A DNA stretch of 64,000 bases, from the IMG/VR virus record IMGVR_UViG_3300035703_000022, positions 62,001-126,000 of that record; one strand, 5' to 3'. The notes under the pieces were generated by a model. That model saw only the letters and a list, made by a program, of their open reading frames with translations. It made no database searches and had not been told where the DNA came from. Source of the DNA: a virus. The translations under genes were made by a program, and so were the position numbers. Of this stretch, positions 1 to 64,000 are shown piece after piece. Every line of letters starts with the position of its first letter. Position 1 is the stretch's first letter.

Positions 1-50
1 ATATGCACATATTATGAATAAAGAAAGCCAAATATAATAACTTTCCATTA

Positions 51-248
51 TCACTGCCAACGAATAGTTTTTAGATACTCTAAAACTGTATCTCTAACGT
101 CCATAAGTTCATGAAAACACTTTTGATCATGTGCAGATTGTCTCAATTCATGATCTGGTTTATGTACACTTTCAATAAACAAATCCAATCCACGATTCCA
201 CTTATCCTGTTTTGATTCTGCATCATAAATGAAATAAGGTTTTGTCAT
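51..248 (-). CDS. hypothetical protein, 65 aa
   Basis: Not recognised. A 65-residue, charged, soluble-looking protein with no signal peptide or membrane segment. Its ATG overlaps the stop of the gene before it (245-418) as ATGA, so the two are translationally coupled. They sit directly downstream of a consensus sigma-70-like promoter at 442-469. The promoter context suggests expression by the host polymerase early in infection (inference). Confidence 0.7.
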   Translation of the reverse strand: MTKPYFIYDAESKQDKWNRGLDLFIESVHKPDHELRQSAHDQKCFHELMDVRDTVLEYLKTIRWQ

Positions 249-418
249 TTTACTTCCTCCAAATCCTCGATGGACGATACTGGTACTTCGTGTTCTGCAA
301 TTCGGTAATAATGTTCACCTTCTCGTACACCGAGATATTCAATGTCATCACAACTATGTTCTCTCAACCAAGCTTGAAGACGCAGATGCATCAGTTCAGA
401 AGAATTTGGAACTTTCAT
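245..418 (-). CDS. hypothetical protein, 57 aa
   Basis: A 57-codon ORF starting MKVPNSSELMHLRLQAWLRE and ending EDLEEVK. It is acidic, with no recognisable domain. The stop TGA shares bases with the ATG of the 51-248 gene (ATGA coupling), and the start lies about 20 nt below the -10 box at 442-447. It is the first gene of a two-gene unit. Confidence 0.65.
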   Translation of the reverse strand: MKVPNSSELMHLRLQAWLREHSCDDIEYLGVREGEHYYRIAEHEVPVSSIEDLEEVK

Positions 419-441
419 ATTAAATCACTAAACACTTAGTA

Positions 442-469
442 ATTATAAGTTATTTAGCCTATTTGTCAA
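442..469 (-). promoter_or_regulatory. sigma-70-like promoter, TTGACA-16-TATAAT
   Basis: Read on the minus strand: -35 TTGACA (464-469), 16-bp spacer, -10 TATAAT (442-447). Both hexamers match consensus exactly. It lies between tRNA-Ala and the two small genes at 51-418 and points at them. Confidence 0.75.
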
Positions 470-472
470 TAA

Positions 473-543
473 TGGAGAATAGGAGAATCGAACTCCTAAT
501 AAGTGCTTGCAAAGCACCCGTTATACCGTTTAACTAATTCCCC
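473..543 (-). tRNA. tRNA-Ala(TGC)
   Basis: 71-nt cloverleaf. The acceptor stem GGGGAAT/ATTCTCC has one G-U pair, the discriminator is A, and the anticodon loop CTTTGCAAAG-type arm carries TGC. There is no encoded CCA. It stands 21 kb away from the main tRNA array and supplies the one amino acid the array lacks. Confidence 0.93.
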
Positions 544-553
544 ATGAAAAAAA

Positions 554-877
554 TCATGACTTATGAGAAATGAACTCAACTTCAGTTTTCCATTTATATC
601 CAGGAGTATCCCAAGTTTGATTATTATTAAAAATCTTATTATTATTTTCCAGTTCTTCTTCCGTTATTTCTGATTGATGTGAGAGAACAACATCCGAAAA
701 AGTATTTCCAAAATATAGTTTATCAATTTTAGATTTTTCTGGATAATTTTCCAATAAATTTTTTGCGGAAAATCTAATTTTTTTGGGAAGATTTGGATAC
801 TTTACTTCATCTAAAAGTAGTTTTAAAAACTCTCTTGTAGCTAGAAGAGAGTTATGTTCTTGTTGTGGCAAGGTCAT
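554..877 (-). CDS. hypothetical protein, 107 aa
   Basis: Not recognised. A 107-residue protein starting MTLPQQEHNSLLATREFLKL, with a helical N-terminal half and an acidic, Asn-rich C-terminus. There is no signal or membrane segment. The preceding small gene (881-1036) stops 4 nt before its ATG, so the two are probably co-transcribed. Confidence 0.7.
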   Translation of the reverse strand: MTLPQQEHNSLLATREFLKLLLDEVKYPNLPKKIRFSAKNLLENYPEKSKIDKLYFGNTFSDVVLSHQSEITEEELENNNKIFNNNQTWDTPGYKWKTEVEFISHKS

Positions 878-880
878 AAG

Positions 881-1036
881 TCATCTAGAATACTGATCAA
901 TAATGAATAATACTTCATCTAGGTACTTGTTGGCAAGTTCTTTTTCTCCAGGATACCTATGTTCAAATTGAAGTTGATGTTTCAACTTCATCACTCTAAC
1001 TTTAAATTCATCTTTTAACAACTGATTCTTTGGCAT
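881..1036 (-). CDS. conserved-looking small phage protein, 51 aa
   Basis: A 51-residue ORF beginning MPKNQLLKDEFKVRVMKLKH. It is helical and mixed-charge, of a type I recall as common in T4-like cyanophages; function unknown. It ends 4 nt upstream of the 107-aa gene at 554-877. The coding potential is supported by the compact spacing rather than by any known motif. Confidence 0.65.
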   Translation of the reverse strand: MPKNQLLKDEFKVRVMKLKHQLQFEHRYPGEKELANKYLDEVLFIIDQYSR

Positions 1037-1112
1037 AAAAACACAACATCAGATATTATATAGGATTGATTTTTTACCGGAAAAATTTTTACCTCCAAAA
1101 TGAAGCTAAAAG

Positions 1113-1253
1113 CTAATTTTGATTTTTCTTTTTGCAAGCACCACGAGCATATGCTCTCGCCATACTATCTACATGAGAACAAGGTTTCCCTTTCTCACCA
1201 CAGTAAGGACACTTGGCATCTTGGGGATCATTAGGGTACGAAAACTTCGGCAT
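1113..1253 (-). CDS. small zinc-ribbon-like protein, 46 aa
   Basis: A 46-residue ORF starting MPKFSYPNDPQDAKCPYCGE. The CPYC pair followed by a CSH segment could make a small zinc knuckle, and the C-terminus is basic (ending CKKKNQN). The start overlaps the 3' end of the 1231-1554 gene by 23 nt. A nucleic-acid-binding role is possible but not shown. Confidence 0.6.
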   Translation of the reverse strand: MPKFSYPNDPQDAKCPYCGEKGKPCSHVDSMARAYARGACKKKNQN

Positions 1254-1554
1254 CGCTCTGATTTAATTGTTTTTGATTTTTAACACCAAATGCCTCATCA
1301 AATTGTTCATATATTTCCTTCCAAGAACCACCTACTCCACCATCCATATTCACAACAACTTCGTTAGTTGGAAGTGCTTTTGGAATCTCAATATCAACAA
1401 CAGGGCCCATCAGAAACTTATTACGAGTGTAAGTTCTATTTTCTGGATCCATAGAAACCATATGCAAAGCGTCTTGTTCATCACCACAATCTAAAAGTTT
1501 TTTTCCAGTCTTTTTATTCAGGACTGAAAAGTATTCTTCATTGTATTTTTTCAT
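1231..1554 (-). CDS. hypothetical protein, 107 aa
   Basis: Not recognised beyond resembling conserved cyanophage hypotheticals. It starts MKKYNEEYFSVLNKKTGKKL. The middle holds a Gly-rich turn (NMDGGVGGSW), the C-terminus is acidic, and there is no membrane segment. The stop of the preceding gene (1554) abuts its ATG, so the set 1113-1851 reads as one compact string of small genes. Confidence 0.7.
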   Translation of the reverse strand: MKKYNEEYFSVLNKKTGKKLLDCGDEQDALHMVSMDPENRTYTRNKFLMGPVVDIEIPKALPTNEVVVNMDGGVGGSWKEIYEQFDEAFGVKNQKQLNQSDAEVFVP

Positions 1555-1763
1555 TAATTAAATCCTCTAGGTGTACTTTTTTCTTTTCGTTTATCCAAAA
1601 CTTCAACATGACTCAAAAACTGTTCTGGAGTTTGCCACCATTCTTTTCTAAGATCTTCGAAATTATCAAAAATTACCGACTTATTACTAAAATAAACTAA
1701 TTTATAATCATGTCGATTATAGGGTTCATTTGATGTTTGTTGAAAATTTTTTGGAAGATTCAT
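1554..1763 (-). CDS. hypothetical protein, 69 aa
   Basis: A 69-residue ORF starting MNLPKNFQQTSNEPYNRHDY, rich in aromatic and charged residues. An in-frame ATG at 1808 would add 15 residues but would overlap the neighbouring gene heavily, so 1763 is preferred. No domain recognised. Confidence 0.55.
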   Translation of the reverse strand: MNLPKNFQQTSNEPYNRHDYKLVYFSNKSVIFDNFEDLRKEWWQTPEQFLSHVEVLDKRKEKSTPRGFN

Positions 1764-1851
1764 TATTTTTTTTTTCAATAGGTCTATACAGTTGGGGCCA
1801 AGTATCACGAATGATCTCTGCGAGTTTGTATGGAGTTTCAGAAGTTATCAT
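1726..1851 (-). CDS. small hypothetical protein, 41 aa
   Basis: A 41-residue ORF starting MITSETPYKLAEIIRDTWPQ, overlapping the next gene by 38 nt in another frame. The N-terminal sequence looks like a genuine helical peptide, of a kind I recall in other cyanophages. Function unknown. Confidence 0.5.
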   Translation of the reverse strand: MITSETPYKLAEIIRDTWPQLYRPIEKKNNESSKKFSTNIK

Positions 1852-1927
1852 AAATCTTGTGTAACGGACAATATAAACATAATGACACCAAAGAGTTGAA
1901 ATAAAAAAAGAATTAAAAGAAATGACA

Positions 1928-1953
1928 TGAAAAGGAGTTCTTGTAGAACTCCC
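1928..1953 (-). terminator. rho-independent terminator after psbD
   Basis: 7-bp stem (1934-1940 with 1946-1952) and 5-nt loop, followed on the minus strand by a short T run. It lies 12 nt past the psbD stop. Confidence 0.7.
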
Positions 1954-1964
1954 TTATTTAGTTT

Positions 1965-3026
1965 TTAGAGTGCATTACCTCGTGGTAGAACTTCCTCTGG
2001 GAACACAAAGTTCTCATGCGGTTGATCTACGGGTGCCATCCAAGCACGGAGACCTTCATTCAACAGAATGTTCTTAGTGTAGAAGGTTTCAAACTCTGGG
2101 TCCTCTGCTGCACGAATCTCCTGACTTACAAAGTCGTAAGCACGAAGATTAAGGGCAAGACCAATGATACCAATACTGGAAGTCCACAGACCCATGACAG
2201 GAACAAATAGCATGAAGAAATGAAGCCAACGCTTGTTACTAAAAGCAATACCAAATATCTGTGACCAGAAACGGTTTGCAGTAACCATTGAATACGTTTC
2301 TTCTTCCTGTGTAGGTTCAAATGCTTTGAAAGTGTTTGCCTTATCGCCATCTTCAAATAGAGTATTTTCTACAGTTGCTCCATGAATTGCACAGAGCAGT
2401 GCTCCTCCTAGTATACCAGCAACTCCCATCATATGGAAGGGGTTGAGAGTCCAGTTGTGGAAACCCTGAAGGAATAGAAGGAAGCGAAAGATAGCAGCGA
2501 CACCGAAAGAGGGTGCAAAGAACCAACTGGATTGTCCCAGAGGATACATCAGGAACACAGAAACAAATACTGCGATAGGACCAGAGAATGCGATTGCATT
2601 ATAAGGACGGATACCCACCAGGCGAGCAATCTCAAACTGGCGAAGCATAAATCCAATCAGAGCGAAAGATCCGTGGAGCGCCACAAAAGGCCAGAGTCCC
2701 CCAAGTTGGAACCACCTGACAATATCCCCTTGAGACTCAGGACCCCAAAGTAGAAGAAGAGAATGACCCATAGCATCTGCAGGCGTTGACACAGCTGCTG
2801 TAAGGAAATTAGCGCCCTCAAGGTAACTAGACGCCAACCCGTGGGTGTACCAACTTGTAACAAACGTCGTGCCAGTAAGCCAGCCACCAAGGGCAAGATA
2901 AGCAGTGGGAAAAAGTAATAGTCCAGACCAACCCACAAATACAAAGCGATCTCGTTTAAGCCAGTCATCCAGGACATCGAACCATCCTCGTTGTGAAATA
3001 GGTTGTGAAAGTGTTGAAGAAGTCAT
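1965..3026 (-). CDS. psbD: photosystem II D2 protein
   Basis: D2 core subunit of the photosystem II reaction centre, which binds P680, pheophytin, QA and the non-haem iron in the thylakoid membrane. At 353 residues it is full length, with the family N-terminus ([15 protein letters not shown]) and five membrane helices. The [10 protein letters not shown] histidine is a chlorophyll ligand, and the [13 protein letters not shown] segment and the RWLHFFM histidine are the iron ligands. Phage copies replace the host protein during infection to keep electron flow going. It has a strong ribosome site (GGGAGG), its own promoters upstream and a hairpin terminator downstream, so it can be expressed separately from gnd. 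Confidence 0.98.
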
Positions 3027-3047
3027 AACCTCCCTAGTGATTTCTCA

Positions 3048-3055
3048 TATTTATG
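3048..3055 (-). promoter_or_regulatory. T4-type late promoter box before psbD
   Basis: CATAAATA on the minus strand, 7 of 8 matches to TATAAATA, 22 nt before the psbD ATG. It overlaps the -10 of a sigma-70-like promoter, so psbD may be read at more than one stage. Confidence 0.5.
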
Positions 3056-3081
3056 TTAACATAAGTTAACAAAGAGGTCAA
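3053..3081 (-). promoter_or_regulatory. sigma-70-like promoter before psbD, TTGACC-17-TAACAT
   Basis: Minus strand: -35 TTGACC (3076-3081), 17-bp spacer, -10 TAACAT (3053-3058). Two GTTAAC palindromes (3055-3060 and 3065-3070) lie in it and could be an operator (inference). Confidence 0.45.
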
Positions 3082-3108
3082 TGAGTGTTTTTACTCAATC
3101 AAAAGACT

Positions 3109-4143
3109 TTATCTAACGTGATGTCCTCCGAACATGTAACGCATTCCGTTTAAGATTTTTGCTCCGAACGATCCGAGATTGCGTGAGTTAAATCTTTCAA
3201 ATAACGCAGTAGTAATGACAGGAGCGGGAATCCCCAAGTCCACAGCGGCAGAAACAGTCCAACGACCCTCACCACTATCGGAAACTCCTCCAGAGAATTG
3301 TTTAAGGCTACCATCCCTGCGTAACACATCAGCAGTAAGATCGAGTAACCAACTACCAACCACGCTACCACGACGCCATAACTCAGCAACTTCAGCAACG
3401 TCAATATCATAGCAATAACTTTCTGGGTCTGCCATTGGAGCAACCTCAGCATCTCCTTCTCTGACATACTGAGCACCTGCATTAGCATTCTTGAGAATAT
3501 TGAATCCTTCGGCATATGCTTGCATAATGCCATACTCAATACCGTTATGCACCATCTTTACAAAGTGACCTGCACCTGAACCACCGCAATGCAACCAACC
3601 GTGTTCTGCAGAGGTTATGTCTGAGTCAAAGTTAGTTCTCGGGGCACTTGAGATGCCTGGGGCGAGTGCATTAAAAATCCTTGCACAAGTGGCGACCGCA
3701 GTATCTCCGCCACCAACCATAAGACAGTATCCACGATCCAAACCGTAAACACCACCGCTAGTGCCACAATCAATATATTGGATACCCATCTTTGCCAGAC
3801 GTTCTGCTCTCTTCCGACTGTCTTTAAAATTGCTATTGCCATGATCAATAATAATATCTCCCTCACTACAATATCGTAATAACTCATTGATTGTCTCCTC
3901 TACTGTTTCGGCAGGAACAACCATTTGAAAAATTCCCGGTTGAGTGCCACCTTTTTTATTTTGTTTAACTACTTTAACAAGATTTTCAATAGTAGTTGCA
4001 ATTCCATCCACATATCCCTTTTCATATGCTTCGTTTGCTTTCTCATAATTCCTCCGATAACCCCAAACTTCTATTCCTGCTTTCATCATACGACGGGACA
4101 TTCCTTCACCCATTCGCCCTAGTCCAATTAATCCTACTTTCAT
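3109..4143 (-). CDS. gnd: 6-phosphogluconate dehydrogenase (short form)
   Basis: Oxidatively decarboxylates 6-phosphogluconate to ribulose 5-phosphate, yielding NADPH and precursors for nucleotides. It has an N-terminal Rossmann motif (GLGRMG), the substrate-binding CGTSGGVYGLDRGYC block near residue 128, and the catalytic Lys/Asn segment FVKMVHNGIEYG. At 344 residues it is the short bacterial form, not the roughly 470-residue one. It is the last gene of the coupled talC-orf-orf-gnd unit; the stop of the small gene before it abuts its ATG (TAAATG). Auxiliary metabolic gene of many cyanophages. Confidence 0.95.
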   Translation of the reverse strand: MKVGLIGLGRMGEGMSRRMMKAGIEVWGYRRNYEKANEAYEKGYVDGIATTIENLVKVVKQNKKGGTQPGIFQMVVPAETVEETINELLRYCSEGDIIIDHGNSNFKDSRKRAERLAKMGIQYIDCGTSGGVYGLDRGYCLMVGGGDTAVATCARIFNALAPGISSAPRTNFDSDITSAEHGWLHCGGSGAGHFVKMVHNGIEYGIMQAYAEGFNILKNANAGAQYVREGDAEVAPMADPESYCYDIDVAEVAELWRRGSVVGSWLLDLTADVLRRDGSLKQFSGGVSDSGEGRWTVSAAVDLGIPAPVITTALFERFNSRNLGSFGAKILNGMRYMFGGHHVR

Positions 4144-4350
4144 TTAACCCTCCCAAGATTCATATTCTTCTCTAAAATACCTATCAACCTTATTTAAATC
4201 ATCAAGATGAATATCACAAGTATAGTTATGATCATCACACCACTGTAAAGCAAATGCATGAAATCTTTCTTCACTTTTTATTTTATTAACTCCATATATT
4301 CTTGATAATGATGACATTACAAAATGCCAACATTGATGCTCTTTCTTCAT
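4144..4350 (-). CDS. hypothetical protein, 68 aa
   Basis: Not recognised. A 68-residue protein starting MKKEHQCWHFVMSSLSRIYG, with several Trp, His and Cys residues and an acidic C-terminus. It is coupled on both sides: its ATG overlaps the stop of the 53-aa gene (ATGA), and its TAA touches the gnd ATG. Position inside the talC-gnd unit hints at co-expression with pentose-phosphate genes, not at a function. Confidence 0.7.
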   Translation of the reverse strand: MKKEHQCWHFVMSSLSRIYGVNKIKSEERFHAFALQWCDDHNYTCDIHLDDLNKVDRYFREEYESWEG

Positions 4351-4508
4351 GATCTAGTTGGAATATATTCAATATCTTTAAGTAGTTCCTGAAGAATTTC
4401 TCCATACTCTTTAAATCTTTTATCACCAGCAATAAAACATCTTTGTCTAGTCCAAATAGCATCTGCCATTAATTTAAGTTGATCTTCGGTGAAAGCGAAT
4501 TCTTTCAT
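4347..4508 (-). CDS. hypothetical protein, 53 aa
   Basis: A 53-residue ORF starting MKEFAFTEDQLKLMADAIWT; helical, no known domain. A longer in-frame start at 4550 exists but lies inside talC. The ATG at 4508 overlaps the talC stop exactly (ATGA), which decides the start. It also overlaps the next gene by ATGA. Confidence 0.7.
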   Translation of the reverse strand: MKEFAFTEDQLKLMADAIWTRQRCFIAGDKRFKEYGEILQELLKDIEYIPTRS

Positions 4509-5179
4509 TTGGTTTCTCCAATTTCTTTTTGCTTTAGAACTTGATCCCAATCTTTTTGGAATAATTCCAATCCTTTTTCAGTCATAATATTCTTATACAT
4601 TCCCCAAAATACAACTGGAGGAATAGTAACTACATCAGCACCTGCAAGAGCAGATTGTTCTACTTGTCTTACATCACGAAGAGATGCTGCAAGGATTTGT
4701 GTAGATGTTCCTGAGTAATCAAATGCCTTACGAATATTTTTGATAAGTTCAATTCCATCAATTGAATTATCCATCCATCTTCCAACGAATGGTGAGATGA
4801 ATGTTGCACCTGCTTTGGATGCAAGAATTGCTTGTGCTACTGAGAACACTAAGGTTACATTAACTTGAATTCCTTTATCAGAAAGAAACTTACATGCCTT
4901 AAGTCCCTCTACAGTACAAGGAACTTTAATTGTAACAGAGGGTGCGATTGAATAATACTTTTGTGCTTGTGAAAGCATTTCTTCTGAAGTGTCAGCAACA
5001 ATTTCTGCGGAAATACTTTGTAAATTTGAAAAGTCTGTTGCAATCTCTTGAATTACTTGTAGTAGTTGTCTTCCGCTTTTGAGAATTAAAGATGGATTTG
5101 TAGTCACTCCATCCAATAATCCAGTATCATATGTTGATTTAATTAATGAGACATCGGCAGTATCTAGAAAAATCTTCAT
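4505..5179 (-). CDS. talC: transaldolase, TalC type
   Basis: Transfers dihydroxyacetone units between sugar phosphates, linking glycolysis and the pentose-phosphate pathway. It is 224 residues, the short TalC/FSA-like form typical of cyanophages and distinct from host TalB. It starts MKIFLDTADVSLI and shows GVTTNPSLI, the Schiff-base lysine in TIKVPCTVEGLKA (about residue 85), and the GATFISPFVGRW barrel segment. It is the first gene of the coupled unit with two small ORFs and gnd. A -10-like TATAAT lies about 25-30 nt upstream, but no good -35. Confidence 0.96.
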   Translation of the reverse strand: MKIFLDTADVSLIKSTYDTGLLDGVTTNPSLILKSGRQLLQVIQEIATDFSNLQSISAEIVADTSEEMLSQAQKYYSIAPSVTIKVPCTVEGLKACKFLSDKGIQVNVTLVFSVAQAILASKAGATFISPFVGRWMDNSIDGIELIKNIRKAFDYSGTSTQILAASLRDVRQVEQSALAGADVVTIPPVVFWGMYKNIMTEKGLELFQKDWDQVLKQKEIGETK

Positions 5180-5255
5180 ATAAAAAGATAAAACTCATCA
5201 CTAATTATAATAAGTTCTCACTAAGATGTTAGATTTTGTTATGAATTAAAGACAT

Positions 5256-5280
5256 AAAAAAAGAGGGTTGTCACACCCTC
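5256..5280 (-). terminator. rho-independent terminator after psbA
   Basis: 6-bp GC-rich stem (5263-5268 with 5275-5280) followed on the minus strand by seven Ts, 32 nt past the psbA stop. It separates psbA from talC. Confidence 0.85.
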
Positions 5281-5311
5281 TTATTATATCAGTTATTCAG
5301 TTTTTACTTTA

Positions 5312-6394
5312 TCAACCGATGGTAGGAGCAGTGAGAGCAACAGGGGTGCTTTCAGCAGCAGCAAGATCCAACGGAAAATTGTGGGCGTTGCGCTCGTGCA
5401 TTACCTCCATTCCGAGTCCAGCACGGTTCAGGACATCAGCCCAGGTATTCAGAACACGACCCTGACTATCAACGATAGACTGGTTGAAGTTGAAACCGTT
5501 GAGGTTAAATGCCATGGTGCTAACACCAAGAGCAGTGAACCAGATACCAACTACAGGCCAGGCAGCAAGGAAGAAGTGAAGTGAACGAGAGTTGTTGAAC
5601 GAAGCGTATTGGAAGATCAGACGACCAAAGTAACCGTGTGCAGCAACAATGTTGTAGGTCTCTTCTTCTTGACCGAACTTGTAACCATAGTTCTGTGACT
5701 CGTTCTCAGTGGTTTCACGAACCAGTGAGGAAGTAACCAGAGAACCGTGCATAGCACTGAACAGAGAACCACCGAAGACACCAGCAACTCCAAGCATGTG
5801 GAAGGGGTGCATCAGGATGTTGTGTTCTGCCTGGAACACAAGCATATAGTTGAAAGTACCAGAGATACCCAAAGGCATCGCATCAGAGAAAGAACCTTGA
5901 CCGAAAGGATAGACCAAGAACACTGCAGAAGCAGCAGCAACAGGTGCGCTATAAGCAACACAGATCCAAGGACGCATACCTAGACGGTAAGAGAGTTCCC
6001 ACTCGCGGCCCATGTAGGCGTAGATGCCAATCAGGAAGTGGAAGACAACAAGTTGGAAAGGACCACCGTTGTAAAGCCACTCATCTAGGGAAGCAGCTTC
6101 CCAGATAGGATAAAAGTGCAGTCCAATTGCGTTGGACGAAGGAATAACAGCACCAGAGATGATGTTGTTTCCGTACATGAGTGAACCAGCAACGGGTTCA
6201 CGGATACCATCAATGTCCACAGGAGGAGCACCGATGAATGCGATAATGAAACAAGTTGTAGCAGCAAGTAGGCAAGGAATCATCAGAACTCCGAACCAAC
6301 CCACATAAAGGCGGTTGTCGGTTGACGTAACCCAGTTGCAGAACTGTTCCCAAATATTCGATTGTGATTGTTGACGTGAAAGTGTAGCAGTCAT
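5312..6394 (-). CDS. psbA: photosystem II D1 protein
   Basis: D1 reaction-centre protein, which binds the Mn cluster, P680 and QB and is the subunit that turns over fastest under light stress. It is 360 residues, full length and uninterrupted (no intron). It keeps the C-terminal Mn-ligand region ([17 protein letters not shown]) and the tail beyond the CtpA processing site (after LDLA). The QB pocket ([13 protein letters not shown]) is intact. The roughly 165-nt leader carries hairpins and both a sigma-70-like and a late-type promoter; a strong terminator follows. Confidence 0.98.
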
Positions 6395-6399
6395 TTGTT

Positions 6400-6475
6400 T
6401 AAAACGTTAGTAAGACCATCAGGGAAATGGTGGAGTTACTATGTTCCCGCCACCCTCAGGCGGGATATGAGAGAC
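6400..6475 (-). ncRNA. structured psbA 5' leader, PhotoRC-II-like
   Basis: The RNA just before psbA can form a 6-bp CCCGCC/GGCGGG hairpin (6446-6451 with 6459-6464) and a second hairpin (6415-6419 with 6427-6431) close to the start codon. Photosynthetic reaction centre (PhotoRC) RNA motifs are known in psbA leaders of marine cyanobacteria and cyanophages. The position and the hairpins fit PhotoRC-II, but the assignment is from memory and needs a covariance-model search. Confidence 0.55.
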
Positions 6476-6477
6476 GT

Positions 6478-6485
6478 AATTTATA
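6478..6485 (-). promoter_or_regulatory. late-type promoter box before psbA
   Basis: TATAAATT on the minus strand (7 of 8 to the T4 late box), 84 nt before the psbA ATG. A 6-bp ACACCC/GGGTGT inverted repeat (6485-6490, 6509-6514) lies just upstream. Confidence 0.55.
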
Positions 6486-6564
6486 CACCCTAGAGGTCCC
6501 GGTTTGCGGGGTGTTTATCAATGTTAAGATTTATGAGAAATCCGTAACATTTGTTTACCTATTT

Positions 6565-6593
6565 ATCATACTACGGTTTCCAGAAAGAGTCAA
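6565..6593 (-). promoter_or_regulatory. sigma-70-like promoter before psbA, TTGACT-17-TATGAT
   Basis: Minus strand: -35 TTGACT (6588-6593), 17-bp spacer, -10 TATGAT (6565-6570). It would give an mRNA leader of about 165 nt containing all the leader hairpins. Confidence 0.65.
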
Positions 6594-6603
6594 GAGCCTA
6601 GAC

Positions 6604-6625
6604 AAAAAAAAATCCCCTTGCGGGA
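6604..6625 (-). terminator. terminator after the peroxiredoxin gene
   Basis: Short GC stem with a GCAA tetraloop (6613-6625) followed on the minus strand by nine Ts. It lies 8 nt past the peroxiredoxin stop. Confidence 0.8.
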
Positions 6626-6632
6626 GAAGAGA

Positions 6633-7169
6633 TCAAACTGACAATGCAGGGGTAGAAGTTTTTACATATTCCAGAAGTTTTTCGGGAGTAGACCATACAT
6701 AAGGATCTTCAGAAGCATTATCTTGTTTACCATCTTCCATGAAGATTTGTTCGATCACACCGTCATTAATGACAGCAGCATAACGCCAAGAACGAGATGC
6801 GAAACCAAGATTAAACTTCTTTACGAGCATACCCATAGCACTAGTGAATTCACCGTTACCATCGGGAATGAGTTTTACATTCTCAATATTCTGGTCTTTA
6901 GCCCATGCGTTCATCACAAAGGCATCATTAACAGACAGACAATAGATTTCATCAATGCCTGATTCTTTAAATTCGTTGTAGTTCTCCTCATAACCAGGGA
7001 GTTGATAAGCACTACAAGTAGGAGTGAATGCTCCAGGAAGTGCAAAGAGAACTACTTTCTTTCCGTTGAAAAGTTCTTCACTAGATCGAGTTACGAACTC
7101 ACCATTTTCACGGAACATAAAGTCCACTGAAGGGACTATAGATTTTTCTTCAGGTGTTAGTTGAGGCAT
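6633..7169 (-). CDS. peroxiredoxin, type II/Prx5-like
   Basis: Thiol peroxidase that reduces H2O2 and alkyl peroxides. It is 178 residues with the peroxidatic cysteine C52 in PGAFTPTCS, the family Arg in SRSWRYAAV, and the KLIPDGNGEFT loop of AhpE/Prx5-like proteins. It starts [10 protein letters not shown] and overlaps the preceding 68-aa gene by 20 nt. It is the last gene of the ferredoxin-orf-peroxiredoxin unit, with a terminator right behind it. The linkage suggests protection of the photosystem, or ferredoxin-linked redox supply, during infection (inference). Confidence 0.9.
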   Translation of the reverse strand: MPQLTPEEKSIVPSVDFMFRENGEFVTRSSEELFNGKKVVLFALPGAFTPTCSAYQLPGYEENYNEFKESGIDEIYCLSVNDAFVMNAWAKDQNIENVKLIPDGNGEFTSAMGMLVKKFNLGFASRSWRYAAVINDGVIEQIFMEDGKQDNASEDPYVWSTPEKLLEYVKTSTPALSV

Positions 7170-7356
7170 GTTTTTGTTTTAATTCAGGATTAGGGGTACA
7201 AATAAGTTTTTCTTTAACAGGTTTAATAACGATAAACTTATCATTTTTAAGAGTGCCTGCGATCTTGACTTCTAGTTTTACATCTCGATCCCAAGCACCC
7301 GATTCTATAAGTTCTTGGAGGGCAAGATTGAATTGCCCAATCATTCCCGCACTCAC
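7150..7356 (-). CDS. hypothetical protein, 68 aa
   Basis: Not recognised. A 68-residue protein with a [15 protein letters not shown] core. It probably starts at a GTG that overlaps the ferredoxin stop (GTGA); an ATG four codons later is an alternative. It lies between the ferredoxin and peroxiredoxin genes and overlaps the latter, so it is co-translated with both. No cysteines outside one in ICTPN, so no obvious redox centre. Confidence 0.7.
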
Positions 7357-7646
7357 AGGTTTTCTTCCTGTTCAGTAAGAATTACACAATCAGATTTGGG
7401 ATAAGCAACACAAGTGAGCACCCAACCATCTGTTAGTTGATCATCATCGAGGAACGATTGCTCCTCGTTATCAACTTCACCTTCAATCAGTTTACCAGCA
7501 CAAGCAGAGCAAGCACCAGCTTTACATGACGAAGGAAGGTCTACGCCTGCTTCTTCAGCAGCTTCAAGAATGTATTGATCCTCAGCACACTGAATAGTTT
7601 GCTCAGTGCCATCGGGGGAACGAAGGGTAATGTTATAAACAGTCAT
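7353..7646 (-). CDS. petF: plant-type [2Fe-2S] ferredoxin
   Basis: Soluble electron carrier from photosystem I to reductases such as FNR or bilin reductases. It is 97 residues with the four cluster ligands C41, C46, C49 and C79 in the exact family spacing (C-x4-C-x2-C-x29-C), and it starts [13 protein letters not shown]. Length matches host PetF. It has its own sigma-70-like promoter at 7671-7699 and is coupled downstream to a small ORF and the peroxiredoxin gene. Confidence 0.96.
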
Positions 7647-7670
7647 ATTTAAAAAATAAATTTCAAAAAT

Positions 7671-7699
7671 AGTTTATCAAGAAATTATTAAAGAGTCAA
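7671..7699 (-). promoter_or_regulatory. sigma-70-like promoter before the ferredoxin gene, TTGACT-17-TAAACT
   Basis: Minus strand: -35 TTGACT (7694-7699), 17-bp spacer, -10 TAAACT (7671-7676). It starts just below the hli stop, 25 nt before the ferredoxin ATG. Confidence 0.5.
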
Positions 7700-7713
7700 C
7701 CTGTCGTTAAGAA

Positions 7714-7833
7714 TCACCAAACACCAGGAATGATCTGTCCAGTGGTGAAGTAAGTACCAACAGCAATGACGAAACCGAGCATTGCCAGACGAGCGTTGAG
7801 GATCTCTGCCTCGGGGGTAAATCCAAATTTCAT
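7714..7833 (-). CDS. hli: high-light-inducible protein, 39 aa
   Basis: Single-helix chlorophyll-binding stress protein of the thylakoid. The 39-residue ORF holds the Chl-binding motif in EAEILNARLAMLGF (ExxNxRxAMxG), followed by the rest of one membrane helix. Cyanophage HLIs are thought to stabilise photosystems and dissipate energy. Its ribosome site AAGGAG overlaps the stop of the 28-aa peptide gene just upstream, so the two are coupled. Confidence 0.93.
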   Translation of the reverse strand: MKFGFTPEAEILNARLAMLGFVIAVGTYFTTGQIIPGVW

Positions 7834-7844
7834 TTTAGTTCTCC

Positions 7845-7931
7845 TTAGTAAGTTTCAGAAAGTTTTTCTACAGAAATTGCCAACAAAACAAAGAAGGCAA
7901 TACTAGTAATTGTAAAGATTACTTCAGTCAT
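7845..7931 (-). CDS. 28-aa single-helix membrane peptide
   Basis: A 28-residue ORF starting MTEVIFTITSIAFFVLLAIS, almost all one membrane helix with a charged C-terminal tail (EKLSETY). Its shape is that of the very small photosystem or cytochrome b6f subunits, but I cannot match it to any. It is placed between two hli genes and its stop codon is embedded in the ribosome site of the next hli. Confidence 0.6.
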   Translation of the reverse strand: MTEVIFTITSIAFFVLLAISVEKLSETY

Positions 7932-7939
7932 CGTCCGTC

Positions 7940-8143
7940 TCAGAAGATACCGAAGAAGAGTTTATTGGTGAATAGATAAGAAATTGCACCAGCAATAATA
8001 CCCATCATAGCCCAACGACCATTATACATTTCAGTGGTCTGCATAGGAGTCAAAAGGCCTTTACGGTTATACTCCTGATAAACCATTTGAGGTTCTACTG
8101 CCCACATGTTTTGTTGACCACGATCATTAGTTGTTACAGTCAT
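7940..8143 (-). CDS. hli: high-light-inducible protein, 67 aa
   Basis: Second HLI of the window. The 67-residue protein has an N-terminal stromal segment, then the chlorophyll-binding motif TEMYNGRWAMMGI and one membrane helix ending FGIF. It is longer than the 39-residue copy and resembles host-type HLIs with an N-terminal extension. First of the three-gene string hli-peptide-hli. Confidence 0.94.
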   Translation of the reverse strand: MTVTTNDRGQQNMWAVEPQMVYQEYNRKGLLTPMQTTEMYNGRWAMMGIIAGAISYLFTNKLFFGIF

Positions 8144-8190
8144 GTTACTTTTGTAAAGATTTACAACAATATTATATAGGAAATCTAAAG

Positions 8191-8220
8191 AAAAAACAAG
8201 GGGGGAAACCCACCCTTGTT
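8191..8220 (-). terminator. terminator after the porin gene
   Basis: Long stem (AACAAGGGTGGG-type arm) closed by a TTT loop, followed on the minus strand by a T6 run. It lies about 40 nt past the porin stop and blocks readthrough into the hli genes. Confidence 0.85.
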
Positions 8221-8259
8221 AGAGAATTGTGACTTTAGTAAGTATAAATGATTACTATA

Positions 8260-9753
8260 TCAGAAACGGAAAGTAGTCTGAATCACACCACCAAAGTTAG
8301 AAGAGGTATCAGCAAGTGCCTGATTGTTCGACACATAGAACACCGCAGGAGTAACGGTAATGTTATCACTCACACGATACTTGTAGAACAATTCCCACAT
8401 CGTTGCTTCCTTAGTAAGACCTTCTGCATTACCAGGTTGACCGATAGCGAAACCAGCGGAGTTACCCTTAGCAAACACATCAGACCACTGGAGACCAGCG
8501 TACCAGGTTTGAGAATCGGTAGCACCATTAGGAGTTGATTTGCCTTCTGCATTCAGACTTACGGTGTTCCAACCATAACCACCGCTCACAGAAGGAATGA
8601 TGCCAGACTTAGAAGGTTGCCAGTAAGCACTCAGAGCATAACCATTAGAGGTTTGTCCAGGAGCAAGAGCACCAGAAGAACCCAGAACGCCATTGAAGGT
8701 ACGAACACGAGTGCCTTCAGTACCATAACGATAACCAAATGCAACACCGTAGTTAGGAGCACGATAACCAATCTGGGCAAGAGTGTTCAGAGAACCCTTT
8801 TCATTGAACTCACCTTTGGTAGAATCAGAACCACCTTGGGCAACATAGTTCACACCAGCAACGAATCCTTTCTTACCCTGAACCCACTGAGCACCGAAAC
8901 CAGAACCAGTTGCCTTGTTATAGACGCCAGGGGCCCCAGCAAGTTGGAAGAAGTCCAGAACATCCGACTTATAAACAGAAGGAATCCAGGTCATTTCAGT
9001 ATTACGAACCAGAGCACCAGCAGTCAGAGTCACACCCTTAGTAAGTGCAGGGAAACTATAGTAGAGACGATCCAGTTTAACGGCATCGGCAGTGCTCTCT
9101 GCCTTATCCAGTTTAAACAAAGACGAAGAGGAACCAAAGGGTTGTGAGGAGAAGTTACCCGAACGCAGACGAGTGCGAAGCAGATCTTTACCAGTGAACG
9201 AGGTATCAAAGTTCAGGCGAAGATCATAGTTGAATGCAGTGTTGCCAACATTCGTACTAGCAGTTTTTCCAGGAGTCCAAGCATTACTCACACCACCAAG
9301 AACGAAAGATGCTTCACCCTTGAGTTTGGTGGTGGTGGAGAACTGAGTTGCTTCCAGAGCACCAACCTTTGTTTCCAGTTTAGTAACACGACCTTGAATA
9401 ACAGTAAGTTCATCACGGAACTCGTTAGCAAGACGTTGAAGTTCATCAGTAACTTCAGTCACACGGTCAAGGCAAGCATTCAGAAGTGCTGCTGCCTCAT
9501 AACGAGTCATTGCACGACCACCACCAAAAGTGCCGTTGGGATAACCAGCAACACAACCATAACGATCTACAAGGTTGCTGAGTGCTTGGTATGCCCAATC
9601 GGTGGGTTGCACATCAGAAAGTTGCGAAACACTTGTAACCTGTTCCGAGGAATATTGGTTGACTGCTGCCATATTGAGGTCTGCGGCATTCGCAGCAACA
9701 GGAGAAACCATTCCCAGAGCAACAGGTGCAAGCATCAGTTGTTTGAGTTTCAT
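8260..9753 (-). CDS. cyanobacterial-type outer-membrane porin (SLH + OprB)
   Basis: Outer-membrane channel protein of the cyanobacterial Som/OprB family. The 497-residue product has an export signal (MKLKQLMLAPVALGMVSPVA, cleavage after ANA), then an SLH domain (about residues 42-95, with DWAYQALSNLVDRYGCVAGY) that anchors to peptidoglycan. A short coiled coil follows (about 95-130), then a beta-barrel with alternating hydrophobic residues ending in a C-terminal Phe (TTFRF). An in-frame start at 9825 would precede the signal peptide, so 9753 is chosen. It has its own promoter and terminator. A full-length host-type porin in a phage is unusual; it could replace or alter outer-membrane permeability or receptors (inference). 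Confidence 0.93.
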   Translation of the reverse strand: MKLKQLMLAPVALGMVSPVAANAADLNMAAVNQYSSEQVTSVSQLSDVQPTDWAYQALSNLVDRYGCVAGYPNGTFGGGRAMTRYEAAALLNACLDRVTEVTDELQRLANEFRDELTVIQGRVTKLETKVGALEATQFSTTTKLKGEASFVLGGVSNAWTPGKTASTNVGNTAFNYDLRLNFDTSFTGKDLLRTRLRSGNFSSQPFGSSSSLFKLDKAESTADAVKLDRLYYSFPALTKGVTLTAGALVRNTEMTWIPSVYKSDVLDFFQLAGAPGVYNKATGSGFGAQWVQGKKGFVAGVNYVAQGGSDSTKGEFNEKGSLNTLAQIGYRAPNYGVAFGYRYGTEGTRVRTFNGVLGSSGALAPGQTSNGYALSAYWQPSKSGIIPSVSGGYGWNTVSLNAEGKSTPNGATDSQTWYAGLQWSDVFAKGNSAGFAIGQPGNAEGLTKEATMWELFYKYRVSDNITVTPAVFYVSNNQALADTSSNFGGVIQTTFRF

Positions 9754-9786
9754 AAAAATTTGTTTTGTTCTATAGGACATAGTGGT

Positions 9787-9815
9787 TAACCGTGCAAGTA
9801 GTTGCGGCACGGTTA
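9787..9815 (-). promoter_or_regulatory. 9-bp hairpin in the porin leader
   Basis: TAACCGTGC pairs with GCACGGTTA (9787-9795 with 9807-9815) around an 11-nt loop. It falls inside the predicted leader of the porin mRNA, between the -10 box and the start codon, and has no T run. It could be a stability or translation-control element. Confidence 0.5.
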
Positions 9816-9824
9816 AGTCTGACA

Positions 9825-9853
9825 ATCTTAACAGTTTCTTTGGATTCTGTCAA
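9825..9853 (-). promoter_or_regulatory. sigma-70-like promoter before the porin gene, TTGACA-17-TAAGAT
   Basis: Minus strand: perfect -35 TTGACA (9848-9853), 17-bp spacer, -10 TAAGAT (9825-9830). It lies in the gap after the glycosyltransferase operon, so the porin has its own transcript. Confidence 0.65.
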
Positions 9854-9864
9854 CTAAGAAAAGG

Positions 9865-10671
9865 TTAAGAAGTTTGTTGTTGAGCCTCAGAGGTTCTTCC
9901 TAGATATGGATCAAAGTCCATAAGTTTTTCAATTTCTAAGTCAGAACCGCGAGTTTCCCAAAGATTTCGGAGTCCATCGTGAGATCCTCTATGAAAAATT
10001 TCAATGTGTTCTGGATGAATTGAAGAGCCCAGTTCAATTCTATACAAGAACAAAGGAATAGCAAAAGTGTTTCCAGAATTATAAATCAAATCATCAGCAA
10101 CAGCACGAGGTTTAATTGCGTGATCTAATTTATATTTGTCGCCACGGCAGTGAAGTCGAACAACTTTCTCTGCATGATGTCGAGTAATGATATAACAAGC
10201 TGTGGAAAAATCATTAACAAACCTACGGTGTAGGTTTACATGAAGAGTTCCAGGACAAATAATTGCAAGTTGAACTACATCATAATCATAAGGAAGTCTT
10301 GCAACAAATTGATTCCAAGTAAAGTTCCAATATTTTGCAGTACTAATATCCACATCGTCTTCCATGACAATGCAATACGGAGAATCGGAAGTTTCCAGAT
10401 AATGTTTGAGAAGTTTAAGATGAGAAGTAACACAACCAACTTCACCGGAACTCATATTTGCCGGATATCTTCCGTGAATAATATCACTTAGATCATCTTC
10501 ACGACCATCATATGCAGAGATTCGTTCATAGTTTTCAATGTCCCAATAAGAAAACATCGATTCCATGTAATCTTGCCTCTCAGGTTGACCATCTAGATTA
10601 ATATAATAGATGGGTCCAATACCTTTCAATTTATATGCAGATTTGTTTTTGTCCATTACAACGGATTCCAT
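9865..10671 (-). CDS. glycosyltransferase family 25 (LPS-type)
   Basis: Predicted sugar transferase of the GT25 family, usually beta-galactosyltransferases acting on lipopolysaccharide. Motifs: the N-terminal YYINLDGQPERQ, the SSGEVGCVTSHLKLL block, and the metal-binding acidic motif CIVMEDDVDIS. It is 268 residues with the ATG at 10671, which overlaps the stop of the preceding GT11 gene (TGATG); an ATG at 10686 would add five residues. It is the last gene of the 12-gene glycan operon. Donor and acceptor cannot be told from sequence. Confidence 0.88.
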   Translation of the reverse strand: MESVVMDKNKSAYKLKGIGPIYYINLDGQPERQDYMESMFSYWDIENYERISAYDGREDDLSDIIHGRYPANMSSGEVGCVTSHLKLLKHYLETSDSPYCIVMEDDVDISTAKYWNFTWNQFVARLPYDYDVVQLAIICPGTLHVNLHRRFVNDFSTACYIITRHHAEKVVRLHCRGDKYKLDHAIKPRAVADDLIYNSGNTFAIPLFLYRIELGSSIHPEHIEIFHRGSHDGLRNLWETRGSDLEIEKLMDFDPYLGRTSEAQQQTS

Positions 10672-11525
10672 CAGATAACTTCCCATCCCTCACAATAAAG
10701 ATCGTCGGTCTTATTATGTGCGTATGCAGGCCCAAACCAATTCTTAGGTGCTACAATTTTACCAGCACCATTTTGTAACCATGCGCCCCACCATGAGAGT
10801 GTAGAGTTTGCAATGATTCCACCTTTACAATTAGCCATAATGCAAAGATCAACATAAGGAGTATAGGATCCATCAGGATACTTTTCTTCTGGAGTGGAAA
10901 CATAAAAACGATCCGGTTTAAAAAGTTCTTGTTCCATTACCCATTCTGGAGAATCGGAAACAACTACTACTTCTTGGTCTTCTGGGAAGAGTTTAAGAGC
11001 TTTCTCATAATATTCAAGGGATTGTGGCGGATGTTGATCGGAACATTCAGTATAAGCCCATTTAAATCCTCTAGCATCTACCAGATTAGGATCTCCACGA
11101 CGGACATGAAGGAAGATAGGATCTTTCAGATCACTCAAAAATCCTTTAACAGGTTCGCTTAAATCAGTATGAAATCTAAAGTCATTGCGAATTTCATCTT
11201 TGATGTGTGCAAAATACTTTTCTGTCTGAAAAAATCCATGTATAGACACATCATTAGGACAAAGTTGAAGAAGTTCTTCATCAAAATGAAAATATTTTTC
11301 AGCAACTATCGGGGCAAATCCACGATCAAGAATATAGAGATTAGTTGATTTTACACTTTCCAATACAAAACAATTAGATAAACTATAATTATCAACCCTT
11401 TTTGTATTATAGGGTGGAATACACCAATCATATCCTTTTGCAGCTGCGATTCCTCGTAAAGCTGCATATTGGAACATCTGGTTTCCCAAACGGCCAATAT
11501 TACCCAATTCATTAAAAGCTAACAT
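10671..11525 (-). CDS. alpha-1,2-fucosyltransferase-like protein (GT11), copy 3
   Basis: GT11 family enzyme, typically moving fucose from GDP-fucose to a galactose hydroxyl. The 284-residue protein shows the family N-terminus GRLGNQMFQYAALRG, the donor-binding HVRRGD motif, and the C-terminal IIANSTLSWWGAWLQNG block. Overlaps its neighbours by 14 nt upstream and TGATG downstream. It is one of three paralogues in the operon; they differ enough to suggest different linkages. The GDP-mannose 3,5-epimerase in the same operon makes GDP-L-galactose a possible donor (inference). Confidence 0.88.
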   Translation of the reverse strand: MLAFNELGNIGRLGNQMFQYAALRGIAAAKGYDWCIPPYNTKRVDNYSLSNCFVLESVKSTNLYILDRGFAPIVAEKYFHFDEELLQLCPNDVSIHGFFQTEKYFAHIKDEIRNDFRFHTDLSEPVKGFLSDLKDPIFLHVRRGDPNLVDARGFKWAYTECSDQHPPQSLEYYEKALKLFPEDQEVVVVSDSPEWVMEQELFKPDRFYVSTPEEKYPDGSYTPYVDLCIMANCKGGIIANSTLSWWGAWLQNGAGKIVAPKNWFGPAYAHNKTDDLYCEGWEVI

Positions 11526-12333
11526 TTAATTGTTCTCCTCTTTTTTTAATATATTCTTGTTGTTGATAATAAGATTGTAATTTTGGTGCATCCCAAGTTC
11601 TAATATTTTGCCAAAGATTATGATTGTCCATGAATTTGGGATTATGATAGTGTGAATTAAAAGTTCTACCATGTTCAAAATGATAGATGTCTTCATTAAC
11701 TCTTGCTATTTTAAGTCCAAAACAATTCAATCTGTAATAAAACTCACAGTCCTCTGCTCCCCAGGAAATAAAATTTTCATTCCATAAACCAACTTTAATT
11801 TCGGATTCTTTTTTTATCATTTGCCCCCAACCTATTGAGGAAGCTACTCTAAATTTGGAGTCAGTAAGAATTGAAAAGTCAAAATTAGAATCCAAAAATT
11901 GATTAAAAGTTGATTCGGAATAATTTACAGCCCACTGATAAACTCCACATCCAAATGGATAAACTGCATCAATTCCATCATTTTTAATTGCATTATAAGC
12001 AATTACATAACTTTGTATTGGTAAAACTATATCTACATCATGATTATAAACGATTTCAGTTTCAGAAGCAACTAAAAGATCATTGAGAATACGAGTCTTG
12101 TGGAAGAATTTTTCATCACTTTCTTCGTATATATGAGTTAATTGATCAGTACTAATATACTTACGAATTACAGGAAGAGCTCTAAATTTAAAATGAGAGT
12201 GAGAATCAACTTCCTTCAAAATAACTTTTGATTCTGGAAAATTTTTAAGTAAATATGTTACTGAAGTAATAACATTTTTTAGTCTATCTTCAGACTCAAT
12301 TCTACAAGGCAATAAAAAAGTTAAATCTTTCAT
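11512..12333 (-). CDS. glycosyltransferase, galactosyltransferase-C-like
   Basis: Probable GT-A fold transferase of 273 residues. It has an N-terminal strand-helix start (MKDLTFLLPCRIESEDRLKN), a YNHDVDIVLP metal-binding DxD-type motif, and the acceptor motif FISWGAEDCEFYYRLNCFG seen in glycosyltransferase family 7 C-terminal domains. It sits between two GT11 genes; its start overlaps the stop of the GT11 before it (ATGA). Confidence 0.8.
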   Translation of the reverse strand: MKDLTFLLPCRIESEDRLKNVITSVTYLLKNFPESKVILKEVDSHSHFKFRALPVIRKYISTDQLTHIYEESDEKFFHKTRILNDLLVASETEIVYNHDVDIVLPIQSYVIAYNAIKNDGIDAVYPFGCGVYQWAVNYSESTFNQFLDSNFDFSILTDSKFRVASSIGWGQMIKKESEIKVGLWNENFISWGAEDCEFYYRLNCFGLKIARVNEDIYHFEHGRTFNSHYHNPKFMDNHNLWQNIRTWDAPKLQSYYQQQEYIKKRGEQLNVSF

Positions 12334-13226
12334 TCTTCTGCGGCAATGGGGGAAGGATCATTATAAAGTTTAACCCATCGTTGTGGGATCATATCTTTCA
12401 TATTATAGTGGGAATAAGCAGACCCAAACCAAGGATCTGGTACAACAACTTTACCAGTATCATTTTGTAACCATGCGCCCCACCAACTTAAAGAAGAGTT
12501 AGCAATAATTGCACCACCACACAAACTCATGAGACAAAGATCGATGTAGGGGACGGCAGCACCGTCTCCGAAAGTCTCATAAGAAGAGTCTGAGAAATGG
12601 AAACGATCTCCTTGCAACCAATCTTGGCGCTTACACCAATCAATAAGATCGGAAACAACAATAATATTCTTATCTTCTGGAAACTCTTTTAGAGCTTCAA
12701 TATAATATTCCTTCTTACAGAGGGGATGATACTCCTGAACCATTTGATAAGACCACTTCTCTCCTCTGCGACCAGTTAAATTTGGTGATCCACGACGAAC
12801 ATGAAGGAAGATACAATTCTCTCTACCACCAAGAGAATCAATATATTCTTGGCAAGGTTCCATATAATAACTCTTGAAAGTAAAATCTTCTCGGATACTA
12901 TCTGAAATGGATTCAAAATATCTTTCTGTCTGGAAGTTACCAGAGAAATTAGTGTTGTCTTCACACTTATTGAAGATTTCTTCATTAAAGTGCATATCAC
13001 GATACTCTACAGTTTTGTAGAAAGGTTCCCCAGTGTTCTTCTCTATATTACAATTGGTTAGTTCAAATGCATCAAACAACCCATAGTTGTCTAAACGATC
13101 TGCATCTGGGCCAGGAACTACCCAATCAAATCCGCGATTTGCAGAAAGACCACGAATAAATGCATATTGAAACATTTGGTTTCCAAGGCGACCCTCGTTA
13201 CCAAGTCCTTTAAATGATACGGCCAT
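12330..13226 (-). CDS. alpha-1,2-fucosyltransferase-like protein (GT11), copy 2
   Basis: 298 residues with the GT11 signature GRLGNQMFQYAFIRG, HVRRGSPNL (the usual Asp after Gly replaced by Ser) and IIANSSLSWWGAWLQND. It is joined to its neighbours by TAATG upstream and ATGA downstream. Its region around residue 150 (NLTGRRGEKW) matches copy 3 better than copy 1. Confidence 0.88.
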   Translation of the reverse strand: MAVSFKGLGNEGRLGNQMFQYAFIRGLSANRGFDWVVPGPDADRLDNYGLFDAFELTNCNIEKNTGEPFYKTVEYRDMHFNEEIFNKCEDNTNFSGNFQTERYFESISDSIREDFTFKSYYMEPCQEYIDSLGGRENCIFLHVRRGSPNLTGRRGEKWSYQMVQEYHPLCKKEYYIEALKEFPEDKNIIVVSDLIDWCKRQDWLQGDRFHFSDSSYETFGDGAAVPYIDLCLMSLCGGAIIANSSLSWWGAWLQNDTGKVVVPDPWFGSAYSHYNMKDMIPQRWVKLYNDPSPIAAEE

Positions 13227-14086
13227 TACTTACTCCACTCTTGAATAATCCAACGATCAGGAACAATATCCGAAGTATCTAGGTTAGACATTGCAGTGCC
13301 AAACCACTTCTTGGGATCTGGAGCAACTACTTTACCACGATCATTTTGTAACCATGCACCCCACCAAGAGAATGATGAGTTTGCAATAATAGCACCAGAA
13401 CAAAGAGTCATCAGACACAGATCAACCTGTGGTAGAAGAGTATTTTGCATTTTTCCAGTACCATCAATAGTACGATAAGTATATCTACCATTACTTTCAT
13501 TAAACAAGAAACGATCCTGTTTGAAAAACTCCTGAGACTTGCACCACTCAATGTCATCAGTAAATACGAAACATGGAGTATCTTCTGGAAATTGCTTTAA
13601 CGCATCCTCAAAAAATTTAATCGGTAGGATGGGATGGTATTGTTCTCTTCCAATGTTGTCACTCTGTCGAATATGCAAGAAAATAGGGCTAGAAGGTAGA
13701 CTATCAATATACTCCTTACAAGGATTGAGATAATCTTTTCTAAACGTGAAGTCTTCACGAATTTCCTGTGCGATGTGACTAAAATATTTTTCAGTCTGGA
13801 AATATCCATCAAGACTTACATTATCAGGACATTCATCAAAAAACTCCGGAATAAAACAATGATCATTCTCTTGTATGTATTCTCCATTGACAAATCCAAT
13901 GTTTGATTCATTAACATTTGTCAACTCAAATGTCTCAAATAAACCATAATTATCTTTATGATCATATGTATCTGGAGGAATGCACCAATCATAACCTCGT
14001 TTTGCAGCAATACCTCTAAGTGCTGCATACTGAAACATTTGATTACCTAGACGACCATTACTTCCTAGTCTGTTATATCCGATCAT
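13226..14086 (-). CDS. alpha-1,2-fucosyltransferase-like protein (GT11), copy 1
   Basis: 286 residues with GRLGNQMFQYAALRG and IIANSSFSWWGAWLQND. The donor motif is altered: HIRQSDN stands where the family has HxRRGD, so the second Arg and the Gly are replaced. The fold is clearly kept, but activity or donor choice may differ. Coupled upstream to the UDP-sugar dehydrogenase (ATGA). Confidence 0.86.
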   Translation of the reverse strand: MIGYNRLGSNGRLGNQMFQYAALRGIAAKRGYDWCIPPDTYDHKDNYGLFETFELTNVNESNIGFVNGEYIQENDHCFIPEFFDECPDNVSLDGYFQTEKYFSHIAQEIREDFTFRKDYLNPCKEYIDSLPSSPIFLHIRQSDNIGREQYHPILPIKFFEDALKQFPEDTPCFVFTDDIEWCKSQEFFKQDRFLFNESNGRYTYRTIDGTGKMQNTLLPQVDLCLMTLCSGAIIANSSFSWWGAWLQNDRGKVVAPDPKKWFGTAMSNLDTSDIVPDRWIIQEWSK

Positions 14087-15228
14087 AATTTAATTACAAA
14101 TGTATTAATTTTTTCTGGCGGTTTCCCAAAATGTATTCTATCACCATATTGACTCGTTAACAAGACTTCCACTTGTTTAATAATATGGGGATTATCGGAA
14201 ACATAGACTTCATGACCAGCATCTAAAAGATCTAGACAAAGTTTATATTGTTGACTTTCGGTTAGAATATCAGTACCCCTCTTATATGAAATATATTCAA
14301 AATGAAAAGGGAGATTTTTAGTGTTCTTATTAATGAAATAATTTTTTAAAAAAATAGAATGTTCATTATTAAAATCATCAGTGGTTGTGCCAAGATTATA
14401 CTTCAATCCAAGTTTCTCTGCATACCTACCAAAAGATCTATTATCTCTAGGCAGACATGGGCCACCAAATCCAAATCCAAATTTTAGATACTTACTTCCA
14501 ATTCTAGAATCACTTGCAATAGAAGAAAGGACGGATTCGATTTCACTCTCAAGTCCGGAAAGAATAAGAACCTCTCCGATCATATTTGCAAAACTAATTT
14601 TAGTTGTCATGAAACAATTGACTGCGATCTTAACTATTTCTGCAGCCGTAGATGACATAATAGAAATGACTGGTTTTGTAACCTGAATTTTCTTGTAAAT
14701 TTCAGAAAGAGTTTCTAGAACTTCTGCATTATCCCCACCAAGTAAAACCATGTCAGCATGGGTTAAGTCCTTAATAATAGATCCTTGTGCAATAAATTCT
14801 GGATTATATACAACACTTACTCCATAAGACTTAAGTTGTTCCTGGAATCTTACACAATCTCCTGGATTTGTAGTGCAACCAACAACCAATGTTTTACCTT
14901 CAACATTAGGGGATTCTTGGAAGTCACGAACAACATTCCATACAGAACTTACATCATAAGAACCATCATCTAAAGATGGAGTTGCAACCAAAGTAAAGAT
15001 AATATCACATTCTGCAATCACTTTTTTATTATCAGTGGTTGCTTCAAGATACTTAGCTTGTCTTAGATGTTCTTGCACAAACGGTTCTGTACTAGAAATA
15101 ATTTTTTTATTGAGGTTCTCTACATAATCCTCACGAATATCGGAAACCAGAACATCATATCCTGCATTTTCCATGAGAAGTGCAAGACAAATACCTAGTC
15201 TTCCTGCGCCTATTAATCCAATTTTCAT
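14083..15228 (-). CDS. UDP-glucose/GDP-mannose dehydrogenase family protein
   Basis: NAD-dependent four-electron oxidation of a nucleotide-sugar to its uronic acid. The 381-residue protein has the Rossmann motif GLIGAGRLG, a VATPSLDDGSYD loop, the NPEFIAQGSIIKD block, and the catalytic cysteine in FGFGGPCLPRDNRSF. The C-terminal UDP-binding domain is short compared with usual family members (430-450 residues). It would make a charged sugar for the glycan built by this operon, and it uses the NAD that the next-upstream nadE could supply. Confidence 0.9.
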   Translation of the reverse strand: MKIGLIGAGRLGICLALLMENAGYDVLVSDIREDYVENLNKKIISSTEPFVQEHLRQAKYLEATTDNKKVIAECDIIFTLVATPSLDDGSYDVSSVWNVVRDFQESPNVEGKTLVVGCTTNPGDCVRFQEQLKSYGVSVVYNPEFIAQGSIIKDLTHADMVLLGGDNAEVLETLSEIYKKIQVTKPVISIMSSTAAEIVKIAVNCFMTTKISFANMIGEVLILSGLESEIESVLSSIASDSRIGSKYLKFGFGFGGPCLPRDNRSFGRYAEKLGLKYNLGTTTDDFNNEHSIFLKNYFINKNTKNLPFHFEYISYKRGTDILTESQQYKLCLDLLDAGHEVYVSDNPHIIKQVEVLLTSQYGDRIHFGKPPEKINTFVIKL

Positions 15229-16016
15229 AGCTTAAATGTGGGAATTTCTGTCATCTTATGTTTGTTTTGCATGTGGAACTTCTGGTACACATTGATTGCA
15301 TTAGTTTGTTCTTCATTCAAGAACAATGGATCTTCAGAAAGTCCTTTTTCCATAACCCATTCTAACATTGCATAGGAAGTTCCAATCTGATCTTCATCAG
15401 TTCTACCATCATCCCAAAGTCCATCAGTAGGTGGTGCAGAAACAATTCTATCATCTACACCTAGATGTTCACCAAGCATCCATACTTCGGTCTTATAGAG
15501 GTCTGCAATAGGAGCAATATCAATACCACCATCACCATACTTGGTATAGAATCCTACACCATAATCCTCAACCTTATTACCAGTTCCAACAACAATACCA
15601 TTTACTGAAGTTGCAATCTGGTAAAGGGTTACCATGCGAAGTCTTGATCGAGTATTTGCTTGTGCCAGTTTATTCGTTGCAAAGTTCTCCCCAATATCAT
15701 TAGAAATAGTTTGAAGGAAATCATCATAGACTGAGCTCATATCAGTCTTAACAAAAGTTACATTATTAAATTTTGACTCCAACCACTTACCATGAGCATC
15801 AGAAAGAGACTCCTGATTCTCAAGTTGATTGATAGGCATTCCAACCACATAAGTTGGCATACCAGTCAAAGCACAAAGGGTAGAAACCACAGAGGAATCA
15901 ATTCCCCCAGAAATTCCTACTACAAGACTTTTAAGTTTAGGATGAGTAATGCAATAATTAGAAATCCATTTTACGATCCTATCTTCCAACTCATCATAAT
16001 CTTTAATTCGATTCAT
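15225..16016 (-). CDS. nadE: NH3-dependent NAD+ synthetase
   Basis: Amidates nicotinic acid adenine dinucleotide to NAD+ with ATP and ammonia. The 263-residue protein has the PP-loop SGGIDSS (residues 36-42) and the conserved GTGNKVEDYGVGFYTKYGDG and LYKTEVWMLGEHLG blocks. It lacks the glutaminase domain, so it is the short ammonia-dependent form. Its place next to an NAD-dependent sugar dehydrogenase and two epimerases suggests local cofactor supply for sugar-nucleotide synthesis, although repair of host NAD depletion is an alternative role. Confidence 0.93.
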   Translation of the reverse strand: MNRIKDYDELEDRIVKWISNYCITHPKLKSLVVGISGGIDSSVVSTLCALTGMPTYVVGMPINQLENQESLSDAHGKWLESKFNNVTFVKTDMSSVYDDFLQTISNDIGENFATNKLAQANTRSRLRMVTLYQIATSVNGIVVGTGNKVEDYGVGFYTKYGDGGIDIAPIADLYKTEVWMLGEHLGVDDRIVSAPPTDGLWDDGRTDEDQIGTSYAMLEWVMEKGLSEDPLFLNEEQTNAINVYQKFHMQNKHKMTEIPTFKL

Positions 16017-16792
16017 GATTCTTTTACCTTAGCTAAAATTACAGTGTTTTCGTAATCTTTGTTCGTGGTGAATTCAAAACGTTCACTCATCCTTTCAGTA
16101 AACTTATTATAGTAGAAATCATTAAAGTTGACAAGGTTATAAATGATGTAAGCATACTTAGCATCTGATACTAGATTATCATAGTATTTTGCTTGAGTAT
16201 CATAATCACATTCAGAAAGGGCGTAATTACTAATGAACAGGTCTACATCTTTAATTTCTTCTACGTTATCACAACTTACAAACTTACACTTTGCATAAAG
16301 TTCTGGGAAGTTCTTAAGATACTTTTCTTGAACCGCAACAGCCTCAGGAAGATCCACTAAAACATATTCATCAAAATCACAGACAACACTCAAGGTCTTA
16401 CATAATCCACCATACCCGCCACCAACTTCTACTACACGACTGATAGGTGCATCTCCTAAGAGAGTCGCCATCTCAAATACATTCTTAATATATCGGATTG
16501 TAGTGGGAGAGATTTTACCCGTTTCTGGATAAGAGAATTTATCGGGTTTACCGATAACATCATTCTCTTTAAACGCCTCAAGATTTTCAAGTAGAGCATC
16601 TCCAGCCATTTCCATGGCAATTTGAAGATACTCCGTACCTTGACGAGGAGTTACATGTTCAAGAATATTTTTATATCCTTGAATTGATTTAAATTTTGCA
16701 AATACTTCATCATCTGCAACTGCACTACGACAAGTTTCAAGATAATCAACTGCAATCTGTTCTTCTGCTTCCCAGCCTTTATAAGTACTCAT
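16013..16792 (-). CDS. putative sugar O-methyltransferase
   Basis: SAM-dependent class I methyltransferase of 259 residues. The SAM-binding motif is VVEVGGGYGGLCKTL (about residue 136), followed by EYVLVDLPEA. The N-terminal helical part (YKGWEAEEQIAVDYL) fits the family often annotated as putative sugar O-methyltransferase. It would cap or decorate the glycan. ATGA overlaps on both sides. Confidence 0.82.
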   Translation of the reverse strand: MSTYKGWEAEEQIAVDYLETCRSAVADDEVFAKFKSIQGYKNILEHVTPRQGTEYLQIAMEMAGDALLENLEAFKENDVIGKPDKFSYPETGKISPTTIRYIKNVFEMATLLGDAPISRVVEVGGGYGGLCKTLSVVCDFDEYVLVDLPEAVAVQEKYLKNFPELYAKCKFVSCDNVEEIKDVDLFISNYALSECDYDTQAKYYDNLVSDAKYAYIIYNLVNFNDFYYNKFTERMSERFEFTTNKDYENTVILAKVKES

Positions 16793-17589
16793 TTCCAGTA
16801 AGTTTCGTAGAGGTAATCTTCTGCCACTGGCAGATTGTTAGCACGTTCAAAGTTATCCTTGATCGCATCCATTTTAGAATAATAAAGTTCTTCTGTCAAA
16901 ATAGAAACATCAAAGTCATCATCCAAGAATATAATACCATCCTCGTTGAAATACTCTGTGACTCCTTTACATCCGTAGAAGATGGGAATCGTTCCTGTGG
17001 CGAAACAATCTGTAAGTTTCTCCGTAAAGTATGTATCATAGACGGCATTCTCTACGGCCACAGAGAACATATAATCTCGGATACCTTCTTCCTTTCTAGG
17101 AAGATCACGAAACCCACGACCATAAAGATCAAGTTGATCTTTAAACTTATTCACGAATTCAAGTCTCTTGCGATGTCCAGGAACCATAGACTTGTTTGAA
17201 GAGATCATAGAAACAAGTTTAGTCTTGTCATAAATCTGGCGTTCTTCAATCCATGGAGCTGCATTGCTTAATGCATATTGAAACTTTGGATACTTCTCAC
17301 ATAGTTCTTTATCTGGAGACAAAATACCATCCACTCTAGAAGCAACAAAATCATAGTTTGCAAGAATCCAATCATAAACATTTTGAATGACTTGTTTTGA
17401 TTCAAGTAACCAGATATACTTTGGTGTAGAAGAAACATCCTGAAGTACATCTAGGGATCTTTGATTTACATAAAGACTTACTGCACCGGAACCATCATAA
17501 ACCCACTCAGTAAAACTAGAAGTATTTTTATCTGAGGTTGACGGGAGAAGAGAGTCGTTACAATAAAGATTAATTTGAAACTTGTTCAT
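16789..17589 (-). CDS. glycosyltransferase family 10 (alpha-1,3/4-fucosyltransferase-like)
   Basis: GT10 enzyme that normally moves fucose from GDP-fucose to GlcNAc-containing acceptors. The 266-residue protein keeps the diagnostic C-terminal donor site: RLEFVNKF, LYGRGF, then the SVAVENAVYDTYFTEKLTDC and FATGTIPIFYG block. The N-terminal acceptor half is divergent. Overlaps the preceding SDR gene by 20 nt. Confidence 0.85.
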   Translation of the reverse strand: MNKFQINLYCNDSLLPSTSDKNTSSFTEWVYDGSGAVSLYVNQRSLDVLQDVSSTPKYIWLLESKQVIQNVYDWILANYDFVASRVDGILSPDKELCEKYPKFQYALSNAAPWIEERQIYDKTKLVSMISSNKSMVPGHRKRLEFVNKFKDQLDLYGRGFRDLPRKEEGIRDYMFSVAVENAVYDTYFTEKLTDCFATGTIPIFYGCKGVTEYFNEDGIIFLDDDFDVSILTEELYYSKMDAIKDNFERANNLPVAEDYLYETYWK

Positions 17590-18427
17590 TCTTCATAGCC
17601 TCAAATACCTTAGCAATACCCTGTTCAATTGTTGTTTTGGGAGTCCACCACTTCATCAAATAAGTATCTGGTCGATTTCTTTTGTCAAGTTGAACACTAT
17701 CCTTTTCAGTTGACGGTTGTACTTTAACATCGTACTTGCCCATCAAATTGAATTGGCCACAAATTATACTCGCAATATCAATGACCTTTGTAGAGTGGAA
17801 GCTGGTAATGTGAAGATTATCTTCAGAAGTAAAGTCATCGTAGTTTTCCATAATTGACTCAAGTGCTTCACAACAATCTTCAGCATATAGAAACTCACGT
17901 TCTTCCTGACCATCAGTAAGCATGTCAATCACACCAGTTTCAAAACCTTTACGAATAAAGTCTGTGATTACGTGTGCTTTATCGTGATCTTTTTCCACTC
18001 CATAAACATTCCAGAACTTAACAATAAGTCCATTCAAAGATTTAGTATAAAGTTCTCCAACATTCTTAAGAACACCATATGGAGAATAACTCATATTACT
18101 CATCTGAGATGAAGCAAATACAAATCTCTTATTGTATTTTTTAAGAAGTCCAAATGCATTTGCCATCAAACGGGCATTGTTGTCAATGAATTGGAATGTG
18201 TGTTGATATTTTTTGAGATAACGAGAACCACCTACATCAAATGCAAGGAAGAACACAAAGTCACTATCCATAATTACCCGATGGAGTTCGGGATTGGGGA
18301 TAATTGTCATGTCTTGATGTTCACCATTAACAACATCAAACTCATAAACGGTGTGGCCTTTACCACGCAGATATTCTGTTAAGTAGGCACCGATTTGCCC
18401 ACTAGATCCTAGTACTGTAATTTTCAT
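17570..18427 (-). CDS. NAD-dependent epimerase/dehydratase (SDR)
   Basis: Extended short-chain dehydrogenase acting on a nucleotide-sugar. The 285-residue protein shows the Rossmann motif GSSGQIGAYL and the active-site Ser and YxxxK set (FASSQMSNMSYSPYGVLKN), followed by the FWNVYGVEKD substrate loop. The exact reaction (4-epimerase, dehydratase or reductase) cannot be read from sequence; with the GME-like enzyme it could serve GDP-sugar synthesis. Start overlaps the previous stop as TGATG. Confidence 0.85.
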   Translation of the reverse strand: MKITVLGSSGQIGAYLTEYLRGKGHTVYEFDVVNGEHQDMTIIPNPELHRVIMDSDFVFFLAFDVGGSRYLKKYQHTFQFIDNNARLMANAFGLLKKYNKRFVFASSQMSNMSYSPYGVLKNVGELYTKSLNGLIVKFWNVYGVEKDHDKAHVITDFIRKGFETGVIDMLTDGQEEREFLYAEDCCEALESIMENYDDFTSEDNLHITSFHSTKVIDIASIICGQFNLMGKYDVKVQPSTEKDSVQLDKRNRPDTYLMKWWTPKTTIEQGIAKVFEAMKNEQVSN

Positions 18428-18996
18428 CAGACAATAGTAATTTCGTGTGCATTTCCAAAGTTGACAATACCAGTACCACTCATATGAGCAATCTCAGTTA
18501 CATCAAACTTCTCTTCGGGAATCTCATCCCACATTAGTTGAATATCAGGCCAACCAGGGCCAATATCATCATGAATCAAAATACCTTTCCAACCTTTGTC
18601 ACGCAACCAATCCATCATGACACGTTCTTGAGCTCCATCATGTGGATCAACATCAATCATAACGATGGGAATATTATCCCAATCAAGAGTTTCATCTTCC
18701 ATGAAATTCATGATCTTCCAAGTGATGTTTTCTTTTTGAATAGAGCTGGCGCCCTGTTCCACAAGATCATAACTAATCACTTTATTAGTCGGATTATAAG
18801 AAAGAGCGAGAGCGGATCCACCAGTGCGAGTACCAACATCCAGAATAGTGGATTTGTTAAAGAAAGTGGAGAGATATGCATAAAGCCTATACTCGCTTTG
18901 ACCTGCGGGAAGCCAGTCATTTTGATTGAGAGACATATCTCTTAGATGACTAACATCTAAATCTTTTACATGTTTTTTAATAATCTCAATTTTCAT
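18427..18996 (-). CDS. class I SAM-dependent methyltransferase
   Basis: 189-residue methyltransferase-like protein. The SAM-binding motif is STILDVGTRTGGSALAL (near residue 55). An acidic PIVMIDVDPHDGAQE motif and HDDIGPGWPDI resemble cephalosporin hydroxylase/CmcI-type O-methyltransferases that use a metal. An in-frame start at 19023 would add nine residues; MKIEIIKK at 18996 overlaps the previous stop by 11 nt and is preferred. Confidence 0.78.
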   Translation of the reverse strand: MKIEIIKKHVKDLDVSHLRDMSLNQNDWLPAGQSEYRLYAYLSTFFNKSTILDVGTRTGGSALALSYNPTNKVISYDLVEQGASSIQKENITWKIMNFMEDETLDWDNIPIVMIDVDPHDGAQERVMMDWLRDKGWKGILIHDDIGPGWPDIQLMWDEIPEEKFDVTEIAHMSGTGIVNFGNAHEITIV

Positions 18997-20047
18997 TATT
19001 CTTCTTATCAATTTGTGCAACAATCCATGCGTATGTCTTACGAATACCTTCTTCTAGAGTTTGAGAATAATCCCAACCGAGTTCTCTGCGGACTACATCA
19101 TTGTTGGAATTACGACCACGAACACCGAGAGGTGCATCTAATTTATGTTTTCTATTCACAACCTTACCAGAAACCCTAGCAGCAGTCTCTACGAGTTGAT
19201 TGATCGTAACCATTTCCTCAGATCCAATATTCACTGGACCTTGGAAATCAGACTCCATTAAACGACGGGTTGCTTCAAGACACTCATCAATGTAAAGGAA
19301 TGAACGAGTTTGTAAACCATCGCCCCAAACTTCAATAGTTCCACCTACTTCTGGAAGTTCTGCAACTTTGCGGCAGATTGCTGCGGGGGCTTTTTCTCTG
19401 CCGCCCGTCCAAGTTCCTTCTGGCCCGAATATATTGTGGTATCTAGCAACACGTACAGGAATACCATAGTTGCGATGATAAGCAAAATATAGACGTTCTG
19501 AAAACAGTTTTTCCCATCCGTATTCTGAGTCTGGATTTGCTGGATATGCGGATTCTTCACGACAATCAGGATTATCAGGATCGAGTTGGTTATGTTCTGG
19601 GTACATGCAAGCAGAACCAGAATAGAAAATCTTAGTTGTATTTTTACCAGTGCGTTCGTTCATTTGACGCTGCATCTCAAGTACATTCAGATTAATTGAT
19701 ACTGAATTATGCATAATATCTGCATCGTTCTCACCAGTAAACACAAATCCAGCTCCACCCATATCGGCAGCGAACTGATAGATTTCATCAAACGATTGGA
19801 TATAACGATAGGGAACTGACTGATAAAAGTTACCGCGATCACCCTTATATTCAAGTACACGACGAACAAAATCTACATCACGAAGATCCCCAAGAACAAA
19901 TTCGTTTGCTTCGTGTTTGGAGAACTCTGGATACTTAAGGTCTACACCACGAACCCAGTATCCTTCAGATCGCAATCTACGAACCATATGACTTCCAATA
20001 AAGCCACCGGCACCAAGCACAAGTGCCTTCTTAATGTATTGACTCAT
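18986..20047 (-). CDS. GDP-mannose 3,5-epimerase-like protein
   Basis: Extended SDR of 353 residues closely matching GDP-mannose 3,5-epimerase. Seen: Rossmann GAGGFIGSHMVRRL, QFAADMGGAGFVF, the active-site block SGSACMYPEHNQL, the YGWEKLFSERL lysine, and the GGREKAPAAICRK plus GDGLQTRSFLYIDEC blocks. The enzyme turns GDP-mannose into GDP-L-galactose and GDP-L-gulose; related bacterial proteins act in surface polysaccharide synthesis. It is the first gene of the 12-gene glycan operon and sits behind a sigma-70-like promoter. Confidence 0.92.
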   Translation of the reverse strand: MSQYIKKALVLGAGGFIGSHMVRRLRSEGYWVRGVDLKYPEFSKHEANEFVLGDLRDVDFVRRVLEYKGDRGNFYQSVPYRYIQSFDEIYQFAADMGGAGFVFTGENDADIMHNSVSINLNVLEMQRQMNERTGKNTTKIFYSGSACMYPEHNQLDPDNPDCREESAYPANPDSEYGWEKLFSERLYFAYHRNYGIPVRVARYHNIFGPEGTWTGGREKAPAAICRKVAELPEVGGTIEVWGDGLQTRSFLYIDECLEATRRLMESDFQGPVNIGSEEMVTINQLVETAARVSGKVVNRKHKLDAPLGVRGRNSNNDVVRRELGWDYSQTLEEGIRKTYAWIVAQIDKKNNEN

Positions 20048-20080
20048 TTTTTGATCAAAAATAATAATCTCATACTATAT

Positions 20081-20109
20081 ATTATACCAATTAGAGTAGA
20101 TATTTGCAA
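20081..20109 (-). promoter_or_regulatory. sigma-70-like promoter of the glycan operon, TTGCAA-17-TATAAT
   Basis: Minus strand: -35 TTGCAA (20104-20109), 17-bp spacer, perfect -10 TATAAT (20081-20086). It lies 34 nt before the first gene of the operon and overlaps the start region of the divergent plus-strand gene. Confidence 0.65.
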
Positions 20110-20115
20110 GGAACT

Positions 20116-20718
20116 TTGAACAAACTATTTTATTTTGATGAAAAATATTTTTATAAATCTTATAATACTATTTCAAAAGAAGATAGAATAAATCTCATAA
20201 AAGAATCTGAACAGTACTTGAAAACTCACAGAAAGTTTGAAGAGTTACATCCTCCAATAATGGCAGAAAATTTCTTTGATAAACAAATTCTAGAGAAAAA
20301 GTGTTGGAAAAATCTTACAGATAAAGTAACTGATGAAGTAAACAATTATAGTAAGACTTATTTAAATACTAATGTAACATTTGAATCTTGTTGGATAAAC
20401 AAAGTAGATTACTACGAAGATAAAGATATAGAAAACACGTTATACTTTGATGAGGACGTACAATCCTACACAGATAATCACTATCATGCTCACCATGAAG
20501 GTCAACTCATAGGTTGTATTTTTTACTTGCAGAATCCAAATAAAAAATATGGCACTCTTGTCAGAACTAACAACGGATCCATAGTTCTCGATGGGACAGA
20601 AAATTCGTTAACTATTTTTGATCCAAGATTATATCACACTGCACTCGTACCAAATCCAGAAGTGTGTTCGATATATCCAAGATATGTAATTTTAATGTCC
20701 TTCATAAGTTCCAACTAA
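20116..20718 (+). CDS. 2OG-Fe(II) oxygenase-like protein
   Basis: About 200 residues resembling the phage/cyanobacterial putative 2-oxoglutarate-Fe(II) oxygenases that hydroxylate proteins or small molecules. Seen: NHYHAHHEGQLIGCIFYLQN (iron-binding His region), GTLVRTNNGS, and FDPRLYHTALVPNP with the distal His. An HxD pair is not obvious, so the metal site is uncertain. No ATG is available near the N-terminus. A TTG at 20116 is preceded by AAGGA; another TTG at 20104 is possible. It is one of few plus-strand genes and is divergent from the glycan operon. Confidence 0.65.
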   Translation: MNKLFYFDEKYFYKSYNTISKEDRINLIKESEQYLKTHRKFEELHPPIMAENFFDKQILEKKCWKNLTDKVTDEVNNYSKTYLNTNVTFESCWINKVDYYEDKDIENTLYFDEDVQSYTDNHYHAHHEGQLIGCIFYLQNPNKKYGTLVRTNNGSIVLDGTENSLTIFDPRLYHTALVPNPEVCSIYPRYVILMSFISSN

Positions 20719-20722
20719 AAAA

Positions 20723-20740
20723 GGTGGGATTTCTCCCACC
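20723..20740. terminator. hairpin terminator, mainly for the minus strand
   Basis: 7-bp stem GGTGGGA/TCCCACC (20723-20729 with 20734-20740). The T6 run follows on the minus strand, so it ends transcription of the 20749-21610 gene group. It is also just 4 nt past the stop of the plus-strand gene and can act for both. Confidence 0.8.
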
Positions 20741-20748
20741 TCTAAAGC

Positions 20749-20868
20749 TCAGGCTCGCCACTTGTTTTGAGTACGAGAAAACAAGAAACTCGGCGGGGTT
20801 AACCCCATCCGCACCAGGGCACGATTAACGTCTGTCCGAGACGGGCATATTGGGGATGACTCCACCAC
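20749..20868 (-). CDS. possible small protein, 39 aa
   Basis: A GTG-initiated ORF (MVESSPICPSRTDVNRALVR onward) that begins right at the stop of the 77-aa membrane protein. The sequence is helical and basic. Without homologues the call rests on the contiguous placement and on the terminator just downstream. The same stretch has internal inverted repeats (for example GGGGTTAACCCC), so a structured RNA is an alternative. Confidence 0.35.
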   Translation of the reverse strand: MVESSPICPSRTDVNRALVRMGLTPPSFLFSRTQNKWRA

Positions 20869-21102
20869 TTAGTTTTGAGAAACTAAGAAAAGTTGGATGA
20901 GTTTAGGTATCTCAATAGCAGCATAGAAAGCACACAAGAAGAGAATATCCCAAAACTTATATTTGATTGCAAAGGGAACAACAAAGATGTTCCCAATACA
21001 TTTTACAAATAATCCAAGTTTCATATCTCCCCAAAGCAGAAAAAAGTATCCTGATAAGAGAAGTGCATTACCAATGTATCTGAATACATTAGATTTTATC
21101 AT
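20869..21102 (-). CDS. small membrane protein, 77 aa
   Basis: Two or three hydrophobic helices (ALLLSGYFFLLWGDMKLGLF, IGNIFVVPFAIKY, ILFLCAFYAAI) and a short soluble tail. No signal-peptidase site. Not recognised; integral membrane localisation is the only supported statement. Confidence 0.7.
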   Translation of the reverse strand: MIKSNVFRYIGNALLLSGYFFLLWGDMKLGLFVKCIGNIFVVPFAIKYKFWDILFLCAFYAAIEIPKLIQLFLVSQN

Positions 21103-21128
21103 AAGGGGTTTGCTCCCGACCAGTTCTG

Positions 21129-21392
21129 TTATAGACCATCCGTGTCTTCATCATCTTCCCGTATATAACAGGGAACACGATCCGGATCTAACCATTTCGC
21201 ATATTCAATGTCTTCCATTGCAGTAGTGCATTGTAGACCATTATCAAAAAGATAAATGTCATTCCAACGTTTAGTGTAGTGATCTTTCTTTTGCATTCTA
21301 TAGTCAGGCATACCATTTAATTCAATGATACCCTTTTGAACAAACCTATATCCCTCTCGTTCGAAAAGGACTTTAGGAAGTGTTTCAATCAC
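21129..21392 (-). CDS. hypothetical protein, 87 aa
   Basis: Soluble, acidic C-terminus (IREDDEDTDGL). It starts with a GTG that overlaps the stop of the preceding 73-aa gene (GTGA), so they form a pair. No motif recognised. Confidence 0.7.
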   Translation of the reverse strand: MIETLPKVLFEREGYRFVQKGIIELNGMPDYRMQKKDHYTKRWNDIYLFDNGLQCTTAMEDIEYAKWLDPDRVPCYIREDDEDTDGL

Positions 21393-21610
21393 GATACAAG
21401 AGCTCCTTCAGCTTCAAGATCAGCATAGATATAATCAATCAACATCTCATAGTCATCCAGAGGATCTCCGGAGAAAATTACACCATTAGATTCATAAAAC
21501 TTACGAACTTTTTTAAAGAGTTTTGGATTTTTTACATCCAGATAAGATTCTCCGTTCGCAGCAGACTTCAGAGTTTGAATGTCTTTTTTGAATTTATCAG
21601 TGAGTGACAT
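21389..21610 (-). CDS. hypothetical protein, 73 aa
   Basis: A 73-residue soluble protein starting MSLTDKFKKDIQTLKSAANG, with a helical C-terminus (DDYEMLIDYIYADLEAE). First gene after the TTGACT-17-TATAAT promoter at 21635-21663, followed by a coupled 87-aa gene. Function unknown. Confidence 0.75.
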   Translation of the reverse strand: MSLTDKFKKDIQTLKSAANGESYLDVKNPKLFKKVRKFYESNGVIFSGDPLDDYEMLIDYIYADLEAEGALVS

Positions 21611-21634
21611 TTGTTTGAATTTGTTTACCTTGTT

Positions 21635-21663
21635 ATTATAGGGGATTGACTTGGAGAAGTCAA
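21635..21663 (-). promoter_or_regulatory. sigma-70-like promoter, TTGACT-17-TATAAT
   Basis: Minus strand: -35 TTGACT (21658-21663), 17-bp spacer, perfect -10 TATAAT (21635-21640). It drives the 21389-21610 gene group and lies 25 nt below tRNA-Met. Confidence 0.75.
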
Positions 21664-21688
21664 GACGGACAGTTCGGTTTCTGTCCTA

Positions 21689-21761
21689 TGCTCCTTGCGT
21701 GGATCGAACACGCCTCAGGCGAATTATGAGTTCGCTGCATTCACCAGATTGCTAAAGGAGC
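21689..21761 (-). tRNA. tRNA with CAT anticodon (Met or Ile2), copy 1
   Basis: 73 nt; acceptor GCTCCTT/AAGGAGC, discriminator A, anticodon stem GCGAA/TTCGC with loop CTCATAA. The CTCATAATT run resembles Ile2 tRNAs whose C34 becomes lysidine, but Met cannot be excluded. Confidence 0.9.
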
Positions 21762-21765
21762 AAAG

Positions 21766-21837
21766 TAGGACTGGAGGGAATTGAACCCTCTTCACACCGT
21801 TATAAGCAGTGGGCCTTAACCAATAGGCGACAGTCCC
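21766..21837 (-). tRNA. tRNA-Ile(TAT)
   Basis: 72 nt; acceptor GGGACTG/CAGTCCT with one G-U pair, loop CTTATAA with TAT. It is 4 nt upstream of the CAT tRNA and both follow the consensus promoter at 21853-21881. A TAT anticodon for Ile is rare in bacteria, which normally use modified CAT for ATA. Confidence 0.9.
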
Positions 21838-21852
21838 GCAAAATACAAGTCA

Positions 21853-21881
21853 ATTATAGAGGACTTGGAACTCTTTGTCAA
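21853..21881 (-). promoter_or_regulatory. consensus sigma-70 promoter, TTGACA-17-TATAAT, before tRNA-Ile/tRNA-CAT
   Basis: Minus strand: -35 TTGACA (21876-21881), 17-bp spacer, -10 TATAAT (21853-21858). All 12 positions and the spacing are consensus. It lies at the 3' end of the Phd-like gene. Confidence 0.85.
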
Positions 21882-22051
21882 GAGGCTTCGTTATTTAACT
21901 CTGTGTATATGCGTATAAGTTCGTCATCTGCAGGGATCATAACTGCCGTTTGTCCTTTTTCGTTAATTATACCTATACTCTCTCCATTTTCAACTCTATC
22001 AATCATTTCTTCCCAGCGTTTTTGGAACTCTTGCACTGTGTAGATTTTCAT
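21878..22051 (-). CDS. Phd/YefM-like antitoxin-fold protein, 57 aa
   Basis: Starts MKIYTVQEFQKRWEEMIDRV and continues ENGESIGIINEKGQTAVMIP, matching the N-terminal pattern of Phd/YefM antitoxins (a strand, a helix, then a strand ending near a Pro). An in-frame start at 22099 would run into tRNA-Pro, so 22051 is used. No toxin gene is adjacent. It may be a DNA-binding regulator or a decoy antitoxin against host toxins (inference). Confidence 0.65.
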   Translation of the reverse strand: MKIYTVQEFQKRWEEMIDRVENGESIGIINEKGQTAVMIPADDELIRIYTELNNEAS

Positions 22052-22069
22052 AGTTTTTATATTTATAAA

Positions 22070-22143
22070 TCGGGCATGAGGGATTTGAACCCCCGACATC
22101 CTGCTCCCAAAGCAGGCGCGCTACCAAACTGCGCTAATGCCCG
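22070..22143 (-). tRNA. tRNA-Pro(TGG), copy 1
   Basis: 74 nt; acceptor CGGGCAT/ATGCCCG, anticodon stem CCTGC/GCAGG with loop TTTGGGA. Discriminator A. One of two Pro(TGG) genes in the window; their stems differ, so this is not a recent duplication. Confidence 0.93.
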
Positions 22144-22154
22144 ATTACTAGTAT

Positions 22155-22183
22155 ATAGTAACACTAATGATCCTTTTTGTCAA
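22155..22183 (-). promoter_or_regulatory. sigma-70-like promoter before tRNA-Pro, TTGACA-17-TACTAT
   Basis: Minus strand: -35 TTGACA (22178-22183), 17-bp spacer, -10 TACTAT (22155-22160). The start point would fall a few bases before the tRNA 5' end (22143). Confidence 0.65.
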
Positions 22184-22322
22184 ATGGCTGCCAATGTTGC
22201 CAGTTATACTTGTGAATTGCCCAGATACCCATGATAGGCAAAACAACTAAGAGATATCCAATAATACCTAATGTATAAGGATTTTCAAGTACCCATCGTG
22301 CAAAATGTGTCATCAGTTTCAT
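22164..22322 (-). CDS. small membrane protein, 52 aa
   Basis: Starts MKLMTHFARWVLENPYTLGI with one membrane helix (TLGIIGYLLVVLPIMGIWAI) and a Trp-rich charged tail ending KKDH. Its ATG overlaps the stop of the 28-aa peptide gene (ATGA). Member of a run of small membrane genes at 22164-22976; no family recognised. Confidence 0.65.
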   Translation of the reverse strand: MKLMTHFARWVLENPYTLGIIGYLLVVLPIMGIWAIHKYNWQHWQPFDKKDH

Positions 22323-22405
22323 TGTGGATATGCGTTATGAAGACCCCAGTAAATAAAGGTCGCAATAGAACTAAAAAGTAAAAGTGAAGATATAAGTGTG
22401 TGCAT
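22319..22405 (-). CDS. 28-aa membrane peptide
   Basis: One helix (LISSLLLFSSIATFIYWGL) with a short tail ending NAYPQ. A good ribosome site (GGAGG) lies just before its start, inside the end of the 43-aa gene; the stop overlaps the next ATG. The tight coupling supports real translation. Confidence 0.6.
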   Translation of the reverse strand: MHTLISSLLLFSSIATFIYWGLHNAYPQ

Positions 22406-22536
22406 TACATTCCTCCGTTTCTAAATCCGACTATGTAACCGATAATGAGCCCACACATAAAGGAAACAAACATATACAAAATGTGAGAAACAAATTCAAT
22501 AAAAATTAACCAATCAGTCGTCGTCATCGTCTTCAT
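22405..22536 (-). CDS. small membrane protein, 43 aa
   Basis: Starts MKTMTTTDWLIFIEFVSHIL, with one hydrophobic helix (LYMFVSFMCGLIIGYIVGF) and the tail RNGGM. A second ATG three codons later is equally possible. It overlaps the 3' end of the 35-aa acidic gene by about 20 nt. Confidence 0.6.
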   Translation of the reverse strand: MKTMTTTDWLIFIEFVSHILYMFVSFMCGLIIGYIVGFRNGGM

Positions 22537-22621
22537 AAGTAGATGGTTCTTCAAAGAGTTCTTCCATTTTTTGATGCAAAACTCTTTCTTGCAGTTCTTT
22601 TAAATCGTCCTCTGTGATCAT
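22514..22621 (-). CDS. small acidic protein, 35 aa
   Basis: Starts MITEDDLKELQERVLHQKME and ends in five Asp residues (EDDDDD). Helical and strongly acidic. It overlaps the next gene and is coupled to the previous one (ATGA-type overlap at 22618-22621). Unknown role. Confidence 0.55.
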   Translation of the reverse strand: MITEDDLKELQERVLHQKMEELFEEPSTYEDDDDD

Positions 22622-22797
22622 TTGTCCTTTAAAAGTTCTTCGATTCTTTTACGCATATTTGTACTATCTTGTTTCATATAGTCACGAATAGAATAACCAC
22701 GTTGATTTCTCAGAATGCATGTTCCTTGATAAAACATTGTGGCAGCAAATACTAACAACAACACAATACCAATTATTTCAGGGTAATGTTGAGCCAT
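22618..22797 (-). CDS. small membrane protein, 59 aa
   Basis: Starts MAQHYPEIIGIVLLLVFAAT; one N-terminal membrane helix, then a soluble basic helix (RDYMKQDSTNMRKRIEELLK). Topology of an anchored helix facing the cytoplasm. Overlaps the 67-aa gene by 25 nt. Confidence 0.65.
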   Translation of the reverse strand: MAQHYPEIIGIVLLLVFAATMFYQGTCILRNQRGYSIRDYMKQDSTNMRKRIEELLKDK

Positions 22798-22976
22798 GGT
22801 AGTACAGGTGGAATAACGCCTATAAGTCTCAACAATCCTTCAGCAAATAAAGCAAGGACAACCCAACCAACGCACATACTAATAATGGAAGCATTCCGAT
22901 TGTGCCTTCGTATAGCAGCATCAATCATCTCCTGAACTTCAGAACGTGTAATAAATTCTTCCTGTTCGTGCATCAT
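22773..22976 (-). CDS. small membrane protein, 67 aa
   Basis: Charged N-terminus (MMHEQEEFITRSEVQEMIDA), then two hydrophobic helices (ISMCVGWVVLALFAEGLL and LIGVIPPVLPWL). Start overlaps the stop of the 49-aa gene (TGATG). No family recognised. Confidence 0.7.
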   Translation of the reverse strand: MMHEQEEFITRSEVQEMIDAAIRRHNRNASIISMCVGWVVLALFAEGLLRLIGVIPPVLPWLNITLK

Positions 22977-23122
22977 TTCTCATCTCCAAGAAATTTTGCT
23001 AAAGGATCTCTCCTTGTTTTTACAATTTCAACTGCTCTTTTATAGAACATATTATCAGTGTTACCAGAGGTTTCAAAAGTTGCCTTGATCTTCACCCAAT
23101 TATCATAGGTACGATCGTCCAT
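22973..23122 (-). CDS. small soluble protein, 49 aa
   Basis: Starts MDDRTYDNWVKIKATFETSG and ends RRDPLAKFLGDEK. It is of a type I recall as conserved in T4-like cyanophages, function unknown. It is first in the coupled string of six or seven small genes reading down to 22164. Confidence 0.65.
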   Translation of the reverse strand: MDDRTYDNWVKIKATFETSGNTDNMFYKRAVEIVKTRRDPLAKFLGDEK

Positions 23123-23236
23123 ACTGCCATTGAATTGTACATAATTATATACTAATCACGGAAGCTCTAAAGGCAACCTTATGTGTTCAACTCGTAACAC
23201 TCATTAAGTAATAATTAAATTTGTAGTAATTTTAAA

Positions 23237-23321
23237 CGGAAAGGAGAGGATTCGAACCTCCGGATGCTTTCACATCGACTGTTTTCAAGACAGTTGCCTT
23301 AAACCACTCGGCCACCTTTCC
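23237..23321 (-). tRNA. tRNA-Ser(TGA)
   Basis: 85-nt class II tRNA; acceptor GGAAAGG/CCTTTCC, discriminator G, anticodon stem ACTGT/ACAGT with loop CTTGAAA, and a long variable arm. 3 nt from the next Ser tRNA. Confidence 0.93.
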
Positions 23322-23324
23322 ATA

Positions 23325-23413
23325 CGGAGAATGTTGGATTCGAACCAACGGAGAAGTGTAAACTCCTCAAGAACTTAGCAGGTTCCCGCCTTAAACCACT
23401 CGGCCAATTCTCC
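23325..23413 (-). tRNA. tRNA-Ser(GCT)
   Basis: 89-nt class II tRNA; acceptor GGAGAAT/ATTCTCC, discriminator G, loop CTGCTAA with GCT, long variable arm. It abuts the stop codon of the zinc-ribbon gene upstream, sharing one base. Confidence 0.92.
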
Positions 23414-23664
23414 TATCGGATTTCAAAATCCAGTTTACGAACTTTACGGGCTCGTCTGGACTCTTGGAAAGCAAGTTCAGATGGACTGAATAGACTATCT
23501 TTCTTATTTTCCTTTATTGAGTTTAACATAACAACTTGATTTAGGTCAACAGCAGTGATAGTGTCTCCCTTTACAAGTGTCATATTATCACATCCACAAC
23601 ATACTGATTTTGTTGGATGCGACTCCAACTCGGTGTTACACACCTTACATCTTACTTTTAACAT
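23413..23664 (-). CDS. zinc-ribbon-like protein, 83 aa
   Basis: Starts MLKVRCKVCNTELESHPTKS and continues with VCCGCDN. The two Cys pairs (CKVC and CCGC) make a treble-clef or ribbon-type zinc site. The rest is helical and basic (RRARKVRKLDFEIR), fitting a nucleic-acid-binding or adaptor protein. It follows the dps-like gene by 16 nt. Confidence 0.72.
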   Translation of the reverse strand: MLKVRCKVCNTELESHPTKSVCCGCDNMTLVKGDTITAVDLNQVVMLNSIKENKKDSLFSPSELAFQESRRARKVRKLDFEIR

Positions 23665-23680
23665 TGTTCAATACCGTAAA

Positions 23681-24202
23681 TTAATCTTCAGTTGTTTCTT
23701 CTATTTGAATTTCAGGTTCTTCTTGTTCTAGAGTTTCTTCAACTTCTTCTTTTGCGAGTCCTGGAGAGGATTCAAGATAAGATCTTAACATCCAAACAAA
23801 TTTTCCGTGAGACTCATTTAGATCATCTGCAAGATTTGAAGTTGCTCTGGACTTCTGAGCATCTGCTTCCTCAGCAACTTCAGTAAATAAATTACACAGA
23901 TCTTGATTTGATTTTAACAGATCTCTAGCCATTTTATGACAATCTGTTGTACTTTGTCCAGTTTTTACTTTGGAAACTTCTACAATTCTCTCTAAACTAT
24001 TAAGTGGTTTTACATTTAAAAATCTCATGTGTTCGGAGATACGATCAATCTCTTCAAACATGGTTTCATACTGATCACCAAAGAGAGTATGAAGTTGTGG
24101 AAAATCTTCCCCTACTACATTCCAATGATAAGCCCAAGTCTTATGAAATAAGACAAAGAGAGACGCTTGTGCATCACTTAGTAGTTTAAAAAGTTTTTCC
24201 AT
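23681..24202 (-). CDS. Dps/ferritin-like protein
   Basis: 173 residues. The N-terminal 140 match the four-helix Dps/bacterioferritin fold: FHKTWAYHWNVVGEDFPQLH (first ferroxidase His), then LFGDQYETMFEEIDRISEHM (the Asp/Glu ligands). The C-terminus is a long acidic tail (EEVEETLEQEEPEIQ) not seen in host Dps. Dps stores iron, quenches peroxide and can bind DNA. With the peroxiredoxin it would be a second oxidative-stress function, but some cyanophage relatives may be structural. Confidence 0.8.
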   Translation of the reverse strand: MEKLFKLLSDAQASLFVLFHKTWAYHWNVVGEDFPQLHTLFGDQYETMFEEIDRISEHMRFLNVKPLNSLERIVEVSKVKTGQSTTDCHKMARDLLKSNQDLCNLFTEVAEEADAQKSRATSNLADDLNESHGKFVWMLRSYLESSPGLAKEEVEETLEQEEPEIQIEETTED

Positions 24203-24233
24203 TATACCAAAATACTTTAGAAGTATTTATTAA

Positions 24234-24305
24234 TGGGAAATATCGGATTCGAACCAATGACTTACTGCTTGTAAGGCAGTCACTCTACCGCTGAGTTAAT
24301 CTCCC
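24234..24305 (-). tRNA. tRNA-Val(TAC)
   Basis: 72 nt; acceptor GGGAGAT/ATTTCCC with one G-U pair, discriminator A, anticodon stem ACTGC/GCAGT with loop CTTACAA. 3 nt below tRNA-Gly; last tRNA of the main array in reading direction. Confidence 0.93.
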
Positions 24306-24308
24306 GAG

Positions 24309-24379
24309 AGCGGGTAACCGGATTTGAACCGGTGAGAACAACTTGGAAGGATGTCATGTTACCGCTACATCATACCCGC
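24309..24379 (-). tRNA. tRNA-Gly(TCC)
   Basis: 71 nt; acceptor GCGGGTA/TACCCGC, discriminator T, loop CTTCCAA with TCC. The anticodon stem has one T-T mismatch (ACATC/GTTGT). Confidence 0.9.
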
Positions 24380-24389
24380 TTATATACCA

Positions 24390-24418
24390 ATCATAAACTA
24401 TTTAAGTTTGATTGGCAA
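24390..24418 (-). promoter_or_regulatory. sigma-70-like promoter inside the tRNA array, TTGCCA-17-TATGAT
   Basis: Minus strand: -35 TTGCCA (24413-24418), 17-bp spacer, -10 TATGAT (24390-24395). It lies between tRNA-Leu and tRNA-Gly and would serve Gly, Val and possibly the dps-like gene. Confidence 0.6.
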
Positions 24419-24419
24419 G

Positions 24420-24502
24420 TGCTCCAGAGAAGATTTGAACTTCCACGCTTTTTAAGGCGGCGGATTCTAAGTCCGCTGTGTCTACCGTTCCACCACTGAA
24501 GC
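24420..24502 (-). tRNA. tRNA-Leu(TAG)
   Basis: 83-nt class II tRNA; acceptor GCTTCAG/CTGGAGC, discriminator A, anticodon stem GCGGA/TCCGC with loop CTTAGAA and a long variable arm. Confidence 0.93.
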
Positions 24503-24513
24503 TAATGAGTAGT

Positions 24514-24621
24514 GAGTGCCCACCACTCGCGGAAGACACTCTCCGCAACTAACGGGGGTGATCAAATCCCCGACCTAAGAAAACTTAGGATTTAGTGAGT
24601 CGGATATGATGATCCCGACTC
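24514..24621 (-). ncRNA. candidate structured RNA: five consecutive hairpins
   Basis: Non-coding insert between tRNA-Asn and tRNA-Leu. Five nearly back-to-back perfect stems: 24514-24518/24524-24528, 24529-24533/24542-24546, 24553-24557/24568-24572, 24574-24579/24584-24589, and 24597-24603/24615-24621. No tRNA consensus T-loop is present, so it is not simply a decayed tRNA. It would be co-transcribed with the tRNAs. Role unknown. Confidence 0.5.
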
Positions 24622-24655
24622 GTATGAAAGACCCGAACATTTCCAGACCTTTCAA

Positions 24656-24728
24656 CTCCCCCACCTGGACTCGAACCAGGAACCCCAGAGTTAACAGCTC
24701 CGTGCTCTGCCAATTGAGCTATAAGGGA
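24656..24728 (-). tRNA. tRNA-Asn(GTT)
   Basis: 73 nt; acceptor TCCCTTA/TGGGGGA with two G-U pairs, discriminator G, anticodon loop CTGTTAA. Confidence 0.92.
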
Positions 24729-24734
24729 ATGTGG

Positions 24735-24806
24735 TGGCGGGGGGAGGAATTGAACCTCCTTCCTGAAGCTTATGAGACTTCTGTGCAACCGTTACACTTC
24801 CCCACG
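24735..24806 (-). tRNA. tRNA with CAT anticodon, copy 2 (possible initiator)
   Basis: 72 nt; loop CTCATAA on stem GAAGT/GCTTC. Positions 1 and 72 are C and C, an unpaired end as in bacterial initiator tRNA (C1-A72). It lacks the three G-C pairs of the initiator anticodon stem, so identity is unsettled. A CCA follows the discriminator, the only copy where this is seen. Confidence 0.85.
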
Positions 24807-24870
24807 ATGATGGATTAAGTGTGATACACCTCATAAGGATGTAACAGGGACTTAACCTCTATCAATGTAT

Positions 24871-24899
24871 ATAGTAACAAACTTTTGTAAGTTTGTCAA
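24871..24899 (-). promoter_or_regulatory. sigma-70-like promoter inside the tRNA array, TTGACA-17-TACTAT
   Basis: Minus strand: -35 TTGACA (24894-24899), 17-bp spacer, -10 TACTAT (24871-24876). The spacer carries an 8-bp inverted repeat (ACAAACTT/AAGTTTGT, about 24878-24897). It restarts transcription for the tRNAs below tRNA-Arg. Confidence 0.65.
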
Positions 24900-24900
24900 G

Positions 24901-24974
24901 CGTCCTCTGCAAGATTCGAACTTGCGACTTCTTGGTTCGTAGCCAAGCACTCTGGTCCACTGAGTTAAGAGGAC
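24901..24974 (-). tRNA. tRNA-Arg(ACG)
   Basis: 74 nt; acceptor GTCCTCT/AGAGGAC, discriminator G, anticodon stem CTTGG/CCAAG with loop CTACGAA. A34 is expected to become inosine. Confidence 0.93.
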
Positions 24975-24978
24975 AAGG

Positions 24979-25049
24979 CGAAGGATGAGGGACTTGAACC
25001 CCCACTAACGGTTTTGGAGACCGTCGTGCTACCATTACACCAATCCAAC
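24979..25049 (-). tRNA. tRNA-Trp(CCA)
   Basis: 71 nt; anticodon stem ACGGT/ACCGT with loop CTCCAAA. The acceptor GTTGGAT/ATCCTTC has two adjacent T-T mismatches at positions 2-71 and 3-70, so the stem is weak. Discriminator G, as in bacterial tRNA-Trp. Confidence 0.85.
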
Positions 25050-25053
25050 AAGG

Positions 25054-25126
25054 TGTCCGTGAGAGGATTCGAACCTCTAACACCTACCCCCTCAAGATAG
25101 TGCCTCTTCCATTGGGCTACACGGAC
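25054..25126 (-). tRNA. tRNA with GAG anticodon (nominal Leu), class I body
   Basis: 73 nt; acceptor GTCCGTG/CACGGAC, discriminator A, anticodon stem CTATC/GGTAG with loop TTGAGGG. The variable loop has only five bases (GTGTT), whereas all bacterial tRNA-Leu are class II with a long arm. Charging by host LeuRS is therefore doubtful. Confidence 0.8.
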
Positions 25127-25129
25127 TGG

Positions 25130-25200
25130 CTGAGAAACTAGGACTCGAACCTAGATAAACTCCTTCAAAGGGAGGTGTCCTACCATTAGACGATTTCTCA
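25130..25200 (-). tRNA. tRNA-Gln(TTG)
   Basis: 71 nt; acceptor TGAGAAA/TTTCTCA, discriminator G, loop CTTTGAA with TTG. One C-T mismatch at the top of the anticodon stem. Confidence 0.9.
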
Positions 25201-25205
25201 ATAGG

Positions 25206-25281
25206 AGTTCAGGGTGGGATTCGAACCCACGGTGATAGAAGTTTTGCAGACTTCTGCATTCGACCACTCTGCCACCTGAAC
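25206..25281 (-). tRNA. tRNA-Cys(GCA)
   Basis: 76 nt; acceptor GTTCAGG/CCTGAAC, anticodon stem GAAGT/ACTTC with loop CTGCAAA. The discriminator is T (U73), the known identity base of tRNA-Cys. Confidence 0.92.
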
Positions 25282-25285
25282 TAAG

Positions 25286-25357
25286 AGCCCTCAGTCGGAT
25301 TTGAACCAACGACCTACTCATTACTAGTGAGTTGCTCTACCTCTGAGCTATAAGGGC
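25286..25357 (-). tRNA. tRNA-Thr(AGT)
   Basis: 72 nt; acceptor GCCCTTA/TGAGGGC, anticodon stem ACTCA/TGAGT with loop CTAGTAA. An A34 anticodon for Thr is unusual in bacteria, where A34 is normally limited to Arg(ACG). Confidence 0.9.
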
Positions 25358-25359
25358 GG

Positions 25360-25430
25360 GGTGTCGTGAGGGAATCGAACCCTCATATAGAGAACCACAA
25401 TCTCCTGTCTTACCATTAGACTAACGACAC
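25360..25430 (-). tRNA. tRNA-His(GTG)
   Basis: 71 nt; acceptor GTGTCGT/ACGACAC, discriminator C as in bacterial tRNA-His, loop TTGTGGT. The base before position 1 is T, so the extra G(-1) is not encoded and would have to come from elsewhere. Confidence 0.9.
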
Positions 25431-25431
25431 A

Positions 25432-25503
25432 AGGCAGTGGGTAGAATTGAACTACCGACATAGAGGGTATGAATCTCTTGTTCTACCACTGAACTACACT
25501 GCC
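25432..25503 (-). tRNA. tRNA with CAT anticodon, copy 3
   Basis: 72 nt; acceptor GGCAGTG/CACTGCC, discriminator T, loop TTCATAC on a stem with one mismatch. Probably elongator Met or Ile2; not decidable by eye. 1 nt from tRNA-His. Confidence 0.85.
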
Positions 25504-25507
25504 AAAG

Positions 25508-25579
25508 TGGAACCGACAAGATTTGAACTTGTGACCGCTCGGTTATCAGCCGAGTGCTCTACCGCTGAGCTACGATTCC
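25508..25579 (-). tRNA. tRNA-Ile(GAT)
   Basis: 72 nt; acceptor GGAATCG/CGGTTCC with a G-U pair, discriminator A, anticodon stem CTCGG/CCGAG with loop CTGATAA. Confidence 0.93.
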
Positions 25580-25583
25580 AGAG

Positions 25584-25657
25584 AGGGAACAATCGGATTT
25601 GAACCGATAACACCATGATCTTCAATCATGTGCTCTACCAATTGGAGCTATGTTCCC
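25584..25657 (-). tRNA. tRNA-Phe(GAA)
   Basis: 74 nt; acceptor GGGAACA/TGTTCCC, anticodon stem CATGA/TCATG with loop TTGAAGA. Discriminator T rather than the usual A. Confidence 0.9.
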
Positions 25658-25660
25658 AAG

Positions 25661-25734
25661 TCCAGATGAAAGGATTTGAACCTCCGACAACTCCGCCCCA
25701 AACGGAGGGCTCTACCAAACTGAGCTACATCTGG
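25661..25734 (-). tRNA. tRNA-Pro(TGG), copy 2
   Basis: 74 nt; acceptor CCAGATG/CATCTGG, anticodon stem CTCCG/CGGAG with loop TTTGGGG, discriminator A. Same anticodon as the 22070-22143 gene, different body. Confidence 0.92.
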
Positions 25735-25738
25735 TTGG

Positions 25739-25810
25739 TATTCCTAACGGGATTCGAACCCGTGCTGCCACCTTGAAAGGGTGGTGACCTAACCGCTAGT
25801 CGATAGGAAC
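25739..25810 (-). tRNA. tRNA-Glu(TTC)
   Basis: 72 nt; acceptor GTTCCTA/TAGGAAT with a terminal G-U, discriminator A, anticodon stem CCACC/GGTGG with loop CTTTCAA. Confidence 0.92.
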
Positions 25811-26007
25811 TTGATGGGAGGGGTATCCCACACGAAGTCACTTATGGATTACGCTTCGTAGCCTTATGAATCCTGCCATCATCCGATGGTGGTTAGAAAT
25901 CCCTCCCCAATTCCAGTTCTTGCTACGTCATTCCTTACCTAACTGGCAACATTCAGGATGACGTGCTACAACCGCCAAGGAGGGACACTCCATCAGCAGC
26001 GTAGCAA
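25811..26007 (-). ncRNA. candidate structured RNA in the tRNA array, about 195 nt
   Basis: Non-coding block between tRNA-Asp and tRNA-Glu. Its ends pair (25812-25817 with 25990-25995). Inside are CCCTCC/GGAGGG (25901-25906 with 25979-25984), ACGTCAT/ATGACGT (25925-25931 with 25958-25964), ACGAAG/CTTCGT (25832-25837 with 25854-25859) and CCATCA/TGGTGG (25876-25881 with 25887-25892). CCAGTT (25913-25918) can pair with AACTGG in a hairpin loop (25941-25946), a pseudoknot. TTGCTACG (25920-25927) can instead pair with CGTAGCAA (26000-26007), an alternative fold. No match to tmRNA, RNase P RNA or a group I intron by eye. Confidence 0.6.
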
Positions 26008-26081
26008 CGACCCATACGGGATTCGAACCCGTGATCTCCACCGTGACAGGGTGGCGTGATAATCCTCTACACTAATGGGTC
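26008..26081 (-). tRNA. tRNA-Asp(GTC)
   Basis: 74 nt; acceptor GACCCAT/ATGGGTC, discriminator G as usual for Asp, anticodon stem CCACC/GGTGG with loop CTGTCAC. Confidence 0.93.
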
Positions 26082-26085
26082 AAGG

Positions 26086-26167
26086 TGGGAGGAACAGGAT
26101 TTGAACCTGTGAAGGCAGAGCCGTCTGATTTACAGTCAGATTCCTTTAACCACTCGGAAATCCTCCC
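26086..26167 (-). tRNA. tRNA-Tyr(GTA)
   Basis: 82-nt class II tRNA; acceptor GGGAGGA/TCCTCCC, discriminator A, anticodon stem TCTGA/TCAGA with loop CTGTAAA, long variable arm. Confidence 0.93.
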
Positions 26168-26171
26168 ACGA

Positions 26172-26243
26172 TGGGACATCTCGGATTCGAACCGAGGACT
26201 AACCGGTTAAAAGCCGGATACTCTACCGCTGAGTTAATGTCCC
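26172..26243 (-). tRNA. tRNA-Lys(TTT)
   Basis: 72 nt; acceptor GGGACAT/ATGTCCC, discriminator A, anticodon stem TCCGG/CCGGT with loop CTTTTAA. Confidence 0.93.
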
Positions 26244-26260
26244 AAAGAATTAAATTTTCA

Positions 26261-26333
26261 AGGTTCGGAGTGTGGTCTCTCTCGACCACTTGGCTAGAAT
26301 ACCACCGTTTGATCTCTGGAGGGAGGTTGGTGG
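26261..26333 (-). other. unexplained structured insert in the tRNA array
   Basis: No tRNA and no ORF. It contains a 6-bp hairpin GTGGTC/GACCAC (26272-26277 with 26284-26289) and a CCACC/GGTGG pair (26302-26306 with 26329-26333). The segment CTAGCCAAGTGGTCGAG looks like a tRNA D-arm, so it may be a decayed class II tRNA. Confidence 0.4.
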
Positions 26334-26358
26334 ACACTTAGAAAACTGTCACAGACAA

Positions 26359-26397
26359 CAAAAAAGGGGAGGAAACTTTTTGGTTTCTCTCCCCTTC
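26359..26397 (-). terminator. strong terminator within the tRNA region
   Basis: Two-part stem (26364-26370 with 26390-26396 and 26372-26376 with 26383-26387) followed on the minus strand by six Ts. It ends the transcript of the 32-aa gene and the Ser/Arg tRNAs above it. Confidence 0.85.
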
Positions 26398-26421
26398 TTT
26401 TGCTTTTATGAATTAAACATC

Positions 26422-26520
26422 TTACATATGTCTATCCATATCCGCAAACAGGGGAGTACCCTCAATATGCCAATAGCGGCAATCGAGAATAGTAAACTGT
26501 TTGGGCATTGGATAAGACAT
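26422..26520 (-). CDS. possible small protein, 32 aa
   Basis: Starts MSYPMPKQFTILDCRYWHIE and ends ADMDRHM. It lies about 25 nt below a -10/TATAAATA box and is followed by a strong terminator, so it is a self-contained transcription unit. No family recognised. Confidence 0.5.
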   Translation of the reverse strand: MSYPMPKQFTILDCRYWHIEGTPLFADMDRHM

Positions 26521-26541
26521 TGTTTTCGACCTAAGTGTTTT

Positions 26542-26572
26542 TATTTATAAGACTTTTTTGTTTAAAAGTCAA
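26542..26572 (-). promoter_or_regulatory. promoter, TTGACT-17-TATAAA, overlapping a perfect late box
   Basis: Minus strand: -35 TTGACT (26567-26572), 17-bp spacer, -10 TATAAA (26544-26549). The -10 is also part of TATAAATA (26542-26549), a full match to the T4 late box. The spacer holds an inverted repeat GACTTTT/AAAAGTC. Serves the 32-aa gene. Confidence 0.65.
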
Positions 26573-26645
26573 CAGGCACGGCTGGACTCGAACCAGCAAT
26601 CGGCAGCTTAGAAGGCTGATGCATTATCCATTATGCTACGTGCCC
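26573..26645 (-). tRNA. tRNA-Arg(TCT)
   Basis: 73 nt; acceptor GGGCACG/CGTGCCT with a terminal G-U, discriminator G, loop CTTCTAA with TCT. One mismatch at the top of the anticodon stem. Overlaps no gene; own promoter at 26654-26682. Confidence 0.9.
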
Positions 26646-26653
26646 ACAAGACA

Positions 26654-26682
26654 ATCATACCATTAAAAGGTCGGATTGTCAA
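26654..26682 (-). promoter_or_regulatory. sigma-70-like promoter before tRNA-Arg(TCT), TTGACA-17-TATGAT
   Basis: Minus strand: -35 TTGACA (26677-26682), 17-bp spacer, -10 TATGAT (26654-26659). It begins right at the 3' end of tRNA-Ser(GGA). Confidence 0.75.
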
Positions 26683-26769
26683 CGGAGAAAGAGGGATTCG
26701 AACCCTCGGTGAAGTTACCCCCACACAGACTTTCCAGGTCTGCTCCTTAAACCACTCGGACACCTCTCC
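26683..26769 (-). tRNA. tRNA-Ser(GGA)
   Basis: 87-nt class II tRNA; acceptor GGAGAGG/TTTCTCC with two G-U pairs, discriminator G, anticodon stem CAGAC/GTCTG with loop CTGGAAA, long variable arm. Third Ser tRNA; with TGA and GCT it covers all Ser boxes. Confidence 0.93.
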
Positions 26770-26777
26770 ATATTTAG

Positions 26778-26806
26778 ACTATAGAATGGGGGAGGAATAT
26801 TGTCAA
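26778..26806 (-). promoter_or_regulatory. sigma-70-like promoter at the head of the tRNA region, TTGACA-17-TATAGT
   Basis: Minus strand: -35 TTGACA (26801-26806), 17-bp spacer, -10 TATAGT (26778-26783). The expected start point is within a few bases of the tRNA-Ser(GGA) 5' end (26769), so the primary transcript is nearly leaderless. An inverted repeat (ATAGAAT/ATTCTAT) flanks it. Confidence 0.75.
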
Positions 26807-26829
26807 CCCCTCCCTCCTATTCTATTGTA

Positions 26830-27495
26830 TCAAACTTCTACCGTGATCAGTCGGTTAGCATATTCATGAGCATATGATGTACGGGCACCATGAATGCCCC
26901 AACCAATCCAACTATACGCATAGTTCATGTAACGGTCGATAGACTTACCAGGAGTTTTCATCCTATCTTCGATACGTTTCCATTGAACTTCAGTTGTTAG
27001 ATAACGAAGTTGCGTTGGAAGTGTTGATGGAGAACCACCAAACTTCTTAGCAAATTCACCCAATCCATAATAACGATCGGCAGATGTCCATTGGATCAGA
27101 CCATAACCACGTCCGCAGTGATGGTACTGAGTCCTACTACCACCTTCACAAATATTAGGCACGAACATAGATTCCTGCTTAATATTGCCCAGGATAGTAG
27201 CAAGGGCGTTTCTGTCTTTAATACCACGATCCTGGAAATAATCCAAGGTAGCATTCTCATATTCATTACACCCTTTACAAATAAGCCTTTTCTCTTTTGG
27301 CTTTGGTAGTGCAACCTCGCGGATTGCTGTCTTCTGATCATTAACAAGATCAAATTCCTTAATAACGGAAAAGGGCGCTTGTCCTGAAACAGGAGGTGGC
27401 GGCCCTTGCATCTTGTAATTCTGGAATGGCAGTGATGCCGTATTGGTTGTAACCATCGCTACAAGAGGAACGGCTACAGTAAAGAAGTTTAGCAT
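26830..27495 (-). CDS. phage tail-lysozyme-like protein, secreted or anchored
   Basis: 221 residues. A hydrophobic N-terminus (MLNFFTVAVPLVAMVTTNTA) acts as signal or anchor, then a Pro-rich linker. A C-terminal lysozyme-like domain (about residues 85-221) has DYFQDRGIKDRNALATILGN, IKQESMF (candidate catalytic Glu) and GYGLIQWTSADRY, as in the phage tail lysozyme family that cuts peptidoglycan. An in-frame start at 27549 would precede the hydrophobic segment and is less likely. Read from a consensus promoter at 27624-27652. Confidence 0.8.
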   Translation of the reverse strand: MLNFFTVAVPLVAMVTTNTASLPFQNYKMQGPPPPVSGQAPFSVIKEFDLVNDQKTAIREVALPKPKEKRLICKGCNEYENATLDYFQDRGIKDRNALATILGNIKQESMFVPNICEGGSRTQYHHCGRGYGLIQWTSADRYYGLGEFAKKFGGSPSTLPTQLRYLTTEVQWKRIEDRMKTPGKSIDRYMNYAYSWIGWGIHGARTSYAHEYANRLITVEV

Positions 27496-27601
27496 TAAAT
27501 TTAATTGAACTCTACATCCGTATAGAAAGGGGGTACACCCTTTTCTCAAAGGGCACTTTCCACGGCTCTAAATGTCACCTCAAAATCTCATTATAAGAAA
27601 A

Positions 27602-27615
27602 CCCACATAAGTGGG
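27602..27615. terminator. short hairpin with T runs on both strands
   Basis: CCCAC/GTGGG stem with an ATAA loop, flanked by As on one side and Ts on the other, so it could terminate either strand. On the minus strand it sits at the start point of the 27624-27652 promoter and may instead be a 5' stabilising hairpin. Confidence 0.5.
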
Positions 27616-27623
27616 CTTTTTTC

Positions 27624-27652
27624 ATTATAAGTTTTTATTTAGGTTTTGTCAA
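27624..27652 (-). promoter_or_regulatory. consensus sigma-70 promoter, TTGACA-17-TATAAT
   Basis: Minus strand: -35 TTGACA (27647-27652), 17-bp spacer, -10 TATAAT (27624-27629). Full consensus. It begins at the stop of the 46-aa gene and drives the tail-lysozyme-like gene. Confidence 0.8.
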
Positions 27653-27793
27653 TTATTCGGTCAACATGGCTTCACGAAACTCCTCATAAACCGCACAGGC
27701 ATTAAGATAATCACCCATCTCTGCGAGATAATGAAGGCGATCAATAATACTATCTTTGAGGTTTTCAGCTTGATCAATCATTTGATGTTCCAT
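27653..27793 (-). CDS. small helical protein, 46 aa
   Basis: Starts MEHQMIDQAENLKDSIIDRL; two short acidic helices ending EEFREAMLTE. It has its own promoter at 27834-27862 (TAGAAT -10). Of a type common among cyanophage small ORFs; function unknown. Confidence 0.65.
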   Translation of the reverse strand: MEHQMIDQAENLKDSIIDRLHYLAEMGDYLNACAVYEEFREAMLTE

Positions 27794-27833
27794 GAAAGTA
27801 ATCCTTCCTGTAGTGACGACCGAGTACTTTTTT

Positions 27834-27862
27834 ATTCTAGTATCTGGGTTTCAAAATGTCAA
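27834..27862 (-). promoter_or_regulatory. sigma-70-like promoter, TTGACA-17-TAGAAT
   Basis: Minus strand: -35 TTGACA (27857-27862), 17-bp spacer, -10 TAGAAT (27834-27839). It drives the 46-aa gene and is divergent from the plus-strand module. Confidence 0.7.
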
Positions 27863-27886
27863 GTGTTACATTTTAAAACCAACATT

Positions 27887-27894
27887 CATAAATA
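27887..27894 (+). promoter_or_regulatory. late-type promoter box of the plus-strand module
   Basis: CATAAATA (7 of 8 to TATAAATA) on the plus strand, 29 nt before the ATG at 27923. Confidence 0.55.
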
Positions 27895-27922
27895 ACTGTG
27901 GTCATTAAATACCAAAAGAACA

Positions 27923-28384
27923 ATGAAAAGATTACTTCTAATCTCTTCGTTATTCTTTATCACTCCTGTAAGTGCTGCTGAAATTACATCAAGAATTACT
28001 GATTCTGTTCAATTGGGTGTACAGGGCGCAGCGGTCCAATCAACAAGAATTGGGGCATCATATTCTGCCTCAGGAACAAATATTCAAGCAACATCATTTG
28101 GCGGTGTAAATGGTGCTGGAACTTATGATATCAATACAGCAGGTCAAGCATTTACTTTCTCAGAAAGTTTCAATGCTGCTGATACACCAGTCACCACTCA
28201 GTCGGTCAGTGGTGGAGTTATTGCTTCTCCCAACCTTTATGGGGATAGTGTTACTCAGTTAGCAGGAGACAAAGGTTCTCTCGCTGGTACATTATCACCT
28301 ACTGGTGTTCCTACCGTAACTGCTGGTGGTCCTGGTACTACAGCAACTGCACAACGTAGCATTGAGTTGAGCGTATTCAAATGA
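27923..28384 (+). CDS. secreted protein, 153 aa
   Basis: Signal peptide MKRLLLISSLFFITPVSA followed by a Gly/Ser/Thr/Ala-rich beta-type sequence. The segment SYSASGTNIQ...YDINTAGQAFTFSESF is shared with the next gene, so the two are paralogues. No known domain. First of four plus-strand genes read from a late-type promoter; export to the periplasm or addition to a virion or surface structure is possible. The next gene's ATG overlaps its stop (ATGA). Confidence 0.75.
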   Translation: MKRLLLISSLFFITPVSAAEITSRITDSVQLGVQGAAVQSTRIGASYSASGTNIQATSFGGVNGAGTYDINTAGQAFTFSESFNAADTPVTTQSVSGGVIASPNLYGDSVTQLAGDKGSLAGTLSPTGVPTVTAGGPGTTATAQRSIELSVFK

Positions 28385-28740
28385 GACATATCCTAGCAGG
28401 GTTATTCCTGCTAGGGTTTTCTTGTCCTGCCCTAGCAGAAAGTGTTGTACCCAATTTTACAAGGGGTACAATCAATGCGACTACAGAATCTGTCACAAAA
28501 GTGATAGAAACAATTCGCCAAGTTGAATACACAACTGGCACATCTTATACTGTATCTGGAACTAATATCAACATTCCTGGAAGACCAACTCAGGATTCAA
28601 ATTATAGTATCATGACTCAGGGTGCTCCATTCCAGTTCAGTGAAACCTATCTTGGCCCTGGAGTGGCAAAAGAAACATGGATAGATCGCACTACAGAAAC
28701 TCAATCAACCACTACATCAATCTCTGTCTTTACGCAGTGA
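28381..28740 (+). CDS. secreted protein, 119 aa, paralogue of the previous gene
   Basis: Signal peptide MRHILAGLFLLGFSCPALA, then a beta-type domain with SYTVSGTNINIPG and SIMTQGAPFQFSETY, matching the core of the 153-aa protein. ATGA coupling upstream and probable GTGA coupling downstream. Function unknown. Confidence 0.75.
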   Translation: MRHILAGLFLLGFSCPALAESVVPNFTRGTINATTESVTKVIETIRQVEYTTGTSYTVSGTNINIPGRPTQDSNYSIMTQGAPFQFSETYLGPGVAKETWIDRTTETQSTTTSISVFTQ

Positions 28741-29267
28741 TTAGTTGTGGAACATTACCAGTTCTCGCGCAAAGTACTCCCGCTCCTTCTAATACTAACA
28801 TTGCTGGTCCTAGCGCCTCTGCCACTGGCAATGTTACTAATCAAGCAGTACAAGTACTACAAGGACCATATGCAGTCAACACATATGGTGGAGGAGTTAG
28901 TTGTCAAGGAGCAACATTCAGTGTCTCCCCATTTTTAATGAACAGTGGAAATAACAGTGATGACCCAGAAACATTCGCTTCACGAAATGGCAGTTGGGGC
29001 ATCTCTGCTGGTTTGAATATTCCGTTAGATGGAAGTTTAATGAACTTGTGTAGAAAAAGAGCAGAAACTGAAATTGCTAGACAGCAAGCAGAAACTGATA
29101 AGGCAAGATTAGATTTTGAACTCGTAAGATTATTAAAATGTGGTGAAGCATATAAGAATGGAGTAATGTTCCATCCAGAAAGTCCTTACTATAAGATCTG
29201 TGCAGATATTGTTGTGAAATACCCAAAGGTTGAGGACGTGGTAAATGGAACCAATAAAACCAATTGA
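28677..29267 (+). CDS. secreted protein with C-terminal coiled coil, 196 aa
   Basis: Hydrophobic export segment (INLCLYAVISCGTLPVLAQS), an Asn/Ser/Gly-rich middle (FLMNSGNNSDDPETF), then a helical coiled-coil-like part (CRKRAETEIARQQAETDKAR). The ATG at 28677 overlaps the previous gene by 64 nt; a GTG at 28737 that overlaps the previous stop (GTGA) is a good alternative but shortens the signal. Three C-terminal cysteines suggest disulfides. Confidence 0.7.
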   Translation: MDRSHYRNSINHYINLCLYAVISCGTLPVLAQSTPAPSNTNIAGPSASATGNVTNQAVQVLQGPYAVNTYGGGVSCQGATFSVSPFLMNSGNNSDDPETFASRNGSWGISAGLNIPLDGSLMNLCRKRAETEIARQQAETDKARLDFELVRLLKCGEAYKNGVMFHPESPYYKICADIVVKYPKVEDVVNGTNKTN

Positions 29268-30111
29268 TACTTCTAGTTTAAGACCTATAATCGGAAATAA
29301 TCCGATTAACGTTCCAAATTCAAACATCAATAAAATTGCTGGTCCTTCTGTAATTTCCACCATAGAGAAACCAGCAATTCGTGATGTTGATGCACCAGTA
29401 GTTCGTGGATTAGAAGTTCCTATTGTCGATGTACCAAATACAGGAATACCATATCCAGTCATTAATGTTCCAACTCAAGCAGAGTTTGATGCTGCAGTAA
29501 AAGCAGAAAGAGAAAAGCAAGCAGCAGAACAGCAAGAAAAAACAAGAGGATTACCAGATACTACCCCTCCACCTCAACTGCCTCAGGTTGCTCAAACCCC
29601 TCCCATTCCTGAGGTAAAAACAGAGATCCCTGCAGACAAACCCAGCATAACGATAGCAGGATTAAATATAGATCTACCAGATCCATCTCTGGTAGCGACA
29701 GCAGGTTCTGTGGCAGTTGTTACTACTGCTGCGACAATGGTGGCTACAACGGCATTCAATACTCTCAAGAACGCTGCCGAACCACTCATCAAAGAAGCAA
29801 CCAAAAAGAAATTTAAACTCAAGATCAAACAAGTCAAACCCGTGTTACACTATGTACTAGCGGAAGGAGGGCATATCGATGTATTTGAATACTCAGCTGA
29901 AGGCACAAGACTAGTAGAACAAGTCGATAACGTAGAACAATATATTCGAGATCAAGTTGAAATAAACTCTCTCTATGAGATTGATAATAAAATAATTATT
30001 GATGATGTTATTGCGGACAAATTTACAAAAGAGGGGCAAAAGAGATTCAAACCTCTATTTGCCCCTGCTAAAAAGATTGCGAAGAAATTATCTGCTAAGT
30101 TCTCAATCTGA
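29245..30111 (+). CDS. Pro-rich protein with one membrane segment, 288 aa
   Basis: N-terminal half: Pro/Ile/Asn-rich repeats (IDTSSLRPIIGNNPINVPNS) and a charged helix with AEREKQAAEQQEKTRG. Around residues 148-170 is an Ala/Val/Thr-rich hydrophobic stretch (SVAVVTTAATMVATTAFNTL). The rest is basic and globular, ending in a KKIAKKLSAKFSI helix. It closes the four-gene plus-strand module, which looks like a surface or virion assembly; not recognised as a family. Confidence 0.7.
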   Translation: MEPIKPIDTSSLRPIIGNNPINVPNSNINKIAGPSVISTIEKPAIRDVDAPVVRGLEVPIVDVPNTGIPYPVINVPTQAEFDAAVKAEREKQAAEQQEKTRGLPDTTPPPQLPQVAQTPPIPEVKTEIPADKPSITIAGLNIDLPDPSLVATAGSVAVVTTAATMVATTAFNTLKNAAEPLIKEATKKKFKLKIKQVKPVLHYVLAEGGHIDVFEYSAEGTRLVEQVDNVEQYIRDQVEINSLYEIDNKIIIDDVIADKFTKEGQKRFKPLFAPAKKIAKKLSAKFSI

Positions 30112-30234
30112 AAATTTATCTACAATCCAAGAGATTACCAAAACTGGAATATAAACCACAATATTATAGAGAATGTCTACAAAGATGTTATCTTTCTCTT
30201 CTTTACGTTTGTCCTTTGATGGTACTGTTGTCAT
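30103..30234 (-). CDS. small membrane protein, 43 aa
   Basis: Starts MTTVPSKDKRKEEKDNIFVD, with a charged N-terminus, one helix (ILYNIVVYIPVLVISWIV) and DKFSD. Convergent with, and 9 nt overlapping, the 3' end of the plus-strand module. Confidence 0.6.
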   Translation of the reverse strand: MTTVPSKDKRKEEKDNIFVDILYNIVVYIPVLVISWIVDKFSD

Positions 30235-30334
30235 TTTGTAACACCTTAAACAAATTTTTACTATTTAACAAAATAAAATAATATTGTAAATATTTTTTAA
30301 GTTTTTGTATCGATCTCCTGATATAATCAATCCA

Positions 30335-31081
30335 TCAATACTTACCTTCGGTGCAGTACTGAAGTTTCTTATTTGGATAATAAGGGTACAAACCATCTTG
30401 TGGTTTCATCCATCCACAACCAATCAACCACTCTTTAGTCATTGGCGTTGGTATAACTTGTTCCCACAATGGACCTTGTGCTGCCATTTCAAGATACCTA
30501 GCAGTCTGGTTAAGTTGCTCTTCTGCCCAGTTGGCATCTGCTTCCCAAGGAATAGCACGACTCTGCATCATTGACTCATAGGTTAATCTTGTATTTTTCA
30601 TTAACCAATCTGGAATTTCACTGTCCTGATGAACTTGTGCCATAAATGCAGTATTTAATCCACCACCCATAGCATCTTGAACAACATGCCAACCTTCGTG
30701 TCTTAGAGTGCCAAGAAACTCTCTTTCATCTTTTAATAGAGTTTCATTGATAAAGAAACGATTATAATTTGGTTTATAAAGTCCTACTGTTCTTGGAGTA
30801 AAATATCTTTCTGGAGCAACATAAACAGGGACTTCAAGTTTATTAAGAACAGTTATAATTCTAACTATTTCTTCTCGGAAAGGATCAAAGTCTGGATCTT
30901 TTAAGAATTCTGTTTCTGCTGATAATTTTTCTACACCTTCAGTACATTCTAAAAGTATCATGCAACCCATTGCCTCTGCACTATAAGGTCTTACTGTAGG
31001 TTGTTTTGGTTCAAGTGAATTTGCTAATACCGGAAATGTTAAAGTTAAAGATAATCCGATTGTTGCAATGAATTTTTTCAT
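30335..31081 (-). CDS. secreted HExxH-type metallopeptidase-like protein
   Basis: 248 residues with a signal peptide (MKKFIATIGLSLTLTFPVLA) and a zinc-peptidase motif H128-EGW-H132 in TLRHEGWHVVQDA. A downstream Glu in IPWEADANWAEEQ (about residue 180) could be the third ligand as in gluzincins. Cysteines at 40 and 46 and near the C-terminus suggest an exported, disulfide-bearing protein. Overlaps the preceding 66-aa gene by ATGA. Target unknown; envelope protein cleavage at lysis or entry is an inference. Confidence 0.75.
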   Translation of the reverse strand: MKKFIATIGLSLTLTFPVLANSLEPKQPTVRPYSAEAMGCMILLECTEGVEKLSAETEFLKDPDFDPFREEIVRIITVLNKLEVPVYVAPERYFTPRTVGLYKPNYNRFFINETLLKDEREFLGTLRHEGWHVVQDAMGGGLNTAFMAQVHQDSEIPDWLMKNTRLTYESMMQSRAIPWEADANWAEEQLNQTARYLEMAAQGPLWEQVIPTPMTKEWLIGCGWMKPQDGLYPYYPNKKLQYCTEGKY

Positions 31082-31278
31082 TCATCCCACCATCCTTCTT
31101 GTTTATGAATCCAGACTTTCAAATCTTTTACATATTTTCTCAAGATCTGGGCCTGTTCTTCATGCCAAAAATCACCCGTCTCCATAAAAAGACGGGTGTG
31201 ATTGTCTATTGCTTGTAGTATTTTATGGATCGGTCCATTCCAACACTCCCTCTTTGGAGTGTTCCATTCTCTTGGCAT
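31078..31278 (-). CDS. hypothetical protein, 66 aa
   Basis: Starts MPREWNTPKRECWNGPIHKI; soluble, Trp/His-rich, ending KQEGWWDE. It overlaps the metallopeptidase start (ATGA) and about 70 nt of the 57-aa gene in another frame. The sequence looks like a protein conserved among cyanophages (from memory). Confidence 0.65.
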   Translation of the reverse strand: MPREWNTPKRECWNGPIHKILQAIDNHTRLFMETGDFWHEEQAQILRKYVKDLKVWIHKQEGWWDE

Positions 31279-31379
31279 TTGTATTCAACTGTATAAAGTT
31301 GTCCGTTGTGGATATAATCAACTTGACATAAATTAGGTCCAATCATAACATTACCAGCTATTAAAATTTCTAGTAACAT
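31206..31379 (-). CDS. small protein, 57 aa, nested with its neighbour
   Basis: Starts MLLEILIAGNVMIGPNLCQV, then a small beta-type domain (YIHNGQLYTVEYKCQE). The last 24 codons overlap the 66-aa gene out of frame, so one DNA stretch serves two proteins. ATAATG joins it to the Lys-rich gene upstream. Confidence 0.55.
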   Translation of the reverse strand: MLLEILIAGNVMIGPNLCQVDYIHNGQLYTVEYKCQENGTLQRGSVGMDRSIKYYKQ

Positions 31380-31486
31380 TATTTCTTTTTACCTCCATTC
31401 TTTGCCTTTTTGGCAGTAGCGTTACCTTGATTTTGTTTTTTATTTCCAGAAGAACCTTTTTTACCTTTGTTAGCAGACTTTGACAT
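31379..31486 (-). CDS. Lys-rich basic peptide, 35 aa
   Basis: Starts MSKSANKGKKGSSGNKKQNQ and ends KNGGKKK. No hydrophobic residues to speak of; an unfolded, strongly basic peptide that should bind nucleic acid or acidic surfaces. I recall near-identical peptides in other cyanophages. Its ATG meets the stop of the 140-aa gene at 31486. Confidence 0.65.
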   Translation of the reverse strand: MSKSANKGKKGSSGNKKQNQGNATAKKAKNGGKKK

Positions 31487-31908
31487 CAGAGGTCTCCTCT
31501 TTGGAATGGTTTTTCTTCATCAACTTTCGCTTCAAGAGCTTCCACTCTTTCCTCAAGTGAGGTATCACCATATCCAGTATCAACTAAAGGCAATTCTTCA
31601 GTTGCTTCCTGAGCTGGTTCTTCCCAAAGTGGCATTCTTTCTGTAGTTGGAGGTTCTGGAGGTGATTCTACAAACTCTTCTCTCTTTGGTTCTGATTTTT
31701 TATCATCATCATCATCACCTTTCTTCATGGTATTAATACCAAAAGTGGCAGCAGACGCGGTAAAAACCGTCGCAATGAATGTTGGGTCCATCTTAGATAA
31801 CATACCAGCATAACTTGCAGTAAGTAGTGCAGCAGCCCAACCAAGAATAGCAACACGGATCACAGTGTTCATACATGCCTCTCTTTTTTTAGTCTTGTTG
31901 TTGTCCAT
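31486..31908 (-). CDS. holin-like two-helix membrane protein, 140 aa
   Basis: Two membrane helices (VAILGWAAALLTASYAGML and FIATVFTASAATFGINTM) near the N-terminus, followed by a long acidic, Pro-rich cytoplasmic tail and a short coiled coil (SLEERVEALEAKVDEE). It lies directly after the endolysin gene, the usual place for a holin or a lysis partner. An internal ATG at 31872 gives MNTVIRVAILGW and may be the true start. The tail is longer than in classic class II holins. Confidence 0.5.
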   Translation of the reverse strand: MDNNKTKKREACMNTVIRVAILGWAAALLTASYAGMLSKMDPTFIATVFTASAATFGINTMKKGDDDDDKKSEPKREEFVESPPEPPTTERMPLWEEPAQEATEELPLVDTGYGDTSLEERVEALEAKVDEEKPFQRGDL

Positions 31909-31929
31909 TGTAGGTTTTAGTGAGTAAGG

Positions 31930-32475
31930 TTAACCTTTTTTCCAAGCTTCACCTTCTGCTTTTCTCCTACGTGCAAGTCCTGCTTCTACATTTGAACCAG
32001 GATTTCTATAGAGATAAAGCGCATCGGGAACTAGATCCCACTCTTTATTCTTCAGGCGTTTAGTAATAGTATTAAAGTTATCGCCACCGTAAAAACCGGC
32101 ACCAAGATTATAAGCAAAGCTGAGCAAAGCGCCTCTTTTTCCATCTGACATTTCATTCCAGTGTGGGATCTTACGAAGTGCAGGAAGGAATTGATTCTTG
32201 CACTGACTGATTAACAGTTCATCCGCTTCTTGCTGGGTGATATTATCACCCATTTGAAATGGTTGGCCATTCTTATTTCTAGTAGAACCCCAACCAATTG
32301 TGATTGGCAGACCACCAGTTAAAGGATCAGGATATGCCGATAAATGACATCCTTCAAATTCCTTGATTAACTTAATGCCCATCATTGGGACATCATCACT
32401 ACCACTTGCGACAGCAGGAGCAGAAGCACCACTGCCGCTATTTACTTTCCCAAAGATTTGCCACAGTGAGGGCAT
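31930..32475 (-). CDS. endolysin, GH24 (T4 lysozyme-like)
   Basis: Cleaves the MurNAc-GlcNAc bond of peptidoglycan. The 181-residue protein has a low-complexity N-terminus, then the family start IKLIKEFEGCHLSAYPDPLT with catalytic E41 and D50, T59 in ITIGWG, and the helical part with ALLSFAYNLGAGFY. No signal peptide, so release depends on a holin, probably the next gene. The 3' end of the preceding 76-aa gene overlaps it. Confidence 0.9.
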   Translation of the reverse strand: MPSLWQIFGKVNSGSGASAPAVASGSDDVPMMGIKLIKEFEGCHLSAYPDPLTGGLPITIGWGSTRNKNGQPFQMGDNITQQEADELLISQCKNQFLPALRKIPHWNEMSDGKRGALLSFAYNLGAGFYGGDNFNTITKRLKNKEWDLVPDALYLYRNPGSNVEAGLARRRKAEGEAWKKG

Positions 32476-32672
32476 ACATCACCGGAAGGTGCCGCAGAAG
32501 GACTAGATGAACCAGAAGAAGACTTCTTACCTCTGTAAATTTCAGCCCATTCAGCACTATCATTAAGTACATCATTTGGAAAATTATCTTCCATCCATTG
32601 TACTGCTTTCACATGATTTGGATTTCTATCGTCGTAGAACTTAAAAAAGTTGTGTAGATCTACTCTTGCCAT
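32442..32672 (-). CDS. small protein with DLHNFF module and zinc ribbon, 76 aa
   Basis: Starts MARVDLHNFFKFYDDRNPNH; residues 1-45 match the N-terminus of the C39-like peptidase next door (DLHNFFKYYDDKNANH). A Ser-rich linker follows, then CPHCGKSL at the C-terminus, a half zinc ribbon. An in-frame start at 32708 overlaps the peptidase stop; 32672 is preferred from the shared module. Overlaps the endolysin start by 34 nt. Confidence 0.7.
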   Translation of the reverse strand: MARVDLHNFFKFYDDRNPNHVKAVQWMEDNFPNDVLNDSAEWAEIYRGKKSSSGSSSPSAAPSGDVCPHCGKSLGK

Positions 32673-32686
32673 TTGTTGTTCTCCTA

Positions 32687-33358
32687 TCAATCGAAAATAC
32701 GACCCCAACCATCGTTACCGCCTGGGTTCCAACGATGCTTAAGAACTGCTTTGGTGTAAATGGTCTTCTTACCATTCGTAACTGGACCACTATAGTTATC
32801 GTTTAGAGAACCATATGGGTCATTAACATAGTATCCTTTGCCATCTGGTGTCTTACCAATCACTACACACATGTGACCACCAGTAGGATTAGATAAAGAG
32901 CCGCGATGTAGGATGCCGATAACGACAGGTTTCCCAGCATCAAGACTCTTATCAATGTCAGCAAAAGAAAGATTGTAACTAAAGTGTGACTTAACACCAT
33001 AACCTGCCAGAACTTTCGTCTGTACGGCATGATCAGTTGTATCACCGATTGCAAATACTTTCTTAACATACTCATCATCGCCTTTAATGCTTCCTGGTTT
33101 AAGGAATGCAAGACACATAGCACATGAAGAACTGTTACAAGTTCTATGTGCATCTCTGTAATTATCTACTTGATTGAAGTATGGAACATCTAAAACTGCT
33201 GGTACAGGAGGAGCAGTTCTAAAAATACTTACCCAATCAGATTGAGAATCATCTAAAAATTTTTCTGGAAGATTATCTTCTAGCCACTGTACTGCCGCTA
33301 CATGATTGGCATTTTTATCATCATAATACTTAAAAAAGTTATGAAGATCTAGTGTCAT
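32687..33358 (-). CDS. C39-like papain-fold peptidase, 223 aa
   Basis: Residues 1-45 form the DLHNFF module shared with the gene downstream. The rest is a C39_2-like cysteine peptidase domain: VPYFNQVDN, the likely nucleophile C74 in RTCNSSSCAMCLAFL, the catalytic His in GGHMCVVIG, and the Asp in YVNDPYGS. Such phage proteins probably cut peptidoglycan cross-links or virion proteins. It lies before the endolysin genes, so envelope degradation is likely. Confidence 0.8.
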   Translation of the reverse strand: MTLDLHNFFKYYDDKNANHVAAVQWLEDNLPEKFLDDSQSDWVSIFRTAPPVPAVLDVPYFNQVDNYRDAHRTCNSSSCAMCLAFLKPGSIKGDDEYVKKVFAIGDTTDHAVQTKVLAGYGVKSHFSYNLSFADIDKSLDAGKPVVIGILHRGSLSNPTGGHMCVVIGKTPDGKGYYVNDPYGSLNDNYSGPVTNGKKTIYTKAVLKHRWNPGGNDGWGRIFD

Positions 33359-33407
33359 CTTCTTCTCCTATAAAGTTTGAAAAAATATAATATTTTCAAT
33401 CACTATT

Positions 33408-33836
33408 TTAATTAAAATTGCCATAATCTGCTCTCATATATCGTCCTAAAATATTACTATTGTAGTATAATGGGATTCCATCTCCAAGAGATTCTTTCAA
33501 TACATTATTTAGAAAAAGTTGTCTAGTTTCTTCATAATTACAGCTCATTTTTGTATCATGAAGACTCAAAATAACTCTATTAAAAATTTCTTTTCCAAAT
33601 TTCTTTACATCATCTTTCAATTCAAAACAGGAACCGTAATATTTTTTCCAATCAGATTCTTGCTTTACTTTTCTTTTCTTACCCGGTGGTTTTCTATAAG
33701 ACCAAAAATACTTTCTACCAATATACTTTCTACCGTTGGACTGATTGGTAATAAGATAAACAAACCCAAAGTTGTTTTCTATATTATCAGAATCAAAAAT
33801 TTGGCCATTAAATGTCCAAGGGTTCTCATAACTCAT
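33408..33836 (-). CDS. GIY-YIG-type endonuclease-like protein, 142 aa
   Basis: N-terminal GIY-YIG-like motifs (FGFVYLITNQSNGRKYIGRK), then a basic segment (RKPPGKKRKVKQESDWKKYY) and a helical end with NYEETRQLFL. Resembles T4-like phage proteins of the Seg/putative homing type. A catalytic Arg and Glu can be placed in KKYYGSCFELK and the following helix, but the identification is by eye. Possible mobile endonuclease or repair protein. A TTGACA-like promoter lies at 33889-33918. Confidence 0.72.
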   Translation of the reverse strand: MSYENPWTFNGQIFDSDNIENNFGFVYLITNQSNGRKYIGRKYFWSYRKPPGKKRKVKQESDWKKYYGSCFELKDDVKKFGKEIFNRVILSLHDTKMSCNYEETRQLFLNNVLKESLGDGIPLYYNSNILGRYMRADYGNFN

Positions 33837-33901
33837 AAAGCCTTTAGAATCACTAAGCCTTATTTATCCTTTGAACCCGGACAGAGTTATTTTATTATAA
33901 G

Positions 33902-34657
33902 TCAAGAGGCTATGTCAAGTATTTTTTGTTCATCTATAAAATTAATTAAAGTTTCTGCCCAAAATTTATGAAAAGGTTCTGGTAGATGCTTTGACCATCT
34001 AGGATCTTTTATGATATTTCTCCAATCTTCATGATGACTGGCAACCCCCCAATAAGAATATGAAGAATATACATCATTTGATTTTGATTGATCATATAGA
34101 TTAGTTTTAGTACTATGATGACCAAAAAAGTTTTTCTTATGAATTAGATTCCAATTTCCAAGATACCAATAACTACTTGCGTGAAATACGTATGGTATGT
34201 TATACTGATCACATATAGTTTGTATAATAAAAATTTGAGATAAGGCTTTATAATTCAAAAAATCATCGGTATTCGATTTTATATAATCTTCATATGGTCT
34301 AATGAAATCAGTATCAACCAATAATTGTTTTTCAGTATGTTCATTTTGAAATAATATGGAAGGACAACAGTGATAAATTTTTTCCGGTAACTTAATATAA
34401 GTTCTAGCAGGATCACAAAAATTACAAAGAACAAATACATTCTGATTTTTTATTATTGCATGTTGAATTCTTATCATAAACTGACGAATTATCCAATCAT
34501 TACTGCCACCAGAGACAGCAAAATTTTCATAATCAAATCCATAATGTTTGGCAATATATGCGGGATAAGCTTTATCAAAAGATTTTGGTGAATATTGCTC
34601 CTCTATTTCTGCACCTGCAGTATGACTATCTCCAAAAGCAAGTAATATCCTTTTCAT
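33902..34657 (-). CDS. SGNH/GDSL hydrolase-like protein 1, 251 aa
   Basis: Starts MKRILLAFGDSHTAGAEIEE: block I GDSH supplies the nucleophile Ser, block III is SGGSNDW, and the distal His lies in PEPFHKFW near the end. The family removes or adds acyl groups on sugars, lipids or peptides. The ATG at 34657 overlaps the carbamoyltransferase stop (ATGA); an ATG two codons earlier is possible. Forms a unit with the carbamoyltransferase and the small DPFIYK peptide. Confidence 0.85.
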   Translation of the reverse strand: MKRILLAFGDSHTAGAEIEEQYSPKSFDKAYPAYIAKHYGFDYENFAVSGGSNDWIIRQFMIRIQHAIIKNQNVFVLCNFCDPARTYIKLPEKIYHCCPSILFQNEHTEKQLLVDTDFIRPYEDYIKSNTDDFLNYKALSQIFIIQTICDQYNIPYVFHASSYWYLGNWNLIHKKNFFGHHSTKTNLYDQSKSNDVYSSYSYWGVASHHEDWRNIIKDPRWSKHLPEPFHKFWAETLINFIDEQKILDIAS

Positions 34658-36123
34658 GTCCATATCTTAATTTGATGAATTTCTTCCCATGTATATACCT
34701 GATTTATATCATTAATAATGGGTTCTCCCTTTATATTTAAACTAGTATTCAGAATCATAGGACATCCAGTTTTTTCATACCATATTTCCAAAAGTTCTCT
34801 AAACTGTGGATTATTTTTCTTTGATAATGTTTGAACTCGACTTGTATTGTCAAGGTGAACTATCGCTGGATATAAATCTGGCCTTTTACATTTAGCAGTA
34901 AATTGCATATATGGAGTTTTGTTAGTAGGCATTTCAAAATATTGATTAGCCATCTCCTCCAAAATTACAGGAGCAAATGGTCTAAATGATTCTCTTTTTT
35001 TAATTGAATTTACCAAATTCTTAATATCATCTCCTCTCGGATCTGCTATTAAACTTCTATTACCTAAAGATCTTGGACCAAACTCTGCACGACCTCTAGC
35101 TATTCCACATATTTTGTTTTCTATGAGATGATTAACTATTTCATGGTTAGATGATTTGTAACCCAAATCAAATCCCAAATAGGGTCCAGACCACTCTATA
35201 TGTTTTTTACTATGTGATAACACCGATCCAATAGAACTACCATCATCTCCTGGTGCAGGCATAATCCATACGTTATCAAAATATTTGTAACAAATAGAAT
35301 TAGCCACACAATTTAAAGCGCATCCCCCCATCAACACTAAATTTTTATTTCTAGATATTGATAGTGATTTGATTAGAACTCTTTCAAATAAAAATTCATA
35401 TACGCTTTGAGTAGCTGCAGCAATATCAAAAATATCTCTTTGAGAATTAAGATCCGGTCTCCACCATCGACATCCTCTGTGGAGATTATATTTAATTTTA
35501 AAAGGGTCTTCTTCTGAGAGATCTATAAAGTCTTCGAGGATGTCTGAAAATAGTCTAGAAGGGTCTCCAAAGGCGGACATGCCCATAAGGATGTATTCCT
35601 CTTCATTAGGCTTTAATCCACATCTCTGGGTCATTGCGGAGTACCATAGACCCAAACTGGAGGGATATAAGTGCGAATATAGTTTTTTAAGTTCTTTTCC
35701 CTTTCCCTCCCATATGGTAAAAGTATCAAACTCACCGATAGCATCCAATACAATTACCGTAGCGTCAGTAAATGGACTGGTATAATATCCAGCAGCAGCA
35801 TGACTGCGATGATGATTTGAGTATTTAATAGGAACTTTCAGTGAAGTTTTATCAAAAATATATTTTGGTATATTATTTTCATTTAAACAATATCCTTGTC
35901 CAGAAAATATTTGTCTTAATGTTTTTAATCTAGGACTTTCATACCAATAAATCTGATTTGGTTCACCAAAACTTAATGCATAATCAACCAAACACCTGTT
36001 GATATGTGGATCATTTTTTATTTTACTAAATCTCTCACTAGAACTAGCAAAGACCAAACAGTCATCTTGAAAGATACTTAAAGCAGCGTTATGACTATTT
36101 GATGATATTCCCCATTTAATCAC
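34654..36123 (-). CDS. carbamoyltransferase (NodU/CmcH/TobZ family)
   Basis: Transfers a carbamoyl group from carbamoyl phosphate, via carbamoyl-AMP, to a hydroxyl of a sugar or secondary metabolite. The 489-residue protein has KIKNDPHIN, the metal-binding NHHRSHAAAGYYTSPF, the LMGGCALNCVANS block and the C-terminal catalytic block GRAEFGPRSLGNRSLIADPR. It is shorter than family members of about 550-600 residues. A GTG start overlaps the stop of the 34-aa peptide (GTGA). With the downstream SGNH gene it suggests modification of a glycan or small product. Confidence 0.92.
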   Translation of the reverse strand: MIKWGISSNSHNAALSIFQDDCLVFASSSERFSKIKNDPHINRCLVDYALSFGEPNQIYWYESPRLKTLRQIFSGQGYCLNENNIPKYIFDKTSLKVPIKYSNHHRSHAAAGYYTSPFTDATVIVLDAIGEFDTFTIWEGKGKELKKLYSHLYPSSLGLWYSAMTQRCGLKPNEEEYILMGMSAFGDPSRLFSDILEDFIDLSEEDPFKIKYNLHRGCRWWRPDLNSQRDIFDIAAATQSVYEFLFERVLIKSLSISRNKNLVLMGGCALNCVANSICYKYFDNVWIMPAPGDDGSSIGSVLSHSKKHIEWSGPYLGFDLGYKSSNHEIVNHLIENKICGIARGRAEFGPRSLGNRSLIADPRGDDIKNLVNSIKKRESFRPFAPVILEEMANQYFEMPTNKTPYMQFTAKCKRPDLYPAIVHLDNTSRVQTLSKKNNPQFRELLEIWYEKTGCPMILNTSLNIKGEPIINDINQVYTWEEIHQIKIWT

Positions 36124-36224
36124 TTGTATATAAAAGGATCACGTTTTTGTAAATTTTTTAATCTCTTTTTAAAATTTATTTCTTTTTTCCAATTAGAAAT
36201 AAGATTCCAAAGTTTCTTAATCAT
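36120..36224 (-). CDS. 34-aa basic peptide ending DPFIYK, copy 1
   Basis: Starts MIKKLWNLISNWKKEINFKK and ends with KRDPFIYK. One amphipathic basic helix and a conserved aromatic tail. The stop overlaps the GTG start of the carbamoyltransferase. A second peptide of the same length and the same last six residues lies at 44359-44463, just before another SGNH gene. It could be an adaptor, a leader/substrate peptide or a small assembly factor. Confidence 0.72.
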   Translation of the reverse strand: MIKKLWNLISNWKKEINFKKRLKNLQKRDPFIYK

Positions 36225-36258
36225 TGAAAATTTATATCACTAAAATTTATTTAGATAC

Positions 36259-36282
36259 AAAAAAGGAGGTCGGTTGACCTCC
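36259..36282 (-). terminator. rho-independent terminator after the 304-aa gene
   Basis: 7-bp stem GGAGGTC/GACCTCC (36265-36271 with 36276-36282), 4-nt loop, T6 on the minus strand. It lies 23 nt past the stop of the Ala/Pro-rich virion gene. Confidence 0.9.
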
Positions 36283-36304
36283 AGGAGTCATATTTTAATT
36301 GTTC

Positions 36305-37219
36305 TCAACGAACATTCTTTGCGTACCACTTTTCAAAATCTTCTCTACGCTTGTCACCTCTTGGTGGCATAGGAGTCTTTTCACCACGGACTTTGCCGTA
36401 CTTCTTTTCGTTTTCCTTCTCTTCATCTTCTTCATGTTTCTCTGGATTTTCACGAGCTTCTTGAGCCTCATCCAGAATTTCAACTCCATAAGATTCTAGA
36501 ATGGAAGATCTCCAATCTTCACTCATGTTTGCCATCATTACGAGCGCATTCTCTTCAGTCTCTGCATAACCCTCACCAAGTAAATGTCCTTTGATAAGAT
36601 CAAAGATATCTACACCTGCTTTTACAACAGTAGGAGTTTTTTCTGCGGCTGCAGTCCCCTTGTTATAGAGAACTTTATTAACTTCAGCTCTAGAACCACC
36701 TTCTTTTCTGATTTTTTGAGCTTGAGCAAGTTTTGGATTTGCTTTTGCCCATGCATCCATTGCAGATCCTGCTGGTTTCGCTGGTGCTGATGGAGCGGTT
36801 GGTTTTGGTGCAGCAGATGCAGCAGGTTTTGCAACAGGGGCAGCGGCAGGTTTAGGAGATGTAGCAGGAGCTGGAGCAGGTTTTGCAGCAGGGGCAGCGG
36901 CAGGTTTAGGAGATGCAGCAGGTTTTGTAGCAGGAGTAGTTGGTTTGATTACTCCACCACCTCTAACATTTCTGTTTCTTGTTATTGGCGCCTCTGGTTT
37001 TTTTCCTGCTGCATTTCCATAAAGAAGAGTATTACCTAAAGCAACTCTATTTTTAGAGACAGTGGCATCATAAGCCGCTCTAGCTTTTGGATCTGTGGGA
37101 GCACCACGTTCCATAAGTTGTTCTACACCCTCTTCTACAATTTCTTCATTAAGAACCTCAGTGGTCTCATAAACTTTCGAATAGGCCTCAAAGAGACCTC
37201 TGATGTCTTGTCCTTCCAT
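36305..37219 (-). CDS. Ala/Pro-rich virion-type protein, 304 aa
   Basis: N-terminal helical part (MEGQDIRGLFEAYSKVYE), a low-complexity Ala/Pro/Lys linker at about residues 90-155, then a helical domain with GYAETEENALVMMANMSEDW and a highly charged tail ending WYAKNVR. The MANMSEDWR-type segment recurs in cyanophage head-associated proteins (from memory). Likely structural or scaffold; own late-type box upstream and a terminator downstream. Confidence 0.65.
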   Translation of the reverse strand: MEGQDIRGLFEAYSKVYETTEVLNEEIVEEGVEQLMERGAPTDPKARAAYDATVSKNRVALGNTLLYGNAAGKKPEAPITRNRNVRGGGVIKPTTPATKPAASPKPAAAPAAKPAPAPATSPKPAAAPVAKPAASAAPKPTAPSAPAKPAGSAMDAWAKANPKLAQAQKIRKEGGSRAEVNKVLYNKGTAAAEKTPTVVKAGVDIFDLIKGHLLGEGYAETEENALVMMANMSEDWRSSILESYGVEILDEAQEARENPEKHEEDEEKENEKKYGKVRGEKTPMPPRGDKRREDFEKWYAKNVR

Positions 37220-37250
37220 TTTTATGCAATAAAAAGTACTTTTATAATGT

Positions 37251-37258
37251 TATTTATT
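37251..37258 (-). promoter_or_regulatory. late-type promoter box for the 304-aa gene
   Basis: AATAAATA on the minus strand (7 of 8), 32 nt before the ATG at 37219. Divergent from the plus-strand late box at 37280. Confidence 0.5.
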
Positions 37259-37279
37259 ATTCTTACCAATTTATCAATC

Positions 37280-37287
37280 AATAAATA
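37280..37287 (+). promoter_or_regulatory. late-type promoter box for the plus-strand fibre-like gene
   Basis: AATAAATA on the plus strand (7 of 8), 30 nt before the ATG at 37317, which has a GAGGA ribosome site. Confidence 0.5.
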
Positions 37288-37316
37288 TAAAAATAGGGAA
37301 AGACTGAGGAAAATTA

Positions 37317-38267
37317 ATGTCTAGACTCGGGATCAACACTGGTAGTAATCCTAATGATGGTCAAGGTGATCCATTAAGAGTTGCAATGGGCAAAATTAAT
37401 AGTAATTTTGCAGAAATTTATAATTCTTTTGGTGATGGATTTAGTCTAATTAGCTATGCAAGTACTGCTGGAATTTCATCAGTTGCAAGAAATTTAACTG
37501 GAAGTCCAAGAATAAACGTTAGTGGTATTTTAAATACCGGCATCACAACAACAGAACATATAGAAGTAACAAATATAACCTCCACAGGAATAATTACTGC
37601 AACTCAATTTGTGGGAGATGGATCTCAACTTACAAATGTTACTGCTCTTGTTGGTGGATTGGAAGTATTAGATGATAATGTAAGAAAGGGAGTTGCAAGA
37701 GAACTTAATTTTGGCGATAATATAATTTCTTCCGGACCAAATAATGTAGGAAGAGTTACTATTTCTGTAACATCAACACCATTTTCAGAAGCTTCTGGAT
37801 TTGCTGACTCTGCAAATTATGCAGAAAATTCTGGACTTGCTGATGTTGCAAATTATGCAGAAGTGTCAGGCATATCCACAAACTCTCTTTTTGCGACAAC
37901 TTCTGGTTCACTCACAGGAAGTCCAGATATTACGGTAGGAGTTGTTACCGCAAATCTATTTGTTGGTGATGGTTCTGGTATATTCAATCTTAATACTACC
38001 AATGTATCATATTGGATTCTCAACAACTCTGGAATTCATACATTTTCAAACGTCGGAATAGGCACGACAAATCCAACAATAAAATTAGATGTTGTTGGAG
38101 ACGGCAAGTTTAGTGGTATAGTTACCGCCACAAATTTTGATAGTCTACAAGATATTAGAGTTGGATTTAATACTTCTTATGGATTAATTTTAACTTCTCC
38201 AAATGGCACCAAGTATCGTCTGGTTGTTGATGACATTGGAGTTTTAAGTACAGTTCTTGTTGAATAA
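37317..38267 (+). CDS. fibre-like structural protein, 316 aa
   Basis: N-terminus SRLGINTGSNPNDGQGDPLR and KINSNFAEIYNSFGD, the attachment module of cyanophage fibre-type proteins. The body is Gly/Ser/Thr-rich with TGIITATQFVGDGSQLTNVT and NVGIGTTNPTIKLDV repeats shared with the fibre genes at 52-63 kb. It ends in a short globular domain (TSPNGTKYRLVVDDIG). No S74 chaperone. Alone on the plus strand between minus-strand genes; possible decoration or whisker protein. Confidence 0.78.
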   Translation: MSRLGINTGSNPNDGQGDPLRVAMGKINSNFAEIYNSFGDGFSLISYASTAGISSVARNLTGSPRINVSGILNTGITTTEHIEVTNITSTGIITATQFVGDGSQLTNVTALVGGLEVLDDNVRKGVARELNFGDNIISSGPNNVGRVTISVTSTPFSEASGFADSANYAENSGLADVANYAEVSGISTNSLFATTSGSLTGSPDITVGVVTANLFVGDGSGIFNLNTTNVSYWILNNSGIHTFSNVGIGTTNPTIKLDVVGDGKFSGIVTATNFDSLQDIRVGFNTSYGLILTSPNGTKYRLVVDDIGVLSTVLVE

Positions 38268-38285
38268 TTAATTATAAATTAATCT

Positions 38286-39542
38286 TCATTCAGGTTTTGG
38301 TTTAGTTTTAATGACACTCCAAATCCTTTGAAGCTCTGGGAATGTTTCAATAACATTTTCATTTCTAATTTTATCAAACTTTCTCATAGAATCTAAAAAT
38401 TGAGGAATCAATCGTTGTTCTTGATATAAGTCAATATACGTTATTAAACTCTCATAAAAAACTACAGATCTTTTTGATTTATTTGGAATTAAAAAATTAT
38501 CAATGTGATTTCTTATATTTTGTTTTGCAGCTTCTTTTGTTTTTTTATCCAAAATCCAAACAGACATTTCTCTTGGAGTTTGCATAAAATTTAAAAAGAA
38601 AAAATCTATATCTTTCATAAGACCACTATTATACAAATATTGGTGTAAATCAACTATTTCAAAAATATTCAATGCCTGAACTGTACAATCAAAATGTAAT
38701 CTATGTGTAATTGATTTATTTTTAAATGTTTCAATAAATTGTTCGGCATGAGACACAAATTTATCCCATTTGAATCCCTTTCGAATTAATTCACCTTTAG
38801 CTCCCATTCCATCAACACTAATGTGAACCTCTACACTTCTATTAAATTTATCCCAGACATCAAAAATGTGTCTACCCTTGTAAACAAGATTACTGAAGTT
38901 GCTATTATAGGCTAGAGTTACTTCATTATTTCTACGTAGTTCAATTAGTTTATCCAATATTTTCCAGTGTTCATCTATAATTAGAGATTCACCTCCAGAA
39001 AAATATAAATGTTTTACCATTTTTAAATATGGTTCGGATTCTTCGTAAGTTTTTTCCGAAGCATTCCATCTACCAGAAATTACGCCATTTTGTTCTAATT
39101 CAAAACTGGAACTAGAAGTCCAACTACACATTCTACATTTGAAATTACACTTATTACTTAGTTTTAAATCCCACCAAATAAATCCCGGTCTATTGACAGT
39201 ATAATCAGCATTCGTATCGTATATAATTCTTTTATTATCCGAAAACAAATTATTAATAAAGTCTTGTCTTAACGAACTTTTTCCAGCGGCTTGGTTATTA
39301 TAACACACTTTACAGTGTTCACTCGGAATGTCATTCAACATATTTTCCCGAAGTTTTTTTATTGGATCATCATTCCAGATCTCCCATAAAGATTTTTTTT
39401 TAATATCTCCATAAGTATATTCAGAAACGCAACATGGTTTGACTTCACCATCTTGTCTAATATCCAAAGCCATCCAAGGAGCAACGCAGAAAACTTTTCC
39501 GTTTATATTGACTTTATTTTTATCAATCTTCTTATTAAACAT
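38286..39542 (-). CDS. radical SAM protein with N-terminal Cys-rich domain, copy B
   Basis: 418 residues. An N-terminal Cys-rich part (FCVAPWMALDIRQDGEVKPC with C19, C37, C38, then HCKVC at C77/C80) looks like a SPASM/twitch-type extra Fe-S site placed in front. The radical SAM cluster motif is CNFKCRMC (C132, C136, C139), followed by YFSGGESLI (SAM-binding GGE). Such enzymes do C-H activation on peptides or sugars. Overlaps copy A by 8 nt. Substrate unknown. Confidence 0.86.
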   Translation of the reverse strand: MFNKKIDKNKVNINGKVFCVAPWMALDIRQDGEVKPCCVSEYTYGDIKKKSLWEIWNDDPIKKLRENMLNDIPSEHCKVCYNNQAAGKSSLRQDFINNLFSDNKRIIYDTNADYTVNRPGFIWWDLKLSNKCNFKCRMCSWTSSSSFELEQNGVISGRWNASEKTYEESEPYLKMVKHLYFSGGESLIIDEHWKILDKLIELRRNNEVTLAYNSNFSNLVYKGRHIFDVWDKFNRSVEVHISVDGMGAKGELIRKGFKWDKFVSHAEQFIETFKNKSITHRLHFDCTVQALNIFEIVDLHQYLYNSGLMKDIDFFFLNFMQTPREMSVWILDKKTKEAAKQNIRNHIDNFLIPNKSKRSVVFYESLITYIDLYQEQRLIPQFLDSMRKFDKIRNENVIETFPELQRIWSVIKTKPKPE

Positions 39543-40872
39543 TATCCCAAATCCCCTTTAGTTCAGGAAATACTTCCAAATAATTTTCATTTCTTATACA
39601 ATCCAAAGCAGACATATAAGACTTGTAATGTGGAACCAGGTGGTTCGCCTCTTCACCAGATAGAAGTTTTAGAACAGATATGTATTGTTTAATAGATTCC
39701 TTGGCTTTTGCTGGTATGAGATAATTTTCAATATGATATTTAATCTTCTGAGCTAATAATCTTCTCGACTCGGTATTAAGAATCAAGACTGACATATAAT
39801 CAGGATTATGTAAAATACATAAAGAGAAATCATCCCAACTATTGATTATACCTCTTAGATAAAGTTCTTTATGTGCATCCATAGTATGGAAACAATTTGT
39901 TACCTGGAAAACATAATTAATTTTTACACTTGTATGAGGAAATTTGCTTCTAAACATTTTAAAATTATCTAGAAACTTCTGCCAATCGAATCCTTTACGA
40001 ATCAATTCTCCACGTTTACCAGTTCCATCAAAACTTACAGACAAGTATAGGTTTGGAAACTTTTTCCACAAATCCAAAACATTTTCATCTTTATACTTTA
40101 AAGTACTAAAATTTGTATTATAGGACAACCTGACCTTAGTATTTCTATTTTTTTCTATTAATTTTTTAAGAATTCTATAATGATGATCAGAAATTAAAGG
40201 TTCTCCGCCAGCAAAGTATACTTCTTCAACTATATCATATAGGGGTTCAATATCTTGATGTACCATATCTACATCAATTTTTGGATATTCACCTTCAATA
40301 TTAAACTCTTTCCTCATCTCTTGTTCCCAGGAACTACTATACCCAGGACTACACATTCTACATTTAAAATTACAGATATTATTTAATCTAAAATCCCAAT
40401 AAACAAGATTAAATCTATCGAAAGTTCCGTCTTCTTTAGTTTCTTGTACATGTTCAAAATGTTTTGCATAAGTCTCATTCATACTGAGTCTTAAAGAACC
40501 ATGTCCTATTTCTTCTTCTTTATAACATGATGTGCAGTAACTAGATTTTTTTCCATTCATCATGTTTCTGCGGAGTTCTTTCATTTTATCATTATTCCAA
40601 ATCTCCTTAAGAGACTCATTCATCAAAGAACCCATTTTAAAATCCCTTGGATCGCCAGAACATTCCGTAGCAACGATCTCTAATGGATTTTTTACTTCAT
40701 TATTATTTTCATTTGTTTCATCAGATTCTTCGTTTGAATCTTGTAAATCATCATCAAGACCTTCTGTGCCGCATATAGGCATCATGCAACAAGGATAAAC
40801 ATCTCCATTTGGTCCAATGTTCATATGAACCCAAGGAGCCATACAAAAAGTTTTAGTTGATTTTATACTCAT
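39535..40872 (-). CDS. radical SAM protein with N-terminal Cys-rich domain, copy A
   Basis: 445 residues; paralogue of copy B with the same layout: FCMAPWVHMNIGPNGDVYPC, YCTSCYKEEEIGHGSLRLS, CNICNFKCRMC-type motif (C167, C171, C174), YFAGGEPLI. It differs by an acidic Asp/Glu/Asn-rich insertion at residues 38-62 and an extra CSGDPRDF segment. The pair could act one after the other on one substrate. Follows the DUF6356-like gene by about 45 nt. Confidence 0.86.
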   Translation of the reverse strand: MSIKSTKTFCMAPWVHMNIGPNGDVYPCCMMPICGTEGLDDDLQDSNEESDETNENNNEVKNPLEIVATECSGDPRDFKMGSLMNESLKEIWNNDKMKELRRNMMNGKKSSYCTSCYKEEEIGHGSLRLSMNETYAKHFEHVQETKEDGTFDRFNLVYWDFRLNNICNFKCRMCSPGYSSSWEQEMRKEFNIEGEYPKIDVDMVHQDIEPLYDIVEEVYFAGGEPLISDHHYRILKKLIEKNRNTKVRLSYNTNFSTLKYKDENVLDLWKKFPNLYLSVSFDGTGKRGELIRKGFDWQKFLDNFKMFRSKFPHTSVKINYVFQVTNCFHTMDAHKELYLRGIINSWDDFSLCILHNPDYMSVLILNTESRRLLAQKIKYHIENYLIPAKAKESIKQYISVLKLLSGEEANHLVPHYKSYMSALDCIRNENYLEVFPELKGIWDNV

Positions 40873-40916
40873 AACTAATTTATTAATAACAGGTGGATAA
40901 CGACGATCAATACTAA

Positions 40917-41174
40917 CTATATATGCGATTGTTTAGAAATGTAATCTGCATATTCTTTATTTGGATGATTAATTAATCTTTTATGATAAAAATATATAAT
41001 CATTTTTGCAGCAGTTCCTGTAAAAAATCCAGGAACAATACCATGTATTATACTAGAAATACCAACTAAAATCATCTTAACTCCAGCATAAGAAGCCCAT
41101 AACAAATGACTTATATAAGTTTCTCTACTAGATTCCAAGTGACTTGAACTTTTCTTTAATATGTTCATTATCAT
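40917..41174 (-). CDS. DUF6356-like small membrane protein, 85 aa
   Basis: Starts MIMNILKKSSSHLESSRETY; the pattern HLLWASYAGVKMILVGISSI and IHGIVPGFFTGTAAKMI matches my memory of DUF6356 proteins, which often sit near polysaccharide or acyl-modifying genes. Two membrane helices with a short loop. Placed between the ANL enzyme and the radical SAM pair. Confidence 0.65.
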   Translation of the reverse strand: MIMNILKKSSSHLESSRETYISHLLWASYAGVKMILVGISSIIHGIVPGFFTGTAAKMIIYFYHKRLINHPNKEYADYISKQSHI

Positions 41175-41198
41175 AAATGCGATTTTATAAGTTAAATT

Positions 41199-42740
41199 TT
41201 ATATTTCTAAACCTTCAAATTTTCGTAAGTACTCATCCCTACGTTTCAAAATGAATGTTGAAGGATTGGATTTTATTTCAACATGAGATCTGAAATAATC
41301 ACGTAATAATTGATTATCTATTTTGACTCCCGTAAAAAATAATTTCGGATCTAAAATTTCATATTTACTTATATGATGAGCCCAACATATGTTGCCAATA
41401 TTTGTATTAATTCCTCTTATTAGAATGTCTAAGTTAGATAGATCCAATTCATCGGAAACTCCTATTATAGATGTTTTCCATATAGCCAAGTATATTTCAT
41501 TTACTGCCGGATCATAGACAAACTTTGCATCTATGATTGGTTTAAATAATTCTAATATTTTATTATGACCGGCCACATCTACTACATGTTCATTTATTCT
41601 TATTAGATCTGTTCTGCCATTATGATAAAAATTATCACAATCTATTAAAAACTCATCATTTGTACAAACTTTTTGATTATAAGTTGGAATATTTACTTCC
41701 AAAAGATTTTTTTCAGTAAAAGAAATTTGATAGTAATCGTCTATTAAGGTGAATTTATTTTGAACAAAATTATCATCACTTGCTTGGTTTATGAATATTG
41801 GTCCACTAGTTTCTGATGTTCCAAATAAACTTATGATATTTTTTATTTTATTTTCTTTTACATATGATACCCATTCTTTTTTTATTGTAGATAGTGTATA
41901 AATTATTGTCTTCGATGGTGGGTTATTATGATCAATACCATTTAAATAACCATCAATATCATAAGTATATGGAATCATAATGTGGTCAAAAATATTTTTA
42001 TTTCTCATAAAATATTTTTCGTCATTAAAATCTGAACAATCTCCCCAATAATTAAATATATTTTTTACATCTTTGGACATCAATGTTGGAATAAAATAAG
42101 TAGCTGGACCACTACCGTGACCTAAACACTTTTCATTAACAACGTTCCCATAAAACATTTTAGAATTTCTCTGACATAAATCGAATAAAAATTCATGACT
42201 ATGTTCTATTATTTTTGGTGTTCCAGTAGTTCCACTTGAAGTGCATCTCATTGCAATAGATTTTGGATCTACTTTTATATTCTGAGTAATATTTTCATTA
42301 TATTCGTGACTTTCAATATCAGTGGAATAAATTGTATTTAAACAATGTTTAGTAAGAATAGCGTATTTACTTCTAGGGTGTTCTTTTGCAGCGGTATCAT
42401 CTTCACAAATGAAGTAGTGTATTGGTGATAGTAATTGTGTTTTAGTAGCAGAGTCTGGAGAAATTACTGTAATATTATAATCAATTATTGAAATAGAAAG
42501 TCCTAATTCCAAACAAGCAAAAACACTTGCCATTTTTCTTAAACAAGTTCCATAGTACCCAATAAGAACTGTTTCTCCTGGGTGTATTTCATAATTTGAT
42601 AGAAAATAATTTTTAGTCTGATCTACTATTTTTTCAAAATCATCGAAAGTATATTTTACAAGTTTACCTTCATCAGTAATATCATAAAATGTTATACTCT
42701 TATTGATAATATTTCTGTCTATTACATGTAAACAATTCAT
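41199..42740 (-). CDS. adenylate-forming (ANL/AMP-binding) enzyme, 513 aa
   Basis: Activates a carboxylate as acyl-AMP, usually for transfer to CoA or a carrier. Seen: P-loop CTSSGTTGTPK (about residues 166-176), the A5-type LFGTSETSGP, and the A7-type HNGRTDLIRIN. The C-terminal domain with the usual catalytic Lys is recognisable only as ESNPSTFILKRRD. No thiolation domain is fused and no carrier protein gene is seen nearby. A perfect late box lies 23 nt upstream. Substrate unknown; fatty or amino acid for a surface modification is possible. Confidence 0.85.
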   Translation of the reverse strand: MNCLHVIDRNIINKSITFYDITDEGKLVKYTFDDFEKIVDQTKNYFLSNYEIHPGETVLIGYYGTCLRKMASVFACLELGLSISIIDYNITVISPDSATKTQLLSPIHYFICEDDTAAKEHPRSKYAILTKHCLNTIYSTDIESHEYNENITQNIKVDPKSIAMRCTSSGTTGTPKIIEHSHEFLFDLCQRNSKMFYGNVVNEKCLGHGSGPATYFIPTLMSKDVKNIFNYWGDCSDFNDEKYFMRNKNIFDHIMIPYTYDIDGYLNGIDHNNPPSKTIIYTLSTIKKEWVSYVKENKIKNIISLFGTSETSGPIFINQASDDNFVQNKFTLIDDYYQISFTEKNLLEVNIPTYNQKVCTNDEFLIDCDNFYHNGRTDLIRINEHVVDVAGHNKILELFKPIIDAKFVYDPAVNEIYLAIWKTSIIGVSDELDLSNLDILIRGINTNIGNICWAHHISKYEILDPKLFFTGVKIDNQLLRDYFRSHVEIKSNPSTFILKRRDEYLRKFEGLEI

Positions 42741-42762
42741 AATAAATTGATTTATATAGAAG

Positions 42763-42770
42763 TATTTATA
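42763..42770 (-). promoter_or_regulatory. T4-type late promoter, perfect TATAAATA
   Basis: Minus strand, 23 nt before the ANL gene start; a second ATATAAATC lies between. It lies only 7 nt before the 3' end of the sulfotransferase-like gene, so the cassette is split into at least two late units. Confidence 0.7.
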
Positions 42771-42776
42771 GCTTGA

Positions 42777-43493
42777 TCAAATGGATAAATTATAAAGATA
42801 ATAATCCATTTCATATAGATCCAAGAAGTTTTTATTATTTGCACAATACTTATTAAAAATATCATTACAAAATTCATAGTTTTTTAATTTAAATTCAAAT
42901 TGCTGCATAGAATTACTATGCATTATTTGGACAGGTCTGTTCAAAATATTTGAAATTTTTTCATTGATATTTTTATCAAGTTTCAAAAAAGATATATCAA
43001 TATCATATTTAAAACAAAATTTTATAGTTGATAATTGAGGTTCAGTATGTCCATCGAATATAAATTTATTATTTTTTAATTCAGACAGGAATTTATTACG
43101 AGATCCTTTTTCATCGCCATCAAAATCAATTCCTTGATAATCATAGATATTTAAAAATTCATTTATTCCAGATATCCACCTTTCATTTGGGTCTCTAGTA
43201 ACAATAAAAAATTTATATTGACTTCTATATTTTTTTGGAATATCTAAGTCAAAATAACAGTTTGGTTGTAGAACAACCTTTACTGGAGTAAATTCTAAAG
43301 AATTTTCTATTGATGTGGAAGCATTCTTTGCGATTGGTACATATATTATTTTTTCTTTTTCTAATTCGAGAAAAGCTTGTATTTCTCTCCCACATGAAAA
43401 ATCCAGTTCTTGTTTTGGAAAATACTCATATGAAACTGAATTAAAAACAAGATCATTATATTTTTGCCAATCTAAACTATAAATTTTTTGCAT
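42777..43493 (-). CDS. sulfotransferase-like protein, 238 aa
   Basis: Resembles the sulfotransferase family 2 fold: the 5'-phosphosulfate loop YVPIAKNASTSIENSL (about residues 51-66) and the 3'-phosphate motif FIVTRDPNERWISGI (about 95-110). Such proteins move sulfate from PAPS to sugar hydroxyls. The rest is Asn/Lys/Ile-rich and divergent. Overlaps the SGNH-2 gene by 17 nt. Confidence 0.78.
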   Translation of the reverse strand: MQKIYSLDWQKYNDLVFNSVSYEYFPKQELDFSCGREIQAFLELEKEKIIYVPIAKNASTSIENSLEFTPVKVVLQPNCYFDLDIPKKYRSQYKFFIVTRDPNERWISGINEFLNIYDYQGIDFDGDEKGSRNKFLSELKNNKFIFDGHTEPQLSTIKFCFKYDIDISFLKLDKNINEKISNILNRPVQIMHSNSMQQFEFKLKNYEFCNDIFNKYCANNKNFLDLYEMDYYLYNLSI

Positions 43494-44340
43494 TTTTTAA
43501 ATTACTATAAATTTTTTCAGCAAATAATTTATTTGAATGTCTTCCATAATGAGCCAAATCTCTTGCATAGTCATTTGGAATTGGTTGATATAATTCACAC
43601 CCCAATAACTTTGATGTTGTTGGGAATGTGGAGAATTCATATAGTGGACACTTATCTTTCCATAAATTTTTAATTAACTCCACATTTACCATATTAAATG
43701 GAATTAGGTGATCCAAAACTTTCGGAGCATGAACGGATTTTAAAACCGATCCCGTTGATTCTTCAACTGCTGCAATTGCTTCTGGAGGATGTTCGTAAAT
43801 ATCTTCAAATTTTGTATTCATCAAAACAAAGTCTTTTTGATAGATAAGATGTCTGGTAATACCCGTCCAACAATAAATGACTAATTTTGGTGGCCCATAT
43901 TTTTTATACAACATCAGAGAATTATGGAGACAAAATTGTATTGAAGATCCACCTGCTCCAAGATTTATCACTGGAATTCCACTTTTTTGTTCTAAAAAAT
44001 ATGGAATAGTATGATTATCATCATTACCAGTTCCAAATATATGAGAACAACCAAACATTACTATCGAATTTTTCCAATCTATATCTTCAAATTCTTTTGT
44101 TCTGTATCCATAACTATTTAAAGTATACTTGATCTTATTATTTCTATAATACCAGTCTTTGGGTTGTCTCTTTAAGTTTTTTTTATAAAACTCATATGTG
44201 TCTATACCAAAAAAATCCCAAGACCCAACAACGGAATCTCTTTGAATCACTTCAGATTCTCCGTAATTATGTACAAATACGCCTGGAAAGGGGAGAAAAT
44301 TATTATTTTTTATAGAATCGACCGTATTTAAATTGATCAT
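43477..44340 (-). CDS. SGNH hydrolase-like protein 2, 287 aa
   Basis: Nucleophile block IVMFGCSHIFGTGND (GCSH in place of GDSH), the Gly-rich oxyanion block NLGAGGSSIQF, and a C-terminal DLAHYGRHSN with the catalytic His. The N-terminal 90 residues are extra relative to SGNH-1. It follows the second 34-aa DPFIYK peptide by 18 nt and precedes the sulfotransferase-like gene. Confidence 0.8.
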   Translation of the reverse strand: MINLNTVDSIKNNNFLPFPGVFVHNYGESEVIQRDSVVGSWDFFGIDTYEFYKKNLKRQPKDWYYRNNKIKYTLNSYGYRTKEFEDIDWKNSIVMFGCSHIFGTGNDDNHTIPYFLEQKSGIPVINLGAGGSSIQFCLHNSLMLYKKYGPPKLVIYCWTGITRHLIYQKDFVLMNTKFEDIYEHPPEAIAAVEESTGSVLKSVHAPKVLDHLIPFNMVNVELIKNLWKDKCPLYEFSTFPTTSKLLGCELYQPIPNDYARDLAHYGRHSNKLFAEKIYSNLKNAKNL

Positions 44341-44358
44341 ATAGTAATTAAATTCAAT

Positions 44359-44463
44359 TTATTTGTATATAAAAGGGTCTTCTCGTTGCAGGTCTTTGAT
44401 AAGTTTTTTGGTTTTAAAGTATTGGATAATCTTATTATAAATCTTCTTAAAATTAATTATCAT
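44359..44463 (-). CDS. 34-aa basic peptide ending DPFIYK, copy 2
   Basis: Starts MIINFKKIYNKIIQYFKTKK and ends QREDPFIYK. Same length (34), same amphipathic basic body and same last six residues as copy 1, though the bodies differ in sequence. 30 nt below a perfect late box. The conserved tail on a variable body argues for a common binding partner. Confidence 0.7.
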   Translation of the reverse strand: MIINFKKIYNKIIQYFKTKKLIKDLQREDPFIYK

Positions 44464-44492
44464 TTTAAAATATTATCAATATTGTATCAAAA

Positions 44493-44500
44493 TATTTATA
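44493..44500 (-). promoter_or_regulatory. T4-type late promoter, perfect TATAAATA
   Basis: Minus strand, 30 nt before the DPFIYK-2 start and 17 nt below the end of the giant repeat gene. Sets the start of the modification cassette's upper unit. Confidence 0.7.
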
Positions 44501-44516
44501 GGTTATATCATCATAG

Positions 44517-47500
44517 TTATTTTAATATAGTATTATAAACTTTTACTTCATCTTGATTTTGATCGAGAACATACAAATAATTTCCATTCAAACTCAAATG
44601 AATATCCTTTGGAGTAACTGCACCACCAGCAGATGAACCAACATAAAGAGATTTTTGGCTATAAGTAGTATTATTTATCGATAAATTGGAAATCTCATAT
44701 TGAAGTATGACATTAACATCATTGACAAAAAGTTTTGTGGAATCTTGAGACTTTGTAATGGAAATCGGAGCAGTCGTCTCAGAACTTATATCTAAAAGAT
44801 GTCTATCGTATCCTACTAAAGTATTGCTAGTAGTTAAATCAAATCTTAGTATAGAGTCGTACTGTTGTCCAGTTAAGTATAAGTAATTACCATTACTAGA
44901 TAAAAATACATCATTAGGAACATTATCAATTCTACTTATATCTATATTCGTAGTTTGAGTAAATGATCCCAGTGATCCGGAAGAACCAGAATTTGAAATT
45001 TGATATATTCTATCATTACCTGGACCAGTTATCCAAAAAGTAGATCCAGTTGAGTCACATGTAAATCCAGTAGCAGCACTATCTGTTGAATGCGATACGG
45101 CATTCACATAAGTAGCAGTATTTATTTTATTTGCTGGGGATAAAGTATATCTACTAATATCATTTCCAGTATCTCCTAACATGTATAAATTTAATCCATC
45201 AGAAGTTTTGCATAATGATACTGGAGCAGAATCTTCACCAGAAAGCGAAATTACTCCAGTGTATGCAGTTTCTGGAGACCATGCGGTTTCTAGAGGAACT
45301 TCAACAACTTGAGTACCTGATAAAATATACATAGTTAATCCATCAGAGCTAAACGCTAGCCCATCAGAATCTATTCTGTGTATTAAATTATATGATTTAC
45401 CAGAATTAGTCCAACTAGAAAAATTCCAAGGTGAAGAAGTGGTATACTTATAAATTTTTTCTCCAGATTGACCTAACATCAATATAGTTTGTCCGTCGTC
45501 AGAAACCCAAACTCCAACAATATTGATATCTGGTACACTAGTTTGGAAATTAAATGAAGTATAATTATTGGCATTATATGGTGTCGCCAATGAATAAACT
45601 CTTATATCATCACCAGTATTTCCAAAATATGTTAATTTTGATCCATTGTCTCCAATATGAAGTCCTTGTGGAGAAGTGTCTTCTGCTATTGACATACTAG
45701 CTACATAGATACTCCCCACATCATATGCAGTATCCAGTATCATTTCATAAACTATTCCACCTGCCAAGGCATACATTTTAGTTCCATCAGTACTAATATC
45801 AATACCAGTTGGATCTACAAATATAGGACTAACGACAGTTTTAGCAGTTATTGTTGGACTATCTGATGCGTAATCTGTAGCATTATGTTGAGTTATTTGA
45901 TCAGAATCTCCAGTCAGATAGATCCTTGATCCATTTGCATTAAATGCCAATCCTCTAGTAGCAGAATCCATTGCAACTCCCGTTGCAGTAGAGGAAACTG
46001 AGCTAACATTCCATGCATAAGCACAAGTATAAGTTCTAACTGTATTGTTGGTAGAACCAAATACTGCAAATTTAGTTCCATTTCCAGTTCCACCAATAGT
46101 ATTATCAGATTTAAATTTGATACATTCAGGAGCAGTATCTGGAGATGCAAAATATTGAGTATTGATAGCAACAGTATCGTATGGATTATCAACTTCAAAT
46201 TCCCAAATTGAGGTACTGTTAATTACAAATAATTTAGTTCCATCATTATTAAATTTCAGTGATCTTGGATCTGGCACAAAATAAGCTATGTCTTTTGTAT
46301 TGCCTGTTGTTAATGTAGTATTGTAATTTACTGAAGGTGTATATTCACGAATAATATCTGTTGAGCCCACAATCCAATATCTTGATCCATCCTCTTTTAC
46401 CTCAAGACCATATGGTATAGTGTCTGCAAGTGATCCTGAATTACTAATAAATGTTCCGCTTGAAACTAGCCATGGAATTGATAAAGTATAACGATTTATA
46501 TCATCTCCGGATTGTCCATATACATACAATTCAGTTCCATTATTTGCAAATCTAGATACCATAGGAGTAGTTTCTTGAGTGGCTACATATAAAGATCCTT
46601 TATTTGCAGATAATAAGTTATGCGAGACTTCCATTGGAAATCCATAGACTTCATCTCCATCTAATACATAAATCCAGCCTCCATTTTTAGAAACTGCTAA
46701 ATCTGTTGCTGCTGTAATATTAACAAGATCGTTTGCGCCGATGGTTAATGATCTTTCTAGTGTCCATGTAATTGTTCCAGAAGCCCATGGAGTAAGAACT
46801 CCACTTTGTTTCAGACTGTATTCACGAATAGTATCTGAAGTGTCTCCCACAACATAGAATACTGTACCTTCTGTTACACCAGAACCATATGCAACTGCAA
46901 CCCCAGTTGGAGTTCCTTCAGCAGAAACATCTTTAGTTCCAGTCATTAAAGTAGCAGTTGATAAATCATATGCAGTACCCATAGTGTAGAAAAATACGTC
47001 ATCAGCTGTCTGTCCAACTAATGTAATATATTTTCCTGCATTAGCTCCATCTCTACTTACTTTTATACTATGTTGAACTCCGTCTGAGCCAGATACTAAT
47101 AAACTAGTAGCTTCTACAGTACCAAATTGAGTAATATCCCAAAACTTTGCATCTGTTGATGTAGTCGCTGTAATTGTATAACGATAAATTCTATCATTAC
47201 CAGTTCCAACTGCATATAAATGTTGTTTCCAGTTTCCTCCACCCGCATCATAAACATCTGTAATATCAAATCCAGTGTGTATTGTTTCTGTTTGAAGAGT
47301 GAATGATTTAGATTCATAAGTTGCTGTACTAACATCCCATGCAGTACTCAATGAATATTGATATACGATATCAGATGTTGTGCTGGACATTACATACATT
47401 TTAGTGCCATCTGACTTAAATGTAAGAGCTGCGGCAGTCGATAATTGAGCAGAAACTGATTTTACTTTATATGGAAGTCTTGCGCTAGTTATATCCCAAG

Positions 47501-50500
47501 GAGTGTCGAGAATTAATTCTACAACTCTATCTGAACTAGATCCAGTAATATAAAGTTTAGTTCCATCACTTTTTATCTCTACTCCCTGAGCAGTTCCATC
47601 ATAAGATAAAGTAGAAAAAGTTTTATATCCGGGAACTCCATTAACAGTAGAAATTGATGTGTTTATTGTAGTAACAGAATATGCAGTTTCTAAATCATAT
47701 TGATAAATTAAATCATCTAATTCATCACAAATATATAATCTCTTCCCTAAAGTGCCAGATGATCCATCTTTACCCCATGTCATTCCCGATGCATTAGCAT
47801 TAGCAGCAGGAAACGTTTTAGTAGGTATTCCACGTAAAGTAGTAATATCCCATGGAGTGTCTAAATTAAATTGTAGAATTCTATTGTTGGCGTCCTCAGT
47901 TAAATATACTCTTGTTCCAGTATCATTAAAATCTAATCCAGTCCAAGTTGCTCCACCAGAAGCCCCAGAGTTGCTTAATCCGTTAAGTACAGGAGATTGT
48001 GTACGACCAGGAACTGAAATGCCATTTATAGTAGTGGGAGTACTAGAATTATTCATAGTACTTATATCATATGCAGCACCAAGATAAAATTGATATATTC
48101 TATCATTATTATCACCAACAATGTACAACAATTTTCCAGCATTTGTTCCATATTTACAGAATGCCAAATCATAGGGTAAAGAATCCGATCCGCTGACACT
48201 CACATTCCTATATCTATATGCGGTAGATATATCCCATGGAGTTGAAAGAGTGAATTGTCTGAATGAATTATCATCATCAGCAACGCAGATCATTCTTGTT
48301 CCTTCTGGATTAAAAAATAATCCTGTTATTGCTCCAGCAAGTGTATTAAATGATTGAACATATGTTGCACTATTTAAAGTCCATGGAGTAGATAAAGTGT
48401 ATTCATATACACGGTCTTCAGTACTATTAGTTCCACCAATATACATTTTTGATCCTGCAGTAACTCCAGAAACAGTTTCTGGAGGACCAATATAAACTGA
48501 AGCAGGTGCAGCATCTTGCCCAGATACACTAACTGTTCTTTCAAACCATGCAGTACTAATATCCCAGGGAGTTTGTAAGTAAAATTGATATATTCTAGTT
48601 GTTCCAACATTACCATCAAGAACTGCCATGGATTTTCCATCATCCCCAAGAATTACAATACTTCTTGGATCTGTTGCAAAACTACTTACACTGAAAGATT
48701 TACTTTCATAAGTTGCAGTAACAAGGTCAAAAGCAGTAGAAAGAGAATACTGATATATTGTAGTTCCTATAAGAACATATATTTTTGTTCCATCTGGTCT
48801 CAAAACACTACTTTTTGGATTAACTCCTTGAGTTGATACATTAAGATTATTAAAATAATATGCAGTTGTTATGTCTCCCGGTGTCTTAACCGTATATTCA
48901 AAAATACTATTTAATTCATCGCCCAGAATATAAAATTTAGATTCATCGGTAGATACTTCAAATGATACGGGAGTAGTATCTAATGCAAATGGAACGGATT
49001 TATTATTATTAACTGCCGTTCTTAAATCAAATGGAGTACTCAGATCAAGTTGATGAATGTTGGTTAATGTCATTACATATAATCTAGTTCCATCTTGATT
49101 GAATCTAATAGTGTGTTGATTTGTTCCAAGAAGTCCCGTGAGAGAATAGTCACCATACCATAATGTATTGAAATCATATGGTGTACTTAAATCATATTTA
49201 AATATATCATGAGATGGAGAGGTTGGTAATGTCCATAAATTAGATCCATCTGAACTCAAGTAAATTTGATTCCACAATCTTCCGATAGATCTATCATATT
49301 GATCAACTGTATTAACAAATGTTGATGTTGAAAAAGTATTAAAATTGTAATTAGTTGATAATGGATATTTGTATATTCTTGGAGTACCACTAGCATTAAT
49401 TGTTAAATACAATTCACTACCATCATCTTTCATTAATATTGAAGATCCATTACCAAGAGCACTCATATTGTAAGTATCGTTTGAAATACTGGTTATATCA
49501 TATGGAGTAGACATATTAAAAGTATATAACCAAGAATCCGAAACCATTGCAATGTAAGAGCCAACACTAGAAATTCCTAATGAATTTATACTATTATCAT
49601 ATGGCCTAAAGTTTTTTGACGTATTCGTTCCGCCACTTGTAATAATACCAGCAGTTGTTAAATCTCTTTGATACAAAGTATTAAGTGTATTCGTAAACCA
49701 ATATAACTTATTGTCACCATCTCCAATAGCAATACCAGAAGAAACCGTTGGAGTTGAAAGTGAATACCCATCATATTGCCATGAACTAATATCCCAAGGA
49801 GTTTTTAATCTATATGCTACTATTAGATCTCTGAAATTTCCACAAACATAAACCAGTGTTCCATCACTACTAAAATCAATACCTGTTACATCACCATCAT
49901 AACTTGTGGGTATACTGGATGTTTGTAATGTTACTGTACTATTAATATCATACGCTACAGACAAATTGAATTGTCGAATAGTATCAGAATTATTTCCCAC
50001 AATATACATTTTATTTCCACTATCACCAAATACAATCCCAGTAGGATTTGAATCTGGAGCAGTTACTGTATATCCAGCAGTTGGAGCAAGTAGAACTACT
50101 GTTCCCAAATCCCATGCAGTGCCTAATTGATATTGGTAAACAGCATTTGTCGCTTCGTCACCAAGAATAAACATTTTGGTGCCAGTATCATTGAATGCCA
50201 ACCCCGAAGGTACGTCTGCCAAAGCTATTTCGGTAGTTCCAATAGTAAATTCTTTGGAATATGTTGATGTACTTACATCCCAAGCAGTGCTTAATGAATA
50301 TTGATATACTTTGTTGTTTTGATTTCCTAAAACAAACATTCTTGTCCCATCACTTGAGAAACGTACTGATCTAGGATCAGTATCTCTAGAAACCCCTGTG
50401 TTTATATTGAATGTTTTATCTGCCGTGGCGGTAACTGCACTAGAAGTAATATCCCATGCCGTAGTTAAATTATATTGATAAACTTGTTTTGTTGCACCAG

Positions 50501-51887
50501 CACTACCGATTGTATAAAACTTTGTTCCGCTGTCCCCAAAAGTGACCTCTTGCATTGCAGTGTCAGCTGAAATAACAAATTGCGATATGGTAATACTAAA
50601 AGGTTTATAACTAGTTATATCCCATGCAGTAGACAACTCCAATTCGTAAATAAGATCGCCAGTATTTCCTAAAATATAAAGTTTTGTCCCTGAACTATTA
50701 AAACAGAATCCACCAACATCATTTTCTGGGGAAAGATTCGATAGACCAACAGTTGGTATAATTTTTTTAATATTAATAGATTTATTATTATAAACTGCAT
50801 ATGAAATGTCCCAAGCTTCTGGAGCACTATCCAAAGTATACTCATATAAATCATCCGTAAGTACATTATAGGCCCAATATCTTCTACCTACATTGCTACC
50901 ACTAGTTTGAAATGTAATTCCTTTAAATCCCGTTGTTGGTCCACCAGAAATTGTTGGTGAAGTTTTGTTAACATAACTTAATATATTATTAGCTCTATAT
51001 GATGATCCAAGATTTAGTTGCGTAACATCTCCATTATCTCTTAAAATATATGCCTTATTTCCATTATCCCCATAAAAAACACCTTCAGCACTAGAAGTAT
51101 TTGAAACACTAAGGTCATATACATCAACATTATCTAAAGTCCCTGTAGATGGGTTCCACGGAGTTGATAAGTTATACTTGAAAAATCCACCACCACTACA
51201 ATTAAGTACTAACTTCGTTCCAGTAGAATCTATCCAAAAACAATTAATACTATTAAAGTGTTTTAGTCCGGATCCAGAATCATAAGTTACTGTTCCACCA
51301 ATATCCCACGGTGAATCTAAATTATAAACACTTATAAAGTTACTACTGACTCCAGAAGTAATCATCCTCCGACCATTACTGGAAAACGCTATTCCAACAC
51401 TAGATGTACCAGGTAGAGTAAAGTAAGTTGAATCTAGTGTAATATTTTTAGCATCATATGGAGATTGACAAGAATATTGATAAATGGTGCTTCCTACTGA
51501 TGCAGTTGTAGTACTAGAAGTATATAATTTATTTCCAGAATCTGCGAAAGTAAAAGTTCGACTAATATTACCACTACTAATCCCAACCCTTGGAGTTATT
51601 ATTGGACCATCTAGTGACAAAGTACCTGGATCATATGGATCCTCTGCAGAAAATTGAGTGATCTTATCTGCAGTTTGTCCCATGATAAAAGCTTTTGTTC
51701 CATCAGTATTAAAGACAAAAGAAGATTCGAGAACTTCACCAGATGGCCAAAATTTTGAAACGTCTTTTAACGATCTGTAATTTTGAATTTGATTAGTAGT
51801 TTTTTTCCATTCTATTTGATCTTCCAGAGAATATATCCCAGAAGTTTTTGTGTATGTTAAATCACCACCTATTTGTCTTAAAGTCAT
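44517..51887 (-). CDS. giant beta-propeller-like repeat protein, 2456 aa
   Basis: The largest gene of the window. A short N-terminal attachment part (MTLRQIGGDLTYTKTSGIYS, then LEDQIEWKK) of cyanophage tail proteins is followed by dozens of repeats of about 50-65 residues. Each has a DGTKMYVLG-type strand, a VYQYSLSTAWDVSTA-type strand and a third strand with a variable loop, like the blades of WD40/YncE-type propellers. Several propellers in a row are expected. There is no C-terminal chaperone domain. Probably a host-contacting fibre or tail-surface protein. It overlaps the 120-aa gene by ATGA. Confidence 0.82.
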   Translation of the reverse strand: MTLRQIGGDLTYTKTSGIYSLEDQIEWKKTTNQIQNYRSLKDVSKFWPSGEVLESSFVFNTDGTKAFIMGQTADKITQFSAEDPYDPGTLSLDGPIITPRVGISSGNISRTFTFADSGNKLYTSSTTTASVGSTIYQYSCQSPYDAKNITLDSTYFTLPGTSSVGIAFSSNGRRMITSGVSSNFISVYNLDSPWDIGGTVTYDSGSGLKHFNSINCFWIDSTGTKLVLNCSGGGFFKYNLSTPWNPSTGTLDNVDVYDLSVSNTSSAEGVFYGDNGNKAYILRDNGDVTQLNLGSSYRANNILSYVNKTSPTISGGPTTGFKGITFQTSGSNVGRRYWAYNVLTDDLYEYTLDSAPEAWDISYAVYNNKSINIKKIIPTVGLSNLSPENDVGGFCFNSSGTKLYILGNTGDLIYELELSTAWDITSYKPFSITISQFVISADTAMQEVTFGDSGTKFYTIGSAGATKQVYQYNLTTAWDITSSAVTATADKTFNINTGVSRDTDPRSVRFSSDGTRMFVLGNQNNKVYQYSLSTAWDVSTSTYSKEFTIGTTEIALADVPSGLAFNDTGTKMFILGDEATNAVYQYQLGTAWDLGTVVLLAPTAGYTVTAPDSNPTGIVFGDSGNKMYIVGNNSDTIRQFNLSVAYDINSTVTLQTSSIPTSYDGDVTGIDFSSDGTLVYVCGNFRDLIVAYRLKTPWDISSWQYDGYSLSTPTVSSGIAIGDGDNKLYWFTNTLNTLYQRDLTTAGIITSGGTNTSKNFRPYDNSINSLGISSVGSYIAMVSDSWLYTFNMSTPYDITSISNDTYNMSALGNGSSILMKDDGSELYLTINASGTPRIYKYPLSTNYNFNTFSTSTFVNTVDQYDRSIGRLWNQIYLSSDGSNLWTLPTSPSHDIFKYDLSTPYDFNTLWYGDYSLTGLLGTNQHTIRFNQDGTRLYVMTLTNIHQLDLSTPFDLRTAVNNNKSVPFALDTTPVSFEVSTDESKFYILGDELNSIFEYTVKTPGDITTAYYFNNLNVSTQGVNPKSSVLRPDGTKIYVLIGTTIYQYSLSTAFDLVTATYESKSFSVSSFATDPRSIVILGDDGKSMAVLDGNVGTTRIYQFYLQTPWDISTAWFERTVSVSGQDAAPASVYIGPPETVSGVTAGSKMYIGGTNSTEDRVYEYTLSTPWTLNSATYVQSFNTLAGAITGLFFNPEGTRMICVADDDNSFRQFTLSTPWDISTAYRYRNVSVSGSDSLPYDLAFCKYGTNAGKLLYIVGDNNDRIYQFYLGAAYDISTMNNSSTPTTINGISVPGRTQSPVLNGLSNSGASGGATWTGLDFNDTGTRVYLTEDANNRILQFNLDTPWDITTLRGIPTKTFPAANANASGMTWGKDGSSGTLGKRLYICDELDDLIYQYDLETAYSVTTINTSISTVNGVPGYKTFSTLSYDGTAQGVEIKSDGTKLYITGSSSDRVVELILDTPWDITSARLPYKVKSVSAQLSTAAALTFKSDGTKMYVMSSTTSDIVYQYSLSTAWDVSTATYESKSFTLQTETIHTGFDITDVYDAGGGNWKQHLYAVGTGNDRIYRYTITATTSTDAKFWDITQFGTVEATSLLVSGSDGVQHSIKVSRDGANAGKYITLVGQTADDVFFYTMGTAYDLSTATLMTGTKDVSAEGTPTGVAVAYGSGVTEGTVFYVVGDTSDTIREYSLKQSGVLTPWASGTITWTLERSLTIGANDLVNITAATDLAVSKNGGWIYVLDGDEVYGFPMEVSHNLLSANKGSLYVATQETTPMVSRFANNGTELYVYGQSGDDINRYTLSIPWLVSSGTFISNSGSLADTIPYGLEVKEDGSRYWIVGSTDIIREYTPSVNYNTTLTTGNTKDIAYFVPDPRSLKFNNDGTKLFVINSTSIWEFEVDNPYDTVAINTQYFASPDTAPECIKFKSDNTIGGTGNGTKFAVFGSTNNTVRTYTCAYAWNVSSVSSTATGVAMDSATRGLAFNANGSRIYLTGDSDQITQHNATDYASDSPTITAKTVVSPIFVDPTGIDISTDGTKMYALAGGIVYEMILDTAYDVGSIYVASMSIAEDTSPQGLHIGDNGSKLTYFGNTGDDIRVYSLATPYNANNYTSFNFQTSVPDINIVGVWVSDDGQTILMLGQSGEKIYKYTTSSPWNFSSWTNSGKSYNLIHRIDSDGLAFSSDGLTMYILSGTQVVEVPLETAWSPETAYTGVISLSGEDSAPVSLCKTSDGLNLYMLGDTGNDISRYTLSPANKINTATYVNAVSHSTDSAATGFTCDSTGSTFWITGPGNDRIYQISNSGSSGSLGSFTQTTNIDISRIDNVPNDVFLSSNGNYLYLTGQQYDSILRFDLTTSNTLVGYDRHLLDISSETTAPISITKSQDSTKLFVNDVNVILQYEISNLSINNTTYSQKSLYVGSSAGGAVTPKDIHLSLNGNYLYVLDQNQDEVKVYNTILK

Positions 51888-52246
51888 GAGATCTCCTCAT
51901 ATCCGATTAAAATATGAATACGATTAGCGGAACTAGCTTGCGCTCTAATTGATACGTTTTCTTCCAAATATAAGTAATTTTCTTTTGACAACACAATTTG
52001 TGTAGCATCTGCCGGAACAGTAACTGTTTTTACGATATAGTAATCATTAGATCCATCATAAAAACTAACAGAAATATCTGATGCTGAAGTTCCGTCTACA
52101 TTTGCAGCAAGAATTGAATTTATTTTTAAAACTTTATTACTACCACTTGAATTTTGTATACAAGTTGTTATACCAGTACTCGACAATATAGTACCGTTTG
52201 TTTTTCCAACAAGTGATGTAGCTACCGCAAGATTAGGAGCAGTCAT
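51884..52246 (-). CDS. small structural protein, 120 aa
   Basis: Starts MTAPNLAVATSLVGKTNGTI; all-beta sequence with SDISVSFYDGSNDYYIVKTV, typical of small cyanophage virion proteins. It has the best late promoter of the fibre block (TATAAATA) 26 nt upstream and is coupled to the giant repeat gene. Could be a tail adaptor or decoration protein. Confidence 0.7.
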   Translation of the reverse strand: MTAPNLAVATSLVGKTNGTILSSTGITTCIQNSSGSNKVLKINSILAANVDGTSASDISVSFYDGSNDYYIVKTVTVPADATQIVLSKENYLYLEENVSIRAQASSANRIHILIGYEEIS

Positions 52247-52271
52247 GTATAAATTATCTTATTCTTAATTG

Positions 52272-52279
52272 TATTTATA
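52272..52279 (-). promoter_or_regulatory. T4-type late promoter, perfect TATAAATA
   Basis: Minus strand, in the 41-nt gap before the 120-aa structural gene; probably also drives the giant repeat gene. Confidence 0.75.
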
Positions 52280-52287
52280 TTTAATAA

Positions 52288-53712
52288 TCAAAATATTAAA
52301 CTCATTATAATAGATCTTGAATTAGTCGTGTTAACTGTGGCAATTCCTGATGGAGAAAGGTTCACGGAAAGATCCGATCCAAAATTAATTGTTCTTGCAG
52401 CCCCAACATTAACATTATTACTTTGAAGATAAACTCCAGTTCCAACTCCAACAATTCCTGTTAATCCAGATCCACTACCAACAAAATTTGAAGCAGTTAT
52501 GACACCAGAAACATTAACTTGTTTAGCAAATAATGTAGTTCCTGTTACTGTAGTGATACCAGCAAATGTAGAAACACCAGAAACACTAAGTTGTTTAGTA
52601 AATAAAGATACTCCTGTTACTGTAGTGATACCAGCAAATGTAGAAACACCAGAAACACTAAGTTGTTTAGTAAATAAAGATACTCCTGTTACTGTAGTAA
52701 TACCAGCAAACGTAGAGATTCCAGTAAATGAAGAATTACCAGAAACATTTAGTTGTCCTAATGTTCCAACAGAAGTTAGTGAAGAATTAACAACACCACT
52801 TCCAAGTGAATTGGAAGATACAAGAATATTACTTGAACTGTCTCTATAAGAAGTTGCATTTATTGTTCCGGTAACAAGAGCACTTCCATTTACAGTAAAC
52901 TCATAAGATGAGTTTGCATTACCCTTTATGCCAACAAGCCCAGTTTGTGTGATAGTAATAGCAGTAACATCTATTATTCCATCACTGCCATCAGCACATT
53001 GAATTTTGAATAAATTATTTGGAGAAGCACCTGCAGAACCTTCATGATAAATACGAAAATAATCCTGACCTGTGGATCCACCTTCTCTAAATACAATACT
53101 ATTATTGAGTCCAGTACCCCCAGTCAATCTTATTACGGCACCATTTGTATCAAAAACTGTAAGCTTAGCTTCTGAGTTTGTAGTGCCTATTCCAACAGAG
53201 CCATTAAGAGTACTAATACCAGAAATAGATAATGATGTACCTACGATATTAGTACCACTTATAGAACCACCCGTAAATTCACCATAGATAGAACTAAAAA
53301 TTCTATTAGCCGTTAATATTCCTGTAAAGTATCCATCACCATCAACCCAAAGTTTTGATGTTGGATTTGTAGTGCCTATTCCAACAGAGCCATTAAGAGT
53401 ACTAATACCAGAAATAGATAATGATGTACCTACGATATTAGTACCACTTATAGAACCACCCGTAAATTCACCATAAAGACCACTGATAATTCTATTAGCC
53501 GTTAATATTCCGGTAATATAAGTATCACCTACAATATGAAGCTTTGATGTTGGATTTGTGGTTCCTATTCCAGTATTACCAGAAACATAAGCACCACCAG
53601 TTACTTGGAGACTTTGTGAACTAGTACCGGTGGAAGACGATGACCCAACTGTTAAAGTACTATCAATTGTAGAAGTACCATATATCCTTGTACCAGATTT
53701 GAGTTTTGCCAT
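52288..53712 (-). CDS. tail fibre-like protein with tandem repeats, 474 aa
   Basis: N-terminus MAKLKSGTRIYGTSTIDSTL, then fibre repeats: TGNTGIGTTNPTSKLHI-type units, two copies of a 63-residue unit with GEFTGGSISGTNIVGTSLSI, and three copies of a 24-residue unit STFAGITTVTGVSLFTKQLS. The C-terminus (RTINFGSDLSVNLSPSGIAT) is short, with no S74 domain. Triple-beta fibre shaft is likely. Confidence 0.78.
   Translation of the reverse strand: MAKLKSGTRIYGTSTIDSTLTVGSSSSTGTSSQSLQVTGGAYVSGNTGIGTTNPTSKLHIVGDTYITGILTANRIISGLYGEFTGGSISGTNIVGTSLSISGISTLNGSVGIGTTNPTSKLWVDGDGYFTGILTANRIFSSIYGEFTGGSISGTNIVGTSLSISGISTLNGSVGIGTTNSEAKLTVFDTNGAVIRLTGGTGLNNSIVFREGGSTGQDYFRIYHEGSAGASPNNLFKIQCADGSDGIIDVTAITITQTGLVGIKGNANSSYEFTVNGSALVTGTINATSYRDSSSNILVSSNSLGSGVVNSSLTSVGTLGQLNVSGNSSFTGISTFAGITTVTGVSLFTKQLSVSGVSTFAGITTVTGVSLFTKQLSVSGVSTFAGITTVTGTTLFAKQVNVSGVITASNFVGSGSGLTGIVGVGTGVYLQSNNVNVGAARTINFGSDLSVNLSPSGIATVNTTNSRSIIMSLIF
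52500..52720. repeat. 72-bp tandem repeat, about three copies
   Basis: Near-identical 72-bp units (for example beginning at 52553 and 52625) inside the fibre gene, encoding the 24-residue unit. The first and last copies are diverged. Repeats of this kind change copy number easily. Confidence 0.85.
53177..53471. repeat. 189-bp direct repeat, two copies
   Basis: Blocks at 53177-53282 and 53366-53471 are almost identical, offset by 189 bp (63 codons), and a related block recurs in the other fibre gene at about 57928-58003. Points to exchange between fibre genes. Confidence 0.8.
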
Positions 53713-53715
53713 TTC

Positions 53716-56700
53716 TTATGCTTGTGCCTCCGTCCAAGAAATGCGACATGCCAAATTTTTGCTTCCAGTTGATTCTAAAAGTGTTGCAGTAATTAAAAGA
53801 ATGTCAGGACCAACTGGATATCCTGGGTTAATTGCTCCAGTATCACCGTTTCCACTAATAATAGAAGTTCCAAGGTCACGAACTTTTCCTAAATCAAATG
53901 ATGTTGCCGAAAAGTTATTACCACCAGAGTTTTCAGTATAGAAGCCAAAGATTCTATCTCCACCAGTAAATGTGCCAGTTGCAGTTGCTGCTGTTCCACT
54001 ATAAGTTTGGGTTCCGTCCCAATAAACCACCTGTGCAAGAGAACCAGAACCTACAGGAACAGTTTCCCAATTTGTTGGGAATGTTAGTCCAGTACCTGTT
54101 AGTGTTTGAGGATTCAAAATACCTTGAATAAGAAACTGTCCTTGTGAATAGACACCCATACTGGTAAGTGTCAACTGCATTCGGTTGACAATTTCACGAA
54201 TGCCAAAGTTTTTACCGATACCAGAATCGACAGATGGGGCAATACGAATAGCAATAAGTGGTCTTGTAGCACCAGCAGCAACACTAAGGTATCTGTTCAT
54301 ACCTGCAGTAAAAATGATAGATTTATCATCATCATATCTACCATCCATAATCGCAGAAACACCCCAGTGACTTACAACTGGAGCACAATCATTATAAACA
54401 TATTGAACAGATACCTGAGGGGTTCCACTACCACCAACAGAAGAATCTGGACTAAATGTTACCGAGGAAGAAGTTCCTGATAGTGTATACGCCGTAGAAC
54501 TAAATGAACCTGCAGCATTAATACCAGCAATACTGTAATTTGTCCTTCTAGTGAGGCCAGTCAAAGGATAACCACGCACTGTTGAATTATATGCGCCGAT
54601 TCCAGTGTAACGAATCATCTCACTGTTTGTACCATCAGATATCACTACATAACCATCAGTAGGCCAACCAACTGTATTTTCTACATATAATGTTGTATCC
54701 GTGCTTGCTAAGTTGGATCCTCTTGTTGCCGTTGCCCCTGCAAGAAGTCTTGAATATGGTCCGAAGTTGATTGCCTCAAATCTACCTGGTAGGTTACCAG
54801 AACGCATATATGCAGCAGTATTTACGTTATTGTTTGGCATCTTGTGGCAGTAAACAATATCACCATTGACTGCACGGAAACCAAAACGAATGAAACCAGC
54901 ACCATACCAAGTATAATCAATGTATGCCATCTGCATCTTAGAAATATCTAAGTTATATCCAGATGGTCCAGTGCCGTCCATTTTATCCATGTTCCACTGG
55001 TTCTGTGGAATACGGTGGGTTTGGGTTTTGAGGTATTTAACGTTAGATCTTGTTGGTCCTCGATATGAGGGGTTAATTCTCAATGAAGTGTCCGACAAAA
55101 TCTGGGCAATCTCATATGACTGTCCTTTAATTACAATTTTATCTCCAACTACCAACTGTTCTCTAAATCTTGTATTTGTACCAGTTATTGCACCACTATC
55201 TGCAGTCACAGCAAGTGTACCAAATAATTCTTTTACAGAGTCTCTACGACAAGAATATAATTGTTGTCCATCATATTCGAAGAAAAATCCATTTTGTTCA
55301 TCAAATAATCCAGTTCTAACAGAAGCACCTTTCCATTGAATAGCAGTAATAAAAGCATTAGTACCACCAGGAGCAGTATCAGAAACTGCAGATGTTGTGG
55401 AATAAGTAAATGACTTTGTTCCTGTGACCGAAACCACAGTTGTTGATGATCTATTGTACAATGCACTATCAGCATCACCAGAAGCAGATACAACCCCCTC
55501 AATTTTAATAACAGCACCGACCTGAAGATTATGATCTTGTGCAGTATTTACAGTGACTGTAGTGCCAGATGCAGTAATCGTTGTAACATCAAATGTTGGT
55601 GTTAGTTTTGCACCAGTTGAGAACTGCATTCCTTTACCAGACTGATAACGGAAATATCTACGGGTTTGACGAATTTGTTGAGAACCCGTAAAGTTTCCAC
55701 CACTTGTTAGTAATACACCACCATCAGTTGATCTATGCTGTTGATATCCTTCTGGTCTTGTGTATAGAAGTGCGTTTGCAAAATTAGTTCCTGAGGCAAG
55801 TGTTCCTGTTGGAGTCGCAGCAGCAGTAAAGGTAAATGTAGTTGGTGTCGCTACAGTAACAATAACCCAGTTACCATTTGGTGGGTTTGTTGTTGCAGTT
55901 ATACCACGAACCATAATAGGAGTTCCTGGATATAATCCATGATCATTCGCTGTTGTAACAGTGATTGTAGTACCACTATAAGTCATTGCAGATGCAGAAA
56001 CTGCAAGAGGAATTCTTGCTCCTGGATAAATTCCCCCTCCAGAAACAGTTGTATATCCGGTATCAAGGATTGAACCATTTACTTGACCTTTTGCAGTATA
56101 CGTAAATGAAGTTGTACCAGTTACACCATCAACAATAAATGTTCCATCTGCCAATTGGTTTGTAGTATCTTGAACCGTTACCACATCACCGACTGCTAAT
56201 GCGTGTGTTGCAGTAACTGTTATCGTAGATCTTGGTGTTTGATTTCCTCCAGAAATTGCAGTGGCATCAAGAGCAACTCCAGAAGTTCCTTTTGCATAAA
56301 AAGAAGGATAATTTTGAACTAAAGCTAGTGATTCCCACTTAGATGGTTGCACCGAATATTCGAAATCAGTATCAATGAGTGACTGAGGTGTAGAAACCCT
56401 CATTTTTGATACTGGATCCTGAAAAGTTTCTGAGGGAGTAAACTTTTCATCATACTCATCAATAATAATTTGAAGTTTATCAGTACTGTTCATTGAAGCA
56501 GTATTGTAATTTAATACAACAGTAGTTGTATCTTTTGCTCCCGTAACAACTCCTGTCCCAGATGCTACTGTTGCGCCTTGTTGATAATTGGTAGCATTTG
56601 TAGTATAAGTAATAATACCAAGATTGGGATCCGAAAAATTATAAATTACGGTATTTGTGGTTACATTTGTAATTAATATTAATCGTTCTCTAGGTATTGC

Positions 56701-56772
56701 TTTGTTAAAAACAATAGTTTTAGTAGATGGTGTAAATGTATATCCGGTTTCTAATAATGTTTTTCTTGCCAT
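53716..56772 (-). CDS. virion structural protein, 1018 aa
   Basis: Starts MARKTLLETGYTFTPSTKTI. The N-terminal region is beta-rich; repeated Ig-like modules with TVTTANDHGLYPGTPIMVRG and TVNTAQDHNLQVGAVIKIEG follow. A central globular part (NQWNMDKMDGTGPSGYNLDI, QMAYIDYTWYGAGFIRFGF) is typical of large cyanophage tail or baseplate proteins. The C-terminal part is beta-rich and ends CRISWTEAQA. Strong ribosome site (AAGGAG). Exact position in the particle unknown. Confidence 0.78.
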   Translation of the reverse strand: MARKTLLETGYTFTPSTKTIVFNKAIPRERLILITNVTTNTVIYNFSDPNLGIITYTTNATNYQQGATVASGTGVVTGAKDTTTVVLNYNTASMNSTDKLQIIIDEYDEKFTPSETFQDPVSKMRVSTPQSLIDTDFEYSVQPSKWESLALVQNYPSFYAKGTSGVALDATAISGGNQTPRSTITVTATHALAVGDVVTVQDTTNQLADGTFIVDGVTGTTSFTYTAKGQVNGSILDTGYTTVSGGGIYPGARIPLAVSASAMTYSGTTITVTTANDHGLYPGTPIMVRGITATTNPPNGNWVIVTVATPTTFTFTAAATPTGTLASGTNFANALLYTRPEGYQQHRSTDGGVLLTSGGNFTGSQQIRQTRRYFRYQSGKGMQFSTGAKLTPTFDVTTITASGTTVTVNTAQDHNLQVGAVIKIEGVVSASGDADSALYNRSSTTVVSVTGTKSFTYSTTSAVSDTAPGGTNAFITAIQWKGASVRTGLFDEQNGFFFEYDGQQLYSCRRDSVKELFGTLAVTADSGAITGTNTRFREQLVVGDKIVIKGQSYEIAQILSDTSLRINPSYRGPTRSNVKYLKTQTHRIPQNQWNMDKMDGTGPSGYNLDISKMQMAYIDYTWYGAGFIRFGFRAVNGDIVYCHKMPNNNVNTAAYMRSGNLPGRFEAINFGPYSRLLAGATATRGSNLASTDTTLYVENTVGWPTDGYVVISDGTNSEMIRYTGIGAYNSTVRGYPLTGLTRRTNYSIAGINAAGSFSSTAYTLSGTSSSVTFSPDSSVGGSGTPQVSVQYVYNDCAPVVSHWGVSAIMDGRYDDDKSIIFTAGMNRYLSVAAGATRPLIAIRIAPSVDSGIGKNFGIREIVNRMQLTLTSMGVYSQGQFLIQGILNPQTLTGTGLTFPTNWETVPVGSGSLAQVVYWDGTQTYSGTAATATGTFTGGDRIFGFYTENSGGNNFSATSFDLGKVRDLGTSIISGNGDTGAINPGYPVGPDILLITATLLESTGSKNLACRISWTEAQA

Positions 56773-56793
56773 GAAAGTTCTCCTTTGTTTTTT

Positions 56794-56801
56794 TATTTAT
56801 T
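56794..56801 (-). promoter_or_regulatory. late-type promoter box for the 1018-aa gene
   Basis: AATAAATA on the minus strand (7 of 8), 22 nt before the ATG; a clear AAGGAG follows it. Confidence 0.5.
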
Positions 56802-57192
56802 AGTTAATAGTAGAAACTTCATCTATTTCATTATAGATGATACAGTCATTGTTCACAGTATACCTCATATAGGTTCCTGTTCCTGCTCCATATGAAGGCA
56901 TTGCAAATTCTGATGTTATTGGATCATATGCGGGATAAGTATTTGCAACTAATTGACCAGATATGTAAGTATTTTGATTTGTAATGGAAGGTTCTGCATA
57001 TAAATCATTTACTATATCATATGCATCATATGAATAATCTAAATTTATATTTTCTATAAACTCTGAAGCATAAAAACTTCCAGTAGATACTTGACTAATA
57101 CTTACATTATTTGATGTAGTTTCATCAAACTCTCCAACAAAAAGTATCGAACCATATTGATCCAATCTTCCAAGTACTCCAGCTACTGGCAT
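56800..57192 (-). CDS. small structural protein, 130 aa
   Basis: Starts MPVAGVLGRLDQYGSILFVG; Tyr/Asn/Ser-rich, with DYSYDAYDIVNDLYAEPSIT. Placed between fibre and tail genes with 4-nt spacing to the upstream fibre gene, so probably a virion component. No family recognised. Confidence 0.7.
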   Translation of the reverse strand: MPVAGVLGRLDQYGSILFVGEFDETTSNNVSISQVSTGSFYASEFIENINLDYSYDAYDIVNDLYAEPSITNQNTYISGQLVANTYPAYDPITSEFAMPSYGAGTGTYMRYTVNNDCIIYNEIDEVSTIN

Positions 57193-57196
57193 AATC

Positions 57197-58708
57197 CTAT
57201 CCTGCTACAAAATCTAAACTACTAGTAGTTGAGTTATACTGTATATAGAAGTTTGTGGTTCCTGCAGTTCCACCGAATCTCATTTTGTTTGCGGAAGTTA
57301 TTCTTACATCACCTGCAATGTCTGTTTTGAATGAAGGATTTGTGACACCAACTCCAAGATTACCAGAAACATTTGCACCACCAACTACATCAAGTGCTGC
57401 TGTTGGTATTGCAGAACCAATACCAAGTTTAGTTCCAGTATTAATGAGAACTGTACTAACACCAGAAGTGGATCCTACATTGATTTGAGTAAAAGAACCA
57501 GAAAGACCACCAGTACCAAAGTTAATTGTCTTGGTTGTTCCAATACCCGATATACCTGTAGCAATACCTATTGTTTGTGAAGCGGTTGATAATCCTAATG
57601 TAATCGTACCTGTTTGTGTCGATCTTCCAATTATTATTGTTTGTGATGGAACTCCACTATCAGATTGTATAACTGTATTCGCATTAATAGTGACATTATT
57701 ATTAAATGTATTTGCATTTCCCCAGGTATTTCCAGTATTTAAAAATGCAAATGTATCATTAGCTCCAAGAGTTGGAATAGCAAGTGTTCTACTCGATCCA
57801 TTGTTAGTAACAATAGTAAGATCGCCGGCATTATTAAGAGTTCTGATTTTTAATCCAGAAGATAAGAAAGTTCCAACACCAGTTACATTCAGGTTTTGTG
57901 TTGTTAAGTCAGTGGTACTAGTAATACCCAAAGTACTAATACCAGAAATAGATAATGATGTACCTACGATATTAGTACCACTTATAGAACCACCAACAAA
58001 TTCTCCATAAAGACTGCTAATAATTCTATTAGCCGTCAGTATTCCTGTAATATAAGTATCACCAACTACATGGAGTTTTGATGTCGGTAGTGTAGTTCCT
58101 AAGCCAACATTTCTTGTTAATCCATCAATTCTTAATGCTTCTGCAGCAAATGTACCTAAAATTAATGGTGTTTGTCCATTGGTATAAATTAGTGCATTTT
58201 CAGTATTTTGAAATAATAATGATCCAAGGTTTGCTGATGAAATACCAACAAATCCAGTAGTACCTGTATAATTTGGACCATATTTTCTTAATAAAACACC
58301 TTTATATGAGGGTCCTAAATCATAATCATAATCTACTGCACCAACTTCAACAGAAGATGTGTTATTAGCATTTCTTGCATGAATACCAGATCCATCTGGA
58401 GAAAGAACATCCAAAACTTTCTGCGGATTAGTAGTTCCAATTCCAGTATATCCATCACTCCTAATAACAAAAGGAGTTGAATCTGGATTTGTGGAATCTT
58501 CTACAACAAATGCATTTCCAGTTCCAGCTTGAGTAATTCTTAAAGCATTAGTAGAGTTATTAACTGATATTGTTGATGCACCAGAAATATTAACACCTGA
58601 AGAGGTTATGATGCCACTAAAATTTCCGTTCGTTGCTGTAACAATACCGGCGTTTATAATATTTCTACTATCATCAATAATAGTAGAATTTTGAATCTTA
58701 ATTGCCAT
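57197..58708 (-). CDS. tail fibre-like protein, 503 aa
   Basis: Starts MAIKIQNSTIIDDSRNIINA with a GIVTATNGNFSGIITSSGVN shaft. The middle holds a distinct segment (NNTSSVEVGAVDYDYDLGPS) that may be a receptor-facing insertion, followed by LGTTLPTSKLHVVGDTYITG and GEFVGGSISGTNIVGTSLSI modules shared with the 474-aa fibre. The end (GTTNFYIQYNSTTSSLDFVA) is a short cap. Late-type box at 58743. Confidence 0.78.
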   Translation of the reverse strand: MAIKIQNSTIIDDSRNIINAGIVTATNGNFSGIITSSGVNISGASTISVNNSTNALRITQAGTGNAFVVEDSTNPDSTPFVIRSDGYTGIGTTNPQKVLDVLSPDGSGIHARNANNTSSVEVGAVDYDYDLGPSYKGVLLRKYGPNYTGTTGFVGISSANLGSLLFQNTENALIYTNGQTPLILGTFAAEALRIDGLTRNVGLGTTLPTSKLHVVGDTYITGILTANRIISSLYGEFVGGSISGTNIVGTSLSISGISTLGITSTTDLTTQNLNVTGVGTFLSSGLKIRTLNNAGDLTIVTNNGSSRTLAIPTLGANDTFAFLNTGNTWGNANTFNNNVTINANTVIQSDSGVPSQTIIIGRSTQTGTITLGLSTASQTIGIATGISGIGTTKTINFGTGGLSGSFTQINVGSTSGVSTVLINTGTKLGIGSAIPTAALDVVGGANVSGNLGVGVTNPSFKTDIAGDVRITSANKMRFGGTAGTTNFYIQYNSTTSSLDFVAG

Positions 58709-58741
58709 CTACCGTCCTCGTATTACACTAGGTAGTCTTTA

Positions 58742-61700
58742 TTATTTATTTAAAAATTCTTTAAGTAATTCAATTTCTTTCTGTTGTTCCTTAACACATT
58801 CAATTAATAATCCAATCAAACCATTATAATTAACAGTTTTTGTATCCTCACCATTAACAAGTTCAGGAAGAACTTTTTCAACTTCTTGTGCGATTACACC
58901 CATTGACTTTTTGCCGTTTCCTTTCCAGGTAAAATTAACACCACTAATTTGAATAACTTTATCTAATGGATTTTTAATTTTTTCTATATTAGTTTTGAGA
59001 TTGATGTCGGAAGCGGAGTTATAGTCTGTAGATGTTATAACACCAGTAAACTTAGCATCACCAATTACATCTAATGATACTGTTGGAATTGCGGAACCAA
59101 TACCCAAATTGGTTCCAGTATTAACTAAAACAGTACCAACACCAGCAGTTGGTCCAATGTTGATTCTGGTAAATGAACCGGATAAACCACCAGTACCAAA
59201 GTTAATTGTTTTGGATGTTCCTATACCTGATGCACCTGCTTGAATATCAGTTTGTTGAGATACAAGAGAACGACCTAATGAAATTGTGCCAGTACCACCA
59301 GTTCCACCAATTAGTATAACTGCTGTTGTTTGAGTTGTTCCAAAGAAAAGACTTCCTGTTGCAGAACCAGTTAATGAAATTGAACCAATAGCAGATAATG
59401 TCCCTGAAAATGTTTGTATTCCACTAAAAGTTTGATTTGTTCCAAGAGTTGCAACAGTATCATCACTAGTAATTAAAGGTAATGTAAGGTTTCTGTTTGC
59501 AGCAATTGCAGAACCAACGATTGAATATTCAAAAGTGTTTGCTGGATTTCTAATTTTTAAGTTACTTGATTGGAACGTGGAAATTCCAGAAACATTAAAT
59601 TGCTGTGTTGTTAAGTTGGTTGTTGAAGTAACCCCTAATGTACTAATACCAGAAGAATTAATATTCGTTAGAGTGGCATTAGTGCTTGTTAGGGTAGTTA
59701 CAACACCAGTTACTATGTTTCCTGTGGTAAAGTTTCCTGTAGTATAAGTTGCTGTAGTACCACTTAGAGTTGTTATAGTACCAACACCAGCATTTATTTG
59801 ACCATTAAATGTTACAGCAGTAACTACTCCAGAGACATTCAGTTGTCCTAATGTTCCAACAGAAGTTAGTGAAGAATTTACAACACCAGAACCAAGAGTG
59901 GTCGCATTTAATACTGAAGTACCATTAATCTTATAATCATTTCCTGTAGTGGCATTAAATCCATTTGTAGTAACGACACCCGAAATAACAGCACCAGAAG
60001 AAGTTATAATCCCACTAAAGTTACCAGAAGTTGCTGTTAAGACTCCAACAGAAATGCCATTAGTTGTAGTATTACCTCTATTAGTAACAGTATCGAGTGT
60101 ATCAGTTTCAGTATAAGAAGTTAAATAAGTACTTGAGTCTACAGAACCGTCTGCCTTTAAGAACTGACTTGAGGTTCCTCCAGACTTAACAAATGATGAT
60201 GCTGTTATAATTCCAGTAGTATTAACAGATGCTGACTCAGTTAATGCGGATGCTATGCCAGCAGTGGTGGCATATCCAGAAGTAGTAGAATTACCATTAA
60301 TATCAATAGTATAAGTTCCACTTAATCTTGCGGAATTGATAGTACCTGTCGTAATATTTGCAGCATTTGCAAGATTAGTTGCAGTAGTGGCAGTTCCACT
60401 TAAGGTTGCAGTAATTATTCCTGCATTGAAATTTCCAGATACATCACGAGCAACAATAGTTGATACAGTATTAGCACTAGTTGCATTAGAAGTGACAGTA
60501 AATGTTGAGTTTCCAGATTGGTTTGCAGTAAATGAAGCAGAACCAGATAAACCAGTTCCGGAAACAGCAAGAGTTAAAGTTCCATTGTTTGGTGCAACTG
60601 TTGAAACACCAGTTACAAGACCTTTAGCATTTACAGTAACAACAGGAATTGCACCAGTTCCTCCATAAGTTCCAACATTACTATTAACCGTTGCTAATGT
60701 TGTTACAGTGTTATTAGATGATACATCACCGGAAAGATTTGGTATGTTTGTAGTTGATGTTGCAGTACCAGTAAGAGCACCTATGAATGTAGTTGCTGTA
60801 ACTACTCCAGAAGAATTAATATTTCTTACGACTGATAAATCTCTTTCGGTAAATTGAACACTACCAGCAGCAAGTCTTACTCCATTGGGTACTTGAGTGC
60901 TTCCAATACCAATTGCATAGTTACTTAACCAAGCATCTGTTCCTAGTCCGGAGAAAGTTCCAGACTTAAACCACATAAACTTTTTATATGTTGCTGGATT
61001 AGTTTCTCCAACACCAACATCGTAAAGTGAAATTAATGGTGTTCCTTCAGTTGATGCAATAGCAATACCACCATGATTTGCAGTATTGTCATTGGAAACG
61101 TCATTACCACTTCCATCAGTTCTTACACCTAAAACAATATCTGGGTCATAAATGTTTAGTGTTGATGAGAAAATTGTAGAAGTTGTTCCACCAATTGTAA
61201 TGTTTCCAGTTACATTTAAATTGCGATTGACTTGCAGATCTCTTGTAACTGTTACATCTTGTGGTGCAGTAAATTGTGATGGAATACTTAATGTGGGTGT
61301 AGAACCCTCACCAGTTCCACTTGTTACAGTAATCTGGTTTGACGTTCCAGAAATTGACTGAACATAATCACCCGTGGTATCAGTACCAAGAGCAACACTA
61401 TTAGGTTGAATAGTTGCTGCAAGAGATACATTGCCAGTGCCGTCAAAACTAATTGCAGATGCAACAACGTCACCAGTGATTTCGAAGGTTCTTGAATTTT
61501 GAAGTGCTGTTGATACTCCTGCAGTTGATGCATAAGTGGCACTAGAAGCATTACCCGTCAAAGAACCCTCAAATGTTGTTGCTTTGACTGTTAAAAATGT
61601 ACTTACACCCGAAGTAATATTAATATTAGATGTAATTAAATCTGGTAATCTATTGTCACTTATGGTTCCAGTAGTGATATTTGCAGCATCAGAAAGGTTG

Positions 61701-63421
61701 GTAGCAGTGGTTGCAGTACCAGTAAGATCACCTATGAATGTAGTTGCTGTAACTACACCAGTAAACTTAGCATCACCAATTACATCTAATGATACTGTTG
61801 GATTTGTAACACCAACTCCAAGATTACCAGAAACATAAGCACCACCAGAAACTTGAAGTGGTTGTGATGCTGTTCCTGTAGTTGTAGCAGTACCAATAAG
61901 AAGATTAGTTGGTGAAGGAATAGTAACAGTGCTAATCGCACCAGCAGTCGCAGAACCAACTGTAATAAGTGTTCTGGAACCAGAAGCACCACCAGTTCCA
62001 AGGTTGATTGTCTTTTGGTTTCCTGAACCACTAACAGCAGAAGCAATATCTAATGTATGAGTTTGTGTAGAACGATCAATAGTCATCGTTCCAGTTTGAT
62101 TCGTTCCACCTACAACTAATCCTCCGGATGTTAATTGAGTACCAAATGAAATAGTTGTTGACGTATTGCCAGTAAGAAGTGATGCAGTAACGTTTCCTGC
62201 GGTGATGGTTCCACCGGAAACTGTAAGGTTACTGTTTGTCGTAACAGAACCATCAACTTGTAGTGTTTGTTTTAAGGTTACTGGACTACTAAAGTGTGCG
62301 TCATTAGTTACATAAAGACGATTATTCAGTCTTGCTTCATTGTTAAGAATGATTGAAGACCTTGTGGAAATACCAGAAGAAGCAAGTTCAAGTGAAGGAA
62401 CATCAGTATTATATTGAAAAACTGTATCTGCACTAGAACCAACAATATATGCCTTTGATTGGTCTTCTTGATAAAATATTCCATTCGGCGTAAGTTCTTG
62501 GAAACCAACATAAACATTATCAAAGAATGTTGCGGTACTTAAGTCCCAAGGAGTTGTTAAATCAAATCTGGATACTACATCACGGGTTGAATCCGTAATA
62601 TACATCTTGGTTCCCGTGGTATTAAAATTGATACCAACTGGTACAACAAGAGTCAGTGGAAGATTTTGAGTGTTTGTGGCACCAATTAAAAGTGTGTAAT
62701 TAAGAGTTACGGTTGAATCAATTTCCCAAGCAGTAGAAACCGTATATTCATAAACAGCATCACCTGTGGCACCAACCACATACATCTTGGTTCCATCATC
62801 CTTAAAATAAACTCCTCCTGGTATTGTATCATTTGCACCAGAGTTAAAGTTTTTAAATGTAGTTCCAGCACCAGCAACAGTATCAGTAGTAACTCCAACA
62901 AGAGACCAAGGAGTGCTTAATGTATAAGAATAAACTCTATCACCAGTTAATGGAGAAACACCAGTTGTACCACAGATATACATTCTGGTTCCATCTGGTT
63001 TAAAATATAGACCAGCAGGGTTAGTATCTTGTGCGGCAACACTAAAATTAGTTGTAAATCCAGCACTACTAACTTCCCAAGGTGTAGATAGTTCATACTC
63101 ATTTACATCATTACCAGTATCACCAAGAATATACATCTTGGTTCCATCATCTTTGAAGAATATATCTTGTGGAGAAGTTTCTTCTCCCGATACTAATTTG
63201 AATGCCCCACCATACTCCCAAGAGTTTATGTCAACAACAGAACGAATGGAATTTATACCAGCAGCATCTGATCTACCGATTGATATGCTTCCACGAACAT
63301 CAAGTGCTGATTGTGGATCTGTAGTTTTTATACCTATTCTACCTGCATTAGTTGCAACTAATACTGTTGCACCAAGACCTACTTCTAGCCCGTTTTTTAC
63401 TCTGAAATTTTGATCAGCCAA
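58742..63421 (-). CDS. tail fibre with propeller insert and C-terminal S74 chaperone, 1559 aa
   Basis: N-terminus MADQNFRVKNGLEVGLGATV (tail attachment). Residues about 75-350 hold four or five propeller-like repeats (DDGTKMYILGDTGNDVNEYE) of the same kind as the giant protein. A long Gly/Ser/Thr fibre shaft follows. The last 80 residues are a peptidase S74 intramolecular chaperone (SASDINLKTNIEKIKNPLDK, then GVIAQEVEKVLPELV and a coiled coil), which trimerises and then cuts itself off. It starts with TTG at 63421. Likely main receptor-binding fibre. Confidence 0.85.
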   Translation of the reverse strand: MADQNFRVKNGLEVGLGATVLVATNAGRIGIKTTDPQSALDVRGSISIGRSDAAGINSIRSVVDINSWEYGGAFKLVSGEETSPQDIFFKDDGTKMYILGDTGNDVNEYELSTPWEVSSAGFTTNFSVAAQDTNPAGLYFKPDGTRMYICGTTGVSPLTGDRVYSYTLSTPWSLVGVTTDTVAGAGTTFKNFNSGANDTIPGGVYFKDDGTKMYVVGATGDAVYEYTVSTAWEIDSTVTLNYTLLIGATNTQNLPLTLVVPVGINFNTTGTKMYITDSTRDVVSRFDLTTPWDLSTATFFDNVYVGFQELTPNGIFYQEDQSKAYIVGSSADTVFQYNTDVPSLELASSGISTRSSIILNNEARLNNRLYVTNDAHFSSPVTLKQTLQVDGSVTTNSNLTVSGGTITAGNVTASLLTGNTSTTISFGTQLTSGGLVVGGTNQTGTMTIDRSTQTHTLDIASAVSGSGNQKTINLGTGGASGSRTLITVGSATAGAISTVTIPSPTNLLIGTATTTGTASQPLQVSGGAYVSGNLGVGVTNPTVSLDVIGDAKFTGVVTATTFIGDLTGTATTATNLSDAANITTGTISDNRLPDLITSNINITSGVSTFLTVKATTFEGSLTGNASSATYASTAGVSTALQNSRTFEITGDVVASAISFDGTGNVSLAATIQPNSVALGTDTTGDYVQSISGTSNQITVTSGTGEGSTPTLSIPSQFTAPQDVTVTRDLQVNRNLNVTGNITIGGTTSTIFSSTLNIYDPDIVLGVRTDGSGNDVSNDNTANHGGIAIASTEGTPLISLYDVGVGETNPATYKKFMWFKSGTFSGLGTDAWLSNYAIGIGSTQVPNGVRLAAGSVQFTERDLSVVRNINSSGVVTATTFIGALTGTATSTTNIPNLSGDVSSNNTVTTLATVNSNVGTYGGTGAIPVVTVNAKGLVTGVSTVAPNNGTLTLAVSGTGLSGSASFTANQSGNSTFTVTSNATSANTVSTIVARDVSGNFNAGIITATLSGTATTATNLANAANITTGTINSARLSGTYTIDINGNSTTSGYATTAGIASALTESASVNTTGIITASSFVKSGGTSSQFLKADGSVDSSTYLTSYTETDTLDTVTNRGNTTTNGISVGVLTATSGNFSGIITSSGAVISGVVTTNGFNATTGNDYKINGTSVLNATTLGSGVVNSSLTSVGTLGQLNVSGVVTAVTFNGQINAGVGTITTLSGTTATYTTGNFTTGNIVTGVVTTLTSTNATLTNINSSGISTLGVTSTTNLTTQQFNVSGISTFQSSNLKIRNPANTFEYSIVGSAIAANRNLTLPLITSDDTVATLGTNQTFSGIQTFSGTLSAIGSISLTGSATGSLFFGTTQTTAVILIGGTGGTGTISLGRSLVSQQTDIQAGASGIGTSKTINFGTGGLSGSFTRINIGPTAGVGTVLVNTGTNLGIGSAIPTVSLDVIGDAKFTGVITSTDYNSASDINLKTNIEKIKNPLDKVIQISGVNFTWKGNGKKSMGVIAQEVEKVLPELVNGEDTKTVNYNGLIGLLIECVKEQQKEIELLKEFLNK
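58743..58750 (-). promoter_or_regulatory. late-type promoter box for the 503-aa fibre gene
   Basis: AATAAATA on the minus strand (7 of 8), overlapping the stop of the S74 fibre gene and 35 nt before the ATG at 58708. Confidence 0.45.
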
Positions 63422-63455
63422 GGTTCACTATCCCCTATGGTTTCTTTTATATTAT

Positions 63456-64000
63456 TTAGGCCTTAGTTGCAGTAAAACTAATCATGTAAGTGGTTATACC
63501 AGAACTTGCGGGTGTTGAAAGTAATCTAATATTTCCCCCAGAAATATCAACATCATAAGTTGACAATATTGAATCGTTATAAATCGTTCCATATTCAGTC
63601 AGATATGATGTAGTTCCATCATGAATAACAAGAATTTTTGTAGTATGGAACTTGGATCCCTCAGTTGCCTGAATCATATATTCAACAGATCTATATGTAG
63701 TTGAAGAAATTGCAGAATGAATCCCTACTTGTGACGTTGAAGAAGTACTCGAAGTACTTGAACCTTGCAAAGTATATGGAGTACTATAAGAAGTAAATGT
63801 AGGAGTATCCGTTAATCTAATTGATGCAATTCCGGAAATTGGTTGGGTGCCGGTTATATTACTACTATAAAAGTCAATAGTAGTATTAGTTGCACCAAAT
63901 CCAACATCACTGCCATTGACTTTTACATTAATAGCATCAAGTATACCAGCACCAGTCTCTGTAACTATTTTCCAAGACCAAGGAGATCCTGGACCATTTG
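63456..64000 (-). CDS. partial structural protein, runs off the right edge
   Basis: Open frame of at least 181 codons from the window end to the stop at 63456, with no stop codon upstream, so the N-terminus is missing. Visible: NGPGSPWSWKIVTETGAGIL, SSTSSTSSTSQVGIHSAIS, and a C-terminal domain with YMIQATEGSKFHTTKILVIH and a beta-sandwich end. A TTG at 63770 could be taken as a start but the frame continues past it. Likely a tail/virion protein. Confidence 0.75.
   Translation of the reverse strand, partial: NGPGSPWSWKIVTETGAGILDAINVKVNGSDVGFGATNTTIDFYSSNITGTQPISGIASIRLTDTPTFTSYSTPYTLQGSSTSSTSSTSQVGIHSAISSTTYRSVEYMIQATEGSKFHTTKILVIHDGTTSYLTEYGTIYNDSILSTYDVDISGGNIRLLSTPASSGITTYMISFTATKA

What the first reader, a model, noticed from the sequence alone, without database searches (positions are those of the whole stretch)
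33902..44463. Late-expressed modification cassette: carbamoyltransferase, two SGNH proteins, sulfotransferase, ANL enzyme, two radical SAM enzymes, DPFIYK peptides
Seen: ten genes with clear catalytic motifs lie among virion genes and carry two perfect T4-late boxes (42763 and 44493). Known: each family modifies glycans, lipids or peptides, but the set as a whole (carbamoyl transfer, sulfation, acyl activation and acyl transfer/hydrolysis, two radical SAM steps) is not one I can match to a described phage pathway. Inference: it decorates the virion fibres or the host envelope, or makes a small molecule, late in infection.
Basis: partly seen in the sequence, partly recalled or inferred. Interest (0 to 1): 0.85.

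Follow-up and report, generated by a model that had tools for sequence, protein, structure and literature searches.

The report
Micropeptide-led phage carbamoylation and radical-SAM cassette
A cyanobacterial virus carries two late-expressed operons of chemical-decoration enzymes, each headed by an unannotated 34-residue peptide ending DPFIYK that proves to be a conserved gene partner of a whole clade of viral carbamoyltransferases, so the cassette is built from movable sets of co-travelling genes rather than random cargo.

Summary
Two minus-strand operons lie among virion genes: A = peptide–SGNH2–sulfotransferase-like–ANL–DUF6356–rSAM1–rSAM2; B = peptide–carbamoyltransferase (CT)–SGNH1. The late boxes sit at promoter positions (p≈3e-5; wider motif ~1e-10).

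Homologues co-occur elsewhere, as modules. (i) rSAM1–rSAM2 are adjacent and in the same order in 46 viral contigs; a scan of 84,980 genomes gave no full-length relative above 36% identity. Their upstream partner is either ANL–DUF6356 or a different gene set. (ii) The strongest result: the "DPFIYK peptide" is a widespread micropeptide tied to a clade of ~489-aa viral CTs. 62 of 76 CT loci found by CT alone carry it (43 directly upstream; shuffles 7/7700), in unrelated contexts, e.g. primase–[peptide–CT]–helicase. I found no Pfam, PHROG or literature entry. Its PF(I/V)Y tail resembles that of DUF5989, a small protein encoded beside cellular CTs, but it lacks DUF5989's hydrophobic helix and profile match. 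(iii) One relative fuses both operons.

Best reading: O-carbamoylation with a micropeptide partner plus radical/acyl/sulfo chemistry on a hydroxylated envelope or fibre component. Substrate and peptide role are inferred. Cytosine carbamoylation and a peptide substrate of the rSAM pair are disfavoured.

The parts
44493..44500 (-). T4-late-type box TATAAATA, 29 nt before peptide A start
   Evidence: equivalent box in the relative L050
44359..44463 (-). peptide A, 34 aa, MIINFKKIYNKIIQYFKTKKLIKDLQREDPFIYK, heads operon A
   Evidence: conserved in L013/L014/L050, L015, L026
43477..44340 (-). SGNH2, SGNH-like esterase/acyltransferase (GCS block I, DxxH block V)
   Evidence: motifs invariant in 8 homologues; no family match
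42777..43493 (-). sulfotransferase-like protein (KNASTSI and TRDP..RW.SG motifs)
   Evidence: motifs invariant in 5 homologues; no Pfam, PHROG, NCBIfam or PDB match
42763..42770 (-). T4-late-type box TATAAATA, 22 nt before ANL start
   Evidence: also before ANL in L050 and L017, not in six others
41199..42740 (-). ANL-superfamily adenylate-forming enzyme
   Evidence: PF00501 5.7e-11; TSSGTTGTPK and NGR.DLIRIN invariant in 9 homologues, no obvious C-terminal GK motif; absent from cultured phage records
40917..41174 (-). DUF6356 small protein
   Evidence: PF19883 1e-13; follows ANL in 14 of 14 contigs
39535..40872 (-). rSAM1, twitch-domain radical SAM (N_Twi_rSAM)
   Evidence: NF033640 366 bits, cut-off 170; CNFKCRMC and N-terminal Cys invariant in 21 homologues
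38286..39542 (-). rSAM2, paralogous partner of rSAM1 (about 37% identity)
   Evidence: NF033640 330 bits; Cys invariant in 19 homologues; always directly after rSAM1
36248..36254 (-). late-type box CTAAATA, 23 nt before peptide B start
   Evidence: box of this type in six of six relatives
36120..36224 (-). peptide B, 34 aa, MIKKLWNLISNWKKEINFKKRLKNLQKRDPFIYK, 4-nt stop/start overlap with CT
   Evidence: family evidence
34654..36123 (-). NodU/TobZ-type O-carbamoyltransferase, 489 aa, GTG start
   Evidence: PF16861 9e-52, PF02543 7.6e-39; PDB relatives NovN-type, GdmN, TobZ; clade
33902..34663 (-). SGNH1, GDS-type SGNH hydrolase/transferase
   Evidence: PF00657 23.3 bits, just under cut-off 23.6; GDSHTAG and GGSN motifs in the closest homologues
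33408..33836 (-). SegE-type GIY-YIG endonuclease that follows peptide-CT-SGNH1 in several relatives (possible vehicle of module B)
   Evidence: PF19835 4e-52; synteny in L032, L044, L045, L048, L078, L381

Best explanation
The region is a late-expressed island of movable modules. Module 1 (peptide B-CT-SGNH1) is an O-carbamoylation unit: CT uses carbamoyl phosphate and ATP to put a carbamoyl group on a hydroxyl of an acceptor, and the DPFIYK micropeptide is its dedicated partner. Its basic, C-terminal DPFIYK tail probably docks on CT, and its aromatic N-terminal helix probably holds the enzyme at a membrane or on its acceptor. SGNH1 removes or transfers an acyl group on the same acceptor. Module 2 (rSAM1-rSAM2, here with ANL-DUF6356) is a two-step radical unit whose acyl-activating partner is exchangeable. 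Module 3 (SGNH2-sulfotransferase-like) adds further tailoring. Together they most likely decorate a hydroxylated glycan or lipid of the host envelope or fibre late in infection. Shown: anatomy, conserved adjacency, selection on the peptide as protein, late-type boxes, module reshuffling. Inferred: physical peptide-CT contact, membrane role, substrate, and that the modules act on one product.
For: Peptide-CT linkage: of 115 loci found by the peptide motif, 67 have CT as next same-strand gene and 93 within three. Conversely, of 76 loci found by CT, 43 have the peptide within 100 bp upstream, 14 more within 2.6 kb and 5 elsewhere in the locus, against 7 of 7700 shuffles. The pair sits in unrelated contexts: primase-[pair]-DnaB-like helicase, beside fibres, beside rSAM or glycosyltransferase clusters. 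All codon variants of Pro, Ile, Phe and Tyr are used while DPFIY is kept in 53 of 56, so selection is on protein. Peptide-linked CTs form one clade, support 100. A cellular parallel exists: DUF5989 proteins end (A)PF(I/V)Y(T)LF and 50 of 63 DUF5989 loci carry a CT within 1.5 kb. Modules: rSAM pair invariant in 46 contigs, ANL-DUF6356 before it in 13 of 14 ANL contigs, other gene sets elsewhere. Same two-operon layout in L015 and G207; single fused operon in L026. CT found in 15 of 20 rSAM-pair records and in G000. Late boxes.
Against: No biochemical data. The peptide is only motif-similar to DUF5989 (hhalign probability 28%). 14 of 76 CT loci show no peptide in the fetched DNA, and six peptide loci have SGNH but no CT in the next three genes. 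In the window one CT must serve two peptides. The pair and the CT module are often found apart. Fibre regions and tRNA-rich regions are known places for unrelated cargo.
Confidence: 0.55

Rival explanations
1. Independent morons: each module is unrelated cargo that collects at fibre or homing-endonuclease hot spots, with no shared product.
For: Modules are often found apart; a SegE homing endonuclease follows module 1; ANL contexts vary.
Against: Repeated co-occurrence in the same order, including one fused operon (L026) and the same layout in separate contigs; late-type boxes on both operons.
Confidence: 0.28
2. The CT carbamoylates 5-hydroxymethylcytosine in phage DNA, like the metagenomic enzyme of PMC8670742.
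For: Same enzyme family; phage origin; in many relatives the pair lies between primase and helicase genes.
Against: That enzyme co-occurs with a thymidylate synthase/dCMP hydroxymethylase; G000 has none and 197 peptide/CT loci (1.96 Mb) gave one weak hit. The CT next to thymidylate synthase (L298) is far outside the clade. G000 is incomplete, so absence is not proof.
Confidence: 0.06
3. The DPFIYK peptides are precursor peptides modified by the two radical SAM enzymes.
For: Short conserved peptides in an operon with SPASM/twitch-type radical SAM genes.
Against: 80 of 115 peptide loci have no radical SAM gene in the fetched DNA, and 70 of those have CT. The most conserved part is the extreme C-terminus, and the peptide follows CT, not the pair.
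Confidence: 0.05
4. The radical SAM proteins are viperin-like enzymes acting on nucleotides (defence or counter-defence).
For: Weak hits to viperin models: NF038283 44 bits, PADLOC pVip 1.9e-9, PDB RSAD2 3e-4.
Against: Far below the NF038283 cut-off of 180; N_Twi_rSAM is a much better match and has an N-terminal cysteine domain that the viperin models do not cover.
Confidence: 0.03

Closest known systems
Cellular carbamoyltransferase operons with DUF5989 (PF19451); the SxtI-SxtJ-SxtK trio is a described example (PMC2679770)
   Same: NodU/TobZ-type CT encoded with a tiny protein whose C-terminus is PF(I/V)Y plus 0-3 residues; GDSL/SGNH and sulfotransferase genes also occur in that described cluster. 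Assignment of SxtK to DUF5989 is from memory, not tested.
   Different: The phage peptide has a basic KR-rich helix instead of DUF5989's hydrophobic stretch, no PF19451 match, no SxtJ seen, and lies directly upstream of CT. No claim that the product is related.
Cultured cyanophage and pelagiphage Nol-like carbamoyltransferases (PHROG 1601; T4-GC 303/721/1350 in PMC3037559)
   Same: Same enzyme family in T4-like phages, near sugar genes or fibres
   Different: Those examined are longer (507-606 aa), at most 36% identical, lack the peptide, and all but Phage C48C1 fall outside the clade in the tree. The single-cell virus AG-345-D19 (42%) has a variant, SDPYIYEE.
5-hydroxymethylcytosine carbamoyltransferase (PMC8670742)
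   Same: Phage-borne CT of the same family
   Different: Linked to thymidylate synthase, which is absent here
NF033640 N_Twi_rSAM family
   Same: Both rSAMs score well above its cut-off
   Different: A fixed viral rSAM1-rSAM2 pair with exchangeable upstream partners; I found no description of it

Membership tests
NodU/TobZ-type O-carbamoyltransferase | Carbam_trans_N and Carbam_trans_C domains | tested here: met
   7.6e-39 and 9e-52
NodU/TobZ-type O-carbamoyltransferase | Conserved motifs shared with solved CTs (HHxxHA, EFGPRxLGNRS, KKRxxFRPFAP, LNTSxN) | tested here: met
   alignment to 9s2t; invariant or near-invariant in 12 relatives
NodU/TobZ-type O-carbamoyltransferase | Carbamoyl transfer activity | not testable with these tools
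   needs assay
DUF5989 / SxtK-like (for the DPFIYK peptide) | Match to PF19451 | tested here: not met
   no match in G000 at E<=10; no Pfam match
DUF5989 / SxtK-like (for the DPFIYK peptide) | C-terminal PF(I/V)Y | tested here: met
   all 110 aligned peptides against 60 of 61 DUF5989; the peptides were collected by this motif, but the unbiased set keeps it too
DUF5989 / SxtK-like (for the DPFIYK peptide) | Hydrophobic (membrane-type) helix before the tail | tested here: not met
   column comparison: KR-rich in the peptide, L/I/V-rich in DUF5989
DUF5989 / SxtK-like (for the DPFIYK peptide) | Genetic linkage to a CT | tested here: met
   peptide; DUF5989
DUF5989 / SxtK-like (for the DPFIYK peptide) | Common ancestry by profile comparison | tested here: inconclusive
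   hhalign E=6e-4 for one pairwise comparison, probability 28%
N_Twi_rSAM (NF033640) | Score above curated cut-off | tested here: met
   330 and 366 bits, cut-off 170
N_Twi_rSAM (NF033640) | CxxxCxxC and N-terminal twitch cysteines | tested here: met
   invariant in both sets
Viperin | Score above NF038283 cut-off | tested here: not met
   44 and 23 bits, cut-off 180
ANL superfamily | AMP-binding domain and P-loop motif | tested here: met
   5.7e-11; TSSGTTGTPK invariant
ANL superfamily | C-terminal catalytic lysine (A10, GK) | tested here: inconclusive
   no GK motif; a conserved K490 exists but is not aligned to a known A10
PAPS sulfotransferase | Family profile or structural match | tested here: not met
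   no Pfam/PHROG/NCBIfam/PDB match; model pLDDT 33
PAPS sulfotransferase | 5'-PSB and 3'-PB motifs | tested here: inconclusive
   KNASTSI and TRDP..RW.SG conserved, read by eye
SGNH hydrolase | Pfam GDSL match | tested here: inconclusive
   SGNH1 23.3 bits, cut-off 23.6; SGNH2 none, with a weak hit in its relative L085
5hmC DNA carbamoyltransferase system | Companion thymidylate synthase/dCMP hydroxymethylase | tested here: not met
   (G000 is an incomplete record)

The most novel reading that the evidence does not exclude
The DPFIYK micropeptide is an essential subunit of a viral carbamoyltransferase clade and shows, together with DUF5989, a general rule: many NodU-type carbamoyltransferases, viral and cellular, need a tiny partner whose PF(I/V)Y tail docks on the enzyme and whose N-terminal helix places it at a membrane. 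The linked radical SAM pair then belongs to an undescribed viral route that builds a carbamoylated, acylated and possibly sulfated surface molecule.
Probability: 0.25. Interest if true: 0.75.

Novelty: new variant of a known kind. Interest (0 to 1): 0.62.

Why it matters
Carbamoyltransferases are among the commonest unexplained enzymes of marine T4-like phages, and apart from a cytosine-modifying enzyme I found no assigned acceptor for them. A conserved 34-40 residue partner, too short for usual gene calling, gives a concrete handle: it can be co-purified, deleted or mutated. It also suggests a role for the small unknown protein beside cellular carbamoyltransferases. The fixed radical SAM pair with exchangeable partners is a second undescribed viral enzyme unit.

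Tried and rejected
tblastn of peptide B against cultured phages: no match, partly because it is short and low-complexity. Structure prediction: the sulfotransferase model is useless (pLDDT 33); the rSAM1 model is confident only in its C-terminal half (58.6), and the fold search gave no match below 1e-3, so neither is used. Profiles of the alternative upstream genes (c12, c19) against solved structures gave nothing significant, so my early reading of c12, c25 and c57 as sulfotransferases is unproven. Peptide as rSAM precursor: rejected on co-occurrence. DNA carbamoylation: disfavoured. TET/JBP search in G000: empty, but the controls were silent too, so it says nothing. Literature: no paper for DPFIYK, DUF5989, or cyanophage + CT + radical SAM together.
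Full report
Setting. The window is positions 62001-126000 of G000, a 138.5-kb viral record. It carries psbA/psbD-type, talC-type and gnd-type genes (read from sequence), 27 tRNA genes and T4-like fibre genes, so it is a T4-like cyanophage. The closest cultured relatives at DNA level are the Synechococcus phages DSL-LC03 and DSL-LC02, over 6-8% of a 24-kb query.

Observation. All ten ORFs are real. They form two operons, split by a minus-strand gene (36305-37219) and a plus-strand fibre connector (37317-38267). TATAAATA is not enriched in number (5 against 7.9), but it is strongly enriched 10-32 nt before start codons (3 of 5, p=3e-5; [ACG]ATAAATA 7 of 12, p=1e-10). Peptide A, ANL and peptide B each have such a box. 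The box before peptide B recurs in six of six relatives.

Do the genes belong together? I fetched viral contigs with ANL, rSAM1 and SGNH2 as queries and mapped all cassette genes on them. rSAM1 and rSAM2 are adjacent, same strand and same order in 46 contigs (59-88% identity; some contigs near-identical). ANL and DUF6356 precede the pair in 13 of 14 ANL contigs; the 14th (L010) lacks the pair at that place. In about 15 other contigs the place of ANL-DUF6356 is taken by two c12 genes, usually with a ferritin-like protein, a DUF6552 protein and c25 genes. No contig has both. SGNH2 (close orthologues) and ST occur with ANL, except L016 (ST with the pair only). L015 and G207 have the same two-operon layout as the window. 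L026 has peptide-CT-SGNH2-ST-ANL-DUF6356-rSAM1-rSAM2 in one run. A CT is present in 15 of 20 rSAM-pair records: eight of the peptide-linked clade, the rest of a longer kind, one record with both. G000 itself has both kinds. The pair is essentially viral: the genome scan over 84,980 species found nothing full-length above 36% identity (two short pieces at 54-60% over about 20-27 residues only), and the only cultured phages with a hit to rSAM2 are vibriophages at about 22%.

The DPFIYK peptide. The two peptides share only their tail. The tail plus stop is a rare pattern (0 in 100 shuffles). In 115 usable loci the next same-strand gene is CT in 67, CT is within three genes in 93, and CT is somewhere in the locus in 98. 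The reverse test starts from CT alone: of 76 loci with at least 400 bp upstream, 43 have a DPFIY-type peptide within 100 bp, 14 more within 2.6 kb and 5 more elsewhere in the locus, against 7 hits in 7700 shuffled upstream regions of 360 bp. In this unbiased set the tail is DPFIYK in 41 of 56, DPFIY plus another residue in 12, and close variants in 3. All four Pro codons, all three Ile codons and both Phe and Tyr codons are used, so selection acts on the protein. The pair sits in unrelated neighbourhoods: between primase and DnaB-like helicase genes, beside fibres with SGNH1 and a SegE-type endonuclease, and beside N_Twi_rSAM or glycosyltransferase clusters. It thus moves as a unit.

The CT clade. 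In a tree of 96 CTs the peptide-linked ones fall in one clade (support 100; 84 rows, 80 with the peptide in the fetched DNA, one divergent cultured phage, C48C1, on a long branch). The longer CTs of P-SSM2, S-SSM7, S-CAM1, S-TIM4 and HTVC008M, which have no peptide, lie outside, and so do six DUF5989-linked cellular CTs (quick tree with long branches, so deep order is unsure). The single-cell virus AG-345-D19 (42% identity) has a variant tail, SDPYIYEE.

A cellular parallel. DUF5989 (PF19451) members found in two bacterial phyla end in (A)PF(I/V)Y(T)LF, and 50 of 63 loci carry a CT within 1.5 kb. The described SxtI-SxtJ-SxtK trio is said to act together in carbamoyl transfer, SxtK being a 54-aa protein of unknown function (PMC2679770). 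The phage peptide is not a DUF5989 member: no profile match, no hydrophobic helix, and profile comparison only suggestive (probability 28%). So it works like DUF5989 at best; membership is not claimed. The comparison says nothing about the product.

Mechanism. CT has the domains and conserved motifs of solved O-carbamoyltransferases. The 4-nt overlap of peptide B and CT (same in L015, L026, L044, L045, L048 and L078) fits coupled translation and a 1:1 partner. The aromatic N-terminus and KR-rich helix suggest a membrane-surface peptide (inference). SGNH1 follows CT in the window's relatives, and SGNH genes are frequent neighbours elsewhere, which fits acyl removal or transfer on the same acceptor (inference). 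Both rSAMs keep CxxxCxxC and N-terminal cysteines, so they are probably active. ANL keeps its nucleotide-binding motif but has no obvious GK lysine. ST is motif-only.

Alternatives. Cytosine carbamoylation (PMC8670742) is disfavoured by the lack of a thymidylate synthase in G000 and in 1.96 Mb of related loci. A RiPP-type role of the peptide is disfavoured because 80 of 115 peptide loci have no radical SAM gene in reach, and 70 of these have CT. Viperin membership fails its cut-off. Independent cargo remains the main rival.

Verdict. The main new result is the micropeptide-carbamoyltransferase partnership; second is the fixed viral radical SAM pair with exchangeable partners. Substrate and chemistry remain open.

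Noticed in passing
G000 C1:44000-49000 (L382, upstream of the window); also L383: A second, longer CT (526 aa, Pfam 6.5e-53) without the peptide, preceded by a gene resembling GT25 glycosyltransferases and one resembling amidinotransferases (both read by eye; neither fragment had a Pfam match).
   Followed up: partly
window 9865-20047, minus strand: Phage-borne sugar cluster: GT25, at least one GT11 and two similar genes, UDP-glucose/GDP-mannose dehydrogenase, NAD-synthase-like protein, NDP-sugar epimerase/dehydratase. A possible source of the acceptor glycan.
   Followed up: partly
window 33408-33836: SegE-type GIY-YIG endonuclease directly after SGNH1, in the same place in several relatives; may mobilise the carbamoylation module. 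PHROG 447 labels a relative (L127) 'NAD synthetase', which looks like a wrong name.
   Followed up: partly
L056-L079: Tandem arrays of two to seven N_Twi_rSAM genes in viral contigs, with B12-type radical SAM, other radical SAM, SGNH and sometimes CT genes.
   Followed up: no
L016, L019-L022, L025, L029, L034, L039, L052-L054: Alternative upstream set for the rSAM pair: P-loop-like genes (c12 twice, c25), a very conserved ferritin-like protein (c19) and often a DUF6552 protein; function unknown.
   Followed up: partly
window 44517-51887: 2456-aa protein of many similar repeats next to operon A, probably a giant fibre or adhesin; 58742-63136 looks similar.
   Followed up: no
L356, L357, L362, L363: Proteins with the RKRDPFIYK/R tail but a different, charged or unrelated N-terminus, suggesting that the tail is the functional part.
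   Followed up: no
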